From a virus: DNA of 64,000 bases. The DNA is taken from the IMG/VR virus record IMGVR_UViG_3300037485_001979, positions 1 through 64,000 of that record; one strand, 5' to 3'. The notes below the pieces were generated by a model. The model did no database searches. It saw nothing but the letters and a program-made list of their open reading frames with translations, and was not told the DNA's origin. Positions 1-64,000 of the stretch are shown here, in pieces. The position numbers and the translations under genes were made by a program. Position 1 is the first letter of the stretch; each line of letters opens with the position of its first letter.

Positions 1-445
1 ACCCAGAGTGTTTACCACTGGGGGTGTGCGATGACCCAGAATGTAGATGTGATGACCCAGAGTGTTTACCACTGGGTAAGTGGGATGACCCACTGGGTAA
101 GTGGGATGATCCACTGGGTAAGTGGGATGACCCACTGGGTAAGTGGGATGACCCACTGGGTAAGTGGGATGACCCACTGGGTAAGTGGGATGACCCACTG
201 GGTAAGTGGGATGACCCACTGGGTAAGTGGGATGACCCACTGGGTAAGTGGGATGATCCACTGGGTAAGTGGGATGACCCACTGGGTAAGTGGGATGACC
301 CACTGGGTAAGTGGGATGACCCACTGGGTAAGTGGGATGATCCACTGGGTAAGTGGGATGATCCACTGGGTAAGTGGGATGACCCACTGGGTAAGTGGGA
401 TGATCCAGATGGTTGCTGGGATGACCCAGATGGTTGCTGGGATGA
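1..445 (-). repeat. 21-bp tandem repeat array
   Basis: About 16 near-perfect 21-bp units plus two variants (at about 405-443) and degenerate copies at the edge. They encode the heptapeptides GSSHLPS and GSSQQPS in the fibre frame. Because 21 is divisible by three, the array leaves long spurious frames open on both strands. Confidence 0.92.
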
Positions 446-2737
446 CCCACTGACAAGTCCCGATCCCGATCCCGATCCTGATCCTGATCCCGATCCCGAT
501 CCCGATCCTGATCCTGATCCCGATCCCGATCCTGATCCTGATCCCGATCCCGATCCTGATCCTGATCCTGATCCCGATCCCGATCCCGATCCCGATCCTG
601 ATCCCGATCCCGATCCCGATCCCGATCCCGATCCCGATCCCGATCCACTTTGAGTAGGACACTCAGTTACATCACAGTCACATTCGGGGCCAGCTCCGCA
701 TGGAACAAGAACACCGATGCACTTGAACCCAGTTGATACGCATGCTTTGATTACGTCTGGGCACCAACCCACCCCATCAACAGTGAGTGTGTTCGTCAAA
801 CCTAGAGTGGCGTCTAGTGTGGTCGTGCAGAGATTCTCGGTGATTACTGCCTCCGGTGCTAAACTATCCCCTCCATCCTTTGGATCCCCTGTACCAAGGA
901 TTCCATCACATATGCAATCACTCTTGCAGTGTTGATGTGGTGCGCACTCTGGTTTGCCTACGGCGTCCCCGAGATCGCCACGTGGACCCGTGGGTCCAGT
1001 GATGCCATCAGGGCCTACTAATTCGGCTGCAGCTGGACCAACGGGTCCAGTGGGTCCCGTGTCGCCAGCGGGGCCCATTAATCCAGGGACACCATCGAAA
1101 CCCTGTATGCCGCGTGGTCCTGTTTGGGTCCCGTCAGGACCAGTGAGTCCACGTGGGCCCACGTCTCCGACTTCCCCTTTTGGACCCGGGATTCCCTGTG
1201 GACCCGTGCTACCGTCTGGGGGGCCATCATAATCGTTACCACGTGGGCCAATTGGACCCGTGATACCACGTGGGCCAGTCACTGAAACCCCTACGTCTCC
1301 CCTCTCACCCCTATCACCTTGTTCACCGGTGGCACCGGGTGGGCCTGTTGGTCCAGGTAACCCCCTCGGTCCTTTTATTACTTTTCCCATGGGTCCGCGG
1401 GCTCCACGTGGACCCTGAATACCGGCGGGCCCCTGGGGTCCCTGGGGGCCCGGACCACCGGGGTTTCCTGGTGCCCCATCTGCACCAGGGGCACCCTGTG
1501 GACCCTTATCGCCCTGAGGTCCTTGTGGACCCGGGTTTACCTGTGGAGGCCCCTTGAGGCCTTGTAAACCCTGGGGCCCAGTGGGACCGACACCAGTTAT
1601 ACCTTGCGGTCCCTGGGGTCCCTGCTGCCCTGGGGGCCCCTGCGGACCCACTGGACCCTCGAGTCCAGTGTTTCCTGGAACACCCTGCTCGCCCTGGGGC
1701 CCCACGGCGCCGTCGATGCCACGCGGGCCCGTGTAACCCTGTGCCCCCTGGAGACCCTGGGGCCCCTGGGGGCCTTGGTCGCCTTGTCGTGCAGTCAGAC
1801 CTGAACCAGTGGGCCCCTGCGGTCCCGTGATACCCTGGGGTCCCCGGGGTCCCGTGGCACCGGCAACACCAGTCAAACCCTGTGGCCCCGTGAGTCCCTG
1901 GGGCCCAGTGGGACCCTGTAAACCCTGATAACCCATGGGACCCTTGGGACCCAGGGGTCCCATGATCGGCGATGTGTCTCCAATAGGCCCCTGGACCCCC
2001 TCAGGGCCTACTTCACCGATGTCACCTCGTGGTCCCTGTGGCCCCGTGGACCCCGGCGTTCCTGGTCCGGTGTCACCACGGGGCCCCGTGGGACCAAGAG
2101 GTCCCTGTGGCCCCGTGGCGCCAACAAGAATCGGAGACCAGTCCGATAACTGTCCCGTTGGGGTCACCGTACAAATATGTAGAGTGTTGTCGTCTACCCT
2201 TAACCAGCGATCTCCAAAAGAATATGGAAGATCCACAATATCTTCAGCCGGTGCTATGAAATCCTTTATACTCCGGCTTGGCCCAGTTTTCCCACTACCA
2301 TGTGTTAGCACGGCAGCATTAAACTTGCTGCCATCCCACCTCGTAAATATATCCCCTGGGGTGTCTAGGTAGATGTATCCACGTTCACGTAACCCCAGGG
2401 TCAACTCGGCACGCTGCTCCGGAGTCATTTCATGAATCCGGAGTTCCTGGATGTGTTCAGCTGTAATCGTGGACCACAGCTTGGTACCGATGTCCCATGC
2501 CCTCGGCGTCGTGCCCCCGAACCCACGACCATTCTGCGGCAGGAGTTCAACGAAGAGGAGCCCTGCACCAACGTTCTTGTTTGACAGCCGGATGAGTTCG
2601 ACCCCGGTGGAACGTGACCCCAGGGCAACAATAATTGGTGTCGCTATCTTGGAGGCGTCGCTGACTTCGATCACGGTTCCCGAGACCCCCAGCGGGGCCG
2701 TAAGCGTGACAACGGCGTTGTTCTGGATCGGTAGCAC
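1..2737 (-). CDS. collagen-like repeat fibre protein, C-terminus cut by window edge
   Basis: This long open frame runs off the left edge without a stop. I place the start at a GTG (2737-2735), preceded by AGGGG at a good distance and lying just past the stop of the upstream gene; no suitable ATG lies near the upstream gene's stop. Order from the N-terminus: a globular head of about 200 residues (beginning VLPIQNNAVV), about 390 residues of Gly-X-Y collagen triplets (for example GPQGPLGPTGPRGD), a Cys-rich segment of about 100 residues (CAPHQHCKSDCICDG, CDCDVTECPTQ), a run of about 31 Gly-Ser dipeptides, then heptapeptide repeats GSSHLPS or GSSQQPS to the edge. Collagen-like triplets are common in phage fibres and probably form a trimeric stalk. 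The Cys-rich and Ser/His-rich end is unusual. Role as tail or head fibre is inferred from composition and its tail-like neighbours. Confidence 0.82.
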   Translation of the reverse strand, partial: MLPIQNNAVVTLTAPLGVSGTVIEVSDASKIATPIIVALGSRSTGVELIRLSNKNVGAGLLFVELLPQNGRGFGGTTPRAWDIGTKLWSTITAEHIQELRIHEMTPEQRAELTLGLRERGYIYLDTPGDIFTRWDGSKFNAAVLTHGSGKTGPSRSIKDFIAPAEDIVDLPYSFGDRWLRVDDNTLHICTVTPTGQLSDWSPILVGATGPQGPLGPTGPRGDTGPGTPGSTGPQGPRGDIGEVGPEGVQGPIGDTSPIMGPLGPKGPMGYQGLQGPTGPQGLTGPQGLTGVAGATGPRGPQGITGPQGPTGSGLTARQGDQGPQGPQGLQGAQGYTGPRGIDGAVGPQGEQGVPGNTGLEGPVGPQGPPGQQGPQGPQGITGVGPTGPQGLQGLKGPPQVNPGPQGPQGDKGPQGAPGADGAPGNPGGPGPQGPQGPAGIQGPRGARGPMGKVIKGPRGLPGPTGPPGATGEQGDRGERGDVGVSVTGPRGITGPIGPRGNDYDGPPDGSTGPQGIPGPKGEVGDVGPRGLTGPDGTQTGPRGIQGFDGVPGLMGPAGDTGPTGPVGPAAAELVGPDGITGPTGPRGDLGDAVGKPECAPHQHCKSDCICDGILGTGDPKDGGDSLAPEAVITENLCTTTLDATLGLTNTLTVDGVGWCPDVIKACVSTGFKCIGVLVPCGAGPECDCDVTECPTQSGSGSGSGSGSGSGSGSGSGSGSGSGSGSGSGSGSGSGSGSGSGSGSGSGSGSGSGSGSGSGSGLVSGSSQQPSGSSQQPSGSSHLPSGSSHLPSGSSHLPSGSSHLPSGSSHLPSGSSHLPSGSSHLPSGSSHLPSGSSHLPSGSSHLPSGSSHLPSGSSHLPSGSSHLPSGSSHLPSGSSHLPSGSSHLPSGKHSGSSHLHSGSSHTPSGKHSG
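458..648 (-). repeat. 6-bp tandem repeat array (Gly-Ser dipeptides)
   Basis: About 31 units of CGATCC or TGATCC (GGATCG/GGATCA on the coding strand), encoding alternating Gly and Ser. The only unit variation is the silent C/T difference. The array joins the Cys-rich segment to the heptapeptide repeats and is likely prone to slippage. Confidence 0.92.
950..2131 (-). repeat. collagen-like Gly-X-Y coding region
   Basis: About 390 codons of near-continuous Gly-X-Y triplets, rich in GPQ, GPT, GPR and GDT, within the fibre gene. The GGNCCN codon pairs read as Gly-Pro on both strands, which explains the collagen-like plus-strand frames; those are not separate genes. Confidence 0.9.
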
Positions 2738-2748
2738 TGGAGCCCCTG

Positions 2749-3069
2749 TTAGATCGTAGTGGCCACGAGAGCCTTGGTCTTCCTGACTTCATCGACATAT
2801 CCGCGTAACACGACTTTATTGCGGTAGACATCCCCCGTGGACAGGACTCGGAATCTCACGATGGCCTGGGTGAACCCGATGATGGGGTCGACCACATTGG
2901 CCAAGGAGAACGTGTAGAGCCCGGGGTCCAGCAGACACTCCTGCGCCATGTTATCGGAGAGCGCAAGGAGTGTCATGGTTTCCATATTCAGGATCTGGAC
3001 CTCGACGGCACCGAGCCCCGGCTGGAACTCGGCACCAACAATCACAGTCTCATGGCCGTCATATCTCAT
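2749..3069 (-). CDS. small beta-rich structural protein, function unknown
   Basis: A 106-residue protein beginning MRYDGHETVIVG, with AAGGA spaced well before the ATG. The sequence alternates hydrophobic and polar residues (VRFRVLSTGDVYRNKVVL), as in a compact beta fold. It has no Cys, signal peptide or membrane segment. It lies 9 bases after the 903-residue gene and just before the collagen-like fibre, so it may be a small tail, baseplate or fibre-attachment protein. I do not recognise a family. The reading frame is secure because of the ribosome binding site, tight spacing and normal composition. Confidence 0.75.
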   Translation of the reverse strand: MRYDGHETVIVGAEFQPGLGAVEVQILNMETMTLLALSDNMAQECLLDPGLYTFSLANVVDPIIGFTQAIVRFRVLSTGDVYRNKVVLRGYVDEVRKTKALVATTI

Positions 3070-3078
3070 AGTGTTTCC

Positions 3079-5790
3079 TTAGTCCCATTCGAGGCGACGT
3101 GCGCCCAGAGTTGATAAACCACCGCCACTGACGTTGACGACAAGGGCGAGGCGAGACGTCGCCTGAGCCGGAGCGTTGCCTCCAGGAGAGGTGTCCACGT
3201 CGACCACGGTCAGGGCGACCACGGCGTTGCGCCCATTGTCGGCCTGGGGGTATGTATGCGAGAACGTGGGTCCAGTTCCCGAGTTATCAAATCTGGCCAG
3301 ATTCCACCACGTCGGGAACGCGGGGTCATTGACACCTAGAGGTGGCAGTGCTGTCATCGATGACCGGATCTCCCAGGCATACGATGCAATCGCGGCAGGG
3401 GTACCCCCCGATTCGATTTCGTAGTCGTTGGCGGTACGGAAGTGCTGAACCCCGGCACCATAGGTGATATTGGCACCGATAACTGAGGTATCCAACCAGA
3501 CCTTGGTGGGGTTCGTGGTATCGATGTCCACGATGGGGATGACTTTGGTGATCGCCCCGGCGAGATCAGTGAGGACGAGAACCGCGTGCCCCCCGGTGCG
3601 GAGACCACCATTGATGAGGTTGGGATCCGTGAATGCGATTGAGGGGTGCCCGGCCAAAATTGTGCCCGCTGCGGCGAGGACTGGATCGGTGCCCAGGGGA
3701 TCCCCTTGCACCCAGACGACATCGGTGCCGTAGGAACGTCGACCATCGAAGACGTATGTTTTCGCGCTGCCAGGTACGGATGCAGGTGAGGGAATGATTG
3801 CTGCGGGGTTCAGGTTGTCCACCGCGCCGGTCTGCGAGTAGACCACTGGAGTAGCCCCAAACAGTTTCCAGGGCTGGCCAATCGTATTTGACCACCCCGT
3901 GGTGGACTTCACGGTAGCCCTGACATCCAGGGAGTCGTTGACCCGTTGTGGCAGCTTCAGAGGTTTTGATGGGAACCCGATAGCGATGGTGTCCGAGGGC
4001 TGGACAAGGCCAGGCAGCGGGGAACCCACAACTAAAACAATCTGGTCATCACTAGGCACACTTGCGATGGGGTACCATCCGCGCATGCCACCGTTGACGA
4101 CGACGAAGAAAGATCCCGGCCAGGCGTGTAAACCGATACCAGGGGAATTGATGGTGATCCCGGGGCCAACTGCGCTACCCCCGAGCTGAGTGTAATCCAG
4201 TCCCACACCTTCCCAGCCAAAACCACCCGCATTGATCTCCCACTCCCAGCTCGTGTGGTTGCCACCCCCGGGTTCGTTGGAGATAAAGAACCAGTCGGCT
4301 GACGTGTAGACCTGGGTTGAACCCGTCACCGCGATAACAATGGAATCCACTGACGCCGAGGCCACAATGGGGTAACTGTGAAGAATTGGAGCCGCGAGAC
4401 CGCCACCAGCAGGGGTCTGCGTGACCACGTTGAGGAACCCTCTGATCTCCCCTGCGGCGAGATCTCCGGCCTGGATACCGCGACCAATGTTGGTCACGTT
4501 AATCGTGAGGTTTCCGCCTATGGCGGCGTTGAGATCCACGTTACCCGTGAATCTCGAGTAGATCTGCCCAGACGACCAGGGGTCATTGCGTACCGCGACT
4601 CTACCAGTGCCGTTAAGGGCGACCACGGAGCCCGCGGGGGCGTCCTGATAGCGTGCGGCGACGACAAGAGTGTTGTCGGCACCGGAGAGCACAGGGGACA
4701 CCATGGCGACGTCACGAATCGTGTTGGGGGCTGAGGACGAGAACACTGGGGAACCCGAACTCGCGACGAGATCGTTCCAGGAAGCCCACTCACGTGCAGC
4801 GAAACTGAAACCAGGGGCTCGATAGGTAGTCCGGAGATAGAACGTCGCCGTGGCCGTTCTTGCCGGGTTGAGTTCACCAAGCGCACCGACACCGGCGTCA
4901 TCCTTGGATGTCAGCTGCACCGGCCAGATGTCGATATGATTCCAGGTATGCGTCTGACTCGGGAAACCAGGTCCGGGGTAAACGACTTCGGTGCCCCCGA
5001 CAAGGGTTCCACCTGCACCGGGAACTAGGGTTCCAAAAGCGTTGCCGTAGCGCGATCCAATCGAGAACGCGAAACGGGTGCCGTCTACAGGGGAGCCGTC
5101 TGAATTCTGGACCCCACCACTGGGGCGGTGAGCCCCGCTGATTTGCTCGAAGAGGACCTGAGCAAACTCGGAGTAGAACTGCCCCGTGGTCCGCCCACCC
5201 GCGGTGACTCGATTCTCGTTGTCACTTGAGCTGTTTCCAAGGATCCTGGCGACTGCACGAGAGATATCAGTGGGGTTCACGGGATCGAGGCTGACCCCGG
5301 TGATGACTGCACTGGGTCCCTGGTTGAGTTGGAGATCAATGTTTCCGTTGATGTCGCCGACACCACCGCCGTCTGGGGTAGCGTTCCAGGCATCTCCAGT
5401 CAGCGTGAATAGAACACTGGCGAACTGGTCAGCGGTGGCATAGTTGGCTATCGCTGACGCCCCATTGTCATATTTGAAGCCGAGGAGATGGTCGCCACCG
5501 CTGCCGTCTGTCGGCGACTGGTTCTCGTATGCAGAACCCGGGGGATCCACCGGGGTGACATCGCTCTTTCTCCAGAAGAGCACCACGAGTTTATCACCGT
5601 TCTGGCAAACCCAGTTGGTGCCCATGAAATTGTCTTCACTGATCGCGACTTGATAGATGCCTGCGTTATCGGTGAGGCGGACCACACGCCGCCACCGTGT
5701 TACAGTACCTGGGCGCGAGTAAATCGCGGTGTAGTAAACACCAGGAGTGTTGACCCCTGCAACCTTGACGAAACCTTGGGCGGTGGACAT
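3079..5790 (-). CDS. large tail/fibre-like structural protein with PKD-like C-terminal segment
   Basis: A 903-residue protein starting MSTAQGFVKVAGVNTPGVYY, with AGGAG before the ATG. It is rich in Gly, Ala, Thr, Val and Asp and has no membrane segment, consistent with an extended multi-domain beta protein. Near the C-terminus, SYAWEIRSS, followed about 25 residues later by FSHTYPQADNG and VALTVVDVD, resembles the strand pattern of PKD/Ig-like domains (Y-W ... H-T-Y ... V-x-L-T-V-x-D). Such domains are frequent in phage fibres and adhesins. It stands alone between a membrane/coiled-coil gene and the small protein preceding the collagen-like fibre. Structural role is inferred; the specific part (baseplate, fibre or tail surface) cannot be named. 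Confidence 0.7.
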   Translation of the reverse strand: MSTAQGFVKVAGVNTPGVYYTAIYSRPGTVTRWRRVVRLTDNAGIYQVAISEDNFMGTNWVCQNGDKLVVLFWRKSDVTPVDPPGSAYENQSPTDGSGGDHLLGFKYDNGASAIANYATADQFASVLFTLTGDAWNATPDGGGVGDINGNIDLQLNQGPSAVITGVSLDPVNPTDISRAVARILGNSSSDNENRVTAGGRTTGQFYSEFAQVLFEQISGAHRPSGGVQNSDGSPVDGTRFAFSIGSRYGNAFGTLVPGAGGTLVGGTEVVYPGPGFPSQTHTWNHIDIWPVQLTSKDDAGVGALGELNPARTATATFYLRTTYRAPGFSFAAREWASWNDLVASSGSPVFSSSAPNTIRDVAMVSPVLSGADNTLVVAARYQDAPAGSVVALNGTGRVAVRNDPWSSGQIYSRFTGNVDLNAAIGGNLTINVTNIGRGIQAGDLAAGEIRGFLNVVTQTPAGGGLAAPILHSYPIVASASVDSIVIAVTGSTQVYTSADWFFISNEPGGGNHTSWEWEINAGGFGWEGVGLDYTQLGGSAVGPGITINSPGIGLHAWPGSFFVVVNGGMRGWYPIASVPSDDQIVLVVGSPLPGLVQPSDTIAIGFPSKPLKLPQRVNDSLDVRATVKSTTGWSNTIGQPWKLFGATPVVYSQTGAVDNLNPAAIIPSPASVPGSAKTYVFDGRRSYGTDVVWVQGDPLGTDPVLAAAGTILAGHPSIAFTDPNLINGGLRTGGHAVLVLTDLAGAITKVIPIVDIDTTNPTKVWLDTSVIGANITYGAGVQHFRTANDYEIESGGTPAAIASYAWEIRSSMTALPPLGVNDPAFPTWWNLARFDNSGTGPTFSHTYPQADNGRNAVVALTVVDVDTSPGGNAPAQATSRLALVVNVSGGGLSTLGARRLEWD

Positions 5791-5849
5791 TCGTGATCTC
5801 CTGTAGTCTGGATACTAAGCCAGTGTCTGTCGGGGAGAAGCCTGTGCTC

Positions 5850-6887
5850 TCACGCCGCATTGGGACCGGGGAGGTCGTCAGCATTCTGCCGATTCGTGCG
5901 TTTCGTGGCCTTCGAGCCCTCGTCATGGTAGATACCGTTGGTTCGATTCTTGGTCTCATTCAGCCCAGTGTTTAGGCAGTTCTCGACACGAATCTTAGTG
6001 GAGGCCACACGTCGCCCCACGGCTTCATCGGTGTGATCCGTGCTCTCGGAAGCCGACACTAACATTTCGCGGATGAGTGCCCAGATGAGATCAACTGTTA
6101 GGTAGGATCCATCGGGATGACTCGGAAAAAATAGCTTGTGGTCAATGGAGAGCTGGTAATTCGCGAGGCCGCGTTCGGCGTGGAAGAATATCGCATTGAG
6201 ATCCCTGCAGACACGATCCGTGATGAACGGTGCCTCGCGCTTCCAGTTGTTCTTCTGAATCGAGGTTGTGACTACATCGAAGACTTGGGGCTTCACGGAG
6301 CGCTCAAAGCACTCCTCGATGATGCGTATGGAGTCAGCGATGTTAATGACCCCCTTCTGGCGATCCAGGAGTTCACGTAACACGGATTGCAGACTGATGA
6401 AGGTTTGGTCTAGCCTGCGCTCCCTGGTGTTCTCGCGCTCCGTACTCGTGCGATCGTGGGCTGACAGGGCACTCGCAAAGGACTCGGCCTGGGAGGTCGT
6501 CAATGTCTCGAGTCTGGAGCCATGATCAACCATGTCCTTGCGGAGCCCGTGGATCTCTTTACCCAGCCCTTCAATGCAGGCCCCGTGGCGTTGGAGCCCA
6601 CGCATTACGAGCTCATTGGAGTCCGTTATCGCCTTGGCGATGCTCTCGTTGGATGCCGCGATGAGTTCTGCTCTACGGGTTTTCCCGTCCTGCTCGATCT
6701 CGAGCTTCTTGTTCTCAGCTGTCTTCGCATCTTTCTTGGAGCGCAGCCATAACCAGAACGCGATGACACCCAAGACCAGGACGATGATCAGGAACACGAT
6801 CCCACCTGTCTCCAAGCGGTTAGCTGCGTTCATGATACGTTCAGATGCCGCCGCGGCGTCTGCTGGATTCGTGGGTAGATCGGCCAT
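5850..6887 (-). CDS. membrane-anchored coiled-coil protein, function unknown
   Basis: A 345-residue protein. I chose the ATG at 6887 (MADLPTNPADAAAAS), preceded by GGAAA, rather than the longer frame that overlaps the upstream gene. One clear membrane helix lies at about residues 28-48 (VFLIIVLVLGVIAFWLWL), followed by a basic stop-transfer patch and then a long charged region likely to be alpha-helical and partly coiled coil (about 50-200). The C-terminal part is mixed and hydrophilic, ending with a polar tail. The topology, one N-terminal anchor and a large soluble domain, resembles phage lysis accessory proteins and also virion membrane proteins. Its position among tail genes does not decide between these. 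Confidence 0.72.
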   Translation of the reverse strand: MADLPTNPADAAAASERIMNAANRLETGGIVFLIIVLVLGVIAFWLWLRSKKDAKTAENKKLEIEQDGKTRRAELIAASNESIAKAITDSNELVMRGLQRHGACIEGLGKEIHGLRKDMVDHGSRLETLTTSQAESFASALSAHDRTSTERENTRERRLDQTFISLQSVLRELLDRQKGVINIADSIRIIEECFERSVKPQVFDVVTTSIQKNNWKREAPFITDRVCRDLNAIFFHAERGLANYQLSIDHKLFFPSHPDGSYLTVDLIWALIREMLVSASESTDHTDEAVGRRVASTKIRVENCLNTGLNETKNRTNGIYHDEGSKATKRTNRQNADDLPGPNAA

Positions 6888-6948
6888 GTTGTTTCCGTGC
6901 TGGTGGTGTCGCCACAGAATACCGGAGATCCGCGTTACGCCAATGGGC

Positions 6949-7554
6949 TCACCAAGGCGCCGGGGCCTCATCGAGACCGAGATTATTCAACCGAACCAGA
7001 ATGCGCGCCCCATCGACGAGGGCCAACGGGGTATGCGCAGTCCCCAGGGTGATTCGTACCCCACGTGGCTCCCATTTGTAGTCACCGTCGTCATCCCAGA
7101 ACAGGGGGAAGTTGGCTTGAGAGTTCAGAGGAGTCGCCCCGGGGAAGAAGTCCCAAACCGTGGCAGCCTTCTGGTCGATCATGGAGCATCGGGTCACGAT
7201 GTCGCCGGAGACCACTGCACCTAGGCCCTGGCGTTGGTTGATCTGGATAATCAGGCTGTGCACCGTGGTGACCAGACCCCAGAAGGGGTGTGGCGCCATC
7301 CGGGTCATCCAGCCACCGGGATGCCCAGATGCCGCGAGGACAACATCGGGATCCCATTCCATCTCTGCAGTGCTGAAGTCCCCATCGGTGAGGTATGGTA
7401 GCGTGACTTCAGATGTCCTGGTGACACCACCGGGTTCAATGGGAAGCCAGAGCACGTTGTCTTGACCGTCGCCACCGGGGCCAGCATCAGGGATCTGGTT
7501 TTTAGCTGCCAGCGAATGGATGAATGGACCCATGAGGCCTTGAAGAGTTGGCAT
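6949..7554 (-). CDS. tail-region structural protein with FPGATP domain
   Basis: A 201-residue protein starting MPTLQGLMGPFIHSL, preceded by GAGAGG. Its C-terminal part (WDFFPGATPLN ... WDDDGDYKWEPRGVRI ... GARILVRLN) matches the C-terminal part of the 8610-9536 product (WTYFPGATPIN ... VDDEDGDKESRGFIIEL ... GEVIIHLTPL) by eye, so the two share a domain. The N-terminal half also contains a WDPD...GHPGGW segment similar in style to WDDDS...GGDPAYPVG in that paralogue. It belongs to a run of four closely spaced structural-type genes (6949-10300). Probably a tail or baseplate component; no named family recognised. Confidence 0.72.
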   Translation of the reverse strand: MPTLQGLMGPFIHSLAAKNQIPDAGPGGDGQDNVLWLPIEPGGVTRTSEVTLPYLTDGDFSTAEMEWDPDVVLAASGHPGGWMTRMAPHPFWGLVTTVHSLIIQINQRQGLGAVVSGDIVTRCSMIDQKAATVWDFFPGATPLNSQANFPLFWDDDGDYKWEPRGVRITLGTAHTPLALVDGARILVRLNNLGLDEAPAPW

Positions 7555-7563
7555 CGTGACCTC

Positions 7564-8559
7564 TCAGACGTCGTTTTCTCGGAACAGGAATTGGTGGATG
7601 CTCAGGTAACTCGAACCCTTCCAGGTAATCGAAACCTTGACGGTGTAGTTGGTCTCGAAGATGAGATCACTGGCACCTGTCTTCACTACTTTGAAGATGC
7701 CACGGGAATCCGCACCAGAGATCCAGACTTCAGCACCTGCGCTGTGGTAGGCGCGTGTGGTCCCCAGGGAGGCCCGGGTGACGGTTACCAGGGTTGGGGC
7801 GTCCACGGTGACCACTGTCATGAGTTCATTGTCGCATGCCAGGATTCTTCCAGCGGTGAGCCCTGCGGTCGAGGGTACCGTGAGCTGAACGGCACCCGCA
7901 CTGCTGCCAAGGGGGACACTGAGGAGCTGGGAGTACACTGGGGTATCGGTGCCCACGAAGATTGGGGAGACCCCATCGACTTCGTAGAGTTCCACTGTGG
8001 CGTGGTGCAGGAACTTGTCGGTGATCGCGGCCCCATTGACCTGGAGCGAGGGGTAGAACCCGATGAGATCGTTGGCGGGGACCCCGGTATCCGTGTACTC
8101 GAACCCCAGGAGGCACATGGACACCGTACTCGAGCCCAGACGGTTGTAGATCGAGGTGAGGTCGCGGTGGTCGTCGCCAGTGATCGCGTCGATTTGATCT
8201 TCCCCACCACCAAAGACGAGTTTGTTGATGTCCCGATTATCCGCATTGGCGTCATCATAGATCTCGATGAGCAAGGCGTGTTCTTCGTAGGGCGGGAACT
8301 TGGTGGCGAAGGTGCCGGCACCATTGGCTTGCTCGTAGGCATACCCGATGTCGATGCTATAGCACCGCAAGAGGGGCTGCGGGGTGCAGGTCTCATACCC
8401 CGTGATGTCCAGGGCTTCACCGGTGAGCCCACTGGCGAGCAACTTGAGCACGCGAGCTCTCACGGTTCCCGTGGGGGCCACGGGGAGGACGCCGACGGCG
8501 ATGTGTCCGGCGTTCACGGTACCTGGGGTCGCATTGGTCACGAATGATGGATATTTCAC
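7564..8559 (-). CDS. tail/baseplate-like structural protein (GTG start)
   Basis: A 331-residue protein whose frame begins with GTG at 8559-8557 (KYPSFVTNATPG follows), supported by GGAGAG upstream. It is beta-rich and hydrophilic with no membrane segment. Around residues 240-285 it carries a module (TAGRILACDNELMTV, VTRASLGTTRAYHSAG) also present in the neighbouring 8610-9536 product (YAVIGYEAMRVTAV, VRGRLGTSAGYHPAG). This E-x-M ... R-x-x-LGT ... H-x-A-G pattern recurs in phage tail and fibre proteins. A structural role near the tail tip or baseplate fits. The exact component is unknown. Confidence 0.74.
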   Translation of the reverse strand: MKYPSFVTNATPGTVNAGHIAVGVLPVAPTGTVRARVLKLLASGLTGEALDITGYETCTPQPLLRCYSIDIGYAYEQANGAGTFATKFPPYEEHALLIEIYDDANADNRDINKLVFGGGEDQIDAITGDDHRDLTSIYNRLGSSTVSMCLLGFEYTDTGVPANDLIGFYPSLQVNGAAITDKFLHHATVELYEVDGVSPIFVGTDTPVYSQLLSVPLGSSAGAVQLTVPSTAGLTAGRILACDNELMTVVTVDAPTLVTVTRASLGTTRAYHSAGAEVWISGADSRGIFKVVKTGASDLIFETNYTVKVSITWKGSSYLSIHQFLFRENDV

Positions 8560-8609
8560 AGGTCTCTCCGATACAGGAAATCTTGGTGTTGGTCGTGAGC
8601 TGACAATGC

Positions 8610-9536
8610 CTACCAGGCCCAGAGCGAGGTCAGCGGGGTGAGATGAATGATGACTTCGCCGGCATCACGCAAAGCGCTGGGATTGGCTTCCCTGGTGAGT
8701 TCTATAATGAACCCCCTGGACTCCTTGTCGCCGTCTTCGTCGTCAACAATGGGAGTCCAGTTCGGGATCGCATTGATTGGAGTGGCCCCAGGGAAGTAGG
8801 TCCACCTGGATTTCTCGTAGACGCTACCACGGGGGCCGCCAACACTATCAACCCGAGTCGTCGTATAGGGGTGATAGGGGTTACAGTAGGCATCGTAGAT
8901 CATAGGGGTCCCCGCGGGATGGTACCCCGCGGAGGTCCCCAGTCTGCCACGCACGACTTGGACTTGATAGCCGGATACCGCGGTGACCCGCATGGCTTCG
9001 TAGCCGATGACGGCGTAGTGCCCCTGGATAAACAGCCCACTCACAGGGGTCGTGAGATTGAACACAGTAGTCGATGGCAATATAGTTTCTGCGAGGATGC
9101 GATTCCCGACGGCACCGGCGCTGAGGACCCCGAGGGCGCGATGATTGGGTTCGTCCCCGGGGCGCCGGTAGTGAATGTTGAGTTGGCGGACGATATCAGA
9201 GATCCGAGTCGGTAGCCTGGGCCATGTGCCCACGGGGTACGCGGGGTCACCACCGGTATTGATGTCAGAGTAACCCCAGGATCTCGAGTCGTCATCCCAC
9301 TTCATCATGGCCAGGGATAGTGTCTCGGCTCCCAGGGGCTGCGGGAAGCATGCCGCGGGGATCGAGATGTCATGCGACAGGTTTACGTTGGCGCCCACGG
9401 CATCACGGAAGCCCTCGGGGAGCACGATATCAAGGGTTCCGCAATACTGCACTTCAGTGGGCTCCGTGAGGGGAAGGCCAGCAAACGTGGCGTTATCGGT
9501 AAGAGGCAGGGCACCGGGTATAATGTTCATGGCCAT
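8610..9536 (-). CDS. tail/baseplate-like structural protein, paralogous modules
   Basis: A 308-residue protein. I place the start at 9536 (MAMNIIPGALPL), just two bases beyond the TAA of the upstream gene; the longer frame would overlap that gene by about 75 bases. It holds two modules shared with neighbours: the LGT...YHPAG module found in the 7564-8559 product, and the C-terminal FPGATP...DDEDGD...RGF domain found in the 6949-7554 product. It therefore looks like a composite of both. Probably a tail or baseplate structural protein; no membrane segment or catalytic motif is visible. Confidence 0.74.
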   Translation of the reverse strand: MAMNIIPGALPLTDNATFAGLPLTEPTEVQYCGTLDIVLPEGFRDAVGANVNLSHDISIPAACFPQPLGAETLSLAMMKWDDDSRSWGYSDINTGGDPAYPVGTWPRLPTRISDIVRQLNIHYRRPGDEPNHRALGVLSAGAVGNRILAETILPSTTVFNLTTPVSGLFIQGHYAVIGYEAMRVTAVSGYQVQVVRGRLGTSAGYHPAGTPMIYDAYCNPYHPYTTTRVDSVGGPRGSVYEKSRWTYFPGATPINAIPNWTPIVDDEDGDKESRGFIIELTREANPSALRDAGEVIIHLTPLTSLWAW

Positions 9537-9538
9537 GG

Positions 9539-10300
9539 TTATGGCCCCATGTTCAGCACGCGGGTCACCGACGTCAAGGTTTCTGAAAGGGGAGTCGAGT
9601 CCTGGGGTGCCCATGCAAACGTGAGCGTGAGCACGGCACCATCACGAATTCGTGTGATCCTCTTGATATGGAGGAGTCCATTGGGGTGCCAGGTATAGGA
9701 GACCACAAATAACACTGCTGTCTTCGTGGCATCCGAGTAATGCGTTTTAGTCGTGAGATCCCCGGTTACCGGGCTCCACGCGTACTCGGTGTAATAAGCC
9801 TGGTTGTCGAGCTCGAACTCGATGTCGAGGCCAATCTGGTCACAGCAGTCACCACTCGGAGTCGGCCCGGGTTCCCCTGAAGTCGCCCCGGGGGCGTACG
9901 TCAGGATACCCTTAACCGCCGTGATCTCGCGTGGAGTCTGGGAGTCGAAGACGCCGATGAGACGCCACTCGAGGTCAATGGGGTTCAGGGTGTCGAGAAC
10001 ATTGAAGGCGGGGCTGCCACCATGGATCTGGTACGGGATGCGACCTGCGTTGGGGTTCTCGAGATCCCAGGTCGCTGCCCCGGGGACATAATTCACGCTC
10101 AGGATCAGAGCACCCTTCTCGGTGAAGACACCGAGACGGGGATACGGGGCCTTGAGGACCAAGGGTTCAGAATCGTATTCGAGGACAAGACGTACGCTGA
10201 GATCATCTGCGGAATCCAGAACCAAGGGGGTCTGGGGACGCAGGGGGACCAGCGTGGTCAGCGCGGACTTCAAATCGAGGCGGAGCTCAGCGATTCGCAT
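9539..10300 (-). CDS. structural protein of the tail gene cluster, unknown
   Basis: A 253-residue protein starting MRIAELRLDLKSAL, with GGAG before the ATG. It is beta-rich and contains a run resembling a tail or fibre fold: repeated aromatic strands such as YTEYAWSP, VVSYTWHPNGLLHIKRI and LTFAWAPQD. There is a CC pair at about residues 149-150. It is the first of the four close-spaced genes 10300-6949 and its stop abuts the next start, so translation is probably coupled. No family recognised. Confidence 0.72.
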   Translation of the reverse strand: MRIAELRLDLKSALTTLVPLRPQTPLVLDSADDLSVRLVLEYDSEPLVLKAPYPRLGVFTEKGALILSVNYVPGAATWDLENPNAGRIPYQIHGGSPAFNVLDTLNPIDLEWRLIGVFDSQTPREITAVKGILTYAPGATSGEPGPTPSGDCCDQIGLDIEFELDNQAYYTEYAWSPVTGDLTTKTHYSDATKTAVLFVVSYTWHPNGLLHIKRITRIRDGAVLTLTFAWAPQDSTPLSETLTSVTRVLNMGP

Positions 10301-10329
10301 GAATAGTCTCCAGCCCCGAGACAGTTGAA

Positions 10330-10803
10330 TCAGGGGGCCTGAATCAGGGCTTCCTGGGGTTCCCTGGCATCTTCAGTGGTTTCGACATCTGCGCTAGAGG
10401 CTGGATCCACCGCGGAGATGTCACCCTGTGAAGTCAGGGCGAGCTCGATGCCCTGGATGCGTGCCAGGTTGGCGTAGAAGTTGAGATTGACTTGGAGAGG
10501 CCCGATAACACCGGGTTCCGGGATCCTGCCGTTCTTCTCGGCCCGGATCACGGAATCCCGGATATCGGCCTGACAGCGTCGGAGATGGCGGAGTAGGAAC
10601 TCCTTGGTGTCCCCGACCTCAAAGAAGAGGTCGATGGCACCGCGTTGGATGTCCTGGCGCTGTGACATCGTCCTGATATTGCCCCGGTGGTCACCAACGA
10701 AGTGGTAGACCCCGGGTCCCAGAGTCCGGTTCGGCTTAATCCAGGTGAGTATAACTCTTGGATATTTAACTACAACAATGGTGTGTGCTATTGACGTATT
10801 CAT
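10330..10803 (-). CDS. unknown 157-residue phage protein
   Basis: A 157-residue protein whose ATG overlaps the stop of the upstream gene in an ATGA, implying coupled translation. The N-terminal half reads as a beta domain (HTIVVVKYPRVILTWIKPNRTL, then GVYHFVGDHRGN). The middle is helical (EFLLRHLRRCQADIRDSVIRAEKNG) and the last 30 residues are acidic and probably disordered. It is followed by the tail-type cluster. I do not recognise a family. Confidence 0.7.
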   Translation of the reverse strand: MNTSIAHTIVVVKYPRVILTWIKPNRTLGPGVYHFVGDHRGNIRTMSQRQDIQRGAIDLFFEVGDTKEFLLRHLRRCQADIRDSVIRAEKNGRIPEPGVIGPLQVNLNFYANLARIQGIELALTSQGDISAVDPASSADVETTEDAREPQEALIQAP

Positions 10804-11129
10804 TTTGCAGACTTCTTTGCAGCCTTGTGACGACTCGCCAACTTGGTCAACGCGATGTCGCCATCGAGGCGTCCTGGGCGAGGTGCCGCTGCCTTGAACT
10901 GGGCTGCTTGTTTTTCCAGGAATTTGTTTACAATTCCCGCCTTCTTCTCATTCTTAGCCTTCTTCGGACTCCCCATCGCAGGGGTGATGTTACCCTTGGC
11001 GTTGGTACTCGGCTGAGTAGGCTGCTCGGGTGGCGGCGGCGCATTGGTTCCACTCCGCGGTTTAACAGGGGTGGAAGTGTGGGCTGCAATCTTCTGTGCA
11101 GCCCGGAAGAGTAATTCACGGGGTTTCAT
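10800..11129 (-). CDS. small basic, proline-rich protein, unknown
   Basis: A 109-residue protein. I chose ATG 11129 (MKPRELLFRAAQKIAAH), preceded by GGAG, because the upstream extension lacks a ribosome binding site and runs towards the capsid terminator. It has a short N-terminal helix, a Pro/Thr-rich low-complexity linker (NAPPPPEQPTQPS) and a very basic C-terminus (KKAKNEKKAG, HKAAKKSAK). Such basic tails often bind nucleic acid. It is the first gene after the capsid terminator, so it presumably has its own promoter between 11130 and 11195, although I cannot point to convincing boxes. Function unknown. Confidence 0.66.
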   Translation of the reverse strand: MKPRELLFRAAQKIAAHTSTPVKPRSGTNAPPPPEQPTQPSTNAKGNITPAMGSPKKAKNEKKAGIVNKFLEKQAAQFKAAAPRPGRLDGDIALTKLASRHKAAKKSAK

Positions 11130-11195
11130 GGGTGCTCCGATGCGATAGGATAGTCTTGGAAATCCCTCGAACAAGTCGGGGTAGGCAGGCTGCCA

Positions 11196-11230
11196 AAGAA
11201 GGACGCCACCCGGTTTCCCAGGTGGCGTCC
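11196..11230 (-). terminator. rho-independent terminator after the capsid gene
   Basis: A perfect 10-bp stem (GGACGCCACC with GGTGGCGTCC, 11201-11210 and 11221-11230) with a 10-base loop. On the minus strand it is followed by TTCTTT. It lies 30 bases beyond the capsid stop codon, where a strongly transcribed gene would be terminated. Confidence 0.85.
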
Positions 11231-11259
11231 TATTACAATCTCAAATCCAACCTATCAGC

Positions 11260-12198
11260 TCAATTCTGCGAGATGGTCACCAGGGCGACCGCAGCGGGGT
11301 TGGCGATGGTGGCGCCGCGTTCAGCGTACGCGAAGAATTCCAGGTTGTATGCGCGCTTGTCGACATACATCGTGGTGTCTTCGAGGACGTAGGACTTGCC
11401 CAGGAACTCCGGGGAAGCGAACACCCAGAAGCTGGATTCGGCGACGAGCTCGGTCTTGTTGGTAACGACCCAGTTGCAGCCGATCAGTTTCTTCTGTTGG
11501 AAGCCGTCGACCAACATGTCTTGCGACAAGTCGCCACCGGCTTCGTCACGGGTGAACTTACTGACGTCATGGATGGTGATGTTGTTGACCAGGATGGTCA
11601 CGCCGTCCAAGTGGGCGAAAGTACGTGGCAGGATCTTTTTGATCTCGAACAACGAGTTACGGGTGATGCCCGCGGGATCAACGAACTTGACGTTTTGGAC
11701 GATGCCGGTTTCAGGAACGATACCGCCCTGAGGTCCCACGATGGCTTGGCAAGCCGACAGCATCTTGCGGTCGAACTCGAAATCCATGTCGAGGATGGCG
11801 TTGTCCGAGATGACCTGGCGGATGTCCATACCGTAGGTACGGAGTTCCGAGGTATCCTTCGTGAACTTATGGGTCACGATACGATCGAAGTAGACCGGGT
11901 AACGGTCACCACGGAAGTAGTATTGGATGGGCTGCTGACCCAGGGGGATCGTGATAGCAGCGGGTGAGTTGGGTTCGCGTTCAACCAGCTTGACGTTCTT
12001 GTCATTGCTGAGTTGTGGGGTGAGTTCGTCATCCCCAATCTTGATCGCTGGCAGAATCTTCTCGAAGAACGAGGATTCACGGATGCGAACGCGGGTGAAA
12101 TCGGTCACCATGTCCGCTGCGGCTTTGATATGACCCTTTTCGAGCATACCGAAGAATGCAGCATTGGACTGGGCCGCGGACAGCTTTTTCTGACTCAT
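11260..12198 (-). CDS. major capsid protein (HK97-fold family candidate)
   Basis: A 312-residue protein starting MSQKKLSAAQSNAAFFGMLE, preceded by AAGGA. The pattern VRIRESSFFEKILPAI ... REPNSPAAITIP ... RYPVYFDRI ... KDTSELRTYGMDIRQ-VISDNAILDMD fits what I recall of a family of tailed-phage major capsid proteins. The C-terminal half has the capsid-like ILVNNITIHDVSKF, ASPEFLGKSYVL and AERGATIANPAAV segments. Gene order supports this: protease-like, low-complexity (scaffold-like), coiled-coil, decoration-like, then this gene, closed by a strong terminator. It has no N-terminal scaffold extension. Assignment is by pattern and context; virion proteomics or fold prediction would settle it. Confidence 0.75.
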   Translation of the reverse strand: MSQKKLSAAQSNAAFFGMLEKGHIKAAADMVTDFTRVRIRESSFFEKILPAIKIGDDELTPQLSNDKNVKLVEREPNSPAAITIPLGQQPIQYYFRGDRYPVYFDRIVTHKFTKDTSELRTYGMDIRQVISDNAILDMDFEFDRKMLSACQAIVGPQGGIVPETGIVQNVKFVDPAGITRNSLFEIKKILPRTFAHLDGVTILVNNITIHDVSKFTRDEAGGDLSQDMLVDGFQQKKLIGCNWVVTNKTELVAESSFWVFASPEFLGKSYVLEDTTMYVDKRAYNLEFFAYAERGATIANPAAVALVTISQN

Positions 12199-12240
12199 GG
12201 TCTCAATTCCTTGTTGGTTTGTGGTTGGAGGCTACCGAGC

Positions 12241-12852
12241 TCACAGGCTGGCAGGCAGGGTGTTTCCGGCGCGGAGGAGTTCCAGGCCGGGATAGAACGC
12301 CAGGGTGGCGTAGCCATCGGGTCCAGTGAACTTGCCGGCGGGGGCGACGCGACCGATGATGATATCGGTAGCAGGGGTCGCGAGGTCGCGGATAACACCA
12401 GCGTTGGCGTTACCAGTAGCCACGCAGGTCAGGGGCTGACCGGGGACATAGGTCTTCGAGGCATCGAATGCAGTGGTACTGAGTTCGACAGCCGATTTAC
12501 CCGTGATGGTGCCGAAGCGGGCTTCACCGGCGTAGGGCATGGCGTAGCCATTGCCGCCAGTGGAGTTCGAGCGGGTTTGGGCATTCAGGGCGCCACTGAG
12601 CAGGCCGTCGCGGACGACGTCTGGAGCATTGTTGGCGTCGGTGCCAGACACGGCGAACAGCGGGAGCTGGTTCAGGGCATCAGCTGCGTCGAGGCCAGCG
12701 CGGAGCTTGCCGGTGAGGGGAGAGATGGAGCAGACAGAACCTGCGTCGATGAGGACGCCGGGGCCGAGTTGACCAGTAAAGTCGACCAGGGTATTACGGT
12801 CGCCTTTACGGACTTCGAGCTTCTTGCCACCCATACTGGTTGGGATACTCAT
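12241..12852 (-). CDS. putative capsid decoration/head accessory protein
   Basis: A 203-residue protein starting MSIPTSMGGKKLEVRKGDRN. It is Gly-, Ala- and Thr-rich and beta-like without membrane segments or catalytic motifs. Its place immediately upstream of the major capsid gene (43-base gap) and its composition match small head decoration or fibre proteins of the kind usually encoded next to the capsid gene. I see no diagnostic motif, so the call is from context. The segment GPGVLIDAGSVCSIS ... LPLFAVSGTDANNA resembles the short beta repeats of such proteins. Confidence 0.55.
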   Translation of the reverse strand: MSIPTSMGGKKLEVRKGDRNTLVDFTGQLGPGVLIDAGSVCSISPLTGKLRAGLDAADALNQLPLFAVSGTDANNAPDVVRDGLLSGALNAQTRSNSTGGNGYAMPYAGEARFGTITGKSAVELSTTAFDASKTYVPGQPLTCVATGNANAGVIRDLATPATDIIIGRVAPAGKFTGPDGYATLAFYPGLELLRAGNTLPASL

Positions 12853-12913
12853 GTTAATCTTCCTTTGGTGAAGACATGTGAAGGGGACATATGCCCCGGT
12901 TAATCAGGTAGGT

Positions 12914-13351
12914 TCAGTTACCCGAAGGGATGTGCTGACGAGCATGACGATCCCAAACCGCATCTGAACACTCGGCTTGGGCTTCAGGATCCTCGACAAC
13001 GCTGGCCACTTTGGTGGCCCGGCTTGCGACTTCAGCAAACTTGTGCAGTGCCGTGACAGCCTTGGAGTGATCCATGACTTCGTTGGCAAAGGCTTCTGCG
13101 CGTTCGGGACTCGAGATCATGCCGGATTGCAACAGGGTTGCAGCGGCGCGCTTGGCGAGTCCACGCAGATTTGCCACCTTGGCCTGGTCGGCTTCGCTGG
13201 CGGTCTTTTGCGTTTTCTGCGCTGCGGCGAGTTCGGCCTTGAGGGCTGTATTCTCCGCGGCTTGTTTTTGGATGATACCCTGGGCTTGTTCCAGGGTGGA
13301 GGCGAGACCATCAATAGTGCTCGCAACTTTCTTGAGCTCGTTGCCAGTCAT
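12914..13351 (-). CDS. coiled-coil head-assembly (scaffold-like) protein
   Basis: A 145-residue protein. I place the start at ATG 13351 (MTGNELKKVASTIDGL), just after the upstream stop; the longer frame would overlap that gene. Residues about 10-55 are a strong heptad coiled coil (LEQAQGIIQKQAAENTALKA). The rest is helical with several K-V-A/K-R-A-A motifs. Position between the low-complexity protein and the decoration/capsid genes, small size and coiled coil fit a scaffold or core protein. No specific family recognised. Confidence 0.62.
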   Translation of the reverse strand: MTGNELKKVASTIDGLASTLEQAQGIIQKQAAENTALKAELAAAQKTQKTASEADQAKVANLRGLAKRAAATLLQSGMISSPERAEAFANEVMDHSKAVTALHKFAEVASRATKVASVVEDPEAQAECSDAVWDRHARQHIPSGN

Positions 13352-13355
13352 GGGA

Positions 13356-14891
13356 TCAGGCTTTCTTGTTGGTGGAGGTTTGCGCGATTTGGAGAGCAGC
13401 TGCCTTCTTGAAGATCGCTGCGCTGACACGAGCCTTGTAACTCGCGACTTTGTCCATCGCGGGCACCGGGGCTGCGCGGAGGTTGGCGAGTTCCTGGGGA
13501 TCGATGCCCATTTCCTGGAGAACTTGCATCAGAGCTGCTTGTTCCTCAGGAGTCTTGGCTTCGAGGCCAGCCAGGGGGTCACCGTTAATCGGGGAGCCCG
13601 TGGGGGCTGCACCAGGGATACCAGCGGCGGGATCACCACCGGGGATACCTGCGGCAGCGGCGGCGGGATCACCACCGGGGATACCGGCTTCTTCACCACC
13701 AGGGAGATGTTCGGCGTTTTCTTGGGCAGGGGATTCGCCTTGCTCGTGCGCAGCAGAGTCGCCTTCCTTCTTGCCTTCTTCAGCCTTCGCGCCTTCGGAG
13801 CCCTCGTGGCCTTCGCCTTCACCGGCTTCATGCCGTGCGGCTTCTTCGAGTTCTTGAGCAGTCTTGATAGCCAAATTGAAACCAAAAGTGTGCGCGGCTT
13901 TGTGGAGCGTGCGCAGCTTCTGGGGGTAATCGGGATGACCGGGGCCGACATCCAATGCAGCCACTTTCATGGCCTGGAGGTCTTCAGGAGGCAGTTCACC
14001 GCCGGCGTCGCCGCCAGGGGGAAGTGCACCAGCGGGACCAGCGCCACCCATGGCATCAGCAGGGGGAGCCCCGGCGTCGCCACCAGGAGGAGCTCCAGCA
14101 GCGGCGGGATCACCACCAGCACCGGCGGCTCCACCCATCTGTTCACTCAAGGCTTGGAGTTCTTGGAGGTCCTCAGGGGACAATGCACCGCTACGGGCGG
14201 CTTCCTGAAGGATCTGTGCGGCTTGCTCGTCGTCGATCTCACCGTTCTGCAGGGCTTGCATGAGCTCTTGAGCCCCGGCTTGCGCTGCGCCTTGTTCGCC
14301 ACCAGGGATGGCTTCGCCGCCTGCGGCTTCCATCGCCTTTTTGGCGATGTATGCGCTCATGCCGGTCAGGGGCTTGGCGGCTTCAGGCTGACCGTTGGAT
14401 TTTCCCAGGATACTGGCGACTTTCTGTTGGGCCGCAGCTGCGTTGGCATCAACCGGTGCTTTTTCAGCAGCCGATTTCAGATACGCGGAAATCTTGCGTC
14501 CAGTCGAGATGAGTTCAGCAGCGGACTTCGAGAGTTCACTTTGGGGTACGGGACCATTGTCGGCTTCACCTTTGACTTCGAGATCGGCACCCTTGCCGCC
14601 CTCTTGGCCATCAGTGGACACCGCGGTGGCACCCTCTGTGGAGGCTTCCACGCTTGCGCCGGGCTTGTTGGCTTCGGCGCCGCCGTCGACTTTGGCTGCG
14701 GTATGCTTACCGGCCTCCTCGACGTTCTTGTTGTAGTGTTCACCTTTTTTAACGGCTTCAGTGCCGTTATCGCTGTCCAGGGGATCAGCGGGGCTCGCGG
14801 CTTTGCGGAGACCTTCGGTGGGAACTTCGGAGGCGCGTTTGATCATGAGGTCGAGATCCTCCATGATCGTGCGCTGTGTCTTTTGAGTCAT
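13356..14891 (-). CDS. acidic Gly/Pro/Ala-rich head-assembly protein (scaffold candidate)
   Basis: A 511-residue protein starting MTQKTQRTIMEDLDLMIKRA, with AAGGA before the ATG. It is acidic and largely low complexity: helical segments (SELSKSAAELISTGRK, QELMQALQNGEIDDEQAAQI) alternate with GGDPAAAGAPPGGD and GIPGGDPAAA-type repeats. It lies between the protease-like gene and the coiled-coil and capsid genes, the usual position of a scaffold. Several K-S-A-A-E and K-V-A-S sites could be cut during maturation. The opposite strand carries a 627-codon open frame over this gene, which I regard as a codon-bias artefact. Function is inferred from position and composition. Confidence 0.65.
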   Translation of the reverse strand: MTQKTQRTIMEDLDLMIKRASEVPTEGLRKAASPADPLDSDNGTEAVKKGEHYNKNVEEAGKHTAAKVDGGAEANKPGASVEASTEGATAVSTDGQEGGKGADLEVKGEADNGPVPQSELSKSAAELISTGRKISAYLKSAAEKAPVDANAAAAQQKVASILGKSNGQPEAAKPLTGMSAYIAKKAMEAAGGEAIPGGEQGAAQAGAQELMQALQNGEIDDEQAAQILQEAARSGALSPEDLQELQALSEQMGGAAGAGGDPAAAGAPPGGDAGAPPADAMGGAGPAGALPPGGDAGGELPPEDLQAMKVAALDVGPGHPDYPQKLRTLHKAAHTFGFNLAIKTAQELEEAARHEAGEGEGHEGSEGAKAEEGKKEGDSAAHEQGESPAQENAEHLPGGEEAGIPGGDPAAAAAGIPGGDPAAGIPGAAPTGSPINGDPLAGLEAKTPEEQAALMQVLQEMGIDPQELANLRAAPVPAMDKVASYKARVSAAIFKKAAALQIAQTSTNKKA

Positions 14892-14893
14892 AG

Positions 14894-16294
14894 CTACTTC
14901 CTTGGTGACAAGGGTGATGGTAACGGGGTTGCGCGCCTCGACAAGGCCATGCCCTGAACGAGGGCTCCGAGCGTGGCTTCATCTGCGTTGTTATTGGGAT
15001 GCACGGCGAAAGCTACTTTGTAGTGGAGATAGAGGTCGGCAAGACCCCTACTCGCCGTGACATCAGGAGCACGACCAGCACCGGCCAACTTCACATTCGG
15101 CTGACCGGAGATTGTGGCGTGGAGAACCCGACGACTCGGGTGGTCTCCGCGCATCGATGTCGCGTAATCCAGGGAGCCCACGACCTCGTCCTCGAGACGA
15201 ATTGGGGTCGTGGATTCAGCGCCATCTAAAGAGTTGATTTCGATAGCAGATTTCAAGAGGCCATGAAAGCCTTGTTTAACAGCGAGATCATGTGCCAGGT
15301 GAACATCTGGAGAGATCGATGCCATCGGGATCTCGACGACAAAGTCTGCGAAGTCCCGGATACTGAGGACACACCCACGCTTGTGGAGCCAGTTCAGCAT
15401 CGAGGGGGCACCATGGGCCTCAAACGCCTTCTTGATCTCCTTGCGGGTCTCGAGATCGAGATCCTTGGGTTCTGGACCAATATCGGCGAGCTGGGCGAGA
15501 CCGCCGATTCGCTTCTCGATGGTGGCCAGCCGCATCATCATCGCATACTTCGATGAGTTCAGTTTCCGCATCGAGGTCTGCAGGGCAGCCTCGAAACCAG
15601 GGACTCCTGGTCGCTCTAGTGCCACCTTCCGCAGAGTATAACCAATGCGGTCAGCGGGTTTCCATACCGTGGACTGGTCCATGTAGTACGGATTCGGATT
15701 CTGCATGTAAACTTTTTGCCCATCCTTGGTGACTTCACCAAGCATGTGCTTGACGTGTTCGCAGTGATCCTTGGCCTCAGGTGCCTTGTGGCCACACACT
15801 GAACAGACGTCATAGGCCTGCATGGATCCCATGGATACCGGGACATCCTTGCCTTCTTCGAGAGCCTGGACCTCGTCAGCATTCTTTTCATTGTCGAGTG
15901 CTGAGAGAAGCTCGATTCTCGACATGGGTCCGTTGTGACCCGTGAACAGGATGTCGCCCGTCTTCTTATCGGGGTCATCGTTGTCATGGTTCTTGAAGAC
16001 ATGACCATGAGTCTTAAATCTGGTATGACAAGTCTTGTTGTCTTTCTCGCTGAAGCCATCGTTGTTACGATTATCCCCGTAGCGTTCCTCGTCACCCACT
16101 GCGATGGTATGGATGATGGTCTTCCCTGGGATCGGCTTCATCTCGGCGAGTTCCTTCTGGAACAGGAGACCGCCGGCCTCCTTCGCCGTCTTCATGAACA
16201 GCTCTTTGTCGAACCCATGACTCGAGAATCTCACCAGGGTTACCTCAGGGGCCTGGAAGTCGTAGGTGTGCGGAGAAAGAATCTTGGCAATCAT
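14894..16294 (-). CDS. putative prohead (head maturation) protease
   Basis: A 466-residue protein from ATG 16294 (MIAKILSPHTYDFQ), just past the upstream stop. The first 180 residues follow the pattern I associate with phage prohead proteases: DNRNNDGFSEKD (about 74-85), FKTHGHVFKNHDNDD with His103, then VPVSMGSMQ with Ser154. A probable metal-binding CSVCGHK ... DHCEH cluster (Cys164, Cys167, Cys178, His180) follows. In herpes-assemblin-type proteases Ser and His form the active site; assigning His103 and Ser154 is my inference. The C-terminal two thirds is helical and could act as an attached core or scaffold domain. Gene order (protease, low-complexity, coiled coil, capsid) supports the call. 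Confidence 0.55.
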   Translation of the reverse strand: MIAKILSPHTYDFQAPEVTLVRFSSHGFDKELFMKTAKEAGGLLFQKELAEMKPIPGKTIIHTIAVGDEERYGDNRNNDGFSEKDNKTCHTRFKTHGHVFKNHDNDDPDKKTGDILFTGHNGPMSRIELLSALDNEKNADEVQALEEGKDVPVSMGSMQAYDVCSVCGHKAPEAKDHCEHVKHMLGEVTKDGQKVYMQNPNPYYMDQSTVWKPADRIGYTLRKVALERPGVPGFEAALQTSMRKLNSSKYAMMMRLATIEKRIGGLAQLADIGPEPKDLDLETRKEIKKAFEAHGAPSMLNWLHKRGCVLSIRDFADFVVEIPMASISPDVHLAHDLAVKQGFHGLLKSAIEINSLDGAESTTPIRLEDEVVGSLDYATSMRGDHPSRRVLHATISGQPNVKLAGAGRAPDVTASRGLADLYLHYKVAFAVHPNNNADEATLGALVQGMALSRRATPLPSPLSPRK

Positions 16295-16298
16295 TTTA

Positions 16299-17543
16299 TT
16301 ACTTGCCCCATATCTTCTCACCCAGCATGGATGCCCCGGATCCCATGAAGCCATACCCGAGTGCGCGTGCTGCGACTCCACCAAGTGTTGGCTTGGTACT
16401 AATGCGTTGAGCACCCGCGATACCATGGGGGACCCCAACGATGTTGACTACCCTGGACCCCAGACCAGACGTAAACCCCTCACGGAGTCTATGAGCCGCT
16501 TGCTCCTGCGCGGAGAGTGCCTGGTGCTTTGTGATATCCGGCGTGTTCGCATTGAAGTCAAGTTTACGTTGACCTGAATCCGCGAAGCCCACCAGTTTCT
16601 CCGCATTGGCTTGTTGAATCGCCAAGTTGGGATCACTGTTGTTACCGAAGACTCGTTTGAGGATTGACTGCTTACTGGGGTCCGGAGTCATCGGGCCCTT
16701 CGCGGTGCCCTGATTCACGGCGTTGACCAATTCTTTGTTATCAAACAAGTCTTTGTTGTTCAGGATTGCCAGGGGGTGACTGGGATTGACCATAGAACCC
16801 GCGGCGAACGTGTGTACCGCATTTCCGGCTTCAAGGGGAGCACGTGGCCCCTTGTCACCCTCGAGTCCTGCTGCGGTGCCCATAGCACGCAGATGGGGCT
16901 CTGCGGCTTCACCGCCCTGATTGAGTTTGTTGATGAGACCGCCAGTGGTCTGGATACCATGATCGGGGCCACCCGGCAGTTTCTTCAGCGCAGGTACAGT
17001 GCCATGGAGGACCCCAAGACCAGCACCTAAACCAAAAGCACCAGTTCCAGTGGGGGTGTTGTCCTGCAACCACGCACTCATCTTCTCACGGGAGTCCCCG
17101 AAGATGCGACCACCAAGAGCCTTGTCGATTTCTTTGCGGTACACGTAGGCGGCGCCAAGACCAGCGGCGAGACCACCACTGGCCAAGGCCAGGGTCAACC
17201 ATTCCTTGGCACCCCAGCCCTTGTCGTCCTCCTCGTCCTCGGAGTCATCCGAGACGGGATACACGGCTTCAGCGGCACACTTGATAGCTATGTCTGCAAC
17301 GTTGTACGCTGTCCTCCCCGCTGACGCATAGTCATCTGCACGCCAGTCCTTCATGTCACGTGTTTTCCAGAAATCGGGGTCGGTTACCTTACCCATAACA
17401 TTGGAAACCATACCCTTACTGCTACGCCTTTTTTTGGGACTAGCGTGATTCGTTTTACTACGTGTACAGTCACCGTCTGAATCGGGGTAAACCTCTTCAG
17501 CGGCCTGCTTTGCAAAGGCGTCGTGGTCAGCATGGGTTACCAT
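16299..17543 (-). CDS. membrane-associated virion protein candidate
   Basis: A 414-residue protein starting MVTHADHDAFAKQAAEEVYP. The N-terminus holds two copies of a short motif, AKQAAEEVYPDSDGD (about 11-25) and IKCAAEAVYPVSDDSED (about 87-103), the second leading into a very acidic patch. A hydrophobic Gly/Ala-rich membrane segment follows (about 115-136, LTLALASGGLAAGLGAAYVY). The rest is soluble and Gly-rich. Similar small-residue membrane segments occur in many neighbouring products, suggesting a shared job such as an internal virion protein that contacts the host membrane. No family recognised. Confidence 0.66.
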   Translation of the reverse strand: MVTHADHDAFAKQAAEEVYPDSDGDCTRSKTNHASPKKRRSSKGMVSNVMGKVTDPDFWKTRDMKDWRADDYASAGRTAYNVADIAIKCAAEAVYPVSDDSEDEEDDKGWGAKEWLTLALASGGLAAGLGAAYVYRKEIDKALGGRIFGDSREKMSAWLQDNTPTGTGAFGLGAGLGVLHGTVPALKKLPGGPDHGIQTTGGLINKLNQGGEAAEPHLRAMGTAAGLEGDKGPRAPLEAGNAVHTFAAGSMVNPSHPLAILNNKDLFDNKELVNAVNQGTAKGPMTPDPSKQSILKRVFGNNSDPNLAIQQANAEKLVGFADSGQRKLDFNANTPDITKHQALSAQEQAAHRLREGFTSGLGSRVVNIVGVPHGIAGAQRISTKPTLGGVAARALGYGFMGSGASMLGEKIWGK

Positions 17544-17545
17544 GT

Positions 17546-19045
17546 TCAGCCCTTCGCGTGATGTTTCTGGAGTTTCAAGAGGACATCGGTGTCGAGGTCA
17601 CCGCCACTGGCGAGCTGATCCTTGACGAGTCGGCGGATCATGGAGGCATCGGCATCGGGATTCGCGGCCATGACAGCATTGAAGGCTTTAACAGTTTCTG
17701 GGATCGGGCGCTGGGCGATATAGGGGTCATCCATGAGCCCGGCCAGGGAAACCGCAGCACCCGTGTTCTTGACCCGCTGTTGACCTCCGGAACCCAGAGG
17801 AGACTTGGGGGTCACCCCGTAATCCGGGGATTCGCCGCTACCACGGCTACCCATGGCACCACCAATGACATCTTCGATGGCTTCGCCACCCATGGCAGCC
17901 TGGGGCAGCGTTGCCGCGGTATCCGAGAGATCCTTGACGTAGCCGCCGGCATCACCGGCGATCTTGGCAATCCAGGGGCCGGCTTCGGCGAGCCTGCGGT
18001 CGACTTCATTCTTGGCGGCCAAACAGTGCGAGGCGTGTTTCCACAAAGTCTCCAGCGTCGAGACTGAGTCGACGACTGCTTTCTCTTGTGGGGTGCATGT
18101 CGCGATGACGTCGCCAGCGATCTTCATCGCCGGGGTCGCCCTGTGGTGCCCACGGTTCTCGAGACCACCGGTGACCCAGATGACATCCAGGGTTGCGGGG
18201 TCGACACCAGCACGTTTCGCCAGGGTCTCCACACGGGAGAACGCTGGGGAATCAATGCGGGCAAAGGACTCCACGATTCGAGCCAGTTTAACGAAGGCGG
18301 CGTCGCGGTGTTCAGAGAACTTGGTTCTCGCGGCTTCCGCGGCAGCCTTCATGTTCTGAAGTTTGATAAAGGGGTTGTCGGCGAGGCGGGAGCAGTCGAT
18401 GCCATGAAGCCCGGAGTCCAGGGCTTCCCGGATCCGTGCGGCTTCCATACCGAAATCAGCGCTGACCCCGACTCCATTGATATCGCATGCAATCTTGGTG
18501 CGACCACGGCGAAGTGCCATGGGGTCGCTGCCAAAGACTTCACGCGCAGTCTTGAAGAGTTCGGCGTCTTCGGCCTCGGCTTCGTCATCACTGATGACGT
18601 CCTTGAAGTCGCCATCCTCTTTGTAGGACTCATCGACTTCTTCGGCGTCGGCTTTACCCGAGCTCTCAGATGCCGTCTTCTTGGCACCCGGCAACTTGTT
18701 CGGGGATTCGACGTCAGGGTAGTCCCCTGGTTTCGTACCATTCGCTGGCTTCTTGTCTTCAGCATCGGGTTCCGGGAATAACTCCTGGGTGACTTCATCC
18801 GCATTGGTCAACGGAAAGGGATCCGCTTTGGCCTCGGCTTCTGAGTTCGCGAGATGACTGAGGGTGCGTGAGTTATTGACGGCATGGCTGACCAAGGCGA
18901 CCTCTTTAGCATTGAGGTCGAACTCCTGGGCTGCCTTGCGGAGTGCTGCATTGGGTGCAGCGCCATCGTTCATGCAGTCAACACAGGCCTCGGCAGCTTT
19001 GATAAGAATGGCGTGACGCCGGGGTCCCATGAGTTCAAGGCTCAT
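17546..19045 (-). CDS. virion-type protein of unknown function
   Basis: A 499-residue protein whose ATG overlaps the upstream stop (ATGA, 19042-19045). The N-terminal part is helical with a CVDC pair; residues about 75-165 are acidic and disordered; the central part is again helical (NMKAAAEAARTKFSEHRD). There are several K-T-A/K-A-A sites (LRKAAQEF, KKTASES, LFKTAREV). It sits between the 310-residue gene and the membrane-associated gene preceding the protease candidate, so a head or internal protein is likely. No catalytic motif recognised. Confidence 0.65.
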   Translation of the reverse strand: MSLELMGPRRHAILIKAAEACVDCMNDGAAPNAALRKAAQEFDLNAKEVALVSHAVNNSRTLSHLANSEAEAKADPFPLTNADEVTQELFPEPDAEDKKPANGTKPGDYPDVESPNKLPGAKKTASESSGKADAEEVDESYKEDGDFKDVISDDEAEAEDAELFKTAREVFGSDPMALRRGRTKIACDINGVGVSADFGMEAARIREALDSGLHGIDCSRLADNPFIKLQNMKAAAEAARTKFSEHRDAAFVKLARIVESFARIDSPAFSRVETLAKRAGVDPATLDVIWVTGGLENRGHHRATPAMKIAGDVIATCTPQEKAVVDSVSTLETLWKHASHCLAAKNEVDRRLAEAGPWIAKIAGDAGGYVKDLSDTAATLPQAAMGGEAIEDVIGGAMGSRGSGESPDYGVTPKSPLGSGGQQRVKNTGAAVSLAGLMDDPYIAQRPIPETVKAFNAVMAANPDADASMIRRLVKDQLASGGDLDTDVLLKLQKHHAKG

Positions 19046-19974
19046 ACAGAGGTCTCCTCGAGCACCGTGGCTTCCACGGTGCGAATCATTTCGTGAACAC
19101 GAGCCTCCCGAGCCGGGAGTTGTTTGTTGGCTTCCAGTGAAGGATTCGCCACTGAGAACGGGATTTCTTGCAGGAACGTCATGACGGCGTCAGCATTGGT
19201 ATCCCCGGTGCCCACACCACCCAGGGCATGGATGGCACGATCCTTGATCATCATGAGCACGGATCGCATGGTCTCCAGACTGCGTTCGTCTCCACGGGTC
19301 TTGCAGAAAGAGGAAATCAAGGTCTGGCGATACGCGATTTCTTCAATCTGAGAGGCCAGGGCTTCACGGAGTGCGCCACCCTTCATGGTAGTCTGGAGGG
19401 CGCCCTTGGGGTCCACATAGGTCTCCAGGATCTTGGATCCCAGAAGCCAGCCGGCACGATGGTGTTCACCGAGTCGACTCGTATTACTGATGTCCCTGAT
19501 AAGACCAAGGATGTCCCCAAACAACAGGGTGCAGATCCACTCAGGCTTGTTCAGGATCCCACGGACATCGAAGAAGGTTTCCGTGTACGCGTAGATGTCG
19601 CCGAGTTTAAGCCCGGCTTCATTCCCCTGCGTCCACTTGGACAGGATGTCTTCAACCTCGATGTCGGAACACAGGAGGTAGGCCTCCAGAGAGGACCTCA
19701 GCCCGGGGGCCTCAGTGAACAACGTGTACGCGTTTTTAATACAGGAGTATTCTTCGCCGACGTCGAGTTCACGATCTCTGAAAGTCTTGAACTCATACGC
19801 CGAGGTCACCCCGAGATCATTGATCTCCTCGAGGCGAACTCGTGCCGCGGTCTCCCGCATCGCACTGAGCTCACAGACCCGACCCCACCGCCAGTCCGCA
19901 CGGAACAGAGAGCTACCCTGGATATCCCGGGAGCGTCCGTACTTCTTTGCGTAGATGTCGCCTACGAGCTTCAT
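19042..19974 (-). CDS. unknown helical phage protein
   Basis: A 310-residue protein starting MKLVGDIYAKKYGRSRDIQG. It is mainly alpha-helical and soluble with a distinctive SSLFRADWRWGRVCEL segment near residues 21-36. The end overlaps the next gene by ATGA, and the start lies just past the stop of the 67-residue gene. It lacks the K-x-A-A motif and the low-complexity tracts typical of its neighbours, so it may be an assembly factor rather than a packaged protein. I do not recognise a family. Confidence 0.66.
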   Translation of the reverse strand: MKLVGDIYAKKYGRSRDIQGSSLFRADWRWGRVCELSAMRETAARVRLEEINDLGVTSAYEFKTFRDRELDVGEEYSCIKNAYTLFTEAPGLRSSLEAYLLCSDIEVEDILSKWTQGNEAGLKLGDIYAYTETFFDVRGILNKPEWICTLLFGDILGLIRDISNTSRLGEHHRAGWLLGSKILETYVDPKGALQTTMKGGALREALASQIEEIAYRQTLISSFCKTRGDERSLETMRSVLMMIKDRAIHALGGVGTGDTNADAVMTFLQEIPFSVANPSLEANKQLPAREARVHEMIRTVEATVLEETSV

Positions 19975-19977
19975 GGA

Positions 19978-20181
19978 TTACTTCTGGGCGGCCTGAGCAG
20001 CGGCGAAGGCATCGAGCTTGGCATGGGCAACCTTGGCGAGGCCATGGACCTGCTCATCGCTGAGGCCCATACCACGTGCGGCTTCATAGAAGCCGAGATC
20101 GACAGCATTGGCACCGTCGACTTGATCAGCGGCAGCCAACTTTTTCAAGGTGACTTCTTCAGCGGTCTTGGATAACGACAT
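19978..20181 (-). CDS. small helical protein with K-T-A-E-E N-terminus
   Basis: A 67-residue protein from ATG 20181 (MSLSKTAEEVTLKKLAAAD), preceded by AAGGA at 8 bases. The longer upstream extension would overlap the previous gene and has no ribosome binding site. It is helical and ends in an Ala/Gln-rich tail. It contains two copies of the K-x-A-x motif seen across this region (KTAEE, KLAAA), which makes it the smallest example. Function unknown. Confidence 0.66.
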   Translation of the reverse strand: MSLSKTAEEVTLKKLAAADQVDGANAVDLGFYEAARGMGLSDEQVHGLAKVAHAKLDAFAAAQAAQK

Positions 20182-20215
20182 GGTGGATTCCTTTTCTGGG
20201 AAATTGAAGACGGGA

Positions 20216-22468
20216 TTAGCCGTCCATGGTTGAATTGATGCCGAGACCGTAGAACTCGGGGTCTCCTGATAGCGTGCGTTTGCGCAAGAAAATGACAAGG
20301 TCACCTAAGCCCTCAAAGGACGACTTCAGGTTGTCACCGAGTTCAACACTGTCTTCCTTGCCAAACTTCTCCTGGAACTCATCGTAGTGCCAGTGCATCA
20401 GGAACAGGATGCGACCGAGGCGGTCCATTCCGGCGACAATAGTGGGCAGGAAGCGCTCAATCATTTCAATGGGGGCGTGAGCCTTGGTCAGGCTACCGAG
20501 TACAGCGGAGTCAAAGACTTCTTTTTGGCCAGTCTTCGCGGCTTGATCAATGGCATCGAAGGGGTCCCCACCACCTTCGTTTTCGGCGTCTCCATGCCCA
20601 AAGGGCGAGAAGTATTGGTATTGCTGCCGATTGTCGGGGATCTGTGCCGGTCTCGCCTGGGTCTCCCAGGGCACCTTGGTTGTATGGAAACTCGACATCA
20701 CACCACCTTCAGAGGTGTCATTGATGTCGGGGAACGCCATCATGTTTTCAGAGGCGGCTTGCTTGACTAACCAGTTCTGAGGAGCCCGGAGGGCATGCTT
20801 GAGCATGCTGCGGGTGTCGACCTCGGAGCACCCGTGCTTCTTCATGAGATAGCTGATCGCAGCTGTCTTCCCGAAGTAGTGGCTGCCGAAATCATCCTTG
20901 ATGTTGATTCCGGTTTCGTCGGTCCAGACTTTAACAGCACTGGCCTGCTTCTTGAGGACTTCGATGATCGTGTTGTGGTCGCCGAAGTCAGAAGCCTCGA
21001 GATGTTTTTCCAGACGGGCCTTCTCGCGATCATCCCAGCTCACCTTGGAGTCGTCTTCACGATTACCATAGACAACGGCACTGTAATACTTCGAGTTCAC
21101 GTACAGAGTTGAATTTGTTTTCTTGAGGTCACGGTTCCCGGCAGCGGAAACGATGACTTGGTCGCAGTCGTGTTCGCCAATGTAGCCCAAGGGGCGATTG
21201 ATAGCGAAGACACCACGATCCTTGTGAGCGAAGCGCTCGGGGATCGAGCGGAGATCCCATGTGGAACCCCCATGGGTCTTATAGGTCGTGATGCCGTCAT
21301 CACTGACCGCGGTGAAGACATCCAGGGGAGCCGAGGTCTTCACACCATCATTGGCGACGAAGATGACTTGGTCGCCAGGGCGAACTTTATCGGCGCCCAC
21401 GCTGACCTTCTCGAGTTCCTTGGCGAAATCGGTTTCCGTGTATTGCCGCAGAGTCGCGATGACACCAGATGCTGTGATACAGGTTTTTTCATCCGAGCAT
21501 CGGATCACGAAGACCCTGCCGTTGTCCTGCGACATCGGGATCACAAGTGTGGGTTCCACGGAGCCGTCTGAATACAGGACGTCGTAGAGGCCGCCACCAG
21601 TGGGACTCGTGAGCTGCTGCTTGGTCTGCGTCGAGTACACAATGGACTTCGACATCTCGGGACGCTTGTCGACAACGGCGACGTCACCCTCGAGGATCTG
21701 CTTGCGTTGGGCATCCGTGAGGTCGTCGACGCCTTCTTGGTCAATGGTCGAGATCACAGTGATGGGCTCACCCTTTTGCTCCGCGGCGAGTTTAACAACA
21801 CCGGGAACCGTGAAGGCGAGATCGGGGTAGAACTTACGAACCGCATTGGCGAGTTTAACATGCCCTGCGGTCTGGGGGTTCGTGATGGTATCCAGGAACA
21901 TCGAGGCGACATCGTGACCCATGGCTTCGAGCCCACTGGGGAGATCAATGGCACCCGCGATCTTGCGGATATGGGTAATCTTGTGGACGGGGACCACGGG
22001 GCAGCCCCCTGCTGATTTCCGAGCCGCGGCGCGTTTGGACAAACTGCTGCCACCACCATCGCCGTCGTAAATACCGGCGGGGAGCGTGCGGAGACGATTG
22101 TAGTCTGGGGTGCGGACCCCACGTTGGACCCGGTTCCGCTTGTCGGCTTCACCGAGAACCGTGGGACGACGATTGATAATCGAGTTGACCCAGTCTTCAC
22201 TCAAAGGCACGAAGAGGTCTGAGTTCACGGAGTAGATGGAATCGAGCCCCTTGATCTCACCGTTAAGGAAGAACACGGGGCTGTAATGCCAGTCCCCGCC
22301 GATCTCGAACGCGAACATGCCGACCGCACGACCGCCATCTTCATCGGCATCAATGAGTTGAAACCCGACGAGATAGTCGAGGAGAACCGGTGACTTATCA
22401 CGGAGTCTGGCGTTGGCGAGATCAGAGAACGTCTGTTCCAGCGCGGACTCAGAGGTATCTTGCGGCAT
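20216..22468 (-). CDS. large virion-type protein next to RNA polymerase, unknown
   Basis: A 750-residue protein starting MPQDTSESALEQTFSDLANA. It is soluble and mixed alpha/beta, with segments such as VGMFAFEIGGDWHYSPVFFL, a Gly-rich GIYDGDGGGSSLSKRAA linker, beta-rich GDQVIFVANDGV and a Gly/Asp-rich region near residue 630. K-x-A-A sites recur (VVKLAAEQK, FGKTAAISY, LVKQAASEN). It is encoded 29 bases after the second beta-prime gene. Non-canonical subunits accompany some jumbo-phage polymerases, so a polymerase-associated role is worth testing, but nothing in the sequence proves it. Confidence 0.66.
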   Translation of the reverse strand: MPQDTSESALEQTFSDLANARLRDKSPVLLDYLVGFQLIDADEDGGRAVGMFAFEIGGDWHYSPVFFLNGEIKGLDSIYSVNSDLFVPLSEDWVNSIINRRPTVLGEADKRNRVQRGVRTPDYNRLRTLPAGIYDGDGGGSSLSKRAAARKSAGGCPVVPVHKITHIRKIAGAIDLPSGLEAMGHDVASMFLDTITNPQTAGHVKLANAVRKFYPDLAFTVPGVVKLAAEQKGEPITVISTIDQEGVDDLTDAQRKQILEGDVAVVDKRPEMSKSIVYSTQTKQQLTSPTGGGLYDVLYSDGSVEPTLVIPMSQDNGRVFVIRCSDEKTCITASGVIATLRQYTETDFAKELEKVSVGADKVRPGDQVIFVANDGVKTSAPLDVFTAVSDDGITTYKTHGGSTWDLRSIPERFAHKDRGVFAINRPLGYIGEHDCDQVIVSAAGNRDLKKTNSTLYVNSKYYSAVVYGNREDDSKVSWDDREKARLEKHLEASDFGDHNTIIEVLKKQASAVKVWTDETGINIKDDFGSHYFGKTAAISYLMKKHGCSEVDTRSMLKHALRAPQNWLVKQAASENMMAFPDINDTSEGGVMSSFHTTKVPWETQARPAQIPDNRQQYQYFSPFGHGDAENEGGGDPFDAIDQAAKTGQKEVFDSAVLGSLTKAHAPIEMIERFLPTIVAGMDRLGRILFLMHWHYDEFQEKFGKEDSVELGDNLKSSFEGLGDLVIFLRKRTLSGDPEFYGLGINSTMDG

Positions 22469-22497
22469 CTGGGGGACTCCTAGCGGTGCATCAAAGA

Positions 22498-25400
22498 TTA
22501 GCGTGGGGATCGCGGAGGGGAAGTCGGTAGCGGCGGCGTGCCATAAGACCCCGTGGTCTTCAGGGTATCCCCGAAACCAGTGGCCTTGGCGAGAGCGGGG
22601 ACATAGGACGTCGAGTTGGGATCCGAGACCCTGGAGCGATGAACACTGTCCAGGAATCCTGAGGAGGTATAGAAACCGGATAGCCTGGTCTGCCAGTCAT
22701 TGTCGTTGTAGACCCCGAGGACCCCCCGCTGCATCACGGGCTGGAAATCGGGTTCGTCGTCATGGGCGTCGACATCCTTGACCCCCCACTTCTGGAGATC
22801 CCCGGCGACCTTCTTGGTAATCCGGGTTCCCGGGGTGTAGTGGAGCACGGGTTCCTCGAGGTACTTGCCGACCCCAGAGTTCGGAGCAACCCGCTTGGTC
22901 CCTGCTCTGGCCTTGTAGGCCCCGGCGACTGAGTTGTAAGACGCGACATCATCGACGATGTGGTCACCGACCCCGTTGGGATTCGTGACCTTGACCCAGT
23001 TGATGAGCCCGGCGACCACGGTCTCGATGTTGCGACGATGAGTCTTGATCCCTGAGTTCGTCAGAGCCTCCTGGAGCATCTCGGCGTATCTGCGGCGGGC
23101 TTCCCCGACTCCCTTGAGCCTGACGAGCTGCTCGGGGTGCGGGGCGCCATCGCTGATGTCATCCCCGGCTTCCAGGGCATCTCCGGGCTTCACCACGGGT
23201 TCGACACCGGGGTGGAGATAGTAGTCGCGGTCATCCACGGTGACGAACTGGCCACCCTGGGGTGCCTTGCGGATCCCCTTGACGACACCATCGACCTCGG
23301 CGAGTGGACCTGACTCCGGGAATGTTTCAGGAGATTCTATAACACGGTTGAGGTACTCGAAACCAGTACGAAGATTCTTTTTAGCCCCGATGGCACCAGA
23401 CTGGTGCTTTGAGTTACTTACGATCATGCCATTACCCAGCACGAATAGGTGGTCGGGGTGAGCTACCTCGATATCATAGACATGAAGATGCCCGGCATCT
23501 GTCCTGTCTTCCTGACGCCACCACTCTTCGCGAGTAACGCTCTCAACTGCTGTCTTTATTCGGTCGGCCGCTCTCTCACACTTCACGCCAAATAACCGTA
23601 TGCTTCTATAAAAACGAATAACATCCCGATATTTAGTAATGCAGACGTTGTAATGTCGTCTCTTTTTCTTCGAGTTGGAGCTGCTCTTTGTCGCATAGAT
23701 GCCGAACCTAATGCGCAGCAACTCCATTACGCCATCGATGAGTTTCTCACTGCTAGATGCAAATGAAAACCCCATACCATCTTTTTTCCGACTAAATACT
23801 GAGCCGTCGGTGACAAACAACCCGGCCAGGAGCTCACTCACTGCCTGGTTATCCCATTGATTCACAAACGAAGGTATTTCTTTTTCATGCGCGTATTTCC
23901 CATAAAGACCCTCATCTCTGAACCACTGCAAAATTGGATTTTCAGTGACCGTGCGCATCACACGTCCCGTGATTGTATCCCTCACGATACGCCCGTACGA
24001 CCGCTGGCTCAACCTGGTCAACGCATAATAAATGGTCTGCCCCCCGCATATATGGAACTGTAAATCATGTGGTGCTAAGTAGCCATTGAGGTGGTCAATC
24101 TGAGTCTGGTCTGCACAGGAAAGATGGATCCCGGTCACTGATTCAGTGTAGCATCCGTCCCCGAGAAGCACCCCGAGCAACTTAGCTCTCCAATCGTAGA
24201 TCAGATGATTTTCGCTAGATAGCCCTCCCTCACAACGTATTCCAGATGCTTTACTCATGTCTCCAATCGCGCACACGGCATCACGGTGCATTTCCCCATA
24301 CTCAGAACTATAGTGAATGTGCGTTAAAACCTTGTGGGCAGGGGTGCATGTAATGGTATGAAACGTATGGTGGCTACAGCTCTGTCTGAAACGATAAGTA
24401 ACACACGGCTGTACACCATTATCAAACGTATGGGTAACCTCCACTGGAAAGGTCTTTCCGGAGATGTCTGCCCCAAGCACGAACTCACCAGGCTTTATGG
24501 TCTCTATCTGACGTAAGCTAAAGTCAGCCATGCGAACAAGCGTACCCTTGGATAGACAATTCAGGGACCCCTGCGACAACGGGGCGCCTATGCTCTGGGC
24601 AGCCGCGATACCTATCGCATCCCCAATGTTACTGAGTTCTGTTCTGTCTCTGCGCCCTGCTGCGATACGTGAGATCCCCCCGTCTTCAGTGGGCTCTGTC
24701 ATCGGGCTGTGAACCAAGATGTCCTCAACCCCATCCTCTGACAGAGATTCCAGTATGTCTGGTGTAATTCTCTCTCCGGCTTTATGTGCGCCTGCATCCC
24801 TGGCAAGCACCGCGCCGATGTTATCAGTGTCGCTGACCTTGGATGGTAGCCCAACTGGTAGCCTGGTCATGGGAGCAGTGTCTTTATTCACGACGATACG
24901 ATGCGCTGCGTTAGCCAACTTCTTGCTTAAAAACCCTGCGTCAGCTGTCGCGAGCTTGACCTCTAGCATACCTTTTCTCTGCCCATAGGTCCCTGCCCAG
25001 TATTCCACGGGATCCAGGCCTTCACTGAGGCTGTGGAGAATCGGGATCGGAACGATTTCATTGCGGTGGTCATTGACGAGACCAGATGCCCCACGAATCG
25101 CGTTGTAGTCTGACATCTTCCCACGGGCACCAGATTTAACCTGAAACCAATATGGGTTGTTCTCGGATTCACCGGACTCCTCGAGCGCTTTCTGCATCTT
25201 CTCGACCATTGGAAACATGACATCGGTGATGGCTTGCTTCTTAGCATCGGGGTCGAGGTCAGAGGTCTCAATGGCCATGACCCTGGAGCGCGCACGCTGT
25301 ATCAGCTTTTTCTCTTTGTCTGTTTTCCTGAGCCCGCTGAGACTGACGCTGACACCCTCGGTGAACGCGGCATCCCTGCCGACATCGTTCATGGTCTTGA

Positions 25401-25548
25401 TGACGTCTTTGTAGCGATCGGGGTACTTCTCGGCGATGTGCCGCAGAATCGACATCAGCTCTTTTTTGTCGATGGCTTTACCCCGGATCTGGAGTTCCGG
25501 GGGAAGGCTGTCATTGAGCAAAAGGGTGCCGACCGTGGTGGGGTCCAT
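22498..25548 (-). CDS. RNA polymerase beta-prime, C-terminal half, with intein
   Basis: A 1016-residue product with a 382-residue intein (331-712). Matches by eye to bacterial beta-prime: NPYWFQVKSGARG (about 136) against NPIYMMADSGARG; EYWAGTYGQRKGMLEVKL and TADAGFLSKKL (about 180-210) against the bridge-helix region; AAAQSIGAPLSQGSLN (315-330) against the trigger-loop AAQSIGEPGTQLTM. After splicing the trigger loop would read GSLN-SKHQSG, keeping the catalytic His equivalent of E. coli His936. The post-intein part carries the later beta-prime region. The start overlaps the upstream stop as TAATG. The first half of beta-prime is in the 28699-33246 gene. This is a phage-encoded multisubunit RNA polymerase; whether it is packaged in the virion is unknown. 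Confidence 0.92.
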   Translation of the reverse strand: MDPTTVGTLLLNDSLPPELQIRGKAIDKKELMSILRHIAEKYPDRYKDVIKTMNDVGRDAAFTEGVSVSLSGLRKTDKEKKLIQRARSRVMAIETSDLDPDAKKQAITDVMFPMVEKMQKALEESGESENNPYWFQVKSGARGKMSDYNAIRGASGLVNDHRNEIVPIPILHSLSEGLDPVEYWAGTYGQRKGMLEVKLATADAGFLSKKLANAAHRIVVNKDTAPMTRLPVGLPSKVSDTDNIGAVLARDAGAHKAGERITPDILESLSEDGVEDILVHSPMTEPTEDGGISRIAAGRRDRTELSNIGDAIGIAAAQSIGAPLSQGSLNCLSKGTLVRMADFSLRQIETIKPGEFVLGADISGKTFPVEVTHTFDNGVQPCVTYRFRQSCSHHTFHTITCTPAHKVLTHIHYSSEYGEMHRDAVCAIGDMSKASGIRCEGGLSSENHLIYDWRAKLLGVLLGDGCYTESVTGIHLSCADQTQIDHLNGYLAPHDLQFHICGGQTIYYALTRLSQRSYGRIVRDTITGRVMRTVTENPILQWFRDEGLYGKYAHEKEIPSFVNQWDNQAVSELLAGLFVTDGSVFSRKKDGMGFSFASSSEKLIDGVMELLRIRFGIYATKSSSNSKKKRRHYNVCITKYRDVIRFYRSIRLFGVKCERAADRIKTAVESVTREEWWRQEDRTDAGHLHVYDIEVAHPDHLFVLGNGMIVSNSKHQSGAIGAKKNLRTGFEYLNRVIESPETFPESGPLAEVDGVVKGIRKAPQGGQFVTVDDRDYYLHPGVEPVVKPGDALEAGDDISDGAPHPEQLVRLKGVGEARRRYAEMLQEALTNSGIKTHRRNIETVVAGLINWVKVTNPNGVGDHIVDDVASYNSVAGAYKARAGTKRVAPNSGVGKYLEEPVLHYTPGTRITKKVAGDLQKWGVKDVDAHDDEPDFQPVMQRGVLGVYNDNDWQTRLSGFYTSSGFLDSVHRSRVSDPNSTSYVPALAKATGFGDTLKTTGSYGTPPLPTSPPRSPR
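23413..24558 (-). mobile_element. intein with LAGLIDADG endonuclease in the beta-prime trigger loop
   Basis: 382 residues, an exact multiple of three in frame. It starts with Cys1 (CLSKGTLVRM), contains a block-B-like CSHHTFHTITCTPAHK segment, endonuclease blocks LLGVLLGDG and LLAGLFVTDG, and ends GNGMIVSN followed by Ser+1. Both acidic residues expected of a LAGLIDADG pair are present, so the endonuclease may be active. The insertion lies between residues equivalent to Arg933 and Thr934 of E. coli beta-prime by my alignment. Splicing is needed for a working trigger loop. Confidence 0.9.
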
Positions 25549-25766
25549 TATCGGGATCCAGTACGGATGACCTCAACGGGGGTCGGGGTCAAACCAAGTT
25601 TGCGAACCGTGGATGAGAAATCTGACTTCGTGGCATCGGTATGCGCAACCAACCCATTTTCCTCATACGACAGCGCCAGGGGTTGTCCGAAGTCATCGGT
25701 AACGACGACTTCGGCAACGCTGATGTGGATCTGGCGTCCATCGGAGAGTCGGATGCGAGCACGCAT
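25548..25766 (-). CDS. small unknown protein upstream of beta-prime C-half
   Basis: A 72-residue protein starting MRARIRLSDGRQIHISVAEV. It is beta-rich (VVVTDDFGQPLALSYEENG) and soluble. Its stop overlaps the start of the beta-prime gene (TAATG) and its start lies one base after the previous stop, so it is translationally coupled to the polymerase gene. That makes a small polymerase-associated role conceivable, but no motif supports one. No family recognised. Confidence 0.66.
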   Translation of the reverse strand: MRARIRLSDGRQIHISVAEVVVTDDFGQPLALSYEENGLVAHTDATKSDFSSTVRKLGLTPTPVEVIRTGSR

Positions 25767-25767
25767 G

Positions 25768-26649
25768 TTACCTCTGCGCTAAAACGGGGGCAGTTGAACT
25801 CTTTGGTGCCGTGATCGCAGCTGTCGTGGCGCTCGCCGAGGGGTCTTCGACTGGTTGATTATTGACGGACACGATGCCTGACTTGGTACCCTTGGCGACA
25901 GGTGGAAATGAGAGTGTCTTCTTAGGAGCACTCGCCGCAGACTTGGAGAGACCAAGTCGGGACAAGATTTCCTTGGCCATCTTCACCGTGTTGCCACCGA
26001 TAGCGCTGGGGTCGAGTTGGCCACCCAGTGAACCCATGGGCCCACCGCCACCTTGGGGTTGGCCAGTGATAGCACCATTGGCCGTTGCGGCGGCGTCGGC
26101 ATCCGACTTCTTGCCCTTGTTCTCTTGTTCTTTCTTCTTGCCTTCTTGTTCGAGCTCGAACTCGGCTTGAGCTTGTTCTTTGGTGCGGCCTTCACCAATG
26201 GAGGCCATGGCGCGTTCAACGATGCCCATGACGACATCGGCTTGTCCACGTGTCACGGAATCATCGGGACTACCCTTGACGTCAGGAGTTCCCGGAGCCG
26301 TGGGATCCGGGGCACCAGCGCTGGGGTCACCACCTGCGGCGGGGTCACCACCACCAATAGCACTCAGCATGTCGCCTTCGGGTGGCATGCCACCTGCAGC
26401 TGCGAGGTCACCGCCCGGTGGCATCCCACCCATGGCTGCAGGATCCCCGCCTGGAGGCATCCCACCCATGGCCATGGGATCACCGCCTGGAGGCGCCGGA
26501 GGAGCTCCTGCGGCGGCGGGGTCACCACCAGGAGGTGCACCACCAGCGGCGGCGGCGGGATTGCTGCCCGGAGGAGGCGCGGCCACAAAGGCCAGCTTCT
26601 GTGCGAACTCATTGAGGCTGCGTTGAAAGAGTCTTGCGGAGATGTCCAT
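25768..26649 (-). CDS. Pro/Gly/Ala/Met-rich low-complexity virion-type protein
   Basis: A 293-residue protein starting MDISARLFQRSLNEFAQKLAF. After a short amphipathic helix comes a repeat region of PPGGDPAAMGGM-type units (about residues 26-110), then a helical charged segment (KEQAQAEFELEQEGKKKEQE) and a polar C-terminus ending in VLAQR. The same GGDPAA composition is found in the 13356-14891 product, and a related Gly/Pro/Met-rich tract in the portal C-terminus. Low complexity and position among polymerase and membrane-protein genes suggest an internal head or linker protein. No enzymatic motif. Confidence 0.66.
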   Translation of the reverse strand: MDISARLFQRSLNEFAQKLAFVAAPPPGSNPAAAAGGAPPGGDPAAAGAPPAPPGGDPMAMGGMPPGGDPAAMGGMPPGGDLAAAGGMPPEGDMLSAIGGGDPAAGGDPSAGAPDPTAPGTPDVKGSPDDSVTRGQADVVMGIVERAMASIGEGRTKEQAQAEFELEQEGKKKEQENKGKKSDADAAATANGAITGQPQGGGGPMGSLGGQLDPSAIGGNTVKMAKEILSRLGLSKSAASAPKKTLSFPPVAKGTKSGIVSVNNQPVEDPSASATTAAITAPKSSTAPVLAQR

Positions 26650-26668
26650 GGTGACCTCTAAAGGGTGT

Positions 26669-27685
26669 TCACTTTGTGGCGGGGCCAGTCGCGGTTACCG
26701 GAGGTGTCGATTTGATTGCACCGTTTGTGGCGCTGGCCGGAGGTGCTGGGGGTGTGATCGGGACTACCGCACCGTTTGTCGCACTGCCCGGTGACTTACG
26801 TTGTAGCTGTGCCAACTCCGCTTTCAGGTCATCATTCGTCGGCAATTTAACTGGTGGAGCCCCCACGGGATCAGGTTTTAATAGCATGTTCATTGGATTT
26901 ATGTTATGCGCTGCGTCGAATATCTCCGGTCCAGCTTTATTCAAGTCTACATCGTTGCCAGCCTGTGGCTGCTTTTCCGGCGCTGTCGCTGGGGTTAGTG
27001 CATCCTGCGCTTTACCAAGCCCTTCCCGAATCTGGGGGAATGCCTTGTCGACATGGGGTCCCGCGAAGTAACCCGCGGTTCCGCCGGCGAGGGCAGCGAT
27101 GAGAGCATTGCGCCACTTGTTCTTCTTACTCAGGAGGGCAGCACCCCCACCGGCGAGAGCGGCACCAGTAACGGCACCGATATTGGCGGGGTCCTTGTAG
27201 AACGGGGTTGTCGGGGCGGCGTCTTGGGCAGTCTTCTTGCCAACAACCTTAGCAGGGGCCACCTTTGGTGCAGGGGCTGCTTTTGGCAACACGGCTGGCT
27301 TCGTCGCCGAGCGCGGGGCCATCTTGGCGCCAAGTGCTTCGAGAAAATCCGGTGAAGTCCCCACTGCGTTGCCATCGAAGTCGGCACGTGATGCCGCCGC
27401 TGTTTTGGCGACATCCTTGGCACCTGCTCCAGAGAGAGCACCGAGGCCCTGGCGGATCTGGGGGACCGCTTTGTCGACATGGGGACCCGCGACATAACCA
27501 GCGGCACCCCCAGCCAAAGCAGCGATGAGGGCGTTACGCAACTTGTTCTTCTTACTCAAGAGAGCTGCGCCACCACCGGCGAGAGTGGCACCAGCGACGG
27601 CACCGATATTGGCGGGGTCCTCATAGAAGGGGACTTCAGCAGCTGTTTTAGTCAGGCACAGGGCAAGAAGACGTGTTGGGCGCAT
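26669..27685 (-). CDS. membrane protein with two copies of a Gly-rich module
   Basis: A 338-residue protein starting MRPTRLLALCLTKTAAEVPF, with AGGA before the ATG. Residues about 19-82 and 151-214 are near-identical copies: PFY-DPANIGAV, GAALLSKKNK, RNALIAALAGG, AGPHVDKA, PQIR-GLG. Each copy has a Gly/Ala-rich hydrophobic pair of segments able to form a membrane hairpin. Between and after them are Pro/Ala/Lys-rich linkers. The N-terminus LTKTAAE is a clear example of the recurrent K-x-A-A-E motif. A virion or ejection protein that inserts into membrane is a reasonable guess; function is otherwise unknown. Confidence 0.72.
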   Translation of the reverse strand: MRPTRLLALCLTKTAAEVPFYEDPANIGAVAGATLAGGGAALLSKKNKLRNALIAALAGGAAGYVAGPHVDKAVPQIRQGLGALSGAGAKDVAKTAAASRADFDGNAVGTSPDFLEALGAKMAPRSATKPAVLPKAAPAPKVAPAKVVGKKTAQDAAPTTPFYKDPANIGAVTGAALAGGGAALLSKKNKWRNALIAALAGGTAGYFAGPHVDKAFPQIREGLGKAQDALTPATAPEKQPQAGNDVDLNKAGPEIFDAAHNINPMNMLLKPDPVGAPPVKLPTNDDLKAELAQLQRKSPGSATNGAVVPITPPAPPASATNGAIKSTPPVTATGPATK

Positions 27686-27754
27686 GGTGGATTCCTACTA
27701 TGGGTTATGGGATGACAGGATAACAACTGGATCGGAGACACCAAGATGGTGTGT

Positions 27755-28699
27755 TCATGGGGCAGGCTGGGCTTCCCCTTGTCTGCGGATGGTATCGAAA
27801 ACTACTTGTTGGGCCTTACGCCTCGCCGCTGCCTTGATCTTAGCCAATGCGATTTCCTGGGCTTTAATGGCAGCCGCGGAGCCGACTATGCGCTCTACAG
27901 CTTTCACTTTTACCTGGGTCTCCGGGGATTTCCAGGCAGCTTTGGCGTCATCAACGGCCTCGCCTGCGATTTCCTTGCGGTCGTTCCAGACATCAACGAG
28001 AGTCTTAAATATGGCTGAGTTCTTGAAATCGTCTTTATTCGAGTGCATCAGTGCCGCTGCTAAACGCTTGCCAGTATCCACTCGTGTCGGAGCAAAGACA
28101 TTGCCTGCTCCAGTCATCGCGGCACGTGGGATGGTGTCACCGACGACATTGGGCAGCGTGAGCGCCTTCCGGGGCTGTGTGTAATCCTTGAATACGGGTT
28201 GTTCCTTGAATGTCCGCAGGAGCTCATCGAGGTAGACACGCCCCATCGCACGATTCACGGGGTTGGTGATATTCAGGGATCGCAAAGCAAACATGGGGAG
28301 ATGCTCGGCGACCCGTGCAGGGGATACCGGCAACCCGGTTTCCTTCACGATCATGGCGGCCGCGGAATCATTGGCCCTACTGGCAGCATCCCCGGCTGCG
28401 TATAGTCCGGTTCCCGCTGCGGTGGCCCCGAGCCCTGTGGCCAGGAACTTACCAGGTCTGGTGCCCATGCCCATGACAAGTCTGGGGATCGAGGAGGGGC
28501 CCACCTTAGTGGTCCCCGTCCATTGCTGATACGGAGTCATCTGCCCCTTGGGGGTCATCACGGGTGTGTGGAATTTCTGCACGGCATCAGTGGCCTTGTT
28601 GACCACTGGTTTCACCGCGCTGACCCCGGACTTCGCCGCGTTCCATATCCCGCTAAGACTGGCAGCTGCGGTCTTCGAGATTACACAGGGCAGCCGCAT
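27755..28699 (-). CDS. Ala/Gly-rich membrane-associated virion protein candidate
   Basis: A 314-residue protein starting MRLPCVISKTAAASLSGIWN; its ATG overlaps the stop of the polymerase beta gene (TAATG). A small-residue hydrophobic segment lies at about 95-115 (FLATGLGATAAGTGLYAAGD), and the C-terminal half is helical and basic. The N-terminal SKTAAAS repeats the regional K-x-A-A pattern. Coupling to the polymerase gene and similarity in style to nearby membrane proteins suggest co-packaging or co-assembly. No known family recognised. Confidence 0.68.
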   Translation of the reverse strand: MRLPCVISKTAAASLSGIWNAAKSGVSAVKPVVNKATDAVQKFHTPVMTPKGQMTPYQQWTGTTKVGPSSIPRLVMGMGTRPGKFLATGLGATAAGTGLYAAGDAASRANDSAAAMIVKETGLPVSPARVAEHLPMFALRSLNITNPVNRAMGRVYLDELLRTFKEQPVFKDYTQPRKALTLPNVVGDTIPRAAMTGAGNVFAPTRVDTGKRLAAALMHSNKDDFKNSAIFKTLVDVWNDRKEIAGEAVDDAKAAWKSPETQVKVKAVERIVGSAAAIKAQEIALAKIKAAARRKAQQVVFDTIRRQGEAQPAP

Positions 28700-31600
28700 T
28701 ACTTGGACCCCTTACCAGAGTTCAGGATAACCACGGGGTCGGCGACACCAAGATCCCCCCTGAGGTAGGCCTGGTAGGCGTCCTCCTTGGAGGCAAAGGT
28801 GCGCGGAGTCTTGTTCTTCTTGATACTGGTGGCCAAGTAGAGCCCGGCGAGATAATCCTTGTCAGGCTTGAGATGGACGTCGAAATCAGCGGGGTGCCAG
28901 AGGTTCTTCGAGGGCATCATCTTCTCGATGACATCCCTGACGGCGTCGTGATGCGAGGGCACATGCAAATTGATCTTGTCGCCGTCGAAGTCCAGGTTCG
29001 CCCCGGGTTCGACGACCTGGGGGACCCCAATGTTGTTGCCTCTGGAGAGCACGGGCCAGGCCCCAACATAGTTGTAGCGTTGCAGTGCAGGGGCGCGATC
29101 CCAGTACACGGGGCGAGTCTTCATCTCGTTCTGGAGCTCACGGAGTGCAGCGGGCTTCTGTTCCCGTACAGCCATGACGGCCTCACGAGCACTCCACCCC
29201 GATCGGACGAGACGCCGGATCACATAGGGGCGATACACGGTCCACGCCATGTCCTTGGGGATCGAGACCTGGTCCATGTCGAGTTCGGGGTCCGGGGTGG
29301 CGACACCACGACCCACGGTATCCACGGCCTGGCCGAGCACCTTGCGCTGGAATCTCGCAAACTTGGGGGAGTCGCCGACACCAATGGCGTTCTGGAGAAG
29401 CCCCTTGACGCCCTGTTCGACATGCTTGGGGTTAATGGGGGCACCTAGACCCGCGACGGCTTTGGCAGCCGCGTACATGGCACCGTATTCCTCACCGGCA
29501 TCCCCAAAGGTCTTCTGGGCCTCCGTGTAATTCTTCCCGGACTCCATGAGATCATGGTAGAGATAGTTGGCGTCATGGATGATATCCATTTTACCAGCAC
29601 GTATAACAGGCCTGAACTTCGGAGGTATAACAGGGATCTTGGAGATCATGAGGTCTCCGGGATCGACGCCTGCGGACTTCAGACCACTGAGATAGTTGAG
29701 GGCACGGACATGGACATCACGGGATGACTTCGATCCCGTCTTGACCCCCTGGATGTGCATGGCGATCTCGCGTTCAACATTGATCCCCTTGAGCGCAGTC
29801 TCAATGGCTTCAGGCCCAGTCTTGTCGCCAATCTTCTCCTGCCCACTGAGGACATCGAGGAACCTCTGCTTGGTGAGGCCAAGTATCCGGATGATGGGTT
29901 CCTCCATCACGGGATTCGGGATCTTCTGGGGCAACTCGATCTTGGTGAAGTGGCGGCCATCGGCACCACCTGTCTTCGCGAGATCGAAGAGGCCGCCATC
30001 CTTGGGCTGCATGGTCTCGAAGTCAAAAGTCTCCGATGTCGAGACTGAGTGCTGGGCCAGGGCATCGGTGTCCGCATCAGTCATCGGGGCGAGCTTGAGC
30101 CTGCCCTGGTTCTCACGCACGTTGACCCCGGCACCCTTGAGGAGGGTGAGGAAGTGACCGTGTGCACCCGACGCCTCGGGCATCACGGGATCCATACCAA
30201 GTTTCACGGAGCGCCAGTAGTCATCGTTGCGTTGCCCACGAATCAGCTTGGCGTCTTTCAAAACATTTGTGGCACCGGCACTTAGGAGGCATTGCACGCC
30301 AAGCAGAGCAATTTTCTTACTACCTGAGCTGCCACCTTTGGCAGGCGAATCATCGGATGTGTAACCCCCGGTGTCCCGTGCGGCGAGGCCAGACTCCGCG
30401 GTGTGATGTAACCGCATGAGATGCTGGACCCCAGTGAAGATGCCCTTGATCTTCCGCCCCGTCCTGGGATCAGTGACATCATCGAGTTCATCGACACCGT
30501 TGGCCTTGGCCTCGTTCAACGCGAACTCACCGAGGTCATCGTGGTCAAATGATTTTAGAACGTATGGTTTCCCGGTTTTCTGGGCCACCTTACCTAGCAG
30601 GGTCTCCGCGAGCACTGATGGGTTCGCTCGGGAGATGACCCCAAGGGCATTAACGATGACATCCAAGGGCTTGCCATCCGCACCCACTGGCATCTCACCA
30701 TCGGGAACTATCTGGGAGACGACACCTTTGTTGCCATAGCGTGCTGAGAGCTTGGAGCCCTCAGTCATGGGCTCCACACTGGAGATCATGACCTTGATGC
30801 CCTTGCGGGTTCTCACGACATCTGTGACCTGACCGGGGGTCGAGTGATCCCAGGTCTGCGAGGCATCAGAGAACGCTGATCTCGCCGATGGGGTGACGAC
30901 CCCACCAGGTCTCGGGGTCTTCTTGCGCACCGCGAGGAGCACGGGATCCCCGGGCTGCACAATGGTGCCCTCTTTGATCACACCGTCGTCATCGATACCC
31001 GAGATCTGCTCAGGTTTGTACTTACCCTGGAAGATCGAGGAGTAATCCGCTTTCTTCGTGGAATGAATGTTCTTATCGAGTTCAAGTTCATGTTTGTAGG
31101 CGTGCTGTGAGGACAGCCGGCGAGCCGCGGATTCCGAGATGACAAAACCATCTTCATATGTTCTGCCGCTTCCAACCATATAACCAACATTTAAGTTTGT
31201 ACCCAGTGTTGCCTGGCCTTTGTCATCCGTGAAGTTCGATTTCGCGAGGACATCCCCGGGTTTGAAACTATCACCTTCGCGAACCAATGGTGTGTTGTGC
31301 AGACTTGTTTTACGCGCCAGGGGGTAGTTGTTATACAACTCATGTCGTTCCTTCTTGCCCCCAGCGTAGACGACATCGATGTGGTCTGGTGTCACGGCGA
31401 CAACACGCCCGGGTGCCTTGGCCTTCACGGCGCCCATCCAGGTACCCATGGAGTCATGAATCGAGGTGCCGTCGGGATTCGCGGCTTGAACTAAAGGGGC
31501 CTCAGGCGCTTGTAGCGGGAGGGCCTGTGACGTCATTCTTGCCCCCATCAGGGTTCTCTGTGACTTCGCACCTTGGGTCATCGGGACCATATTGGTGAGC

Positions 31601-33246
31601 CTGGAGAACATCGAGGACCCATGGGGGAGTTCGTAGTCGACCTCTGCGGCGGGCTTCCACTTAATGTCTTCGCCATCGAGAACGCGTACCATCGGTGGCA
31701 ATGGCTTCCCGAGACCGTGCATGCCCACGGACGCCGAGAGCTCGGGATCCCTGGAGATGTCATCCATGGTGACCACGTGGTCCACATACTTTCCATCATC
31801 ACCAGGCAGGGGTACCTTGTAGAACTCGCGCTTCGCCGCTTTCGCGAACTCACCAGGAAACGCAATGGGCTTCTGGGAGGCCTGAAGTGCAGACAGCGTG
31901 ACTTCCTCACCCTTGCGTGATCGCACCTTGAAATAAAGGCGACCATCGGAACCCTTGAGGGCGCCATCGGTGAGACGCATGTCGACACCGATGTTCTGGC
32001 CTTCAGGTGCCCGGATGGGATCAATGATACCGAAGTAGCTGGGCTGGACACCGCGTGCTGAACGCGGTACGGCTTGGTTGGACGAAATCCCGCCCTCGCC
32101 GAGGCGCGTTATGGTCTGACGGGCATCCATGATCTCCAGGGGATTCGTGTCTTCCACTGAGCTCATGAGTCCACTTTGAAACACGCCATCCACTGCTGGG
32201 TTCAGGAGTCCTGGGGATACGTTTCCAAGATTGCCCTCACGGGTCGCCCGCCACAGCAATTTTCGCATGGCGTCACTGCCACGACTCAAGCGTTCCTCGA
32301 AGAAGTCCTCGGGGCCATGGAAACTCTGAAAGGCCTGAGAATCCCGGACATCGTCGGGGACCTCATCACGACTCCGCTTCAACATCTTCGTAGTCGCATT
32401 CAACATGGTGTCGAGATTGAAATTCTTGTACTTGGCTCCCAGCGTGGTCTCAGTGGTTTCCTCGTCGAGCTCGGCTCTTCCAAGGATCTCATGGAGTTTG
32501 TCTTTGAGGAGTTCGGTTGCCGTGTCTTGGTCACCTCGACGCCCCATCTTGGCCACGATCTTACGAGCCTCCTGGGCGTCGTGCCCACCAGGTGGGCGCC
32601 AGTTCGCCTTGAATAGATCATCCCCCCAGGCTTCCCTGATGGTTGCATCGGGGACCCCCATGGATCTCAGCAAGGGGTACAGCCGGGTTCCACTCTGGCC
32701 CACGTTCAACTTGAACACGCCTGTGGAGGGCTCGAGCTGGAGATCGAAGCCCCGACCACTGCCTGGCTTCGGATTCACCTGAGCCTTGACGTCCCCGTTC
32801 TGCTGGCGGAGCACGTAGACCCCGGGGCGCAGGCGCTGCTGGTTCTTGGCGGCCCAAATGGTGCCCCCGCGAACAAAGATGCCACGTGGGGTCAAATGGG
32901 GGACATGCGCAAGGGTGGTCTCGGTTTCATCGACGACTGCACCGGATGCCTTGTCGACCAAGCGAACCCTGCCCTTGATGGCGCGCTGCATGCTCTGACG
33001 AGACATCAGCGCTTTCTTCTCATCACTGAGGCTGGGGTTGTAGTCCTGGGCGTAATCGGAGTCTGCGATCTCAACCCTGTACTTCTCATTCTCGACAGGC
33101 TTCAGGGCACGGACCCCGCGCAGTGCATTCGAGTAGATGGCGTCGCGTTGTCCGCTGACGTCATCAAAACTTCTATGGGTCACCGGGGCTACGGGACTCG
33201 GGCTACCCACGGGGGTATCAAAGGCGCCTTTGAGATCGCCTATCAT
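28699..33246 (-). CDS. RNA polymerase: beta fused to N-terminal half of beta-prime
   Basis: A 1515-residue protein. Beta motifs in order: IDPIRAPEGQNIG (about 410, matching ICPIETPEGPNIG), RTLMGARMTSQALP, GYMVGSGRTYEDGFVISE, SARYGNKGVVSQIVP with VIVNALGVISRANP (about 835-870), and the beta C-terminal HTAESGLAARDTGGYTS (about 954). Beta-prime follows without a break: HFTKIELPQKIPNPV (about 1100), RPVIRAGKMDIIHDANYLY, RKVLGQAVDTVGRGVATP, RPVYWDRAPALQRY (about 1382) and the catalytic NLDFDGDKINLHVP (about 1416-1430) with all three Asp residues. The protein ends soon after, before the bridge helix, which is in the 22498-25548 gene. No alpha or sigma gene was found here. Confidence 0.93.
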   Translation of the reverse strand: MIGDLKGAFDTPVGSPSPVAPVTHRSFDDVSGQRDAIYSNALRGVRALKPVENEKYRVEIADSDYAQDYNPSLSDEKKALMSRQSMQRAIKGRVRLVDKASGAVVDETETTLAHVPHLTPRGIFVRGGTIWAAKNQQRLRPGVYVLRQQNGDVKAQVNPKPGSGRGFDLQLEPSTGVFKLNVGQSGTRLYPLLRSMGVPDATIREAWGDDLFKANWRPPGGHDAQEARKIVAKMGRRGDQDTATELLKDKLHEILGRAELDEETTETTLGAKYKNFNLDTMLNATTKMLKRSRDEVPDDVRDSQAFQSFHGPEDFFEERLSRGSDAMRKLLWRATREGNLGNVSPGLLNPAVDGVFQSGLMSSVEDTNPLEIMDARQTITRLGEGGISSNQAVPRSARGVQPSYFGIIDPIRAPEGQNIGVDMRLTDGALKGSDGRLYFKVRSRKGEEVTLSALQASQKPIAFPGEFAKAAKREFYKVPLPGDDGKYVDHVVTMDDISRDPELSASVGMHGLGKPLPPMVRVLDGEDIKWKPAAEVDYELPHGSSMFSRLTNMVPMTQGAKSQRTLMGARMTSQALPLQAPEAPLVQAANPDGTSIHDSMGTWMGAVKAKAPGRVVAVTPDHIDVVYAGGKKERHELYNNYPLARKTSLHNTPLVREGDSFKPGDVLAKSNFTDDKGQATLGTNLNVGYMVGSGRTYEDGFVISESAARRLSSQHAYKHELELDKNIHSTKKADYSSIFQGKYKPEQISGIDDDGVIKEGTIVQPGDPVLLAVRKKTPRPGGVVTPSARSAFSDASQTWDHSTPGQVTDVVRTRKGIKVMISSVEPMTEGSKLSARYGNKGVVSQIVPDGEMPVGADGKPLDVIVNALGVISRANPSVLAETLLGKVAQKTGKPYVLKSFDHDDLGEFALNEAKANGVDELDDVTDPRTGRKIKGIFTGVQHLMRLHHTAESGLAARDTGGYTSDDSPAKGGSSGSKKIALLGVQCLLSAGATNVLKDAKLIRGQRNDDYWRSVKLGMDPVMPEASGAHGHFLTLLKGAGVNVRENQGRLKLAPMTDADTDALAQHSVSTSETFDFETMQPKDGGLFDLAKTGGADGRHFTKIELPQKIPNPVMEEPIIRILGLTKQRFLDVLSGQEKIGDKTGPEAIETALKGINVEREIAMHIQGVKTGSKSSRDVHVRALNYLSGLKSAGVDPGDLMISKIPVIPPKFRPVIRAGKMDIIHDANYLYHDLMESGKNYTEAQKTFGDAGEEYGAMYAAAKAVAGLGAPINPKHVEQGVKGLLQNAIGVGDSPKFARFQRKVLGQAVDTVGRGVATPDPELDMDQVSIPKDMAWTVYRPYVIRRLVRSGWSAREAVMAVREQKPAALRELQNEMKTRPVYWDRAPALQRYNYVGAWPVLSRGNNIGVPQVVEPGANLDFDGDKINLHVPSHHDAVRDVIEKMMPSKNLWHPADFDVHLKPDKDYLAGLYLATSIKKNKTPRTFASKEDAYQAYLRGDLGVADPVVILNSGKGSK

Positions 33247-33248
33247 GG

Positions 33249-34016
33249 TTACCCCGTGATCTCAGTAGCCGGATCACGTTTCTTGAGAGTTGGAACCATA
33301 ACAGCCATCGGGGTACTCGCCCCCACGTTGTTGAGGTAGTCGCGCATCGCCTTGGCTTTGGCGCGATACTTATTCTCGTCTTTGTTCTTGTTATACGCGT
33401 TCATGGCCACGATGGTTCCCGCGATACCCAGAGGGATCCCAATGGGGGCCAGGACTTCACCGACACCGGCGGCACCACGCATCCCGAGGTCCGCGATGAA
33501 GCCTGCGGTCTTCGGTAACTCAGCGGTATGACTACCGACTTCCGAGGTACCCAGGTTTTCCACATAGACGTCTTCGGCAACCTTCATGGCGCGGGAGAGC
33601 CCGGCATCCGCGGGGTCGGGTTCACCATTGATCAAGGCCTGGACACGTTTTCTGCTGCGCTCCAGTGAGCTCATCGCTTTGGCTTTTCGCTTCTTGTCCA
33701 GGAAACTATCGAGGGCAGACCAGCCACCAACTGCGGACAGGGTGCCAATGCTGCCTTGCACCGCTGTATCCAGAATGTTGTCGGCTGCTGTTTTAACTTT
33801 GATGCCCTGCTTCTTGAGCTCCTTGGCCTCTTCCTCACTGACATCCACGGGGACCTCAACCGCTGAGCTCTCCCCCGGGGGCAACTTGACAGGAGCACGG
33901 GTGCCCGACTTATTGGCGATGTCGTAACCCCATCGGGCCAGACGAGCACCAACACCGAGTCCGAGACCGGCGATAGCTGGGAACGCGACATCACTGTAAG
34001 TAAGATTGAGTGCCAT
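33249..34016 (-). CDS. membrane-associated virion protein candidate
   Basis: A 255-residue protein starting MALNLTYSDVAFPAIAGLGL, with AGGA before the ATG. Hydrophobic small-residue segments lie near the N-terminus (about 13-31) and at about 195-220 (VLAPIGIPLGIAGTIVAMNA). The middle contains the charged VSEEEAKELKKQGIKVKTAAD and a basic KKRKAKAMSSLERSRKRVQ patch. KTAAD and PKTAG sites match the regional motif. The gene stops three bases before the polymerase beta start, so it is in the same operon. Role unknown. Confidence 0.68.
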   Translation of the reverse strand: MALNLTYSDVAFPAIAGLGLGVGARLARWGYDIANKSGTRAPVKLPPGESSAVEVPVDVSEEEAKELKKQGIKVKTAADNILDTAVQGSIGTLSAVGGWSALDSFLDKKRKAKAMSSLERSRKRVQALINGEPDPADAGLSRAMKVAEDVYVENLGTSEVGSHTAELPKTAGFIADLGMRGAAGVGEVLAPIGIPLGIAGTIVAMNAYNKNKDENKYRAKAKAMRDYLNNVGASTPMAVMVPTLKKRDPATEITG

Positions 34017-34025
34017 GACGGGATC

Positions 34026-34448
34026 CTATTGTTCCGGGGACGCCTGTAGAGGGGCGAATCGGCGCGGGGGTCGAGGTGATCCAGGAAGTCCGTAATCGAG
34101 TGCAGACCATCGCATGAATGCTTTATACTTTCCGGTCTTCTCGGAGAAATCCACCCGATTCTCAGATAACACTGCACGGGCCTCAGCGATGTCCTGCCAA
34201 ACCCTACGATAGGCTTCCAGGTGGTCTGGGTTATCGAGATCGAATACGGCGACCTCAGGAGTATAGAACTCCTGGACTTGTTTGGAGTCGGGATCCTTGG
34301 GATGGATCAGTGGGACTTCCCCAGTGATCGGGACTTCACGTGGTGCCGTGTGGCGTACCACCCGCATGCCCTGAGGCAGGGGTACCCGGGTGCCCTGGAG
34401 GACCTGGTTGGCGTTAATGGTTCCTGGAGGCAGGGGGTTAGAGCTCAT
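34026..34448 (-). CDS. unknown 140-residue soluble protein
   Basis: A 140-residue protein starting MSSNPLPPGTINANQVLQGT. It is soluble, Pro-rich at both ends, with a mixed core (VAVFDLDNPDHLEAYRRVWQDIAEAR) and a DFSEKTGKYKAFMRW segment. It lies between two membrane-associated genes and is tightly spaced on both sides. No motif or family recognised; probably part of the same assembly or virion operon. Confidence 0.66.
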   Translation of the reverse strand: MSSNPLPPGTINANQVLQGTRVPLPQGMRVVRHTAPREVPITGEVPLIHPKDPDSKQVQEFYTPEVAVFDLDNPDHLEAYRRVWQDIAEARAVLSENRVDFSEKTGKYKAFMRWSALDYGLPGSPRPPRRFAPLQASPEQ

Positions 34449-34451
34449 CTC

Positions 34452-35180
34452 TCAGAACCTCATGGATTGTTTGGGGGCCGTGCGCTTGGCAAGAATAGAT
34501 GACAAAATCTTATTCGTGCGCTGTGACTTCAACTGATCCGCTTTCTGCTCTAGGAGTCGCTTCTCAACCATGACACGCTCGATGTCTTCATCAGTGGCGT
34601 CTTCCCCAAAGATATGCCCCATTGTGGTCCCCGCGGTACCATAGAGCCCAGCGGACGCCGAGGTCACACCTTTGATCGGTGCGGTGACCAGAGTGGGGTC
34701 CACGAGAAACGAGGCGGCTTCCTTGACGTGACCAGTCTTACAGAACCCGGGGTGATCGATGAGCCCAGAGGCCCGGGCACCCTCGAGGTACCCAAGTCTG
34801 ACCGCGTTGCGGACGTCCCGCTCAATCGCGAGTTTAATGAGTTCTGCCGGCTTCATTTTTGCTGTCTCCATTCCAGTTTTCATATTGAGTAGCGTCCCCA
34901 ACCCAGCCCCAATGGTCTTCATTGTCGACGCCGTGGAATCGCTGACCCCCAGCCACTTCGCCGCGAGGGCACCGATGCCGAGGCCGACGCCGGCGCCCAG
35001 GGCACCCTGGACGACCTGAGTAGGCGTGATCCAGGGTTTGGCTGCCGGCTGCTGAGCTGCGGCACGATCAATGATCTCAATGCTCTTCACCTTGTCCCAA
35101 AGATTCAAGGATGGGTCAGTGAAGACCCTGTCCTTGGCATCGCTCACCGCGATCATAGCCGCTGCGGATTCCATAGTCAT
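34452..35180 (-). CDS. small Gly-rich membrane protein, unknown
   Basis: A 242-residue protein starting MTMESAAAMIAVSDAKDRVF; its ATG overlaps the stop of the 1901-residue gene (ATGA). A Gly/Ala-rich membrane segment lies at about 56-76 (VVQGALGAGVGLGIGALAAK), with a second small-residue stretch around 88-100. The C-terminal third is charged and helical (DIERVMVEKRLLEQKADQLK). HVKEAASF resembles the recurrent K-x-A-A site. Possibly a partner of the giant protein encoded just before it. Confidence 0.68.
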   Translation of the reverse strand: MTMESAAAMIAVSDAKDRVFTDPSLNLWDKVKSIEIIDRAAAQQPAAKPWITPTQVVQGALGAGVGLGIGALAAKWLGVSDSTASTMKTIGAGLGTLLNMKTGMETAKMKPAELIKLAIERDVRNAVRLGYLEGARASGLIDHPGFCKTGHVKEAASFLVDPTLVTAPIKGVTSASAGLYGTAGTTMGHIFGEDATDEDIERVMVEKRLLEQKADQLKSQRTNKILSSILAKRTAPKQSMRF

Positions 35181-38100
35181 GGTTTCTTACCTCCCGCCAA
35201 GCCCCAAGAACGCAGTTTTAGATCAGTATTGTTGGCTAAGCCAGTCAGGCTCCATCTGCTCGCCTTTGGTTTACCAATGCGGTTTCCAGTCAGATATGCC
35301 AGCAGGGCCTCAAACTGGTCATCGTTGATGCCTTTGAAATAGGGGTCCGAGGCCTCGACACGAGATTTCAAAAAACTGGGCATGAAGTCATGTGCGAGTT
35401 CAAGGCTGTTAAAGAATCTGGCGTTATCAGGGGACTTCATCCACTGCTGCCATTTCCCCTCGTCTGCCGAAGCCTGCCGCATGACTTCCAAGCGCTCCTT
35501 GACCACCTTGGCACGATAATCATCCATCTTCTTGGGATCCGCCTTGATCTGTGCGAGAAGATCTGGATCCGTGGGTGGTGGGATCTCACCACCTGCGTTG
35601 TTCAAGGACTGATATCTCTGGTATGCCCCATAAGCGCCACCACCTAGGACAAGTGCCCCCATGATGGCGCCGGCCTTACCACCCATGAGCATGAGCACGA
35701 GACCCACGGGGATCGCGGCGAGGTCGAGGTTGTACTTTTGCGCCCAGTCCATGCCCTCTTGGGCCTTCGCCTTGGCCTGATCCCATACCGAGGGGGCCTG
35801 AGGAGGCTTCGTGGCATCGGGGCTGGTGGGTGTGGCCTGCGTCGTCGCTGAGACAGTCGTGCTGGTAGCCGTGGTCTGCGGTGCCTGTGTCGACTTCCGC
35901 TTGGCAGCCTGTGATTTCGCCACCGCATCTGACTTTTCCTGCTGGGTCAACGCAGGGGTCCCCGTGTTGCCACCAGTCCCAGGAGGGGGCTGGGGAGCCG
36001 ACGGGGGTGTCTTGATCGAGTTTGTGTACGTCTTCCCCATGTCGCCGGCGTCAGGAGTTGCCGGAGGGGGCTGTGACGTGGGCTGTTTCTGCATCCCCAT
36101 CATATTCTTCGCCCAGTCTATGGCGCCCTCAGCCAGAGGCCTCATCGGCTTCACGACGTTTTCGAGAGGGGTCCCACCATCAGCGGATTCCGCGGCGAGC
36201 TTGCACCCACGCCCCCACACCTTTGCGAAAGCCTTCTTTGGGTTGCCAATTACAGGCGGAGTATTCGAGACAACAGGTTTCACGGGTTGGATCTCCGTAG
36301 GCTTGACCTTAGCGGGTTCTTGGGGTAGGGGAACCACTGGGGCTTTCGGTGCCTCGACTTTAGTAAGATTTTTCCGGTAAGCCTCGTAATCCTTTATGGC
36401 CTGTGCTCGGTTTCCACCTGCTCTCTTGTCCCAGTACGCCGAACTCCAGCTCTGCTCAGCGGGATCCCCTGGTGGCGTCTGTGGTGTCGAGTGACCCCTG
36501 AAGCCGCCTGGGAACATGTCACGGTACACCTTGGGGTTCTCGTGCATGTGAGTGATGACATCCTCCCGGGTCACCGGGCGTGCATTAGCACCCTCACCAA
36601 TGCTCTGAGTGGGTTTTCCATCAGCACCCATGATGTATTCAGGTGCGGGTTGAAAGGGGTCAGGGGCTTCGCCTGCTTTGGCCTGGTGCTGCCGCCAGTA
36701 CGCATCCATGTTCTTGAATGTCTCCGGGGACTTCGCAGCCCAGAACTCGGGGTGCGCGGTCTGATACCTGGATACCCCGGTGAGGTAGAGGCCTGGGTTG
36801 GTAAGCGGGGAGTCGACTTGGTACCCACGACGGATGGCCTCGGGGCTCACCTGCATGATGCGGCCAGTGGTCTTATTGAAAGTCCACGCCGGCGCATTGT
36901 CGCCCTGGGGATCCCACTTCGAGGAGTCAAACCCATAGGCTTGTTCCTTGAACCCCTTGGGGGCCTCCTGGCCCTCGGCGAGGTCATGTGAGTTACCCTT
37001 GGCATCGACGTAGTACCTGCCCTGCACAGCCGGGGGTTCTACTTTATCAAAGCCATACTTCTCTCCAAGTTCCTGTAACAGTTTATTGGTTGCCTCTGGG
37101 TTTACGAAAGTGTTATCTTTGAATCTCTCAAATCCAGCAGCGCCTCCCAGGGTATGGCCGCCTTGAGACCGGACATCCTGGTTCAGGGCGTGCAGGGAAG
37201 CATTGGCACGTGTAAATGGCGCCAGGACTGCCTTGGCCGTGGTCTCCGGGAGTCTGGACAACTTGGCCTGGAAAATGGACTCAGCGTTGGGATCCTTGGG
37301 GTCGATGTCCAGGCGCTGATACGCCGCGGCTTTCGCGGCCTCCCTGCGGTCCTCGAGTACGATGCGTTGGTTCTTCAGGGAGTCACCCCCCATGGAATCA
37401 AACCCGTATCTGGAGTTCATGGGGTTACCGGGTCCCCCGAATGTCTTCCCGCCCCATGAATACTTGTCACTGGTGCGATCGCTGCCCCGGTACTCGACGA
37501 GGAGATCCCCGAGTCCGTTCTTCTTGAGATCATCTACGATCTCTTGTTTTCTCAGCGCACCTCGCTGGAGCATCTTGGGCTTCATGACATCCGTGTAATC
37601 CGTGGTCTTCACCCTGGCCTTGGCCATGATCTGCTCAGGTGTGAGCCCCGTGGAATCCGTGATCAGCTTCGTGGTCTCCGGGGCCCCCAGTGCCTGGATG
37701 TCCTGGGGGTCCATTAGGGTGTCCAGGATACCCTGGACCCCGCGGTGGATGGCATGTGGGGAGTTCCGGGAGATATCGAACCGAGGCTTCTCGCCAAACC
37801 CTGCCCCAGTGGAGAAATCGTTAATCTGCTGTGTCGCCGGCGCAATCGCCGTGGAGGCCTGCGATAGCACTGAGGCGAGTTCGTCGTGGGTCTTCACGGA
37901 CTCCAGGTTATTGACGATGCCATCAGTCTTGGACTGCCAGTGGGCCTGAGCACGTTGCGCCAACTGGTCCTTGTACGCCGCGGGGAGGTGCATGTATAAC
38001 GGACTGGTGTCCAGGGCATCCCGCACCGTTGTCCTCACGCGATCATGAGTCGCCGCAACTGAGGTCCTCGCGATGTCCCTGAGATCACGATCCCCGAGGA

Positions 38101-40882
38101 CATTGAAGAGCCCCCTGAGCTGCCCCGCAGATTTATTCTGTTGTTCCCATGTCGAGGCATCGAGTCCAGGGGGTGCATTACCCCTGGGCTTCGAGGCCCC
38201 CGTGATCCTGGAGATCAAGGAGTCGTAGGGATTCCCGGCGCCTTTACCCAGGGTGTCGATGTCGATGACACCTGTGTTAAACGGCTCGGCTTCCTGCTTC
38301 ATGATGTTGAATGCACGGTCCCCAATCGTGCTCGCCAACATCAATCTGAGATCTGGGGGGAGCCCAGCGAACAATGGGCTGTCTTTAACAGTCCCATTCG
38401 CGAACTCAATGGCCCCCTGCATCAACTTGGCATCCACCAGCATCTTGGCGCCGCGTTTGTACCCGGCACCTAGCATGTTTAACTTGGATTCATCACCAAG
38501 ATTGTTGATATAGTTCTGTTTTCCCTGTCTTACATTAAAGGCTTGGAGAGGGGACAATGCAGTACCCCAGAAACCCATACCATGGCCACCGTTTGCGAAT
38601 GTGTTCTGGGCAACCTGAGCAATCTTCTCGTCTTCGTACCCCGTGGTATCCGTGAGCAGCCCATACGCCCATCTCCCGATATCCAGTGTGGACGAGACAC
38701 CCTCCATGATTACGGCGCCAGCTGCAGTGTTCGCACTCAGAGCACGGATTCCCTTGAGGACAGAAGCTAGTCTAACAGCGGAGGATGCCCCAGCGGCGGC
38801 CCCACTACTCGGAGATCCCGTGAGGACTCTAGCAGTGGATTTCATGCGATCGAGAGCACCAGTGTAAGCCTTCCCTGCAGTAGCCGCGGGGTTCAGCACT
38901 GCGCCTGCAACGGACTTCGTGGCATCAATGGGGTGCCTGACGGTTTGATAAACCTTGTTCAGGATTCCCGTGGGGCTGGCCCCTGGGGGCGCACTGGCCT
39001 TCACGGCATCCTGGGTGGCCTTGTCGAGTCCACGCCACCAGAGCTGCTGGGCACCGAAATGTGCGGACATGTCCAGGGTCTGCTGGCCAATGTTGAGAGC
39101 TGAACTCTTGATCCATTCAGATGTCGGGACATCTACGTTCGTGGGGTTGTTCCACCTGTTATAGATTGCCCCGCCAACGCCGGCTAGGGTGCCCCATAAA
39201 GGCATACCAATAAGGCTACCATTCCTGGACATCAGCGCTGACGCCATTATCCCAGCGTTCTGAGTCACGTTTCCGAAATTATCACGATCACGAAGTTCTC
39301 GATAGAGATCAGACCCGGGTGGAATCTTTTTGTCCAGGATGGAGTTCACCCTGGCCTGGGCTTCCTGCACAGGTAACCCACGAACCTCGTGGAGTGCATC
39401 CTGCATCGCATTGAAGTGGTTGTGATAATTGATGACATTGGGGTCCCCCCCAACAATCCTAGCCCCCTTCTTATCGATCCGGTTTATGTTGAGATCAGTC
39501 GGCATGAATGGGGCTGCTACAGGAGTGCATGCCCCGAGTCTCGGCAAGAATAGTTCAACTGGTACGTCGAGAAAGTTGGAAAGCGAACTAGCGACTTCAG
39601 CGACGGGGCGTGTCCCCGAACTCACCATGTTATGGTGATCTTTGATTGCGCGTAAGGTGTGGTCAACTTGGAGTTGAGCCCGGATCCCAGACTCAGATTT
39701 TACCCTCTCATAAACTCGAGTCGCGGCTGCAACAGCATTATCCAGGAACTCTGGGTTCTTCTCACTCCACTGCTGGATCTCAGCCGGAGTCTCCGGGATC
39801 CCCATCTTGAGGAACTCAGTGGCCATGGTATGCGCGGGGTTCAGGGGATCCCCAGCCGCAGCCTTCATCCCAGTGGTGACATCGGCGATGTAGCCAGCAC
39901 GCAGCTTGGCCCCGAGATTCCGAGATTCCGGGTGATCTGGGTTATCTACGAACGCAGACAACATACCCTCGGGGTTCAGCCCCTTATTCGCGGTGTCCAC
40001 GCGGTACGCCTTCAAGGCGTCGGCAAGATTTGATGGTTTCCCTGTCCTCTCGGATTCAATGATCGCTGCCTGCGCTGACTTCAGGAGCATGTAATCATCG
40101 GTGTTGGGTTCACCATTCTCTAGGTGTAATAAAACTGGAAGTCCAGTTTTCCTATGAGTGTGGTAGTCCACTGCGGTATCAATGATGTCTCTGGCAGTCT
40201 TGTCCGCAGAAGCACGGTTCCAGATGTCACCAGTGGCACCAGTATCGGCTTTCCAGAATCTAATGATTTTATCAGTGGGTGCCCCAGACGCCTTTCCGAC
40301 TTCCCAGGCCTGGGCAGCAAAGTATCTCTTGGCCATCCAGGCCTTCGCGGCCTCGTCAGGATTCGGCCCATCCAGTTTCGGAGGCGGTGCCCATCTGGAA
40401 TCAAACTTGAACTCGCCATCCTTGGCCTGGGCATCACTGGCCAACATGTCGACGTATTGGTCGCGAACCCCAGGTGACAGTGTCTTTGGTATCGCGGCGA
40501 GATCAGGGGTCATCGTGGCGGCACCATCGTTGACCTGCTTGGTGAGCTCCTTCGAGGGAGTCTTGCCGCCTGCGATGGTATCGACGAGATCACTGACCCC
40601 TGGGATCCTCATGGCTCCAATAGAAGTCAGGGCCGCTCGAGCCTTATCTGGGTAATTCTTGATCCAGATGTAACCCGCGGCGCCAAGACCACCGATGGCA
40701 GCCAACCAGATCCATGTATCGGACTTTTCTTCATCCTCGTCGTCATCCGGGGTCCGGGAGTTCGCGGCGAGTTTACGTGTCTTACCATGCCCAAAGAAAT
40801 TGGGCGTGTTATTGCGGAGTTCATCAATAGGAAAATGAGCGCGTCGATTCTTGACGCGCTTGATCTCCGACTTTGGTTTCAT
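35177..40882 (-). CDS. giant 1901-residue membrane-anchored virion protein candidate
   Basis: This is the largest gene in the window; it starts MKPKSEIKRVKNRRAHF and overlaps the portal stop by ATGA. A basic N-terminus is followed by KLAANSRTPDDDEDEEK and one membrane segment at about 57-75. A very long, mostly helical soluble region follows, with Gly-rich linkers around 680-720. Pro/Thr/Gln-rich low complexity covers about 1560-1690, and a second, strong hydrophobic pair lies at about 1717-1750 (LVLMLMGGKAGAIMGALVLG). Size, membrane anchors and position right after the portal gene resemble large internal ejection proteins of other phages, but I see no lysozyme or transglycosylase motif. Function is inferred from layout only. 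Confidence 0.72.
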   Translation of the reverse strand: MKPKSEIKRVKNRRAHFPIDELRNNTPNFFGHGKTRKLAANSRTPDDDEDEEKSDTWIWLAAIGGLGAAGYIWIKNYPDKARAALTSIGAMRIPGVSDLVDTIAGGKTPSKELTKQVNDGAATMTPDLAAIPKTLSPGVRDQYVDMLASDAQAKDGEFKFDSRWAPPPKLDGPNPDEAAKAWMAKRYFAAQAWEVGKASGAPTDKIIRFWKADTGATGDIWNRASADKTARDIIDTAVDYHTHRKTGLPVLLHLENGEPNTDDYMLLKSAQAAIIESERTGKPSNLADALKAYRVDTANKGLNPEGMLSAFVDNPDHPESRNLGAKLRAGYIADVTTGMKAAAGDPLNPAHTMATEFLKMGIPETPAEIQQWSEKNPEFLDNAVAAATRVYERVKSESGIRAQLQVDHTLRAIKDHHNMVSSGTRPVAEVASSLSNFLDVPVELFLPRLGACTPVAAPFMPTDLNINRIDKKGARIVGGDPNVINYHNHFNAMQDALHEVRGLPVQEAQARVNSILDKKIPPGSDLYRELRDRDNFGNVTQNAGIMASALMSRNGSLIGMPLWGTLAGVGGAIYNRWNNPTNVDVPTSEWIKSSALNIGQQTLDMSAHFGAQQLWWRGLDKATQDAVKASAPPGASPTGILNKVYQTVRHPIDATKSVAGAVLNPAATAGKAYTGALDRMKSTARVLTGSPSSGAAAGASSAVRLASVLKGIRALSANTAAGAVIMEGVSSTLDIGRWAYGLLTDTTGYEDEKIAQVAQNTFANGGHGMGFWGTALSPLQAFNVRQGKQNYINNLGDESKLNMLGAGYKRGAKMLVDAKLMQGAIEFANGTVKDSPLFAGLPPDLRLMLASTIGDRAFNIMKQEAEPFNTGVIDIDTLGKGAGNPYDSLISRITGASKPRGNAPPGLDASTWEQQNKSAGQLRGLFNVLGDRDLRDIARTSVAATHDRVRTTVRDALDTSPLYMHLPAAYKDQLAQRAQAHWQSKTDGIVNNLESVKTHDELASVLSQASTAIAPATQQINDFSTGAGFGEKPRFDISRNSPHAIHRGVQGILDTLMDPQDIQALGAPETTKLITDSTGLTPEQIMAKARVKTTDYTDVMKPKMLQRGALRKQEIVDDLKKNGLGDLLVEYRGSDRTSDKYSWGGKTFGGPGNPMNSRYGFDSMGGDSLKNQRIVLEDRREAAKAAAYQRLDIDPKDPNAESIFQAKLSRLPETTAKAVLAPFTRANASLHALNQDVRSQGGHTLGGAAGFERFKDNTFVNPEATNKLLQELGEKYGFDKVEPPAVQGRYYVDAKGNSHDLAEGQEAPKGFKEQAYGFDSSKWDPQGDNAPAWTFNKTTGRIMQVSPEAIRRGYQVDSPLTNPGLYLTGVSRYQTAHPEFWAAKSPETFKNMDAYWRQHQAKAGEAPDPFQPAPEYIMGADGKPTQSIGEGANARPVTREDVITHMHENPKVYRDMFPGGFRGHSTPQTPPGDPAEQSWSSAYWDKRAGGNRAQAIKDYEAYRKNLTKVEAPKAPVVPLPQEPAKVKPTEIQPVKPVVSNTPPVIGNPKKAFAKVWGRGCKLAAESADGGTPLENVVKPMRPLAEGAIDWAKNMMGMQKQPTSQPPPATPDAGDMGKTYTNSIKTPPSAPQPPPGTGGNTGTPALTQQEKSDAVAKSQAAKRKSTQAPQTTATSTTVSATTQATPTSPDATKPPQAPSVWDQAKAKAQEGMDWAQKYNLDLAAIPVGLVLMLMGGKAGAIMGALVLGGGAYGAYQRYQSLNNAGGEIPPPTDPDLLAQIKADPKKMDDYRAKVVKERLEVMRQASADEGKWQQWMKSPDNARFFNSLELAHDFMPSFLKSRVEASDPYFKGINDDQFEALLAYLTGNRIGKPKASRWSLTGLANNTDLKLRSWGLAGGKKP

Positions 40883-42750
40883 TGGGGAGCTCCGCCACCA
40901 GGGGCCTGACCTCCCTGCCCACCCTGGAGAAGCATTTGCTGGCCCTGTGACGAGGCCTGCTGACGTATTTCATCCAGCTTGGCCTTGACGAGGCCATGGA
41001 GATCTTTGTTGCCTTCGCGAAGCGCCTTGAGCTGCTGCTTGCGGTCGTACTCGGGCATCCCGGCTAATTGACCCGCGATCTGCTCGGCCTGGGAAGCCAT
41101 GCCGCCCAGGGTACTCGCATTTGCGCCGCCACCTGCGGGGAGTCCCCCCATAGGAGATCCACCCATGGGCATACCAGGAGGTGGAGGTGCACCGGCACCG
41201 CCTTGCTGCTGGGCCTGCTGTTGCTGCAGCATCGCCGAGGGGCTCTGGGCTCCGGCGAGGGCACTGACAGCTCCCATCTCCTGATCCTTGACCGCCTTGT
41301 CGTCCTGCTCCTTCTGGAGCTCCTGGATAAACTCTTGATGCTTGAAGACTTTCCTGGCCTCGTCGCCGGCGAGGACACCCAGGGGTTCCAGCGCGGTCTG
41401 AGGACTGATCTGATTCGCAGCCATGAGCTGCATGAGAATGTTCTTGCGTTCCTGGTCGTCAGCAATGGTACTCCGCTGAATCCGGACATCGGTTTCCTCG
41501 AGACCAAAGTTGCGTGCGGCAACTTTAACGATCCATTGCAGGATCGAGGTGTACATCGCGGGCACCGCAGACCACGCGGACTCAAACAGACGCAGGGCCA
41601 TCGGAGCCGCCTGTGCTGTCAGTGTCATCTGGTGGTACTCAAGTGGGACATTGCACTGGTTCAAGGATTCCTGCTGACGGAACTTCAACTTGTCCGCGGG
41701 GAGGAGATCCTTGCCCTCACCACCCAGGAACTGGTAGTTCACGGGGTACGGTGCGGTGTGGTAAGACATGGGTTCAGCGCGATGTGCATTGATGATACGA
41801 TTCATACCACCAACGAAGTTGTCCATGCCATGCTGGATCATGGGGTCGTTCTGATTCGCCATTGCTGGAGAAATCAAACGGAGGCCCAGGGTGTAGTCCG
41901 ATGCAATGGCTTGGTCGGCACGGTTCAGGATCTGCTGCAACCAGAATGTCCGGAAGTTGGAGATCGAGGCGGGGACACCCCAGCCACGAGTCCGCATCCC
42001 CGAGATCACGGGTTCATCGACGTGGTAAATCATGTCCTCGTCGAAGAGGAGACGACCATTAACCGCGACGGCCTCGAGGACCTCGATGGGAGTGTCATCA
42101 ATGAAGATGCGGGCCTTCGACATGATGTCTTGACGGAAGTCGTTGGGGATCCTCCACCAAATGTTCTTGCGCTGGGACCAGAAGTTCTGGGCGAGCTCGA
42201 TCTCGAAGGGGGAGTACCGGAGGACACGGATCCGGGAGATATCGGGATCCTTGCGATCCCGGAGCACGAAGTCCTGGGTATTCCCACAGGAAGGGCATGG
42301 CTTCTTGCGGAGCCAGCGGACCCCTCGCTGAGAAGTCAGATCAATGGTGTAATCGACATGCTTGATGGGCTGCTCGAAGTAGCAGTGTGGGCATGACAGG
42401 TTACGCTTGAATGGTAAGTATATGGACAGGAAGCAGTTACCATAACATAGGAAATCGGATCCTGCCGCCTTTAGCTCGCGGCTATAGTTGAGATGCTTCT
42501 GGAAGAGATCCTTGAACTCGGACTCCTCATTCTCGGAGAGTGCCGGGAATTGAACATTGGTAATGAAATGTGCGATGACACGCCCGAAAGCAGAACGATA
42601 GTTGCCATCGGTGAGCCAGAGGTACTGGGCCCACCACATGATGAGCTCATGGTTAGTGGGCATCACCGTGGAGGCATAGTCGAGCCAGGGGACATGGAGT
42701 TGACGTACGGCCTGGCCGCGATCCCCACCATTGACATTGAGATTCGCCAT
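40879..42750 (-). CDS. portal protein
   Basis: A 623-residue protein starting MANLNVNGGDRGQAVRQLHV. It shows the layout I associate with large-phage portals: LCYGNCFLSIYLPFKR (about 101-116), a zinc-ribbon pair (Cys120/Cys123 and Cys152/Cys155), IRVLRYSPFEIE, WWRIPNDFRQDIM, MIYHVDEPVISGM-RTRGWGVP, then FWLQQILNRADQAIASDYTL and RLISPAMANQNDPM. The C-terminal 130 residues are Gln/Gly/Pro/Met-rich and probably flexible. The portal forms the dodecameric DNA channel at one capsid vertex. It is followed directly, with an ATGA overlap, by the giant virion protein gene. No terminase gene was seen next to it. Confidence 0.85.
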   Translation of the reverse strand: MANLNVNGGDRGQAVRQLHVPWLDYASTVMPTNHELIMWWAQYLWLTDGNYRSAFGRVIAHFITNVQFPALSENEESEFKDLFQKHLNYSRELKAAGSDFLCYGNCFLSIYLPFKRNLSCPHCYFEQPIKHVDYTIDLTSQRGVRWLRKKPCPSCGNTQDFVLRDRKDPDISRIRVLRYSPFEIELAQNFWSQRKNIWWRIPNDFRQDIMSKARIFIDDTPIEVLEAVAVNGRLLFDEDMIYHVDEPVISGMRTRGWGVPASISNFRTFWLQQILNRADQAIASDYTLGLRLISPAMANQNDPMIQHGMDNFVGGMNRIINAHRAEPMSYHTAPYPVNYQFLGGEGKDLLPADKLKFRQQESLNQCNVPLEYHQMTLTAQAAPMALRLFESAWSAVPAMYTSILQWIVKVAARNFGLEETDVRIQRSTIADDQERKNILMQLMAANQISPQTALEPLGVLAGDEARKVFKHQEFIQELQKEQDDKAVKDQEMGAVSALAGAQSPSAMLQQQQAQQQGGAGAPPPPGMPMGGSPMGGLPAGGGANASTLGGMASQAEQIAGQLAGMPEYDRKQQLKALREGNKDLHGLVKAKLDEIRQQASSQGQQMLLQGGQGGQAPGGGAPQ

Positions 42751-42762
42751 GGGGTCAGCGCC

Positions 42763-42960
42763 TTATCGGGGGCTCGGGTGGTAGTCGCGTAACAGAGTGG
42801 CCTGAGCACATGAGCGCTGGATGTCTTCGGCGGCGACTTCATCACTTATCCCGACAACAGCGAAAACACGGGAGTTCATACGAATCGCGGTTTCGGCCCC
42901 GGCGTCTTCAGCGATCGCGGCGAGCACGGGTTCCGTCGAGGCATTAGCGCAGTGTGGCAT
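42763..42960 (-). CDS. small unknown protein upstream of portal
   Basis: A 65-residue protein starting MPHCANASTEPVLAAIAEDA at ATG 42960, preceded by GGGA; a TTG four codons earlier is a less likely start. It is soluble with a short helical centre and a C-terminal CAQATLLRDYHPSPR. Its stop lies 12 bases before the portal start, so the two are likely co-translated. Function unknown. The frame is short, so its reality rests on spacing and composition. Confidence 0.55.
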   Translation of the reverse strand: MPHCANASTEPVLAAIAEDAGAETAIRMNSRVFAVVGISDEVAAEDIQRSCAQATLLRDYHPSPR

Positions 42961-43023
42961 AGGAGTTCCCAATCTAGGTAGCAGCGGTGTCCCAGCGTAC
43001 CCCGGGGGGCAAATCGGACAAGG

Positions 43024-43905
43024 CTACTGGGCGACGGGAACAATCACGAAGACGAAATACAGCTTGTTGTCCTTCTCAGCTGACCACCCCCCATAGATGC
43101 ACTGATACGAGTTCGCATCGATCTGGAGTTGTAGAGGTGCCTTGGCACCCGCGGGGTTGGGTTCGTAGATGGTCTCGGCGTCGGCATCATAGATCAGGAT
43201 GATGATGCTGGGACTCAGGATGATGTCGTCGACCTGGGAGCGCACCTTGCTGCCATCTGCGGGCATGAAGACGACACGGCGGCGTGGGGGCTTCGGAGGC
43301 GGCACGTGAACCGCTGGGGTCACCGGGGCTCCACGGGGCACCCGCTCCGCCATCACAGGGGTCTCCTCGGCAATCTTGACCGTAGGGGTCACTGCGCGGA
43401 CTTCACCTGCGTCTCCAACAGTTACCGACTTTGTGGCATTGATGCGACTGCCCCCTGCTGCGGTGCCATCTGAAGCGAACACCTTGGGCTTGAAACCCTC
43501 GGGGTCACTGGGTATCCCAAACTTGTCGACATCGGCATTAGACTGAATCAGGATCGGGCGTTCGGAGAGCCCGAGATCACGGGAGCTCATCACGGCACCC
43601 TTGCCACGTTTCGCGGGGCCATCACCACGTTGGACCTCGACTGCCCTTGGCTTCATGACCACGGTGGCACCATCGGGGAGACCATCCTGGTTCGCGGCGA
43701 GGAGGACTTCCTGTGCGGTTCCCTGAGGATTCGGGGACTGCAGGGTCACGATGCCATCGGCATCTGCACTCTCGGCCACCGATGGCGTCGAGGCCTGGCG
43801 GCGATCAATGTGCTGGTCGAGATGGTACTCGACACGCTCCAGGGGTTCACGTGTTTTGGGAGTAGGGCTCAGCGAGTCCACGGCTGCGTCGAATTCACCT
43901 GGCAT
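43024..43905 (-). CDS. unknown Pro/Val-rich protein with beta C-terminal domain
   Basis: A 293-residue protein. I chose ATG 43905 (MPGEFDAAVDSLSPTPKTRE), preceded by AAGGA, over the longer frame that overlaps the upstream gene. The first 200 residues are charged and probably disordered, with a Pro-rich stretch (HVPPPKPPRRRVVFMP). The last 90 form a beta-like domain (DDIILSPSIIILIYD ... NKLYFVFVIVPVAQ). It lies between the methyltransferase-like gene and the portal region. Function unknown. Confidence 0.66.
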   Translation of the reverse strand: MPGEFDAAVDSLSPTPKTREPLERVEYHLDQHIDRRQASTPSVAESADADGIVTLQSPNPQGTAQEVLLAANQDGLPDGATVVMKPRAVEVQRGDGPAKRGKGAVMSSRDLGLSERPILIQSNADVDKFGIPSDPEGFKPKVFASDGTAAGGSRINATKSVTVGDAGEVRAVTPTVKIAEETPVMAERVPRGAPVTPAVHVPPPKPPRRRVVFMPADGSKVRSQVDDIILSPSIIILIYDADAETIYEPNPAGAKAPLQLQIDANSYQCIYGGWSAEKDNKLYFVFVIVPVAQ

Positions 43906-43939
43906 CTTGTATTCCTTGTACGACAAGGCTAGATGGGGT

Positions 43940-44803
43940 TCACTGAGCGTCAAGCCCTGCTATGTAGCCGTCGAGGTCGCTGCCATTGATCTCGGTGAGT
44001 AAAACACGCTCCCAGAGCACACGGACTCCATTGAGATTCCGCTTGGCTTCTGGGGTGTCACCCTCGAGGTCGGCATAGGGAACGAAGGCATCAAGGGTGC
44101 CCGGATCAGTCTCCTGTGTCGAGACTATCCAGTTGTGGTTCCCTGCCGTATTGGTGTCGAAAGGATGCAACAGTGTGAAGTCCGCGAAGAGGAGGCTGCG
44201 AGGTGCCACCCCAGCGGCGACGAGATCCTGGAGCATGGTCTTCATGGGGTCAATGTTGGGGCGACCAATGATATTGATCCAGATGTTCCGAGTAATCGCG
44301 GCACAGGCCTTGAAGAAGGCGACCTGATCCCCGGTGATCAGAGACTTGCCATCATAGGCGTCGTGGAGGATAAAATCGTAGGGGTAATTGTCACGCGGGC
44401 TCCCCGCGATGAGGGGGATCATGGCGAGGGCATCAGCGGTGAATACCCGAAGACGGCCGGACTCGATGGCAGCATTGACCTCAGGGAATCCTTGCTTGCA
44501 CAAATGGACTGCCACGGGGTCAATTTCGATGACATCGATGCGGACCCCAGGGAAGTTGGTGAGCACGGCGACGGCACCGGCACCACTGCCGAGACCAATC
44601 ATGAGACCTCTCCCCCTTGGGTTCATCGCTGCGGCGGCAAGCCACCCCAGGGTGTACGGGGATGCCGAGACGACACCGGGGCCGCCGTGCTTAGACGGGG
44701 GATCCAGGAACGCGGCACCCTGGACCTGCCCATTGATTCGGAGCTGGCGTGCGCCATTGACGTCGATGACATCGACGACGCCGAACATACCCGGGGCCAT
44801 CAT
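43940..44803 (-). CDS. spermidine-synthase-like SAM-binding enzyme (methyltransferase or aminopropyltransferase fold)
   Basis: A 287-residue protein overlapping the upstream stop by ATGA. It has the Rossmann signature of class I methyltransferases and spermidine synthases: GLMIGLGSGAGAVAVL (about 66-81), VIEIDPVAV (91-99), VFTADALAM (about 120-128) and FILHDAYDGKS (144-154), where an aspartate-rich loop would hold substrate. The YDFILHDAYDG arrangement is closest to polyamine-synthase-like proteins, but the amine-binding residues cannot be confirmed by eye, so it may methylate another substrate. Such a gene inside a virion-type operon is unusual. Candidate roles are polyamine supply for DNA packaging or modification of a virion component. 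Confidence 0.75.
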   Translation of the reverse strand: MMAPGMFGVVDVIDVNGARQLRINGQVQGAAFLDPPSKHGGPGVVSASPYTLGWLAAAAMNPRGRGLMIGLGSGAGAVAVLTNFPGVRIDVIEIDPVAVHLCKQGFPEVNAAIESGRLRVFTADALAMIPLIAGSPRDNYPYDFILHDAYDGKSLITGDQVAFFKACAAITRNIWINIIGRPNIDPMKTMLQDLVAAGVAPRSLLFADFTLLHPFDTNTAGNHNWIVSTQETDPGTLDAFVPYADLEGDTPEAKRNLNGVRVLWERVLLTEINGSDLDGYIAGLDAQ

Positions 44804-45747
44804 GCCGACTGCAACTCAGGATGGGTATGGTCAGCAGGGGCGTACTTCCGACGTAGTTTAGTGGGTCTGACATCCCCACTGTAGGGGTCATCAGATGACC
44901 GACGTTTCTTTGTAGACTCCACAGGACGATTAGACATTTTGTATAAGAGATACAATAGTCCAGCAGTGGCTACACCAGCAGTACCCAGGACAAGAGGTGA
45001 TGTCAAAGTTTTAACAGCATCGCCCATGTTTTCGACACCACGTGATGTCCGCTCACCAGTGGCGGCTACATCTTTAGAAAGTTGTTCAACATTCTTCGCC
45101 GTATTTGCCGTACTTGTCAAGCCTTCAACAACTGGTTTATTTGATTCCTCGATGAGTTTCTTGGAGGCTCCAGCTGCCCCCTCGAAAGCATTGGCTGCAC
45201 TACTAATTGACTTCGCAGATCTAGCGGCTTCCAACCCAAGACCAATTCCAGCTTTAACACCGATATTCTTCATGATTGCGTCAGTTCCAGCCCTTGATTT
45301 CAAGGGGTCAAGAATGGCAAGCGCACGCTGGGGATTCGCAGATGAAATCTCGAGCTGTCCCCCCTTCGTAGTGGGGTGATCAATCCGCATCGTAAATGCC
45401 CCTGGATTTTTGGGGTCTGGTGACCAGATATTAGATTTAGATAGATCGGGTTGTCCTTTACCTGCTTTTAAGGCATCTTGGAGTTCGCTGTGTCCAGCGT
45501 GTAAGTGGCCCCCACGCATTGCGTGTCGCTGCCCCTTCGTAGTCGCCAGTGCCCCTATCGCAGAGAAAGTTGCGGCTTGCAGTGGATCGATGGGTTGTCC
45601 ACGAATCTTATCAATGGCAATGGGAATGGTGCCACCAGCTACACCTGTGGCCACTGGCCAAATGATGTCACGGAGTGCCGCCGCCGCCTCCTTTTGCATG
45701 GCCACTTTACGAGTGAGATAAAACAACATGATCTGTGCTGGGCTCAT
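44800..45747 (-). CDS. membrane protein with C-terminal anchor, unknown
   Basis: A 315-residue protein starting MSPAQIMLFYLTRKVAMQKE. The N-terminal region has a hydrophobic Gly-rich stretch (WPVATGVAGGTIPIAI, about 30-45). The centre is helical (KNVEQLSKDVAATGERTSRG), and a clear membrane segment lies near 247-267 (LVLGTAGVATAGLLYLLYKM), followed by a highly basic tail. ATGA overlaps link it to both neighbours. Base composition is visibly more AT-rich than the flanking genes, which could mean recent acquisition. No family recognised. Confidence 0.68.
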   Translation of the reverse strand: MSPAQIMLFYLTRKVAMQKEAAAALRDIIWPVATGVAGGTIPIAIDKIRGQPIDPLQAATFSAIGALATTKGQRHAMRGGHLHAGHSELQDALKAGKGQPDLSKSNIWSPDPKNPGAFTMRIDHPTTKGGQLEISSANPQRALAILDPLKSRAGTDAIMKNIGVKAGIGLGLEAARSAKSISSAANAFEGAAGASKKLIEESNKPVVEGLTSTANTAKNVEQLSKDVAATGERTSRGVENMGDAVKTLTSPLVLGTAGVATAGLLYLLYKMSNRPVESTKKRRSSDDPYSGDVRPTKLRRKYAPADHTHPELQSA

Positions 45748-47834
45748 ATCTGGGGCTCCTGTGCAGACGTTTGTAGCGGTGCTTCGGCTACTGCCTCTGG
45801 GTTCTGGATCTCGGGGGTCTCCGGCTTCACCGCCTTCGACCTCCGAATCGCACGGTGGATCACCCTCGCCCTGGCACGATCAAGATTACGGAATGGCTTA
45901 TTGATGGCTAGACCCATGGACCCGTAGACCTGCTTGAGGACCTGGTCATGGGGGATCCACTCACCGGGGAAATCCGCGGGTGCCTCGCCTTCACCGAGAT
46001 GAAAGGCGTAGTCGTAGCCGTGGTACCCAGGCTCCGGCGCCCCTTCATCAGGGATCACGCGGACGTTGGACGAGTAGGGGGCTGGGGCCCCCTTACCCTC
46101 AGTCGGGAAATGAAATCGACGGTTGCTGTCACGTCGAACCAATACTTTACCTTCGGGATCCAAATAGACGTACTCAGTTTTAGGAAGCAGCGCGGCAGCA
46201 TCTGCCTGCTTCTTCAGTGGCATCTCGGTGTGCGTGGCCAGGACGTCCTCACCGACCCCGCCTGTGAAAAACTCTTTCTCATCGAAGTAGGTGACCCCAG
46301 CGGTCTCTGCGGCGTCATGATCGTCATCGGTGTTGCCAACCATGCAGATCACGGGATCCAAGGAGAACGCTTCCTCGGCGTATTCGAGCATCGCCGGCGA
46401 GGGTTTCCTACCCGCATCGTCTTCATCGGTGCAGAACACGATGTCGTCGATCTCAGGCAGGAGCTCAAGGGTCTCGTCATTGAAGTCGAGGACATCAGCT
46501 AGGGTGCTCGTCCCCATGACACTGCGATTCGTGACCCCGATGATGCGGACCCCCGCTGCCTTAAACTTCTTCAGGAGTTCCTTGACCCCAGGCTGTATCT
46601 TCTGAGTAGCATCGATGCCGGCGTCGTCATCCCATTCGGCGACCACGGTGCCATCGAGATCAACGAGGAGCCCAGGCGCCGTCGATGGTGTCTTGTCCTG
46701 GAACTTCTGGGTGCGCATGGATCCCGAGATCTCAGCGGCATGCTTCTCGGCGAGAGTATTGGTGTGCTTGGCCATCGTGAAATCCCCGTTGGTCGGGGAG
46801 TCCCCGCTGCGGAGGACAAGGAGAACCCGGCCATCCGGGAATCTCCGGACTTCATCGAAGTAGTGGCCATGGGCGGCCTCGAGGTCCTGGAGGGCCTTCA
46901 CGAAGACCTTGGGGTCCTTGGGCGCATAGATACGGCGAAGACTATTGCGGTACAGTGCCCAGCCGTGGTGCTGACGCGGAACACTGGCCAGCTTCTTGCC
47001 CTTGAGTTCGGGATCCTTCTTCGCCATGCCCCTGGCGGCCTCGACGAGTTCGAGGCGGACCTCGTTGGCCCTCTTGGCCCAGTCGTTCTTGGCTACGAGT
47101 TCTTTGAGACGGGAGATCAGCGTGGCGAAGGGGATCACATCGAAGTCCTCCCGATCCGGGTGTGTGGTCCCCAGCTTGCCGTCATGGACTCCAGTGAAGA
47201 AGTAGGTTCGTTCACCGTCGAATGCGGAGTCGTCCCAGAAGTCGTTGACCCCCTGGGGCCAAATCGACTCCACGATCTCACGGGTCTCCGGGGAGATGAT
47301 CTTGAGATCGGCTTCCTCAATGGCCTCCCGAATCGCGGCGAGCAATGGGGGTTCGCCATCGTCGATGCCACCCCCGGGGAACAGGATGTAGTCTCCCTTG
47401 TCGATGCCGACGACTCCATCCTTGTCGAACGCGACGATCTCGGATCTCGGCCTCAGGAGCTGGCTCGGGGAGCCCTCGTGTTTATCCGGTGTGGGTTCAT
47501 TCTCGGCGGCACGCTTGCCCAGCCCTCTGGCGAAGCTGTGATCCCTGCGTTGTCTTGCCAAGGCGGCCTCATCGGGCGCGACATCCTTGGGCTTCGCCGG
47601 CATCATCTTTGTCGCATTGGTCCAGATCTTCGCTGCTGGAGACGGCAGGCTGTGGTCCTCGGATGTCCCCCTGCAGTCACCGCCACTGAAGAGTTCAAGA
47701 AAGGTTTTGCCCTCGACCATGTGGGCATTCGTGGCTTTAACAGGATTCCCACCCGTTGGCGTCGCCACAGGTGTGTTGGTTACGGGGCGATCACTGCCCC
47801 GGCCTGGAGATGGAATCTTGGTCTCCGCACGCAT
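45744..47834 (-). CDS. multidomain Nudix hydrolase and HAD phosphatase
   Basis: A 696-residue protein with at least two enzyme domains. A Nudix domain covers about 130-240 with the box GGIDDGEPPLLAAI-REAIEEADL (155-177), matching G-x5-E-x7-R-E-U-x-E-E except that Asp replaces the later Gly. A HAD phosphatase covers about 388-530: VDLDGT (391-396, nucleophile Asp392), VTNRS (444-448), Lys487 and GNTDDD (500-505). The C-terminal part (about 550-650, YVYLDPEGKVLVRRDSN ... FHFPTEGKG) looks like a second Nudix-type fold lacking the catalytic box. Nudix enzymes cleave nucleoside diphosphate-linked compounds and HAD enzymes remove phosphates, so the protein may process nucleotides or RNA ends. Its substrate is unknown. 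Confidence 0.85.
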   Translation of the reverse strand: MRAETKIPSPGRGSDRPVTNTPVATPTGGNPVKATNAHMVEGKTFLELFSGGDCRGTSEDHSLPSPAAKIWTNATKMMPAKPKDVAPDEAALARQRRDHSFARGLGKRAAENEPTPDKHEGSPSQLLRPRSEIVAFDKDGVVGIDKGDYILFPGGGIDDGEPPLLAAIREAIEEADLKIISPETREIVESIWPQGVNDFWDDSAFDGERTYFFTGVHDGKLGTTHPDREDFDVIPFATLISRLKELVAKNDWAKRANEVRLELVEAARGMAKKDPELKGKKLASVPRQHHGWALYRNSLRRIYAPKDPKVFVKALQDLEAAHGHYFDEVRRFPDGRVLLVLRSGDSPTNGDFTMAKHTNTLAEKHAAEISGSMRTQKFQDKTPSTAPGLLVDLDGTVVAEWDDDAGIDATQKIQPGVKELLKKFKAAGVRIIGVTNRSVMGTSTLADVLDFNDETLELLPEIDDIVFCTDEDDAGRKPSPAMLEYAEEAFSLDPVICMVGNTDDDHDAAETAGVTYFDEKEFFTGGVGEDVLATHTEMPLKKQADAAALLPKTEYVYLDPEGKVLVRRDSNRRFHFPTEGKGAPAPYSSNVRVIPDEGAPEPGYHGYDYAFHLGEGEAPADFPGEWIPHDQVLKQVYGSMGLAINKPFRNLDRARARVIHRAIRRSKAVKPETPEIQNPEAVAEAPLQTSAQEPQI

Positions 47835-48577
47835 CAGATACCCCCGAGATACCGGATCGCATAGGCGCCGAGACGCCGGAGTTCCACTGCTGTCTTGGGG
47901 AGATTGGGGCCCATGCCATAGCTGGCGCCCGTGGACTGTGTTGGCGGGCTCCCGGGCTGCCCACTCGCCGTGGAGGTCATGGGTTGGGCTTGGGCGACAC
48001 CACCGGAACCGATACCAGGAGTGGACCCCTGGGCTCCACTGACCTGACCACCTCCAGCGGGGATGATGGTCTTTGAGCGATGCTGGGGGTCCACGGCGAG
48101 ATCGCCGGGACCCTGGTTCTTCTGGATCCCCACGCCACCCGGTGCGGGCATCCTGCTCACATTGGGGGTCGAGGATGCCGTATTGGAGACTGACATCGAT
48201 GTGTTCGGCAGCCTGCCACCAGCCATCGCCTTCTTTTCCAACTTCTCGGATTCCGTATAATACTTTGGATTCTTGGCGAGGTGGTCGATGGAGATTTCTT
48301 TACGTGCCTCGAGGTTGGGGGTGTGCTCACCCTCTTCCTTGATCCCCTTGATGAGTTCCTTGACACTGAGCTTGCCATGCCTTGGTGTCTGCCCCCCGAG
48401 GATGGCAGCTGCGACCTTGCCAACACCTAACCCCAGGAATGCCGCCTCTTTCTTCCAGTTCTCCGGTTTACGCCCCTGCTTGTTGGCAGTAGCGTAGAAC
48501 ACACGCTCAGCCTTTTCCTTACTGTAGGTGTCTCGCATGGAATTAAGAACTTTCTTGGCATCCCCGACGATAGGCAT
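47834..48577 (-). CDS. DUF5661-like protein with low-complexity C-terminus
   Basis: A 247-residue protein starting MPIVGDAKKVLNSMRDTYSK, with AAGGA before the ATG. The N-terminal motif KAERVFYATANKQGRKP is common in phage proteins. Residues about 70-115 (KELIKGIKEEGEHTPNLEA, KEISIDHLAKNPKYYTE) match what I recall of DUF5661. The C-terminal 110 residues are Gly/Ser/Pro/Gln-rich and disordered, ending in PKTAVELRRLG. The stop overlaps the Nudix-HAD start (TGATG). Function of the DUF is unknown to me. Confidence 0.7.
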   Translation of the reverse strand: MPIVGDAKKVLNSMRDTYSKEKAERVFYATANKQGRKPENWKKEAAFLGLGVGKVAAAILGGQTPRHGKLSVKELIKGIKEEGEHTPNLEARKEISIDHLAKNPKYYTESEKLEKKAMAGGRLPNTSMSVSNTASSTPNVSRMPAPGGVGIQKNQGPGDLAVDPQHRSKTIIPAGGGQVSGAQGSTPGIGSGGVAQAQPMTSTASGQPGSPPTQSTGASYGMGPNLPKTAVELRRLGAYAIRYLGGI

Positions 48578-48593
48578 AGCTGCTTCCTTTCGC

Positions 48594-48995
48594 TTACATC
48601 AGGGCCTGTAGACTGGCGAGAACGGTTACCGGGATCTCGTTGGTGTCCAACTGTAGGTCGGATTCAACGATCTTCTCCGCGTTAATCTCGACTTCCTGAT
48701 CTAAGATCTTTTCGAGTTCCGCGCTAAACTCGACCACGCGGTCAGCCGGGATATGGTTTCTCACCGCGAACTGTTGCTCGAGCCCAGCACGCGCCTTGTC
48801 AAATACTTCGGCGGCGTTGCGGATCTCGTGAAACAGCTTGCTGAGACGAAAACGGAATGTGCCAGTGAAGTTGTAGGGCTTCACGTAGACGCCGCCACGC
48901 TCCCCATCAGCTCCGGGAGTGGTAGGTACGGCGCGACCGTCTAGCGCTGCCATGTGCTGGCGAAGTTCGGCGATACGGCGGTTGGTCAATTTCAT
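48594..48995 (-). CDS. unknown 133-residue protein
   Basis: A 133-residue protein starting MKLTNRRIAELRQHMAALDG at ATG 48995, with a strong AGGAGGAG site. It is soluble and helical in the N-terminal and central parts (RFRLSKLFHEIRNAAEVFDK), with an acidic C-terminal half (AELEKILDQEVEINAEKIVE). The longer upstream frame has no ribosome binding site. It may be a small assembly factor; no family recognised. Confidence 0.72.
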   Translation of the reverse strand: MKLTNRRIAELRQHMAALDGRAVPTTPGADGERGGVYVKPYNFTGTFRFRLSKLFHEIRNAAEVFDKARAGLEQQFAVRNHIPADRVVEFSAELEKILDQEVEINAEKIVESDLQLDTNEIPVTVLASLQALM

Positions 48996-49100
48996 AGTAA
49001 CTCCTCCTCTCGCTACGGAGAGATTGGGGTGGGTGCACTGCGTGAAATACGCGGATGGGCACAAGTATGGCAGCAAGGCGTCACCTGCAACCCGCCGCTA

Positions 49101-49859
49101 CTAGGGGGTCACTGGCACCTCACTCAGAGCCTCTAGCTCTGCAACTCTAGCGATTTCTCGTGTGTCACGTATGCCCTGCAGATGCCTCCCCAGGGAGTAA
49201 ATCATGGTGTGAATACTGCCAAGCGTTGTGAGACCGATCTCAACGTCATCCACGCTCCGACGTAAGATTACAACCTCGTCTGGGTTAGTCGGATAATGAA
49301 TAAGTTGTGGAAACTGGCGTGACACCGAACGCTCGACTAGCTCCCCATCAAGCAGAAACAACCCTACGCACTCCTCATACATTATCGCATAGGGTGAAGC
49401 GCCCAGGGGGTTGTTGTTTTCATTGCGCCAGATGCGCCGCCTCGTGGTCCCCAACACCGTCAATGGCGCGTAGTTAGGTGCACTGTAATTCCCGAGACCA
49501 TCTCGAGCATAACGGGCAGCTTCGGCGGCATCCCGCAAGGACTGCATGTGCCGCCCCAGGGAGTAGATCATGGTGTGGACCACGCCTAAAGTTGTCAGCT
49601 GTATCAACTCATCGGTGATGACGTGGCGGAGCTCAACTACCTCTTCAGGACGTACAGGGCAGTGAATCAGGGCGACACTGTGAGTTCGTACAGGAACCTC
49701 GCGCTGGGTGCCGTCAATAAGCCCCAGCCCGACATCCTCCTCGTGCATCGTCGCGAATGGAGCGTGGTCTACCGGGTTGTCATTCTCATTCCTCCATATC
49801 CGACGCCGCGTACTGCCGAGCGAAGACAATGGGGAATAATTGGGTATAAAGTAGGGCAT
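49101..49859 (-). CDS. unknown protein made of two tandem repeats
   Basis: A 252-residue protein preceded by GGGGAGAGGAG. It consists of two homologous halves about 122 residues apart: NYSPLSSLGSTRRRIWRNEN (7-26) against NYAPLTVLGTTRRRIWRNEN (129-148), and TLGVVHTMIYSLGRHMQSLR against TLGSIHTMIYSLGRHLQGIR. The copies differ enough to be an old duplication. It is soluble with no recognised catalytic motif. It lies after the DUF2793 fibre gene, with a 135-base gap, so it may be a fibre chaperone or tail accessory protein. Confidence 0.74.
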   Translation of the reverse strand: MPYFIPNYSPLSSLGSTRRRIWRNENDNPVDHAPFATMHEEDVGLGLIDGTQREVPVRTHSVALIHCPVRPEEVVELRHVITDELIQLTTLGVVHTMIYSLGRHMQSLRDAAEAARYARDGLGNYSAPNYAPLTVLGTTRRRIWRNENNNPLGASPYAIMYEECVGLFLLDGELVERSVSRQFPQLIHYPTNPDEVVILRRSVDDVEIGLTTLGSIHTMIYSLGRHLQGIRDTREIARVAELEALSEVPVTP

Positions 49860-49994
49860 GGTATACTCCTCTCCCCTGGGTGGTTAGTGAACTTCGCGAA
49901 ACCCTATGCTCCCCTGATAAGTCTGGTCTGAGCCGTTTACCGTAGAGACTGGCAGGGGGAGGATATCGCTCGTCTGATAGTCATTTCAAATCCC

Positions 49995-52661
49995 TTAGAA
50001 TATGGTCCAATCAGTACCAATCGCAGTGAGCGAGAATGCCTCACCTGGGGAGATGGTGAAATTAGCAGTTGACCCCTCAATTGTATCAGCCCCTGCACGC
50101 GACACTGTGATAGCCACAGTGCCGGAATTACGAATCCAGACATCCCGCCCATTCCCTGCCGCGGGGAGCTCGAAGACCTGCCCAGCAATAGACCCCGTGA
50201 ATCTGACGCGTGAAGCCGTGATCACCGAAGTGGTCGTGACCGACTGAGTGCTGTTCTTCAGAAAACCGCCAATGCCGACATCTCCATTTACTGTCACGCT
50301 GCCACCAACACCAACTCCTCCGGCCACCTGTAACGCGCCAGTCGCCGGGCTAATTGAATCAGTGGTGTATTTGATTTGCAGGGCCCCGGTCCCCAGGTTA
50401 CCGCCGGTAAACTGAGCGACTTCACTTGTGTTAATACCTATAATTATAGGCTTGTTCGTGTTGTATATCCCAAATAACAATCTATCTGGCGCAAAGCTAC
50501 CCGACGACAAAATAATTGATGACGACGACCTGGTGGAATAGCCGAACAACGACGAGGGTAGTGGGCCTGGCTGTGGAGACGCCCCAACCGAAGTCAAAAT
50601 CAGATCAAACTTTTCGACAGACGAACCACCGCGAACAAGTATAGTCCCCCAGTAGTCATTCCCACCACCATCAATTAAGATGTGCTTGCTCTTCGAGTAG
50701 CCTGTGAGGCTTATACTTGTGTACGTCCATATAGGTCCCTGTACGTTAAGCGCCTCGGATATCCCCACACCACCTGCGACTTTTAGCGCCCCAGTGGTAG
50801 ACGATGTCGACGATGTGGTGTTTGCAATCGCGAGTCCACCACTCGCAAGCGTGGAGTTATATGTCAGTAGCGTACTGCCCGCCTGGACGTTAGCCCCTCC
50901 CCAGTAAGCTACCTGCCCGGTTACCCCATTACCAGATACGACAGATGTTGGTAGATCTGCCAGAACTAGAGATCGAAATGTAGGGATACCGTTGCCACTG
51001 CTTGGAGCGGCGTAGACAGTGTTGGCGGCCTGGGGACCTGTCAGCGCGACATATGCGGCGCTCGACAAATGGTAAGCCTCCCCTGATACCCCACCCTGTA
51101 TACCAGCGGTGTCATTGTGATTGACGATCCCTGAAGAAGAAAAAGCGACTGCGAACGCAGAATCAATCTGTGTCGCCGTCTCCGATGACTTCATGACAAT
51201 AATGCGCCCAACAAGTATCCCCTGCTTGGAAATAACAGCAGGTAAACTCGCAGGTGGCTGCGAGGCCTGTGCCTGCGCTAGCGTGTACGACGCGGTCCCG
51301 AGAACCACGAATAGTCCACTGTCTGAAACAGAGCGGTACACCCAAGAAACGCTGTAATGGTTATTCCCTATCGTCTGTAGTCCGGTACCGTTGTCGTACT
51401 CACTATTACTGTACTGTGTGCGCGATACCGCAGTCCACACCCCAGGTGAGGCATGATAGTACAGATGATACGACGTCGTCCCGGAGCTAACTACACCAAG
51501 CGGAATCTCGCTCCCATCATACCACACCGTACCCGCAGAGACCTCGATCTGTCTTGACCCCGGGTCAGATAGCGATAACCCATCCTGCCATCCAAAGCGC
51601 TCAGTGTGAATGAGTCGGTGGGCGATTTTATTCGATAGCCCATAACCATAGGCGCCAACGCAGAAGACATGACCCTCATTGATAAGCCCGGTGTTCTCCC
51701 AGAATAGGTTGCATACAGCGATGCGATTAGCATGGTTGATCAGAGTGTTGTCGGTAATGACCTCGTAAACTGGTGTGCCCGCGTTATAGAAGACAGTGAG
51801 GTAGTAATACGTGTTCGCTGAGAGCTGATAATTAGTCAGCTCAGGTATCACGAAGGACGTTGTATCCCCACTGAAGTCAGCGTTTGGATTCAAATTAGCA
51901 CTGATGCTCGACACATTGAGTAGGCCCGTGACGCCGATTGTAACTACAGGGACCGAGGTTCCCCCGCTACTGAGAAGGGAGCTTCGACCAATAATCTTGG
52001 TAATCGGCAATAGCGGGATGTCCGTGAAAACCAGAGAACGGAAGGCGGGGGCTGCTGGGTCTGCCACGGGATCCGCGGGGCCAGCGAACACGAGGCCTGG
52101 AATCTGAGGTGCCCACGCAGCAGTGAGCTCGCCCACCCCAGTAACAGGAGATCCTGTTACGGAAAACTCAGGGGGGAGTGCGAGACCAACAGAGGTCACC
52201 GTCCCCACCCCAATCATACCGGACCATCCGCTACCGTTAAAGTGGAGATACGCCCCCGTGGCCTTGTTAAATGATATAGTCCCGAGGACTGCAGGTACGA
52301 AGAACCATGCGCCATCCCGCCAGCTCGCATAGGCGTGGGCATGCCCGTCCCAGGCCCCGGTCGGGAGTGGTCCCACGATCCAGCGCTGCCCCGGCAAAGG
52401 GGCTACCGGCGGGGTGTTCGTGATGGTCTGAACAGGGTCACCCCAGAACCCATCAGCGATTCTGCGGTCAACGGTTCGCCGTGTGGTCAAATGGGCATCT
52501 GCGGTGGCGTCTACGCCGGCCACAGCGGCCACGAATGGATGGAGACCATCCGTGGTGACGACATCGGGCTCCAGGGTATCCGTGTCGATAGGATTCGTAG
52601 GGGAAACCCTGCGAAGCTGGCGACCATCGAAGAACACTGGCTTCTGAGGAGTGCTTGGCAT
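49995..52661 (-). CDS. tail fibre protein with DUF2793-type domain
   Basis: An 888-residue protein starting MPSTPQKPVFFDGRQLRRVS, its ATG overlapping the previous stop (TAATG). Residues about 69-146 match DUF2793 (APLPGQRWIVGPLPTGAWDG, ASWRDGAWFFVPAVLGT), a domain known from tail-fibre proteins. Further on are fibre-type repeats, with TTGALKVAGGVGI (about 624) and ATGALQVAGGVGV (about 777) as two copies of a motif I associate with fibres. The C-terminal beta domain (ELPAAGNGRDVWIRNSGTVA ... ISPGEAFSLTAIG) is like those at fibre tips. It probably binds host surface sugars or proteins; the ligand cannot be told. Confidence 0.85.
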   Translation of the reverse strand: MPSTPQKPVFFDGRQLRRVSPTNPIDTDTLEPDVVTTDGLHPFVAAVAGVDATADAHLTTRRTVDRRIADGFWGDPVQTITNTPPVAPLPGQRWIVGPLPTGAWDGHAHAYASWRDGAWFFVPAVLGTISFNKATGAYLHFNGSGWSGMIGVGTVTSVGLALPPEFSVTGSPVTGVGELTAAWAPQIPGLVFAGPADPVADPAAPAFRSLVFTDIPLLPITKIIGRSSLLSSGGTSVPVVTIGVTGLLNVSSISANLNPNADFSGDTTSFVIPELTNYQLSANTYYYLTVFYNAGTPVYEVITDNTLINHANRIAVCNLFWENTGLINEGHVFCVGAYGYGLSNKIAHRLIHTERFGWQDGLSLSDPGSRQIEVSAGTVWYDGSEIPLGVVSSGTTSYHLYYHASPGVWTAVSRTQYSNSEYDNGTGLQTIGNNHYSVSWVYRSVSDSGLFVVLGTASYTLAQAQASQPPASLPAVISKQGILVGRIIVMKSSETATQIDSAFAVAFSSSGIVNHNDTAGIQGGVSGEAYHLSSAAYVALTGPQAANTVYAAPSSGNGIPTFRSLVLADLPTSVVSGNGVTGQVAYWGGANVQAGSTLLTYNSTLASGGLAIANTTSSTSSTTGALKVAGGVGISEALNVQGPIWTYTSISLTGYSKSKHILIDGGGNDYWGTILVRGGSSVEKFDLILTSVGASPQPGPLPSSLFGYSTRSSSSIILSSGSFAPDRLLFGIYNTNKPIIIGINTSEVAQFTGGNLGTGALQIKYTTDSISPATGALQVAGGVGVGGSVTVNGDVGIGGFLKNSTQSVTTTSVITASRVRFTGSIAGQVFELPAAGNGRDVWIRNSGTVAITVSRAGADTIEGSTANFTISPGEAFSLTAIGTDWTIF

Positions 52662-53128
52662 TATTCATCCTCGCCATCACGGCTCAAAAACTTGTTGAGA
52701 AGATATGCGGAACCCAGGCCGAGGCCGGCGCCAGCAGCGGTGCCCCCTGCGGCGATACCAGTGGTCGCCATGGGACCCCCGTCGCCGTAACGCGCATGCC
52801 GTCTGGCGACCTCACCACCGAGGCCAGCGCCGAGTTCGGTACCCGCGCCACCCAGGGCGCCAGTGATGGCCCCCTTCATGGTATCCCGGAGTTTGTCGCC
52901 CTTCTTCGCCGTGAGGTACTTGTAGGCGCCGAGACCGAGTCCACCGAGGAGAGCCCCCTTCCAGGGGACACTCATGCCCAGGGATTCCGCGAGACCAACC
53001 CCAGGTGTGGGATTCGGAGTCGGGAGATCGTAAACTGGAACAGGGGCACGCTCGGGCTGCGCGAGCAATGGAGTCGCCTCAGCGGCGACTTTAACAAGAC
53101 TGGAAGCCAAGAAGACGTCGAGTGTCAT
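52661..53128 (-). CDS. small Gly-rich membrane protein
   Basis: A 155-residue protein starting MTLDVFLASSLVKVAAEATP; ATGA overlaps link it to the gene before and TAATG to the fibre after. LVKVAAEAT near the N-terminus fits the regional motif. Three Gly/Ala-rich hydrophobic stretches (ALLGGLGLGAYKYL, ITGALGGAGTELGAGLGG, AAGGTAAGAGLGLGSAYLL) could be membrane segments. Its place between tail-type genes suggests a virion or tail-tip membrane protein. No family recognised. Confidence 0.7.
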   Translation of the reverse strand: MTLDVFLASSLVKVAAEATPLLAQPERAPVPVYDLPTPNPTPGVGLAESLGMSVPWKGALLGGLGLGAYKYLTAKKGDKLRDTMKGAITGALGGAGTELGAGLGGEVARRHARYGDGGPMATTGIAAGGTAAGAGLGLGSAYLLNKFLSRDGEDE

Positions 53129-53862
53129 AGAATTACCGCCATGCTGAAATCAACGAGGGCTTTGGTAGTCGTCAGCGCCCTGCACAGGGGGACCGCGGCT
53201 TCAGCGGCAACACCGACGGCGTCGGGGTTGAGTACCCATTTGCCCGAGACATTGGAGAGATAGTAAACCCGGTTCGGAATCAGAGCTGAGGACCCCGTGA
53301 GATAGTTGATCTCACCTGAGGTGAGTTCGATGACGTGCCCGGGGAGTATGATGCCGAAGTCATCAACCGGTGGGTTCGGAGACGCGGGTACCGTGGCGCT
53401 CAGGAGCCCCAGGGGTTCATAGATCCCGGCGGCAACTGAACCCGCGCCGGCGCTGGCGAGACCAACCTTCCCCGGACTCGATGTCCGCACGGCGGCACCC
53501 TTGCGAAGGGATACCATGTTAGGGATTCCTGCGAACTGGGAGCCCGCTGAACTCCCGCTACCCCCGGTGTAGTTATAGGTGACCCCGCCACTGCGATACC
53601 GTAAGGAGACCGCACCGCCGTCATCAAGGATCCAGAAGTCGCCTTCTTGAGGCGACACTGGATCACTCAGAAACCTGGGGATGATTATTCTGCCATCCCC
53701 ACGGACACCGTGTTTAACGACGCCTTGGTTTTCCCATTGATCCAGGACAGCACCAGCGGCAACCTCGGCCTCCGTGTTCGCGGAGGCCACGGGGCCCACA
53801 CCGGGGCGCAGAATCCTGCGCTCTCCATTAGCGGGGTTATTGACTGAGCGGATGATCCCCAT
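53125..53862 (-). CDS. tail/fibre-type structural protein
   Basis: A 245-residue protein starting MGIIRSVNNPANGERRILRP. It is beta-rich and hydrophilic, with EGDFWILDDGGAVSLRYRSG followed by a Gly/Ser linker, and a C-terminal part (HVIELTSGEINYLTGS, NRVYYLSNVSGKWVLNPDA) of the kind found in phage fibre and tail proteins. ATGA links it to the small membrane protein gene. Probably a fibre-associated or tail surface protein; not identified further. Confidence 0.68.
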   Translation of the reverse strand: MGIIRSVNNPANGERRILRPGVGPVASANTEAEVAAGAVLDQWENQGVVKHGVRGDGRIIIPRFLSDPVSPQEGDFWILDDGGAVSLRYRSGGVTYNYTGGSGSSAGSQFAGIPNMVSLRKGAAVRTSSPGKVGLASAGAGSVAAGIYEPLGLLSATVPASPNPPVDDFGIILPGHVIELTSGEINYLTGSSALIPNRVYYLSNVSGKWVLNPDAVGVAAEAAVPLCRALTTTKALVDFSMAVIL

Positions 53863-53933
53863 GTGCGCAGCCTAAGGCTTCAAGCCGACGAGGAAAGCCT
53901 ATGCCCTCGCCCTGAACAGTCTCGGCGTCGAGA

Positions 53934-54191
53934 CTATTCAGGTTCCTCAACTGAAACCGCGGACAAGGGATCAGGCGACAGGGCTTCCATGGTCCACCCG
54001 GTGAGCCCAGACATCTTGCGGAGCAAGTCGATCGTGGGGGTTCTCCGGTTCGCCTCGATGAGACTGAGGTAGGAGTCACTGACCCCCAGAGCTGCTGCCA
54101 TCTTGTCCTGGGCGAGCCCGCATTCATGGCGGGCCTGCTTCCAGGCCTCACCGAGATTTCGGGGCTGGGGAGGCTTGGGCTTGTTAGTCAT
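53934..54191 (-). CDS. XRE-family helix-turn-helix transcriptional regulator
   Basis: An 85-residue protein overlapping the stop of the upstream gene (ATGA). Residues about 13-70 form a Cro/C1-type helix-turn-helix: LGEAWKQARHECGLAQDKMA, AALGVSDSYLSLIEANRRTP (recognition helix about 38-50), TIDLLRKMSGLTGWTMEAL. XRE proteins bind operator DNA as dimers. It is embedded in a late-type operon rather than beside a divergent promoter, so its target is not evident. I saw no clear palindromic operator close by. Confidence 0.88.
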   Translation of the reverse strand: MTNKPKPPQPRNLGEAWKQARHECGLAQDKMAAALGVSDSYLSLIEANRRTPTIDLLRKMSGLTGWTMEALSPDPLSAVSVEEPE

Positions 54192-54934
54192 GATATCTTT
54201 CCTGCGGCGAAGTCCCGGAGGACCTGTTTCGCCATGGGGATGAAGTCCTGTACTGGGGTTCCCTCGGCGATGTCCATGATGGCCGCGGCGAGTTGCACCA
54301 CACTTGTCGAGCCTCTAAGAGGACCCATGTCCTGCTTGGGTATCGAGGCTGGATCCCCGTATGCCACACCCACCGTGGTTTCCACAGGGGGCTCACTCAG
54401 GGGTCCATTGGTGTTGACCTGGTTGGGTGCCAGGGCTGCGCTGGCCCTGCAGGGGTCGGTAACACTGGGGCCAGGGGAGGTCATGCCGTGGACAACCCCG
54501 GGGCCACCATCGACGACATGGGCCTGATCTGGTGGGTTCATGAAGCCATGCTTGTTGGTCCCCGCGGCTTCCGCGGTCGCCAGGGTCTCCGCAACCGTTG
54601 GAGCCGCCATAGGCGGTTTCGCCACGTTCTGGTGTGTAGGGCTCGACTGGACCACGGACTCCCCGACAGCGGCACGTACCGCGGCCTGGATCTCAGAGAT
54701 CCGATTAGGATTGGCTTCAAGGGTGGTCGCAGGCATGAAGTCGGGACCATAGGCATTGGTGAGCATGTAATCCCTGCGCTCACCGATGATGCCAGGGATC
54801 CACCGTCTGGCCTGCCCGAACATCGGGATGCCCTTGGTGCACTTCATGACCACCAGCATCCCGAAGGGATCAATGGCGGCGTGTGTGCACCCCGGAAAGA
54901 ATCGTTCGAGCTGTTCCCAGTTATAGGACGACAT
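54188..54934 (-). CDS. unknown protein upstream of the XRE regulator
   Basis: A 248-residue protein starting MSSYNWEQLERFFPGCTHAA. The first 80 residues look globular (AIDPFGMLVVMKCTKGIPMF). The middle is Pro/Ala/Thr-rich and likely disordered (about 95-200), and the last 40 are helical (VVQLAAAIMDIAEGTPVQDF). It overlaps the XRE gene by ATGA and begins after a terminator-like hairpin. Function unknown. Confidence 0.66.
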   Translation of the reverse strand: MSSYNWEQLERFFPGCTHAAIDPFGMLVVMKCTKGIPMFGQARRWIPGIIGERRDYMLTNAYGPDFMPATTLEANPNRISEIQAAVRAAVGESVVQSSPTHQNVAKPPMAAPTVAETLATAEAAGTNKHGFMNPPDQAHVVDGGPGVVHGMTSPGPSVTDPCRASAALAPNQVNTNGPLSEPPVETTVGVAYGDPASIPKQDMGPLRGSTSVVQLAAAIMDIAEGTPVQDFIPMAKQVLRDFAAGKIS

Positions 54935-54995
54935 CGCAGCACCTCATGCCGCACAGCCTATGAGGGTTGACTCCCTGTAAAGAGACAAAACGAGT

Positions 54996-55027
54996 CGAGG
55001 TCACGTCCCCGGGGAGACGTGACCTCG
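54996..55027 (-). terminator. probable terminator after the 55048-55527 gene
   Basis: A perfect 12-bp stem (54996-55007 with 55016-55027) and 8-base loop, 20 bases beyond the stop of the minus-strand gene. A TTTT run follows five bases after the stem on the minus strand, so the U-tract is displaced and weaker than at 11196. Confidence 0.68.
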
Positions 55028-55047
55028 ATTCCTAGAATCACTTGAGA

Positions 55048-55527
55048 TTAGGGAATGAAGGCGATGGCTTCGACGGCGACATCCCAACCCACGGTTTCAG
55101 CGGCGGCGCCGGTGACCTTGAGCTTGAGGACATTGGTGTCGTTGATCAAGGCGACGACATAGGCGGCTTCACCGATGTGATCAACCACAGTGGGGGAGCC
55201 GGATTCCAACAGGGTGACTGTTGAACCCACGACCTTGACGAGGTAGCGACGGATCTCGGCGGCGACTTTGGCACCATCGGATTTGCGAGCCACGGCTTTG
55301 ACTTCGATCAGGCTGACGCTGCCATCGGCGAAGATGCCTGCGGGGAGGCGTTGGTCACCGTTCTGAAAGAGTTCAGTGGCGGTGGCGTTGGTTGTGGTGC
55401 CGAGGAAGTTGAATTTCTCGACATTACGGTTTTCCAGGGCACGCTTGGTCTTGGCGCGGCCTGTACTGCGTTCGCGGGAATCCACGGGAAGGCGGAGAGC
55501 GCCGGCTTCATTGATACCTTTGGTCAT
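55048..55527 (-). CDS. putative abundant structural protein, unknown
   Basis: A 159-residue protein starting MTKGINEAGALRLPVDSRER, with AGGAGA before the ATG. It is beta-rich and acidic/neutral (VSLIEVKAVARKSDGAKVAA, GEAAYVVALINDTNVLKLKV), without membrane segments. It is the only gene in the window with terminator-type hairpins both upstream and downstream, implying its own transcript and possibly high expression. A small head decoration or tail tube protein is possible, but no motif proves it. Confidence 0.68.
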   Translation of the reverse strand: MTKGINEAGALRLPVDSRERSTGRAKTKRALENRNVEKFNFLGTTTNATATELFQNGDQRLPAGIFADGSVSLIEVKAVARKSDGAKVAAEIRRYLVKVVGSTVTLLESGSPTVVDHIGEAAYVVALINDTNVLKLKVTGAAAETVGWDVAVEAIAFIP

Positions 55528-55628
55528 GGGAAATCTCCTGGAAGAGTTGACGAGGACGTCGGTGAAGTCCCTAGAGTAAGTGGGATCTCAGGTTGTGGAA
55601 GAGGGGTTCGGCGTCGCCAGCAATAAAA

Positions 55629-55653
55629 GGGCCCTCAGGTTTCCCTGAGGGCC
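55629..55653 (-). terminator. rho-independent terminator after the ribonucleotide reductase
   Basis: Stem GGCCCTCAG/CTGAGGGCC (55630-55638 with 55645-55653) and a short loop. On the minus strand it is followed by CTTTTATTG. It lies about 115 bases after the reductase stop. The rest of the 240-base gap (55528-55628) holds the leader of the next gene; I see no convincing -35/-10 pair. Confidence 0.83.
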
Positions 55654-55767
55654 GCTCCGACACCGAAGTGTCCACCAATCTATCACTGTCGCCCAATTCA
55701 CCCACCCCTGAGGACCTGGGCGACCCCAGAAATCTACCATGGCTTGGGGATCCGACAAGGCCTACTA

Positions 55768-58700
55768 TCAGGCGTGTTGTAAGGTGCAGGCTCCACCCGC
55801 ACATGCCATCTCAGGTTGGGTACCCTTGGTGCCATCGTGTTCCTCGACCATCAGGGAGTAGTCGACATCACGCCAGCTCCGGGTCAAACGTTCCCAGAGG
55901 TGGAGGTTGTTGACTTCCTTGAGGCAATAGGTCATCTGCTTCAGCGCAGCGTCACGGTCAGCCTTGCGCTCATAAGTCATCTCTACTGGGCACTGGAAGT
56001 AATTCTCTGCGAACTTCCTGGCCCTACGTATCCAATCCTTCTTGAGTTCATGGACGTGCTCATAGGCCTCGCGGATGGCATCAGGGAGTGCATCGGGATC
56101 CCCAGGATATGGAACACCATTGGCGAGAACGGCGGCTTCACCAAGCCCCATCACGGTATCACATGCCAACCAGAGATTGTTACCAAAGGCGTGGAGTCCA
56201 TCTACGATGAGACCAGATGCAAAGAAGGCGCCGCGACCATAGCGCTCCAGGATCTCACTTTCCGTGCGGACCTCGCAGAACGGGGCCTGGGGGTAATCGA
56301 GATCCCCTGATGTCCCCAGGATGCTGACCCCCGTGAAGGACTCACGGTTATCGTAGATGTACCGTGCCGCGGCCTCCTCTTGGGTCTGCCGGATCGTGAT
56401 CGTGTTGGAGACATTGTGGTGCAGCCAGGGCTTCACTGCTCTCGCGGGGACACTGCCAGCGGCGACCCAGTTGTCCTGGGTGAGTTTGACGTACTCGAGC
56501 TGCTTGAGCCCATTGACCTCGCGCCGCGTCAGGGCCTCATCGGAGGCCTCGATGCAGAACGTGATCACCGCGGTGTTACCATTGGGCTCCCACACCGAGC
56601 GTTCAATGGCATCGGGATTGTGGACCTTGAAGTATTGGAAGGGGGCCTCGTTGATGTTGGCCTGGGCCCTACGGAAGTATCTCTTGGCGTGCTGGGCATG
56701 AATACCGCTAGAGGTCCCGAGCAGGCAAGACGTCGAACCCGCGGGTTTAACACATGTCGCCCGTGCAGTTGGCCGGATACCCAGACGAGGTGCGAGATGC
56801 GCGTTGACATCGAGGATGAGCTGGGCCAGGGCGCGTTGCTTCTGGGGATCAAAAGACTGTGTGGGGTTGTCCATCATCCCGGTCATGGAGACCCCGAGCA
56901 GGGCCTCACGCTTCGCAATGCACTCGCTGACATTGCCGAGGTAGTCGAACTTGGTGTACCCGGCCTGGAGTGTGCCCAGGATCGCCGCAGCGGTACACGC
57001 GAGACCCCAGTCCTTATCGGTGCGGCACGCCTTCGCGTTGACTTCACAGAGGTTGCATTGCTTGGTGAGTACGTTGTTGAACACACAACAATGTGTGTCC
57101 GGTTCCTCTAAGCAGTAGGTATCACCTTTTCCTAAGAAATTTACTGACCGGATTATCTGGTGCTTGCCCTTGCAGCGTGGGGTGTACCCCTTAGATGTAT
57201 CCAAGCGATGACACGGTATCTTCTGGCACTCAGTAATCTGGATATACCATGATGCCTCAGTCCGTTCCCCAAAGTTGGTGGCGGCATCATTATGAAGATT
57301 GACGGAGCACAGGATTCCAACTCGGCTTAATAGAAGCTGGGCGTCGCGACAACGTGACTCGGTACCGTAAATCCGGATACCATTGCCAGCCTGGGAACCA
57401 TCGGCATCAGCCCACCCCGCGATGAATGATAAGATGCTATCCGATGACCACGCGTGTAGATCACGCAAGGCGTTCGGATCTCTTTTCAATCGTGTAGCAA
57501 AACCAACGTCGATATCAAAAACGATATCAACTGAGTCGACCCCGTATCCTGGTTTCCTGACACGCGGGCCCCGCTTGCCATCTAGTGGTAGATCAATTTT
57601 AGGACCATATAGAGTTGCCTTCGCACGCCCTTTACCGTGAAGAGGTTCCGTGTGACCATCCCCAAGTAGGAAACCCATCTCATAGGCACAGGGTTCATCG
57701 AGCCCTGGCTGCTCCTGAAAACCACTACGGGGAACATGGATGGGGTGATCCGAGAATTGTAATAGTTTACCAGTGGGCACCTCAGAGTATCCCTTGCCAA
57801 ATCTATCTTTTACCAACCAGACATGATCCTCAGTGCAGTCGAGAAAACTGCCATCGCTGAGCTCAACTCGATAGAGCTTCCGATTACTGCCAGTGGAAAA
57901 CGGTTTAGCCACGCACCACCTGGTGCCATTCCATATCTTTATCTGCTTACCGACTACATCCTTGATAGCGTGGATGCCGTCCTCAGTCATCAGAAGCGTA
58001 TCCCCGCCGACGCAGAATGCCCAACCACTGAGCTCATCGTCTTGGTTGACTATTGCGGCGTGGGTGGATCCATCATTGAAATCGACGTCAACGAGCCGAC
58101 GCCCATCCTGCAGTAACTGGGTACGTGATGCGGGGTCGTTCAGGATCTCCTTGAGATCCTTCCGAGAAATCGCGGGGTACATCCCAGTTTCCACGCAGGG
58201 GTTCACCATGAGCTCCGTGCTATCCGACCACACGAACCCGGGCTCCCCGTACTGGCGACGCGCCAACATGAAGATGTCATGGAAGGCTTCCCAGGAGGTC
58301 TCACCACGGATCAGCATCGCCGAGTTATTAGAACGCGCGCGCTGTGGGTTGTCCTGCATCCAGTTCCCAGTCTTCGCATTCATCATCTCGTGGTCGTCGA
58401 CACTGAACAAGCAGATCGTGGCACTGCGGCGAACCCCGCCGGCGAGGACGGCATCCGAGGCGTGCATGATGATGTCATAGACGTCGATGGGGCGGAGACG
58501 GCAGTCCTCACCATGGCAGCGAGTCAGCGCGGCATCGAGGACCCCTCTGATCTTCTCTAGGGATGCTGACAGCGGCCCAGGCCCCGGGGCCTTGCCGGCA
58601 CCCGTGCTCAGACTCGAGCCCTGGTTACGGATCCGGGAGTAATCGAAGCTGACATGACTGCCCATGTAATCAGAGAAGCATCCGGGGTGTTGGAAGGACA

Positions 58701-59238
58701 CCTGGGAATCATTGCCTGGTGCGGTTTCTTCCGCGAACTCGTTCATACCACTGCCAAGACATCCATAGGACGCCAGGAGGACACCAAGGGCATCCGCCCA
58801 GCCTTCAACAGAGTCGGCAACCGTGAACACCTTGATCTGATGTTTATCCACGGCGATTAACTTGGGCAGCTTGGCGACGTGGTGGAGTTGAACCGAGAAC
58901 CCGGTGCCGCAGCCACAGAGCAGGAGATACAAGCACTCCTGGAAGAAGCGGGGGCGATCCGCGTAGGACCCCGAGCAGTTGAACGCACGGGCTTCCTTCC
59001 TCAGGATAGGGGAACCTCCGAACTGAAGAGCTCTCTGGGAGCCTAGAACCAAACCAGCCTTCATGGCTTCCAGACAGGTCTTCAACTCAGCTTCGATATC
59101 AAACCCTTTGTACTTCGTGCGGTGCATGTCGATGACGCGTTCAAAACTCTCACTTGGTATCTCTCGGCGATTCAGTTCAGGGATAAAGCATCCATAAGAC
59201 GCTGCGAACTTATAGGCTGCTAGGGATTGCGTTGTCAT
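55768..59238 (-). CDS. B12-dependent (class II) ribonucleoside-triphosphate reductase with intein
   Basis: A 1156-residue product (837 after intein removal) from ATG 59238 (MTTQSLAAYKF), which has GGAG at good spacing; an ATG 12 bases earlier is less well served. It resembles monomeric adenosylcobalamin-dependent reductases, which turn ribonucleoside triphosphates into deoxynucleotides. Seen: GSQRALQFGGSPI and ARAFNCSGSYADRP (N-terminal region with a redox Cys), GCGTGFSVQLHHV, DAVLAGGVRRSATICLFS, VNPCVETG (about 346, the probable thiyl-radical Cys), FCNLCEV across the intein site, then TCVKPAGSTSCLLGTSSGIH. The C-terminal CAGGAC pair is typical of the reductant-relay end. It needs host cobalamin, and it stands alone between terminated units. 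Confidence 0.93.
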   Translation of the reverse strand: MTTQSLAAYKFAASYGCFIPELNRREIPSESFERVIDMHRTKYKGFDIEAELKTCLEAMKAGLVLGSQRALQFGGSPILRKEARAFNCSGSYADRPRFFQECLYLLLCGCGTGFSVQLHHVAKLPKLIAVDKHQIKVFTVADSVEGWADALGVLLASYGCLGSGMNEFAEETAPGNDSQVSFQHPGCFSDYMGSHVSFDYSRIRNQGSSLSTGAGKAPGPGPLSASLEKIRGVLDAALTRCHGEDCRLRPIDVYDIIMHASDAVLAGGVRRSATICLFSVDDHEMMNAKTGNWMQDNPQRARSNNSAMLIRGETSWEAFHDIFMLARRQYGEPGFVWSDSTELMVNPCVETGMYPAISRKDLKEILNDPASRTQLLQDGRRLVDVDFNDGSTHAAIVNQDDELSGWAFCVGGDTLLMTEDGIHAIKDVVGKQIKIWNGTRWCVAKPFSTGSNRKLYRVELSDGSFLDCTEDHVWLVKDRFGKGYSEVPTGKLLQFSDHPIHVPRSGFQEQPGLDEPCAYEMGFLLGDGHTEPLHGKGRAKATLYGPKIDLPLDGKRGPRVRKPGYGVDSVDIVFDIDVGFATRLKRDPNALRDLHAWSSDSILSFIAGWADADGSQAGNGIRIYGTESRCRDAQLLLSRVGILCSVNLHNDAATNFGERTEASWYIQITECQKIPCHRLDTSKGYTPRCKGKHQIIRSVNFLGKGDTYCLEEPDTHCCVFNNVLTKQCNLCEVNAKACRTDKDWGLACTAAAILGTLQAGYTKFDYLGNVSECIAKREALLGVSMTGMMDNPTQSFDPQKQRALAQLILDVNAHLAPRLGIRPTARATCVKPAGSTSCLLGTSSGIHAQHAKRYFRRAQANINEAPFQYFKVHNPDAIERSVWEPNGNTAVITFCIEASDEALTRREVNGLKQLEYVKLTQDNWVAAGSVPARAVKPWLHHNVSNTITIRQTQEEAAARYIYDNRESFTGVSILGTSGDLDYPQAPFCEVRTESEILERYGRGAFFASGLIVDGLHAFGNNLWLACDTVMGLGEAAVLANGVPYPGDPDALPDAIREAYEHVHELKKDWIRRARKFAENYFQCPVEMTYERKADRDAALKQMTYCLKEVNNLHLWERLTRSWRDVDYSLMVEEHDGTKGTQPEMACAGGACTLQHA
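57058..58014 (-). mobile_element. intein with LAGLIDADG endonuclease in the reductase
   Basis: 319 residues in frame, starting with Cys1 (CVGGDTLLMTEDGIHAI), with block-B-like LDCTEDHVWLV and endonuclease blocks MGFLLGDGH and FIAGWADADG. It ends NNVLTKQ, followed by Cys+1. The last residue is Gln and the penultimate Lys, instead of the usual His-Asn; a terminal Gln is known in a few inteins. The +1 Cys belongs to FCNLCEV, a conserved active-site region of the reductase. Confidence 0.88.
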
Positions 59239-59325
59239 ATGACACTCCATGTAGTCGTTGGTTTTTTCGTCACAGGTGCTACATCCTGTGGGGGTTTACT
59301 GTCAGTCAAGTCTGGTTGTGTTGGC

Positions 59326-59610
59326 CTAAGTGCGACGTCGGGTGGGTTGTGTTGCCACGCGTTCTGTTTCCAGAATGGTTACGCGTGTTTTCAAGTCTTC
59401 CACTGAATTCAGGAGATCAACACAGAGGTCAAGGAAGGGTGCGGACTCCTTGAGTTTCTTTTTAATCGGGGTAGATGTCGAGGGGGCCCCGGGCGCGCGG
59501 ACCACTGGAGTCTTCCTGTAGCCGACACCATCGCCAGCGAGCATGCGGTCGGTGGTGGGCGCGTACTCCACCGGCGTACACCGTGGAGCCGGTTTCGTTT
59601 TCTTTTTCAT
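59326..59610 (-). CDS. small protein with C-terminal coiled coil
   Basis: A 94-residue protein starting MKKKTKPAPRCTPVEYAPTT. The first 55 residues are Pro/Thr/Lys-rich and disordered; the last 40 form a short coiled coil (LNSVEDLKTRVTILETERVA). It follows the 64-residue gene by three bases, and an 88-base gap separates it from the reductase. Such small basic coiled-coil proteins can be trimerisation or assembly factors for fibres. No family recognised. Confidence 0.62.
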   Translation of the reverse strand: MKKKTKPAPRCTPVEYAPTTDRMLAGDGVGYRKTPVVRAPGAPSTSTPIKKKLKESAPFLDLCVDLLNSVEDLKTRVTILETERVATQPTRRRT

Positions 59611-59613
59611 GAA

Positions 59614-59808
59614 TCACCCGACGGCTGCCATTGCAGCGGCGAAAGCGGCTTGCGGGAATCTCACCGTGGCGGCGTCGAGTCCCCGAAATCTCACGTTCAC
59701 AAAATTGGGATCATCGTCGGGAGCATACCAAGTGATCTTGGTAAGATCATAGGCAGGACCATCGGCCCCATTCGGATACCAGATCTGTGGGGATGTCACA
59801 AGTGCCAT
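59614..59808 (-). CDS. 64-residue fibre-associated protein (copy of a repeated module)
   Basis: Starts MALVTSPQIWYPNGADGPAY. The pattern YDLTKITWYAPDDDPNFV, VRFRGLDAATVRF, then AAFAAAMAAV matches the 59880-60074 product and the C-terminus of the 60074-63442 product (YYNLDWVATWN, VRFADSPDVNVSF, LNAFETAMQA). The three share a module of about 55 residues. It may cap, bind or compete with the C-terminus of the large fibre-like protein. Function unknown. Confidence 0.72.
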   Translation of the reverse strand: MALVTSPQIWYPNGADGPAYDLTKITWYAPDDDPNFVNVRFRGLDAATVRFPQAAFAAAMAAVG

Positions 59809-59879
59809 ACGATTCCCTTACTCTATCGAGGTCAAAGATGGCTGGATTCTGGCAGGTCAAGTCGAGGCGCAAGTCGGGG

Positions 59880-60074
59880 TCAGAACCCAGACCCCTCAGC
59901 GGCGTCCAGCGCAGCCGCCCATGCCACGGCATCAAAGGTGACAAGCACGTTGGGCTGCGAGGCAAAGCGGACAACAACCTTGTCGGTGCCGTAGGGCTGC
60001 CACATCACGGCTTCACGCACATTGTATGTGGCACCGCCGACAACAGGAGTAAAGAAGTTATCTGTGACAGCCAT
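59880..60074 (-). CDS. 64-residue fibre-associated protein (second copy of module)
   Basis: Starts MAVTDNFFTPVVGGATYNVR; its ATG overlaps the stop of the 1122-residue gene (TAATG). It carries VRFASQPNVLVTF and WAAALDAAEGSGF, closely resembling the C-terminus of that upstream protein and the next small gene. Translational coupling suggests it is produced along with the large protein. The 71-base gap to the next gene shows nothing notable. Confidence 0.72.
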   Translation of the reverse strand: MAVTDNFFTPVVGGATYNVREAVMWQPYGTDKVVVRFASQPNVLVTFDAVAWAAALDAAEGSGF

Positions 60075-63000
60075 TATGACCTCGACTTCGACGCCTGCAT
60101 GGCGGTCTCAAAAGCATTGAGATCAAAACTCACGTTGACATCAGGGGAATCAGCGAAACGTACAAGTGAAGGCGTGCTACGGTTCCAAGTCGCCACCCAA
60201 TCCAGGTTATAGTACACGCTACCCCCATAGGGGTTCCACCACTGGAGACTCGAGGGCAGCGCTGCCAGGAACGTGGCGCGGGGGATGCGAAGCGGGGGAT
60301 TCACTGGCATCTGGGAATCCTCGGCCATCGCCGAGTACGCCATCCAGACATCCACGTACCCCAGGGCCGGGTAATCCACATACCTCTGAACGAAGAGCAC
60401 GTTGAGCGTGGTCTGCCCAATGATGAGGTCAGGCAACGCCGAAGCTATAACAGGGCTGCCGAGGAGAGTCGGACTACTTGAACGCGAGAGGTCCCACTGG
60501 GTCAGGAACCAGGCACGACTGAAATGGATCGGGGAGTATGGGTTGCCAAAGAAGATCGCCGATATCGACTGGGTGTCGTCCTTAAACGAGACCAGCCAAC
60601 GGAGATCATAGATAGCGCCATTACTGGATTCATAGAAATGTGAGCTACCAAAGATAACGTTGTGGTTGTCCCCGCGATCCTTGATACCCCCGCGCGCATA
60701 CACCGGGCTCCCCGCACTGGCGTTACACCATGCTATGCCCTGAGAAGAGTTTCCTTTGATGTAGCTGCTCGAGCTCGCACCAGACCGGCTCACGAGATTC
60801 CAGGCCCCGGCGGCCTGGAGATCGAGACCCTCGATCTTGATCTGGCCACCACGCAGGGTTGCCCCGACATAGTTCAACAGTGCCGCTGAAGTCAGCGTGA
60901 GTGCACCAAAGGCGTCGAGCACCCTGGCGTGGAGATCCACACTGGACCCCGCGAGAGCCGTGAAGGCACCAGTGGTGAGTACGACATCATTAGAAAGATC
61001 GAGAATCGTGCCGGCACCAGAGACCAGGATGGAAGGGAATGCTGCGGGGAGCCCACCGTTGATCTGGAACTGCTGACGCACCCCACCAACGAAGTCAACT
61101 CTGGGGACTCCATTAGAGACCACGTTGACCCCGGCCCCGATGACCAGCTTCCCGGTAAACTTGGCAAGAGATGCACCTGCACCTGAATGCGGCATCGCCG
61201 CGATACCCCATCGAGTCGTACCCCCGGATCTACCGAGGGTGACATCACCATACGTGATGTCGACGACATCTGCGTTTCCAACGGGGTAATCGAAAAAGTA
61301 ATCGCTGCCGCCACCGGCGACATAGGTGTACGTGAAACTCGAGATATTCGCGATGACTCCGTCACGTGCCTGAATCTGCATGACCTTGTTACCAGATGTG
61401 CGCTTCGCGAGGAGACCCGCGATATTCACGTTTCCTGGCCCCTCGAATCGACATTCGAGATTTGCGGACGCACCAGTGGCCTCCATGGTGAAGCCACCTT
61501 GGAGGTCAACACTACCGTTGAATATGAGCCTACACAGGTTGCCCCAGAGACCCTTGAGAGTCACGGGAGACGTGAAGACGTGACCAGTGGGCACCGAGTA
61601 GATCGTGTTGCCACTGGGACCCTCACGGAACTCAATGGGGCACGTGAAGACCACACTGGCAGGGGCCGGCAGAGGAGTCGACTTCAGGGTGTCCAGGATG
61701 AGCGTGGGGGTTCCAGCAATCGTACTCCCCGACCCCGTGATCAGAGTGGGGTAGCTGGCCACACCCCCAGCTAACCGCAGATTCCCAGACACAAGGGTGA
61801 GAACAACCCCGGTTCCAAGTGTGATCCCGAGGAGATTCGCACCAGGTCCGACAACAGTGATATTCATCAACTTCTCGGTACCACCCATGTCTAACACTGC
61901 GGAGTAGTTAAATGCGAGACGAGACGGTATCTTCTGAGAAGGCGTGGAACTGAATACCACTGAGGCCCCTGCGCAATCCACGGCCAGGACACCGCCCCAA
62001 CTATTGTTGGCATCAGTGATCGTAAACTTGGAGAAATCGAACACGTAGTTGTCGCGTCGAAGCGTGACATTGTTGTTCGCGTAATTTATAGTTAAACCAG
62101 TTTCGACCACAGTAAGCGCGAAAGTCCATGTGAGCGCAGAGTCAATGGCAAGCCCGAAGACTTTGGAGCCCAGGGTAAGATTGCCGGTGCCCGCAGGGGA
62201 GTCACCCCCGATGAAAAAGTAATGGTTGGTGTTCAGCCCACTCGCGGTGAGCCCACCTGCGAAGGTGTTCGCCCCGGTGACATGGAAACCGTTGTCATTC
62301 TCCATGGTGTTCTTAGTGGTCTGGGACACACAGGACAGCCCGGCCGAATAGCCGATCTCACTGCCGATGGCCCCTGACAAGTTGACCCGGCACCCCGCAC
62401 TGGTCGGCATGATTATGAATGTGCGTGTCCCGGCACCATTGAGCAGCGTAATCGCACCTGTGAAATTCACAGGGCTCTGCGCTCTCACATGGAGCTTTAC
62501 AGTGCCCCCGACTTCGATGGCACCACTAAACGTGTAATTGGCACTCAAGCCCGCAGGCATCGAGATCGTAGAAGTCGTGTTGCCGATCCCCAGTGCCATG
62601 TTGGTCGCAAAGGTTCGGGTAGCTCCTGCATCGACATACCACTCGAAGTAGGAGCCCTCGTAGAGGGAGATCTTTCCGGTTCCAAAGGAGTGAGTAGTCG
62701 TGGCGCCAGAGTAACTCAAGGAGAGTTGAACCCCAGCGGCGACTACTGTATTCCGGTGAGCCGGGAATGTCGTCGAACTCGAGTGCGCGTAAGCCCCACC
62801 ATTGACCAGGATGTCATGTGCACCGGTCACAGAACCCGTGGTGAGCAGGAATCCCGAGCTCGTGTTGTCGATCGTGAAATCCGTCTTCAGCAGAAGCGGA
62901 GCCGAGATCGTAACAGTGTTGGATCCCGAGACCTGGTAGTACCGGGAGATCGAGAGGTTGCCACCATTCGATGCCGCCAGGGTCTTTTCACCACTGGAGT

Positions 63001-63442
63001 CACTGGTGATGGTCAATATCGTGGTGTCCCCGTAGAAGGTGAATACCTTGGTCCCCGAGTTCGTGAGATGTAACTTGGTGATGACTTTACCAGCGAAGTC
63101 GTAAGTAGCCGTGGATTCAATGACCCATCTACCCGTGGCATCGCTTACAGTCACCCCACTGGATAACGCGAGAGCGGTGACCCCAGCAGCCATAACTGCG
63201 AAATCAAAGGTGCCTAAGCTGAGGGTGCCCGTGTAACCCGTGAAGACCGCAGTGTTGACCGTGAGATTCGCACTCAGGGTACACGCATCATTGTTCCCCG
63301 CACCACTGCCATCAAAACGGATGTCATCGGCGGCAAGAGAGCCCGCGGCGGCCGCAGTGGTGCCCCCGATGTCCGTGGTGTAGTTCTGACGCTTATTCGC
63401 GTCGGAGTCGCCGACTTTGTTGTGCCAATAAAGGGTGGCCAT
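60074..63442 (-). CDS. large beta-rich fibre/spike-type protein
   Basis: A 1122-residue protein starting MATLYWHNKVGDSDANKRQN. It is Gly/Thr/Ser/Val-rich with regular strand-turn spacing over most of its length (for example LTVNTAVFTGYTGTLSLGTF, TFYGDTTILTITSDSSGEKT), as in beta-helix or autotransporter-like passenger folds. The last 170 residues are different: an aromatic-rich domain ending in the module shared with the two 64-residue proteins. No signal peptide or catalytic motif was seen. It is probably a tail spike, fibre or virion-surface adhesin and a good candidate for host recognition. Confidence 0.74.
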   Translation of the reverse strand: MATLYWHNKVGDSDANKRQNYTTDIGGTTAAAAGSLAADDIRFDGSGAGNNDACTLSANLTVNTAVFTGYTGTLSLGTFDFAVMAAGVTALALSSGVTVSDATGRWVIESTATYDFAGKVITKLHLTNSGTKVFTFYGDTTILTITSDSSGEKTLAASNGGNLSISRYYQVSGSNTVTISAPLLLKTDFTIDNTSSGFLLTTGSVTGAHDILVNGGAYAHSSSTTFPAHRNTVVAAGVQLSLSYSGATTTHSFGTGKISLYEGSYFEWYVDAGATRTFATNMALGIGNTTSTISMPAGLSANYTFSGAIEVGGTVKLHVRAQSPVNFTGAITLLNGAGTRTFIIMPTSAGCRVNLSGAIGSEIGYSAGLSCVSQTTKNTMENDNGFHVTGANTFAGGLTASGLNTNHYFFIGGDSPAGTGNLTLGSKVFGLAIDSALTWTFALTVVETGLTINYANNNVTLRRDNYVFDFSKFTITDANNSWGGVLAVDCAGASVVFSSTPSQKIPSRLAFNYSAVLDMGGTEKLMNITVVGPGANLLGITLGTGVVLTLVSGNLRLAGGVASYPTLITGSGSTIAGTPTLILDTLKSTPLPAPASVVFTCPIEFREGPSGNTIYSVPTGHVFTSPVTLKGLWGNLCRLIFNGSVDLQGGFTMEATGASANLECRFEGPGNVNIAGLLAKRTSGNKVMQIQARDGVIANISSFTYTYVAGGGSDYFFDYPVGNADVVDITYGDVTLGRSGGTTRWGIAAMPHSGAGASLAKFTGKLVIGAGVNVVSNGVPRVDFVGGVRQQFQINGGLPAAFPSILVSGAGTILDLSNDVVLTTGAFTALAGSSVDLHARVLDAFGALTLTSAALLNYVGATLRGGQIKIEGLDLQAAGAWNLVSRSGASSSSYIKGNSSQGIAWCNASAGSPVYARGGIKDRGDNHNVIFGSSHFYESSNGAIYDLRWLVSFKDDTQSISAIFFGNPYSPIHFSRAWFLTQWDLSRSSSPTLLGSPVIASALPDLIIGQTTLNVLFVQRYVDYPALGYVDVWMAYSAMAEDSQMPVNPPLRIPRATFLAALPSSLQWWNPYGGSVYYNLDWVATWNRSTPSLVRFADSPDVNVSFDLNAFETAMQASKSRS

Positions 63443-63452
63443 TGTGCTGGCC

Positions 63453-64000
63453 TCAGAACTTGATCAGGCCGGTATGGTACCCAAATGACTTCGAGGTGTA
63501 GTCTCCAAAGCAGCAGAGATGGAAGGCGGTGAGACTGTCGAGGGCATCCGTCCAATCTGACTTCAGGCGGCCCGTGACGTCTTCGACACCACCACTGGGG
63601 ATCGCTTGGATCCAGGACAGCAGCTTGATGTTGATCTCCGACGTCAGGTAGTAGGCGTCCTGACTCAAGGTGACCACGGCGCGTGCAATCGAGAGGGCCT
63701 GAGCATTGATCTCATTGGCAGGGGTCGAGTTCCCGGCGTCCATCCAGACCGCGCAGGTCGTGGCCACCGCAGACTTCGTGGTCTTGGGGTCCACGGCTGC
63801 CAGCGTTGGCGCGGAATCATTGTTGACCGAGTAGAGGCGCCAGAGATCGGATCCCAGGGCGTACCATTTATCGACGGTGCGGCCATCACCACGCCAGTTC
63901 TCGAAACGTGCAGCACGTGTTCCCGGGGCAACCCCCAGCGCAGGGATCATGTCGGCAAGCCAGACATCACGGAAGACTCGCCCGATCTGGGCAAGCTCTT
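63453..64000 (-). CDS. unknown protein, N-terminus beyond the window edge
   Basis: The frame has no stop back to 64000: codons upstream of the ATG at 63950 read IGRVFRDVWLADMIPALGVA and look coding, so the true start is outside the window. The visible 182 residues include RAARFENWRGDGRTVDKWYA, SDLWRLYSVNNDSAPT, a helical NAQALSIARAVVTLSQDAYY segment and a C-terminal LCCFGDYTSKSFGYHTGLIK. It is followed after 10 bases by the large fibre-like gene, so a tail or fibre role is likely. No family recognised. Confidence 0.68.
   Translation of the reverse strand, partial: ELAQIGRVFRDVWLADMIPALGVAPGTRAARFENWRGDGRTVDKWYALGSDLWRLYSVNNDSAPTLAAVDPKTTKSAVATTCAVWMDAGNSTPANEINAQALSIARAVVTLSQDAYYLTSEINIKLLSWIQAIPSGGVEDVTGRLKSDWTDALDSLTAFHLCCFGDYTSKSFGYHTGLIKF

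Follow-up and report, generated by a model that had tools for sequence, protein, structure and literature searches.

A candidate head-packaged Nudix–HAD polyprotein with putative K-x-A cleavage sites in a lineage of large phages

The window analyzed here, a stretch of 64,000 bases, comprises bases 1–64000 of the 171,559-base (171.6-kb) record of an uncultured phage. Nearly all window genes are on the minus strand and include those encoding the major capsid protein, head protease, portal, split RNA polymerase beta/beta' and fibres (Table 1). In the head/portal operon lies an intact ORF of 696 aa (45744–47834, minus strand), and homologues sharing its whole architecture are present in loci L007 (93% identity) and L002/L003 (92%). 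The head maturation protease has been found in 8 out of 8 relatives searched. Comparison of the portal and capsid proteins identified no close cultured phage; both are 26–28% identical to their counterparts from Salmonella phage Arash and three Vibrio phages, and the order of the portal, RNA polymerase and structural genes is similar in phage Arash.

Table 1. Features of the polyprotein gene and of related head genes in the window.
Feature	Position	Strand	Evidence
696-aa polyprotein: low-confidence N-terminal region, Nudix, linker, HAD, pseudo-Nudix	45744..47834	-	intact ORF; 92–93% homologues of same architecture; Pfam
Candidate cleavage site K107-R-A-A, before Nudix	47505..47516	-	K-x-A-[AG] at matching place in G001, G004, L041; K-x-A-A nearby in G005
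Catalytic Nudix domain (predicted), aa 128–270	47025..47453	-	PF00293; PDB profile matches; 22 invariant columns in 6 relatives
Nudix box, aa 155–177, Gly176 to Asp	47304..47372	-	sequence; alignment A1
Candidate cleavage site K281-L-A-S, after Nudix	46983..46994	-	K-x-A at matching place in G001, G004, G005, L041
Candidate cleavage site K364-H-A-A, before HAD	46734..46745	-	site position outside folded domains
HAD-IIIA phosphatase domain, aa 388–525 (D392, D394, T435, K477; N501 in motif IV)	46260..46673	-	PF00702; TIGR01662; PDB GmhB 4pnh 1e-11
Candidate cleavage site K542-Q-A-D, before pseudo-Nudix	46200..46211	-	K, A, D invariant (alignments A1, A2); also in L041, L044
Box-less pseudo-Nudix C-module, aa 549–668	45831..46190	-	AlphaFold; Foldseek RppH, MutY, phage NUDIX
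Portal protein	40879..42750	-	PHROG 64 portal 3.1e-4; phage Arash orthologue annotated portal
Inner-protein candidate, two tandem copies of one segment, K-T-A-[AQ] ahead of each	26669..27685	-	sequence; motif positions 13 and 151
Head maturation protease, start probably near 16294	14894..16438	-	PHROG 18299 head maturation protease 1.9e-8
Major capsid protein	11260..12198	-	phage Arash orthologue annotated major capsid protein

Several further minus-strand genes of the window deserve description. The gene at 43940–44803 encodes a spermidine-synthase/methyltransferase-like protein (PF01564, just under the cut-off), kept between the portal and polyprotein genes in relatives at ~35% identity. The neighbour on the other side, 47834–48577, has a weak match to DUF5661 (4.5e-4, below the cut-off), and its matching region also occurs inside the polyprotein of relative G004, ahead of the C-terminal module (C-module). 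The product of 49101–49859 consists of two similar halves, ~115 aa each, and a single-copy protein of L003 and L007 matches both. The RNA polymerase is of the multisubunit type: the ORF 28699–33246 appears to join beta with the start of beta' and ends near the DFDGD motif, while 22498–25548 encodes the remainder of beta', into which an intein appears to be inserted; both genes also contain K-x-A sites. Ribonucleotide reductase (55768–59250; PHROG 367, 3.5e-80) is apparently intein-interrupted as well, and long intein-looking insertions are seen in the portals of L003 and G004 and in the G004 protease, the latter positioned at the S-M-G motif. Finally, an open frame of >900 aa at 1–3100, with collagen-like G-x-y repeats, continues towards the window edge and probably encodes a fibre.

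The Nudix domain is matched by PF00293 at residues 151–239 (E = 2.1e-8, 34.7 bits with the gathering score of 21.1), and the PDB profile matches are DR1025, Ap4A hydrolase and NUDT15, the nearest relatives being of the Ap4A/NTP type as much as of the ADP-sugar type. Its box, G155-x5-E161-x7-R169-E170-A-I-E173-E174-A-D176-L, retains the catalytic Glu residues and is complete relative to the GX5EX7REUXEEXGU consensus, except for Asp in place of Gly at position 176. P193, 16 residues past the box by our count, is invariant in the alignment. Based on these sequence features we assign residues 128–270 to the Nudix hydrolase family and predict pyrophosphohydrolase activity.

The HAD domain satisfies both PF00702 (residues 396–513, E = 2.7e-9, above the gathering score) and the HAD-SF-IIIA family of NCBIfam (TIGR01662; 47.3 bits, cut-off 44.6), with GmhB/HisB phosphatases as the closest solved relatives. 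The PNK3P score of 22.0 bits is exactly at the cut-off of 22, and the PDB profile matches are to GmhB/HisB, none to PNKP. Motifs I (DLDGT; D392/D394), II (T435/S438) and III (K477) are all present. In motif IV (G-N501-T-D-D-D) Asn replaces the Asp of the usual G-D, and D503/D504 follow; the HAD domain of L010 retains GD. Asn501 is a possible weakness of the window copy. Among eight genomes searched, this HAD family is present solely in the polyprotein gene. A weak Toprim_2 match to the region was treated as a chance similarity.

The C-module (residues 536–668) has no Pfam match, and comparison of its profile with that of the Nudix domain yields nothing significant (hhalign probability 0.8%). 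Modelled by AlphaFold alone with its relatives, it has pLDDT 85.3 and pTM 0.76, the full-length model being too poor for use outside this module. Foldseek finds Nudix proteins at the top of both structure libraries: the best PDB match is E. coli RppH (E = 8.2e-4, probability 1.00, TMq 0.56), the Nudix-like domain of MutY is also matched, and among viral proteins a phage NUDIX protein scores highest (E = 6e-4). The model lacks the helix between the third and next strands, and the box residues are absent. The predicted fold, with TM of about 0.5, supports assignment of the C-module to the Nudix clan as a member without the box and its loop-helix-loop. As it has no Nudix box, the module is presumably non-hydrolytic and more likely binds than hydrolyses. 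Weak matches to TRIM71 and cytochrome f were attributed to chance. A search of GTDB genomes produced no confirmed match to the C-module in bacteria.

The initial annotation, made from the sequence alone, had described an intact Nudix box with one Gly to Asp change, a full set of HAD motifs and a box-less Nudix-like C-terminus. The Nudix box agrees with this description, the substitution being at position 176 of a domain scoring above the gathering score; the C-terminal assignment, undetectable by sequence comparison, is borne out by the fold; and for the HAD domain the family score and motifs I–III stand, while “full” is slightly generous given the Asn in place of the usual Asp in motif IV.

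Relatives of the polyprotein were collected by searches of phage contigs with the portal, Nudix and C-module, and their genes mostly adjoin the portal gene. The architectures vary widely. The 917-aa protein of G005 (locus L010) consists of an N-extension, Nudix, HAD and C-module, and the protein of L044 (about 1396 aa) has the same order followed by a further module. HAD is absent from four other variants: G001 (L005; 512 aa), comprised of Nudix and C-module; L041, with a HiPIP-like domain, Nudix and C-module; G003 (L008/L032; 999 aa), with membrane-like extensions, Nudix and C-module; and G004 (L009; 1491 aa), containing LigD 3'-phosphoesterase (58.2 bits), DNA ligase (32.0 bits), weak HiPIP, Nudix, weak DUF5661 and C-module. 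In the most distant relative, L045 (515 aa), Nudix is accompanied by a P-loop kinase and a PNKP-like HAD (weak match), without the C-module; the portal of this phage is 34% identical, and its Nudix domain is 52% identical to that of G003. Moreover, one module of ~330 aa is found ahead of Nudix in G003 and behind the C-module in L044 (E = 4e-13), and in each protein it adjoins a K-V-A-[EA] site.

Across these architectures, Nudix is the constant part, as is the C-module except in L045, and the other units, that is, HAD, LigD phosphoesterase with DNA ligase, P-loop kinase, HiPIP-like and membrane modules, are exchanged; the underlying alignments are shallow (6–9 members), and several relative records are incomplete. 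As a large multidomain phage protein with shuffled enzyme domains, the window protein is a candidate polyvalent protein. Besides, in the L044 ORF 4666–8853 a segment at about residues 264–385, with H-E-L-T-E and K-T-A-S ahead of it, has no Pfam match and may be metallopeptidase-like.

All four candidate sites K107, K281, K364 and K542 lie outside the folded domains, and a fifth K-x-A, at K425 within the HAD domain, is probably not a cleavage site. With domain limits set by hand, 30 of 36 motif lysines in the polyprotein family are outside folded units, compared to 124 of 243 other lysines (p = 2.5e-4); R-x-A sites of the same proteins likewise tend to fall in linkers (9 of 13).

In the head/inner-protein block (10.8–48.6 kb), [LQMI]-x-K-x-A-[ASEDGQ] occurs 37 times, whereas shuffling of the proteins predicts 7.6 (z = 10.9) and never gave more than 16 in 300 rounds. 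K-x-A-[ASEDGQ] is found in 22 out of 26 ORFs, and the block holds 84 motif sites in total. Tail/fibre ORFs contain one motif with 0.7 expected (z = 0.4), and the automatically called ORFs of the remaining 107 kb show no enrichment (K-x-A-A, 11 with 16.6 expected). The motif classes were chosen post hoc from the data, and a fairer test is the unbiased ranking of about 1,000 spaced residue pairs, where K-x-A is at rank 1–4 in each of the six phages ranked, and comes 1169th out of 1200 in the remainder of the window phage genome. K-x-A is enriched in every relative tested, including the isolated Salmonella phage Arash and Vibrio phage D69 (z from 3.3 to 5.9), while R-x-A and K-A are not; K..A is not enriched either, except modestly in the window and its near-duplicate G002 (z of 2.1 and 2.9). 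The ~20 kb surrounding the portal did not suffice to reveal the motif in several relatives, and longer head regions showed enrichment. A mere helical richness in Ala and Lys was rejected as an explanation, given that R-x-A (also not enriched in the head block of the window), E-x-A-A, AA-x-K and K-A show no enrichment, and that neither tail genes nor the rest of the genome show an excess of the motif.

The motif logo has L or Q at position –2, then K, T/V, A, followed by A/E/S and E/D, and the residue after A depends on the lineage: A in the window phage, E in G005, S in D69. Sites are denser near N-termini, with 64 of 405 in the first 30 residues and 31.4 expected. The N-arm of the capsid protein retains K25-[EA]-A27 (12118–12126) in all eight genomes, down to 26% identity, and seven aligned head proteases share an invariant L-x-K-V-A directly after the catalytic/Cys-rich region, as well as K-x-A near the N-terminus. 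In the giant phage SPN3US, the head protease gp245 processes capsid, portal and ejection proteins at AXE and trims off its own C-terminal propeptide (PMC10052503). The distribution of the K-x-A sites is accordingly the one expected of a protease code, and the head protease may recognize them. Two more proposals of the initial annotation are sustained: K-x-A-A-type sites do flank the domains, being enriched beyond chance, and the Nudix–HAD gene does belong to a virion operon, with a place near the portal in relatives.

We infer, with a probability of about 0.58, that in this large phage lineage the gene product is packaged into the head as an enzyme polyprotein, that the prohead protease cuts it and that the pieces enter the cell with the DNA. 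A terminal module would bring the precursor into the head, and the head protease would cut it inside the prohead at L-x-K-[TV]-A-(A/S/E/G/D) to release Nudix, linker, HAD and pseudo-Nudix as separate pieces. Packaging and injection of the freed enzymes together with DNA are suggested by the gene place and the motif, and entry with the DNA is well motivated by the head protease, the clade-wide motif and known precedents. Less firmly, the freed enzymes may process phosphates on nucleic-acid ends or nucleotides, with Nudix cleaving NDP-X and HAD removing phosphate monoesters, possibly for repair of incoming or damaged ends or for clearing host nucleotide signals. Against this reading, the number of sites, 84 in the head block, is much too high for cleavage at every one, and the example of SPN3US shows that cleavage may bypass the majority of head proteins, including some whose sequences fit (PMC10052503). 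HAD motif IV is also degenerate in the window copy.

The restriction of the motif to the head block and its N-terminal bias could also mean that K-x-A is a head-targeting or scaffold-docking motif of an effector packaged and working as a single polypeptide, in which the pseudo-Nudix would bind substrate or capsid; multidomain virion proteins can indeed be packaged uncut, e.g., N4 virion RNA polymerase (PMC5512222). We consider this unlikely, as recurrence of the sites between successive domains and around the catalytic domain of the protease itself fits cleavage rather than a single targeting tag. That the gene encodes an ordinary late-expressed metabolic enzyme, neither packaged nor cut and merely sited in the virion operon, is very improbable: Nudix and HAD domains are common in cellular and phage enzymes, and many phage Nudix proteins are early or standalone according to PMC9503650, but the near-portal place is conserved in related phages, the C-module has no confirmed match in GTDB, and the head-block motif occurs in the polyprotein linkers. 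Since the place is conserved and no GTDB hit to the C-module has been confirmed, chance acquisition of a simple host housekeeping gene is unlikely as well.

Compatible with either cut or uncut packaging is a different function, whereby the injected Nudix would cleave ADP-ribose-type or dinucleotide signals and HAD would strip the resulting phosphates, countering nucleotide-based host defence. Such a role has been proposed for virion-packaged Nudix domains (PMC9503650); the invariant P193 agrees with it, a proline downstream of the box being common to ADP-ribose diphosphatases (PMC5389931), and G001 keeps Nudix without HAD or ligase. On the other hand, the nearest PDB relatives are of the Ap4A/NTP type no less than of the ADP-sugar type, and fusion partners in relatives are nucleic-acid end enzymes. 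We therefore hold signal clearance to be rather unlikely, and favor nucleic-acid end processing because LigD phosphoesterase and DNA ligase, or P-loop kinase and PNKP-like HAD, are predicted in the same chain in relatives; the Nudix candidate may still have an ADP-ribose-type activity.

Extending the packaged-and-cut reading to the whole lineage, including the cultured Salmonella and Vibrio phages, we tentatively suggest that a head-protease code L-x-K-[TV]-A-(small/acidic) trims head proteins, and that in the uncultured branch it may process a polyprotein made of interchangeable cassettes (Nudix, HAD, LigD phosphoesterase, DNA ligase, kinase) to yield an injected repair or counter-defence kit, with the box-less Nudix fold as a constant loading/binding tag. 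Should K-x-A prove to be a genuine code, it would make both the processed head proteome and the injected enzymes of the lineage predictable from sequence, and would be an example of phages evolving injected enzyme sets via shuffled protease-delimited cassettes. A genome-delivered phosphoesterase/ligase kit would be a candidate for immediate repair of incoming DNA/RNA ends or, alternatively, for disabling nucleotide-based host defence.

Injected phage proteins with several domains, packaging of Nudix domains and maturation by head proteases all have precedents (PMC5512222, PMC9503650, PMC10052503). In the literature searched, with most subscription journals beyond its reach, we found no description of this domain combination, the K-x-A code or the box-less Nudix module, and no paper on the K-x-A motif or phage Arash. 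Polyvalent proteins of phages and conjugative elements are large, multidomain, with shuffled enzymatic domains, and are predicted to be packaged and injected (Iyer et al., 2017, PMC5512222); some, such as P1 DarA and DdrB, are proteolytically processed (PMC5512222). The window family resembles them in the shuffling of enzyme domains in one large phage protein, but differs in having constant Nudix and box-less Nudix C-module and K-x-A-delimited cassettes; in PMC5512222, NUDIX comes up a single time, adjacent or fused to InPase domains, and neither DNA ligase nor the K-x-A motif is mentioned. Injection has been proposed for phage Nudix domains that are fused to, or encoded next to, head genes (MuF, portal, capsid protease; Iyer et al., 2022, PMC9503650), and the window Nudix, encoded among head genes, would be similar; the accessible part of that paper describes viral Nudix domains as typically standalone and contains no Nudix–HAD–pseudo-Nudix fusion of this kind. 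The C-module, with its predicted Nudix fold lacking a working box and MutY among the best fold matches, resembles non-catalytic Nudix homology domains, e.g., those of MutY and DBC1, which have a likely binding role (PMC5389931). In the A/G-specific glycosylases and isomerases of that paper the loop-helix-loop is preserved, whereas the C-module model has no box helix. Finally, the predicted code shares with that of SPN3US gp245 its short, three-residue form, but would be K-x-A rather than AXE, and would also separate enzyme domains of one precursor.
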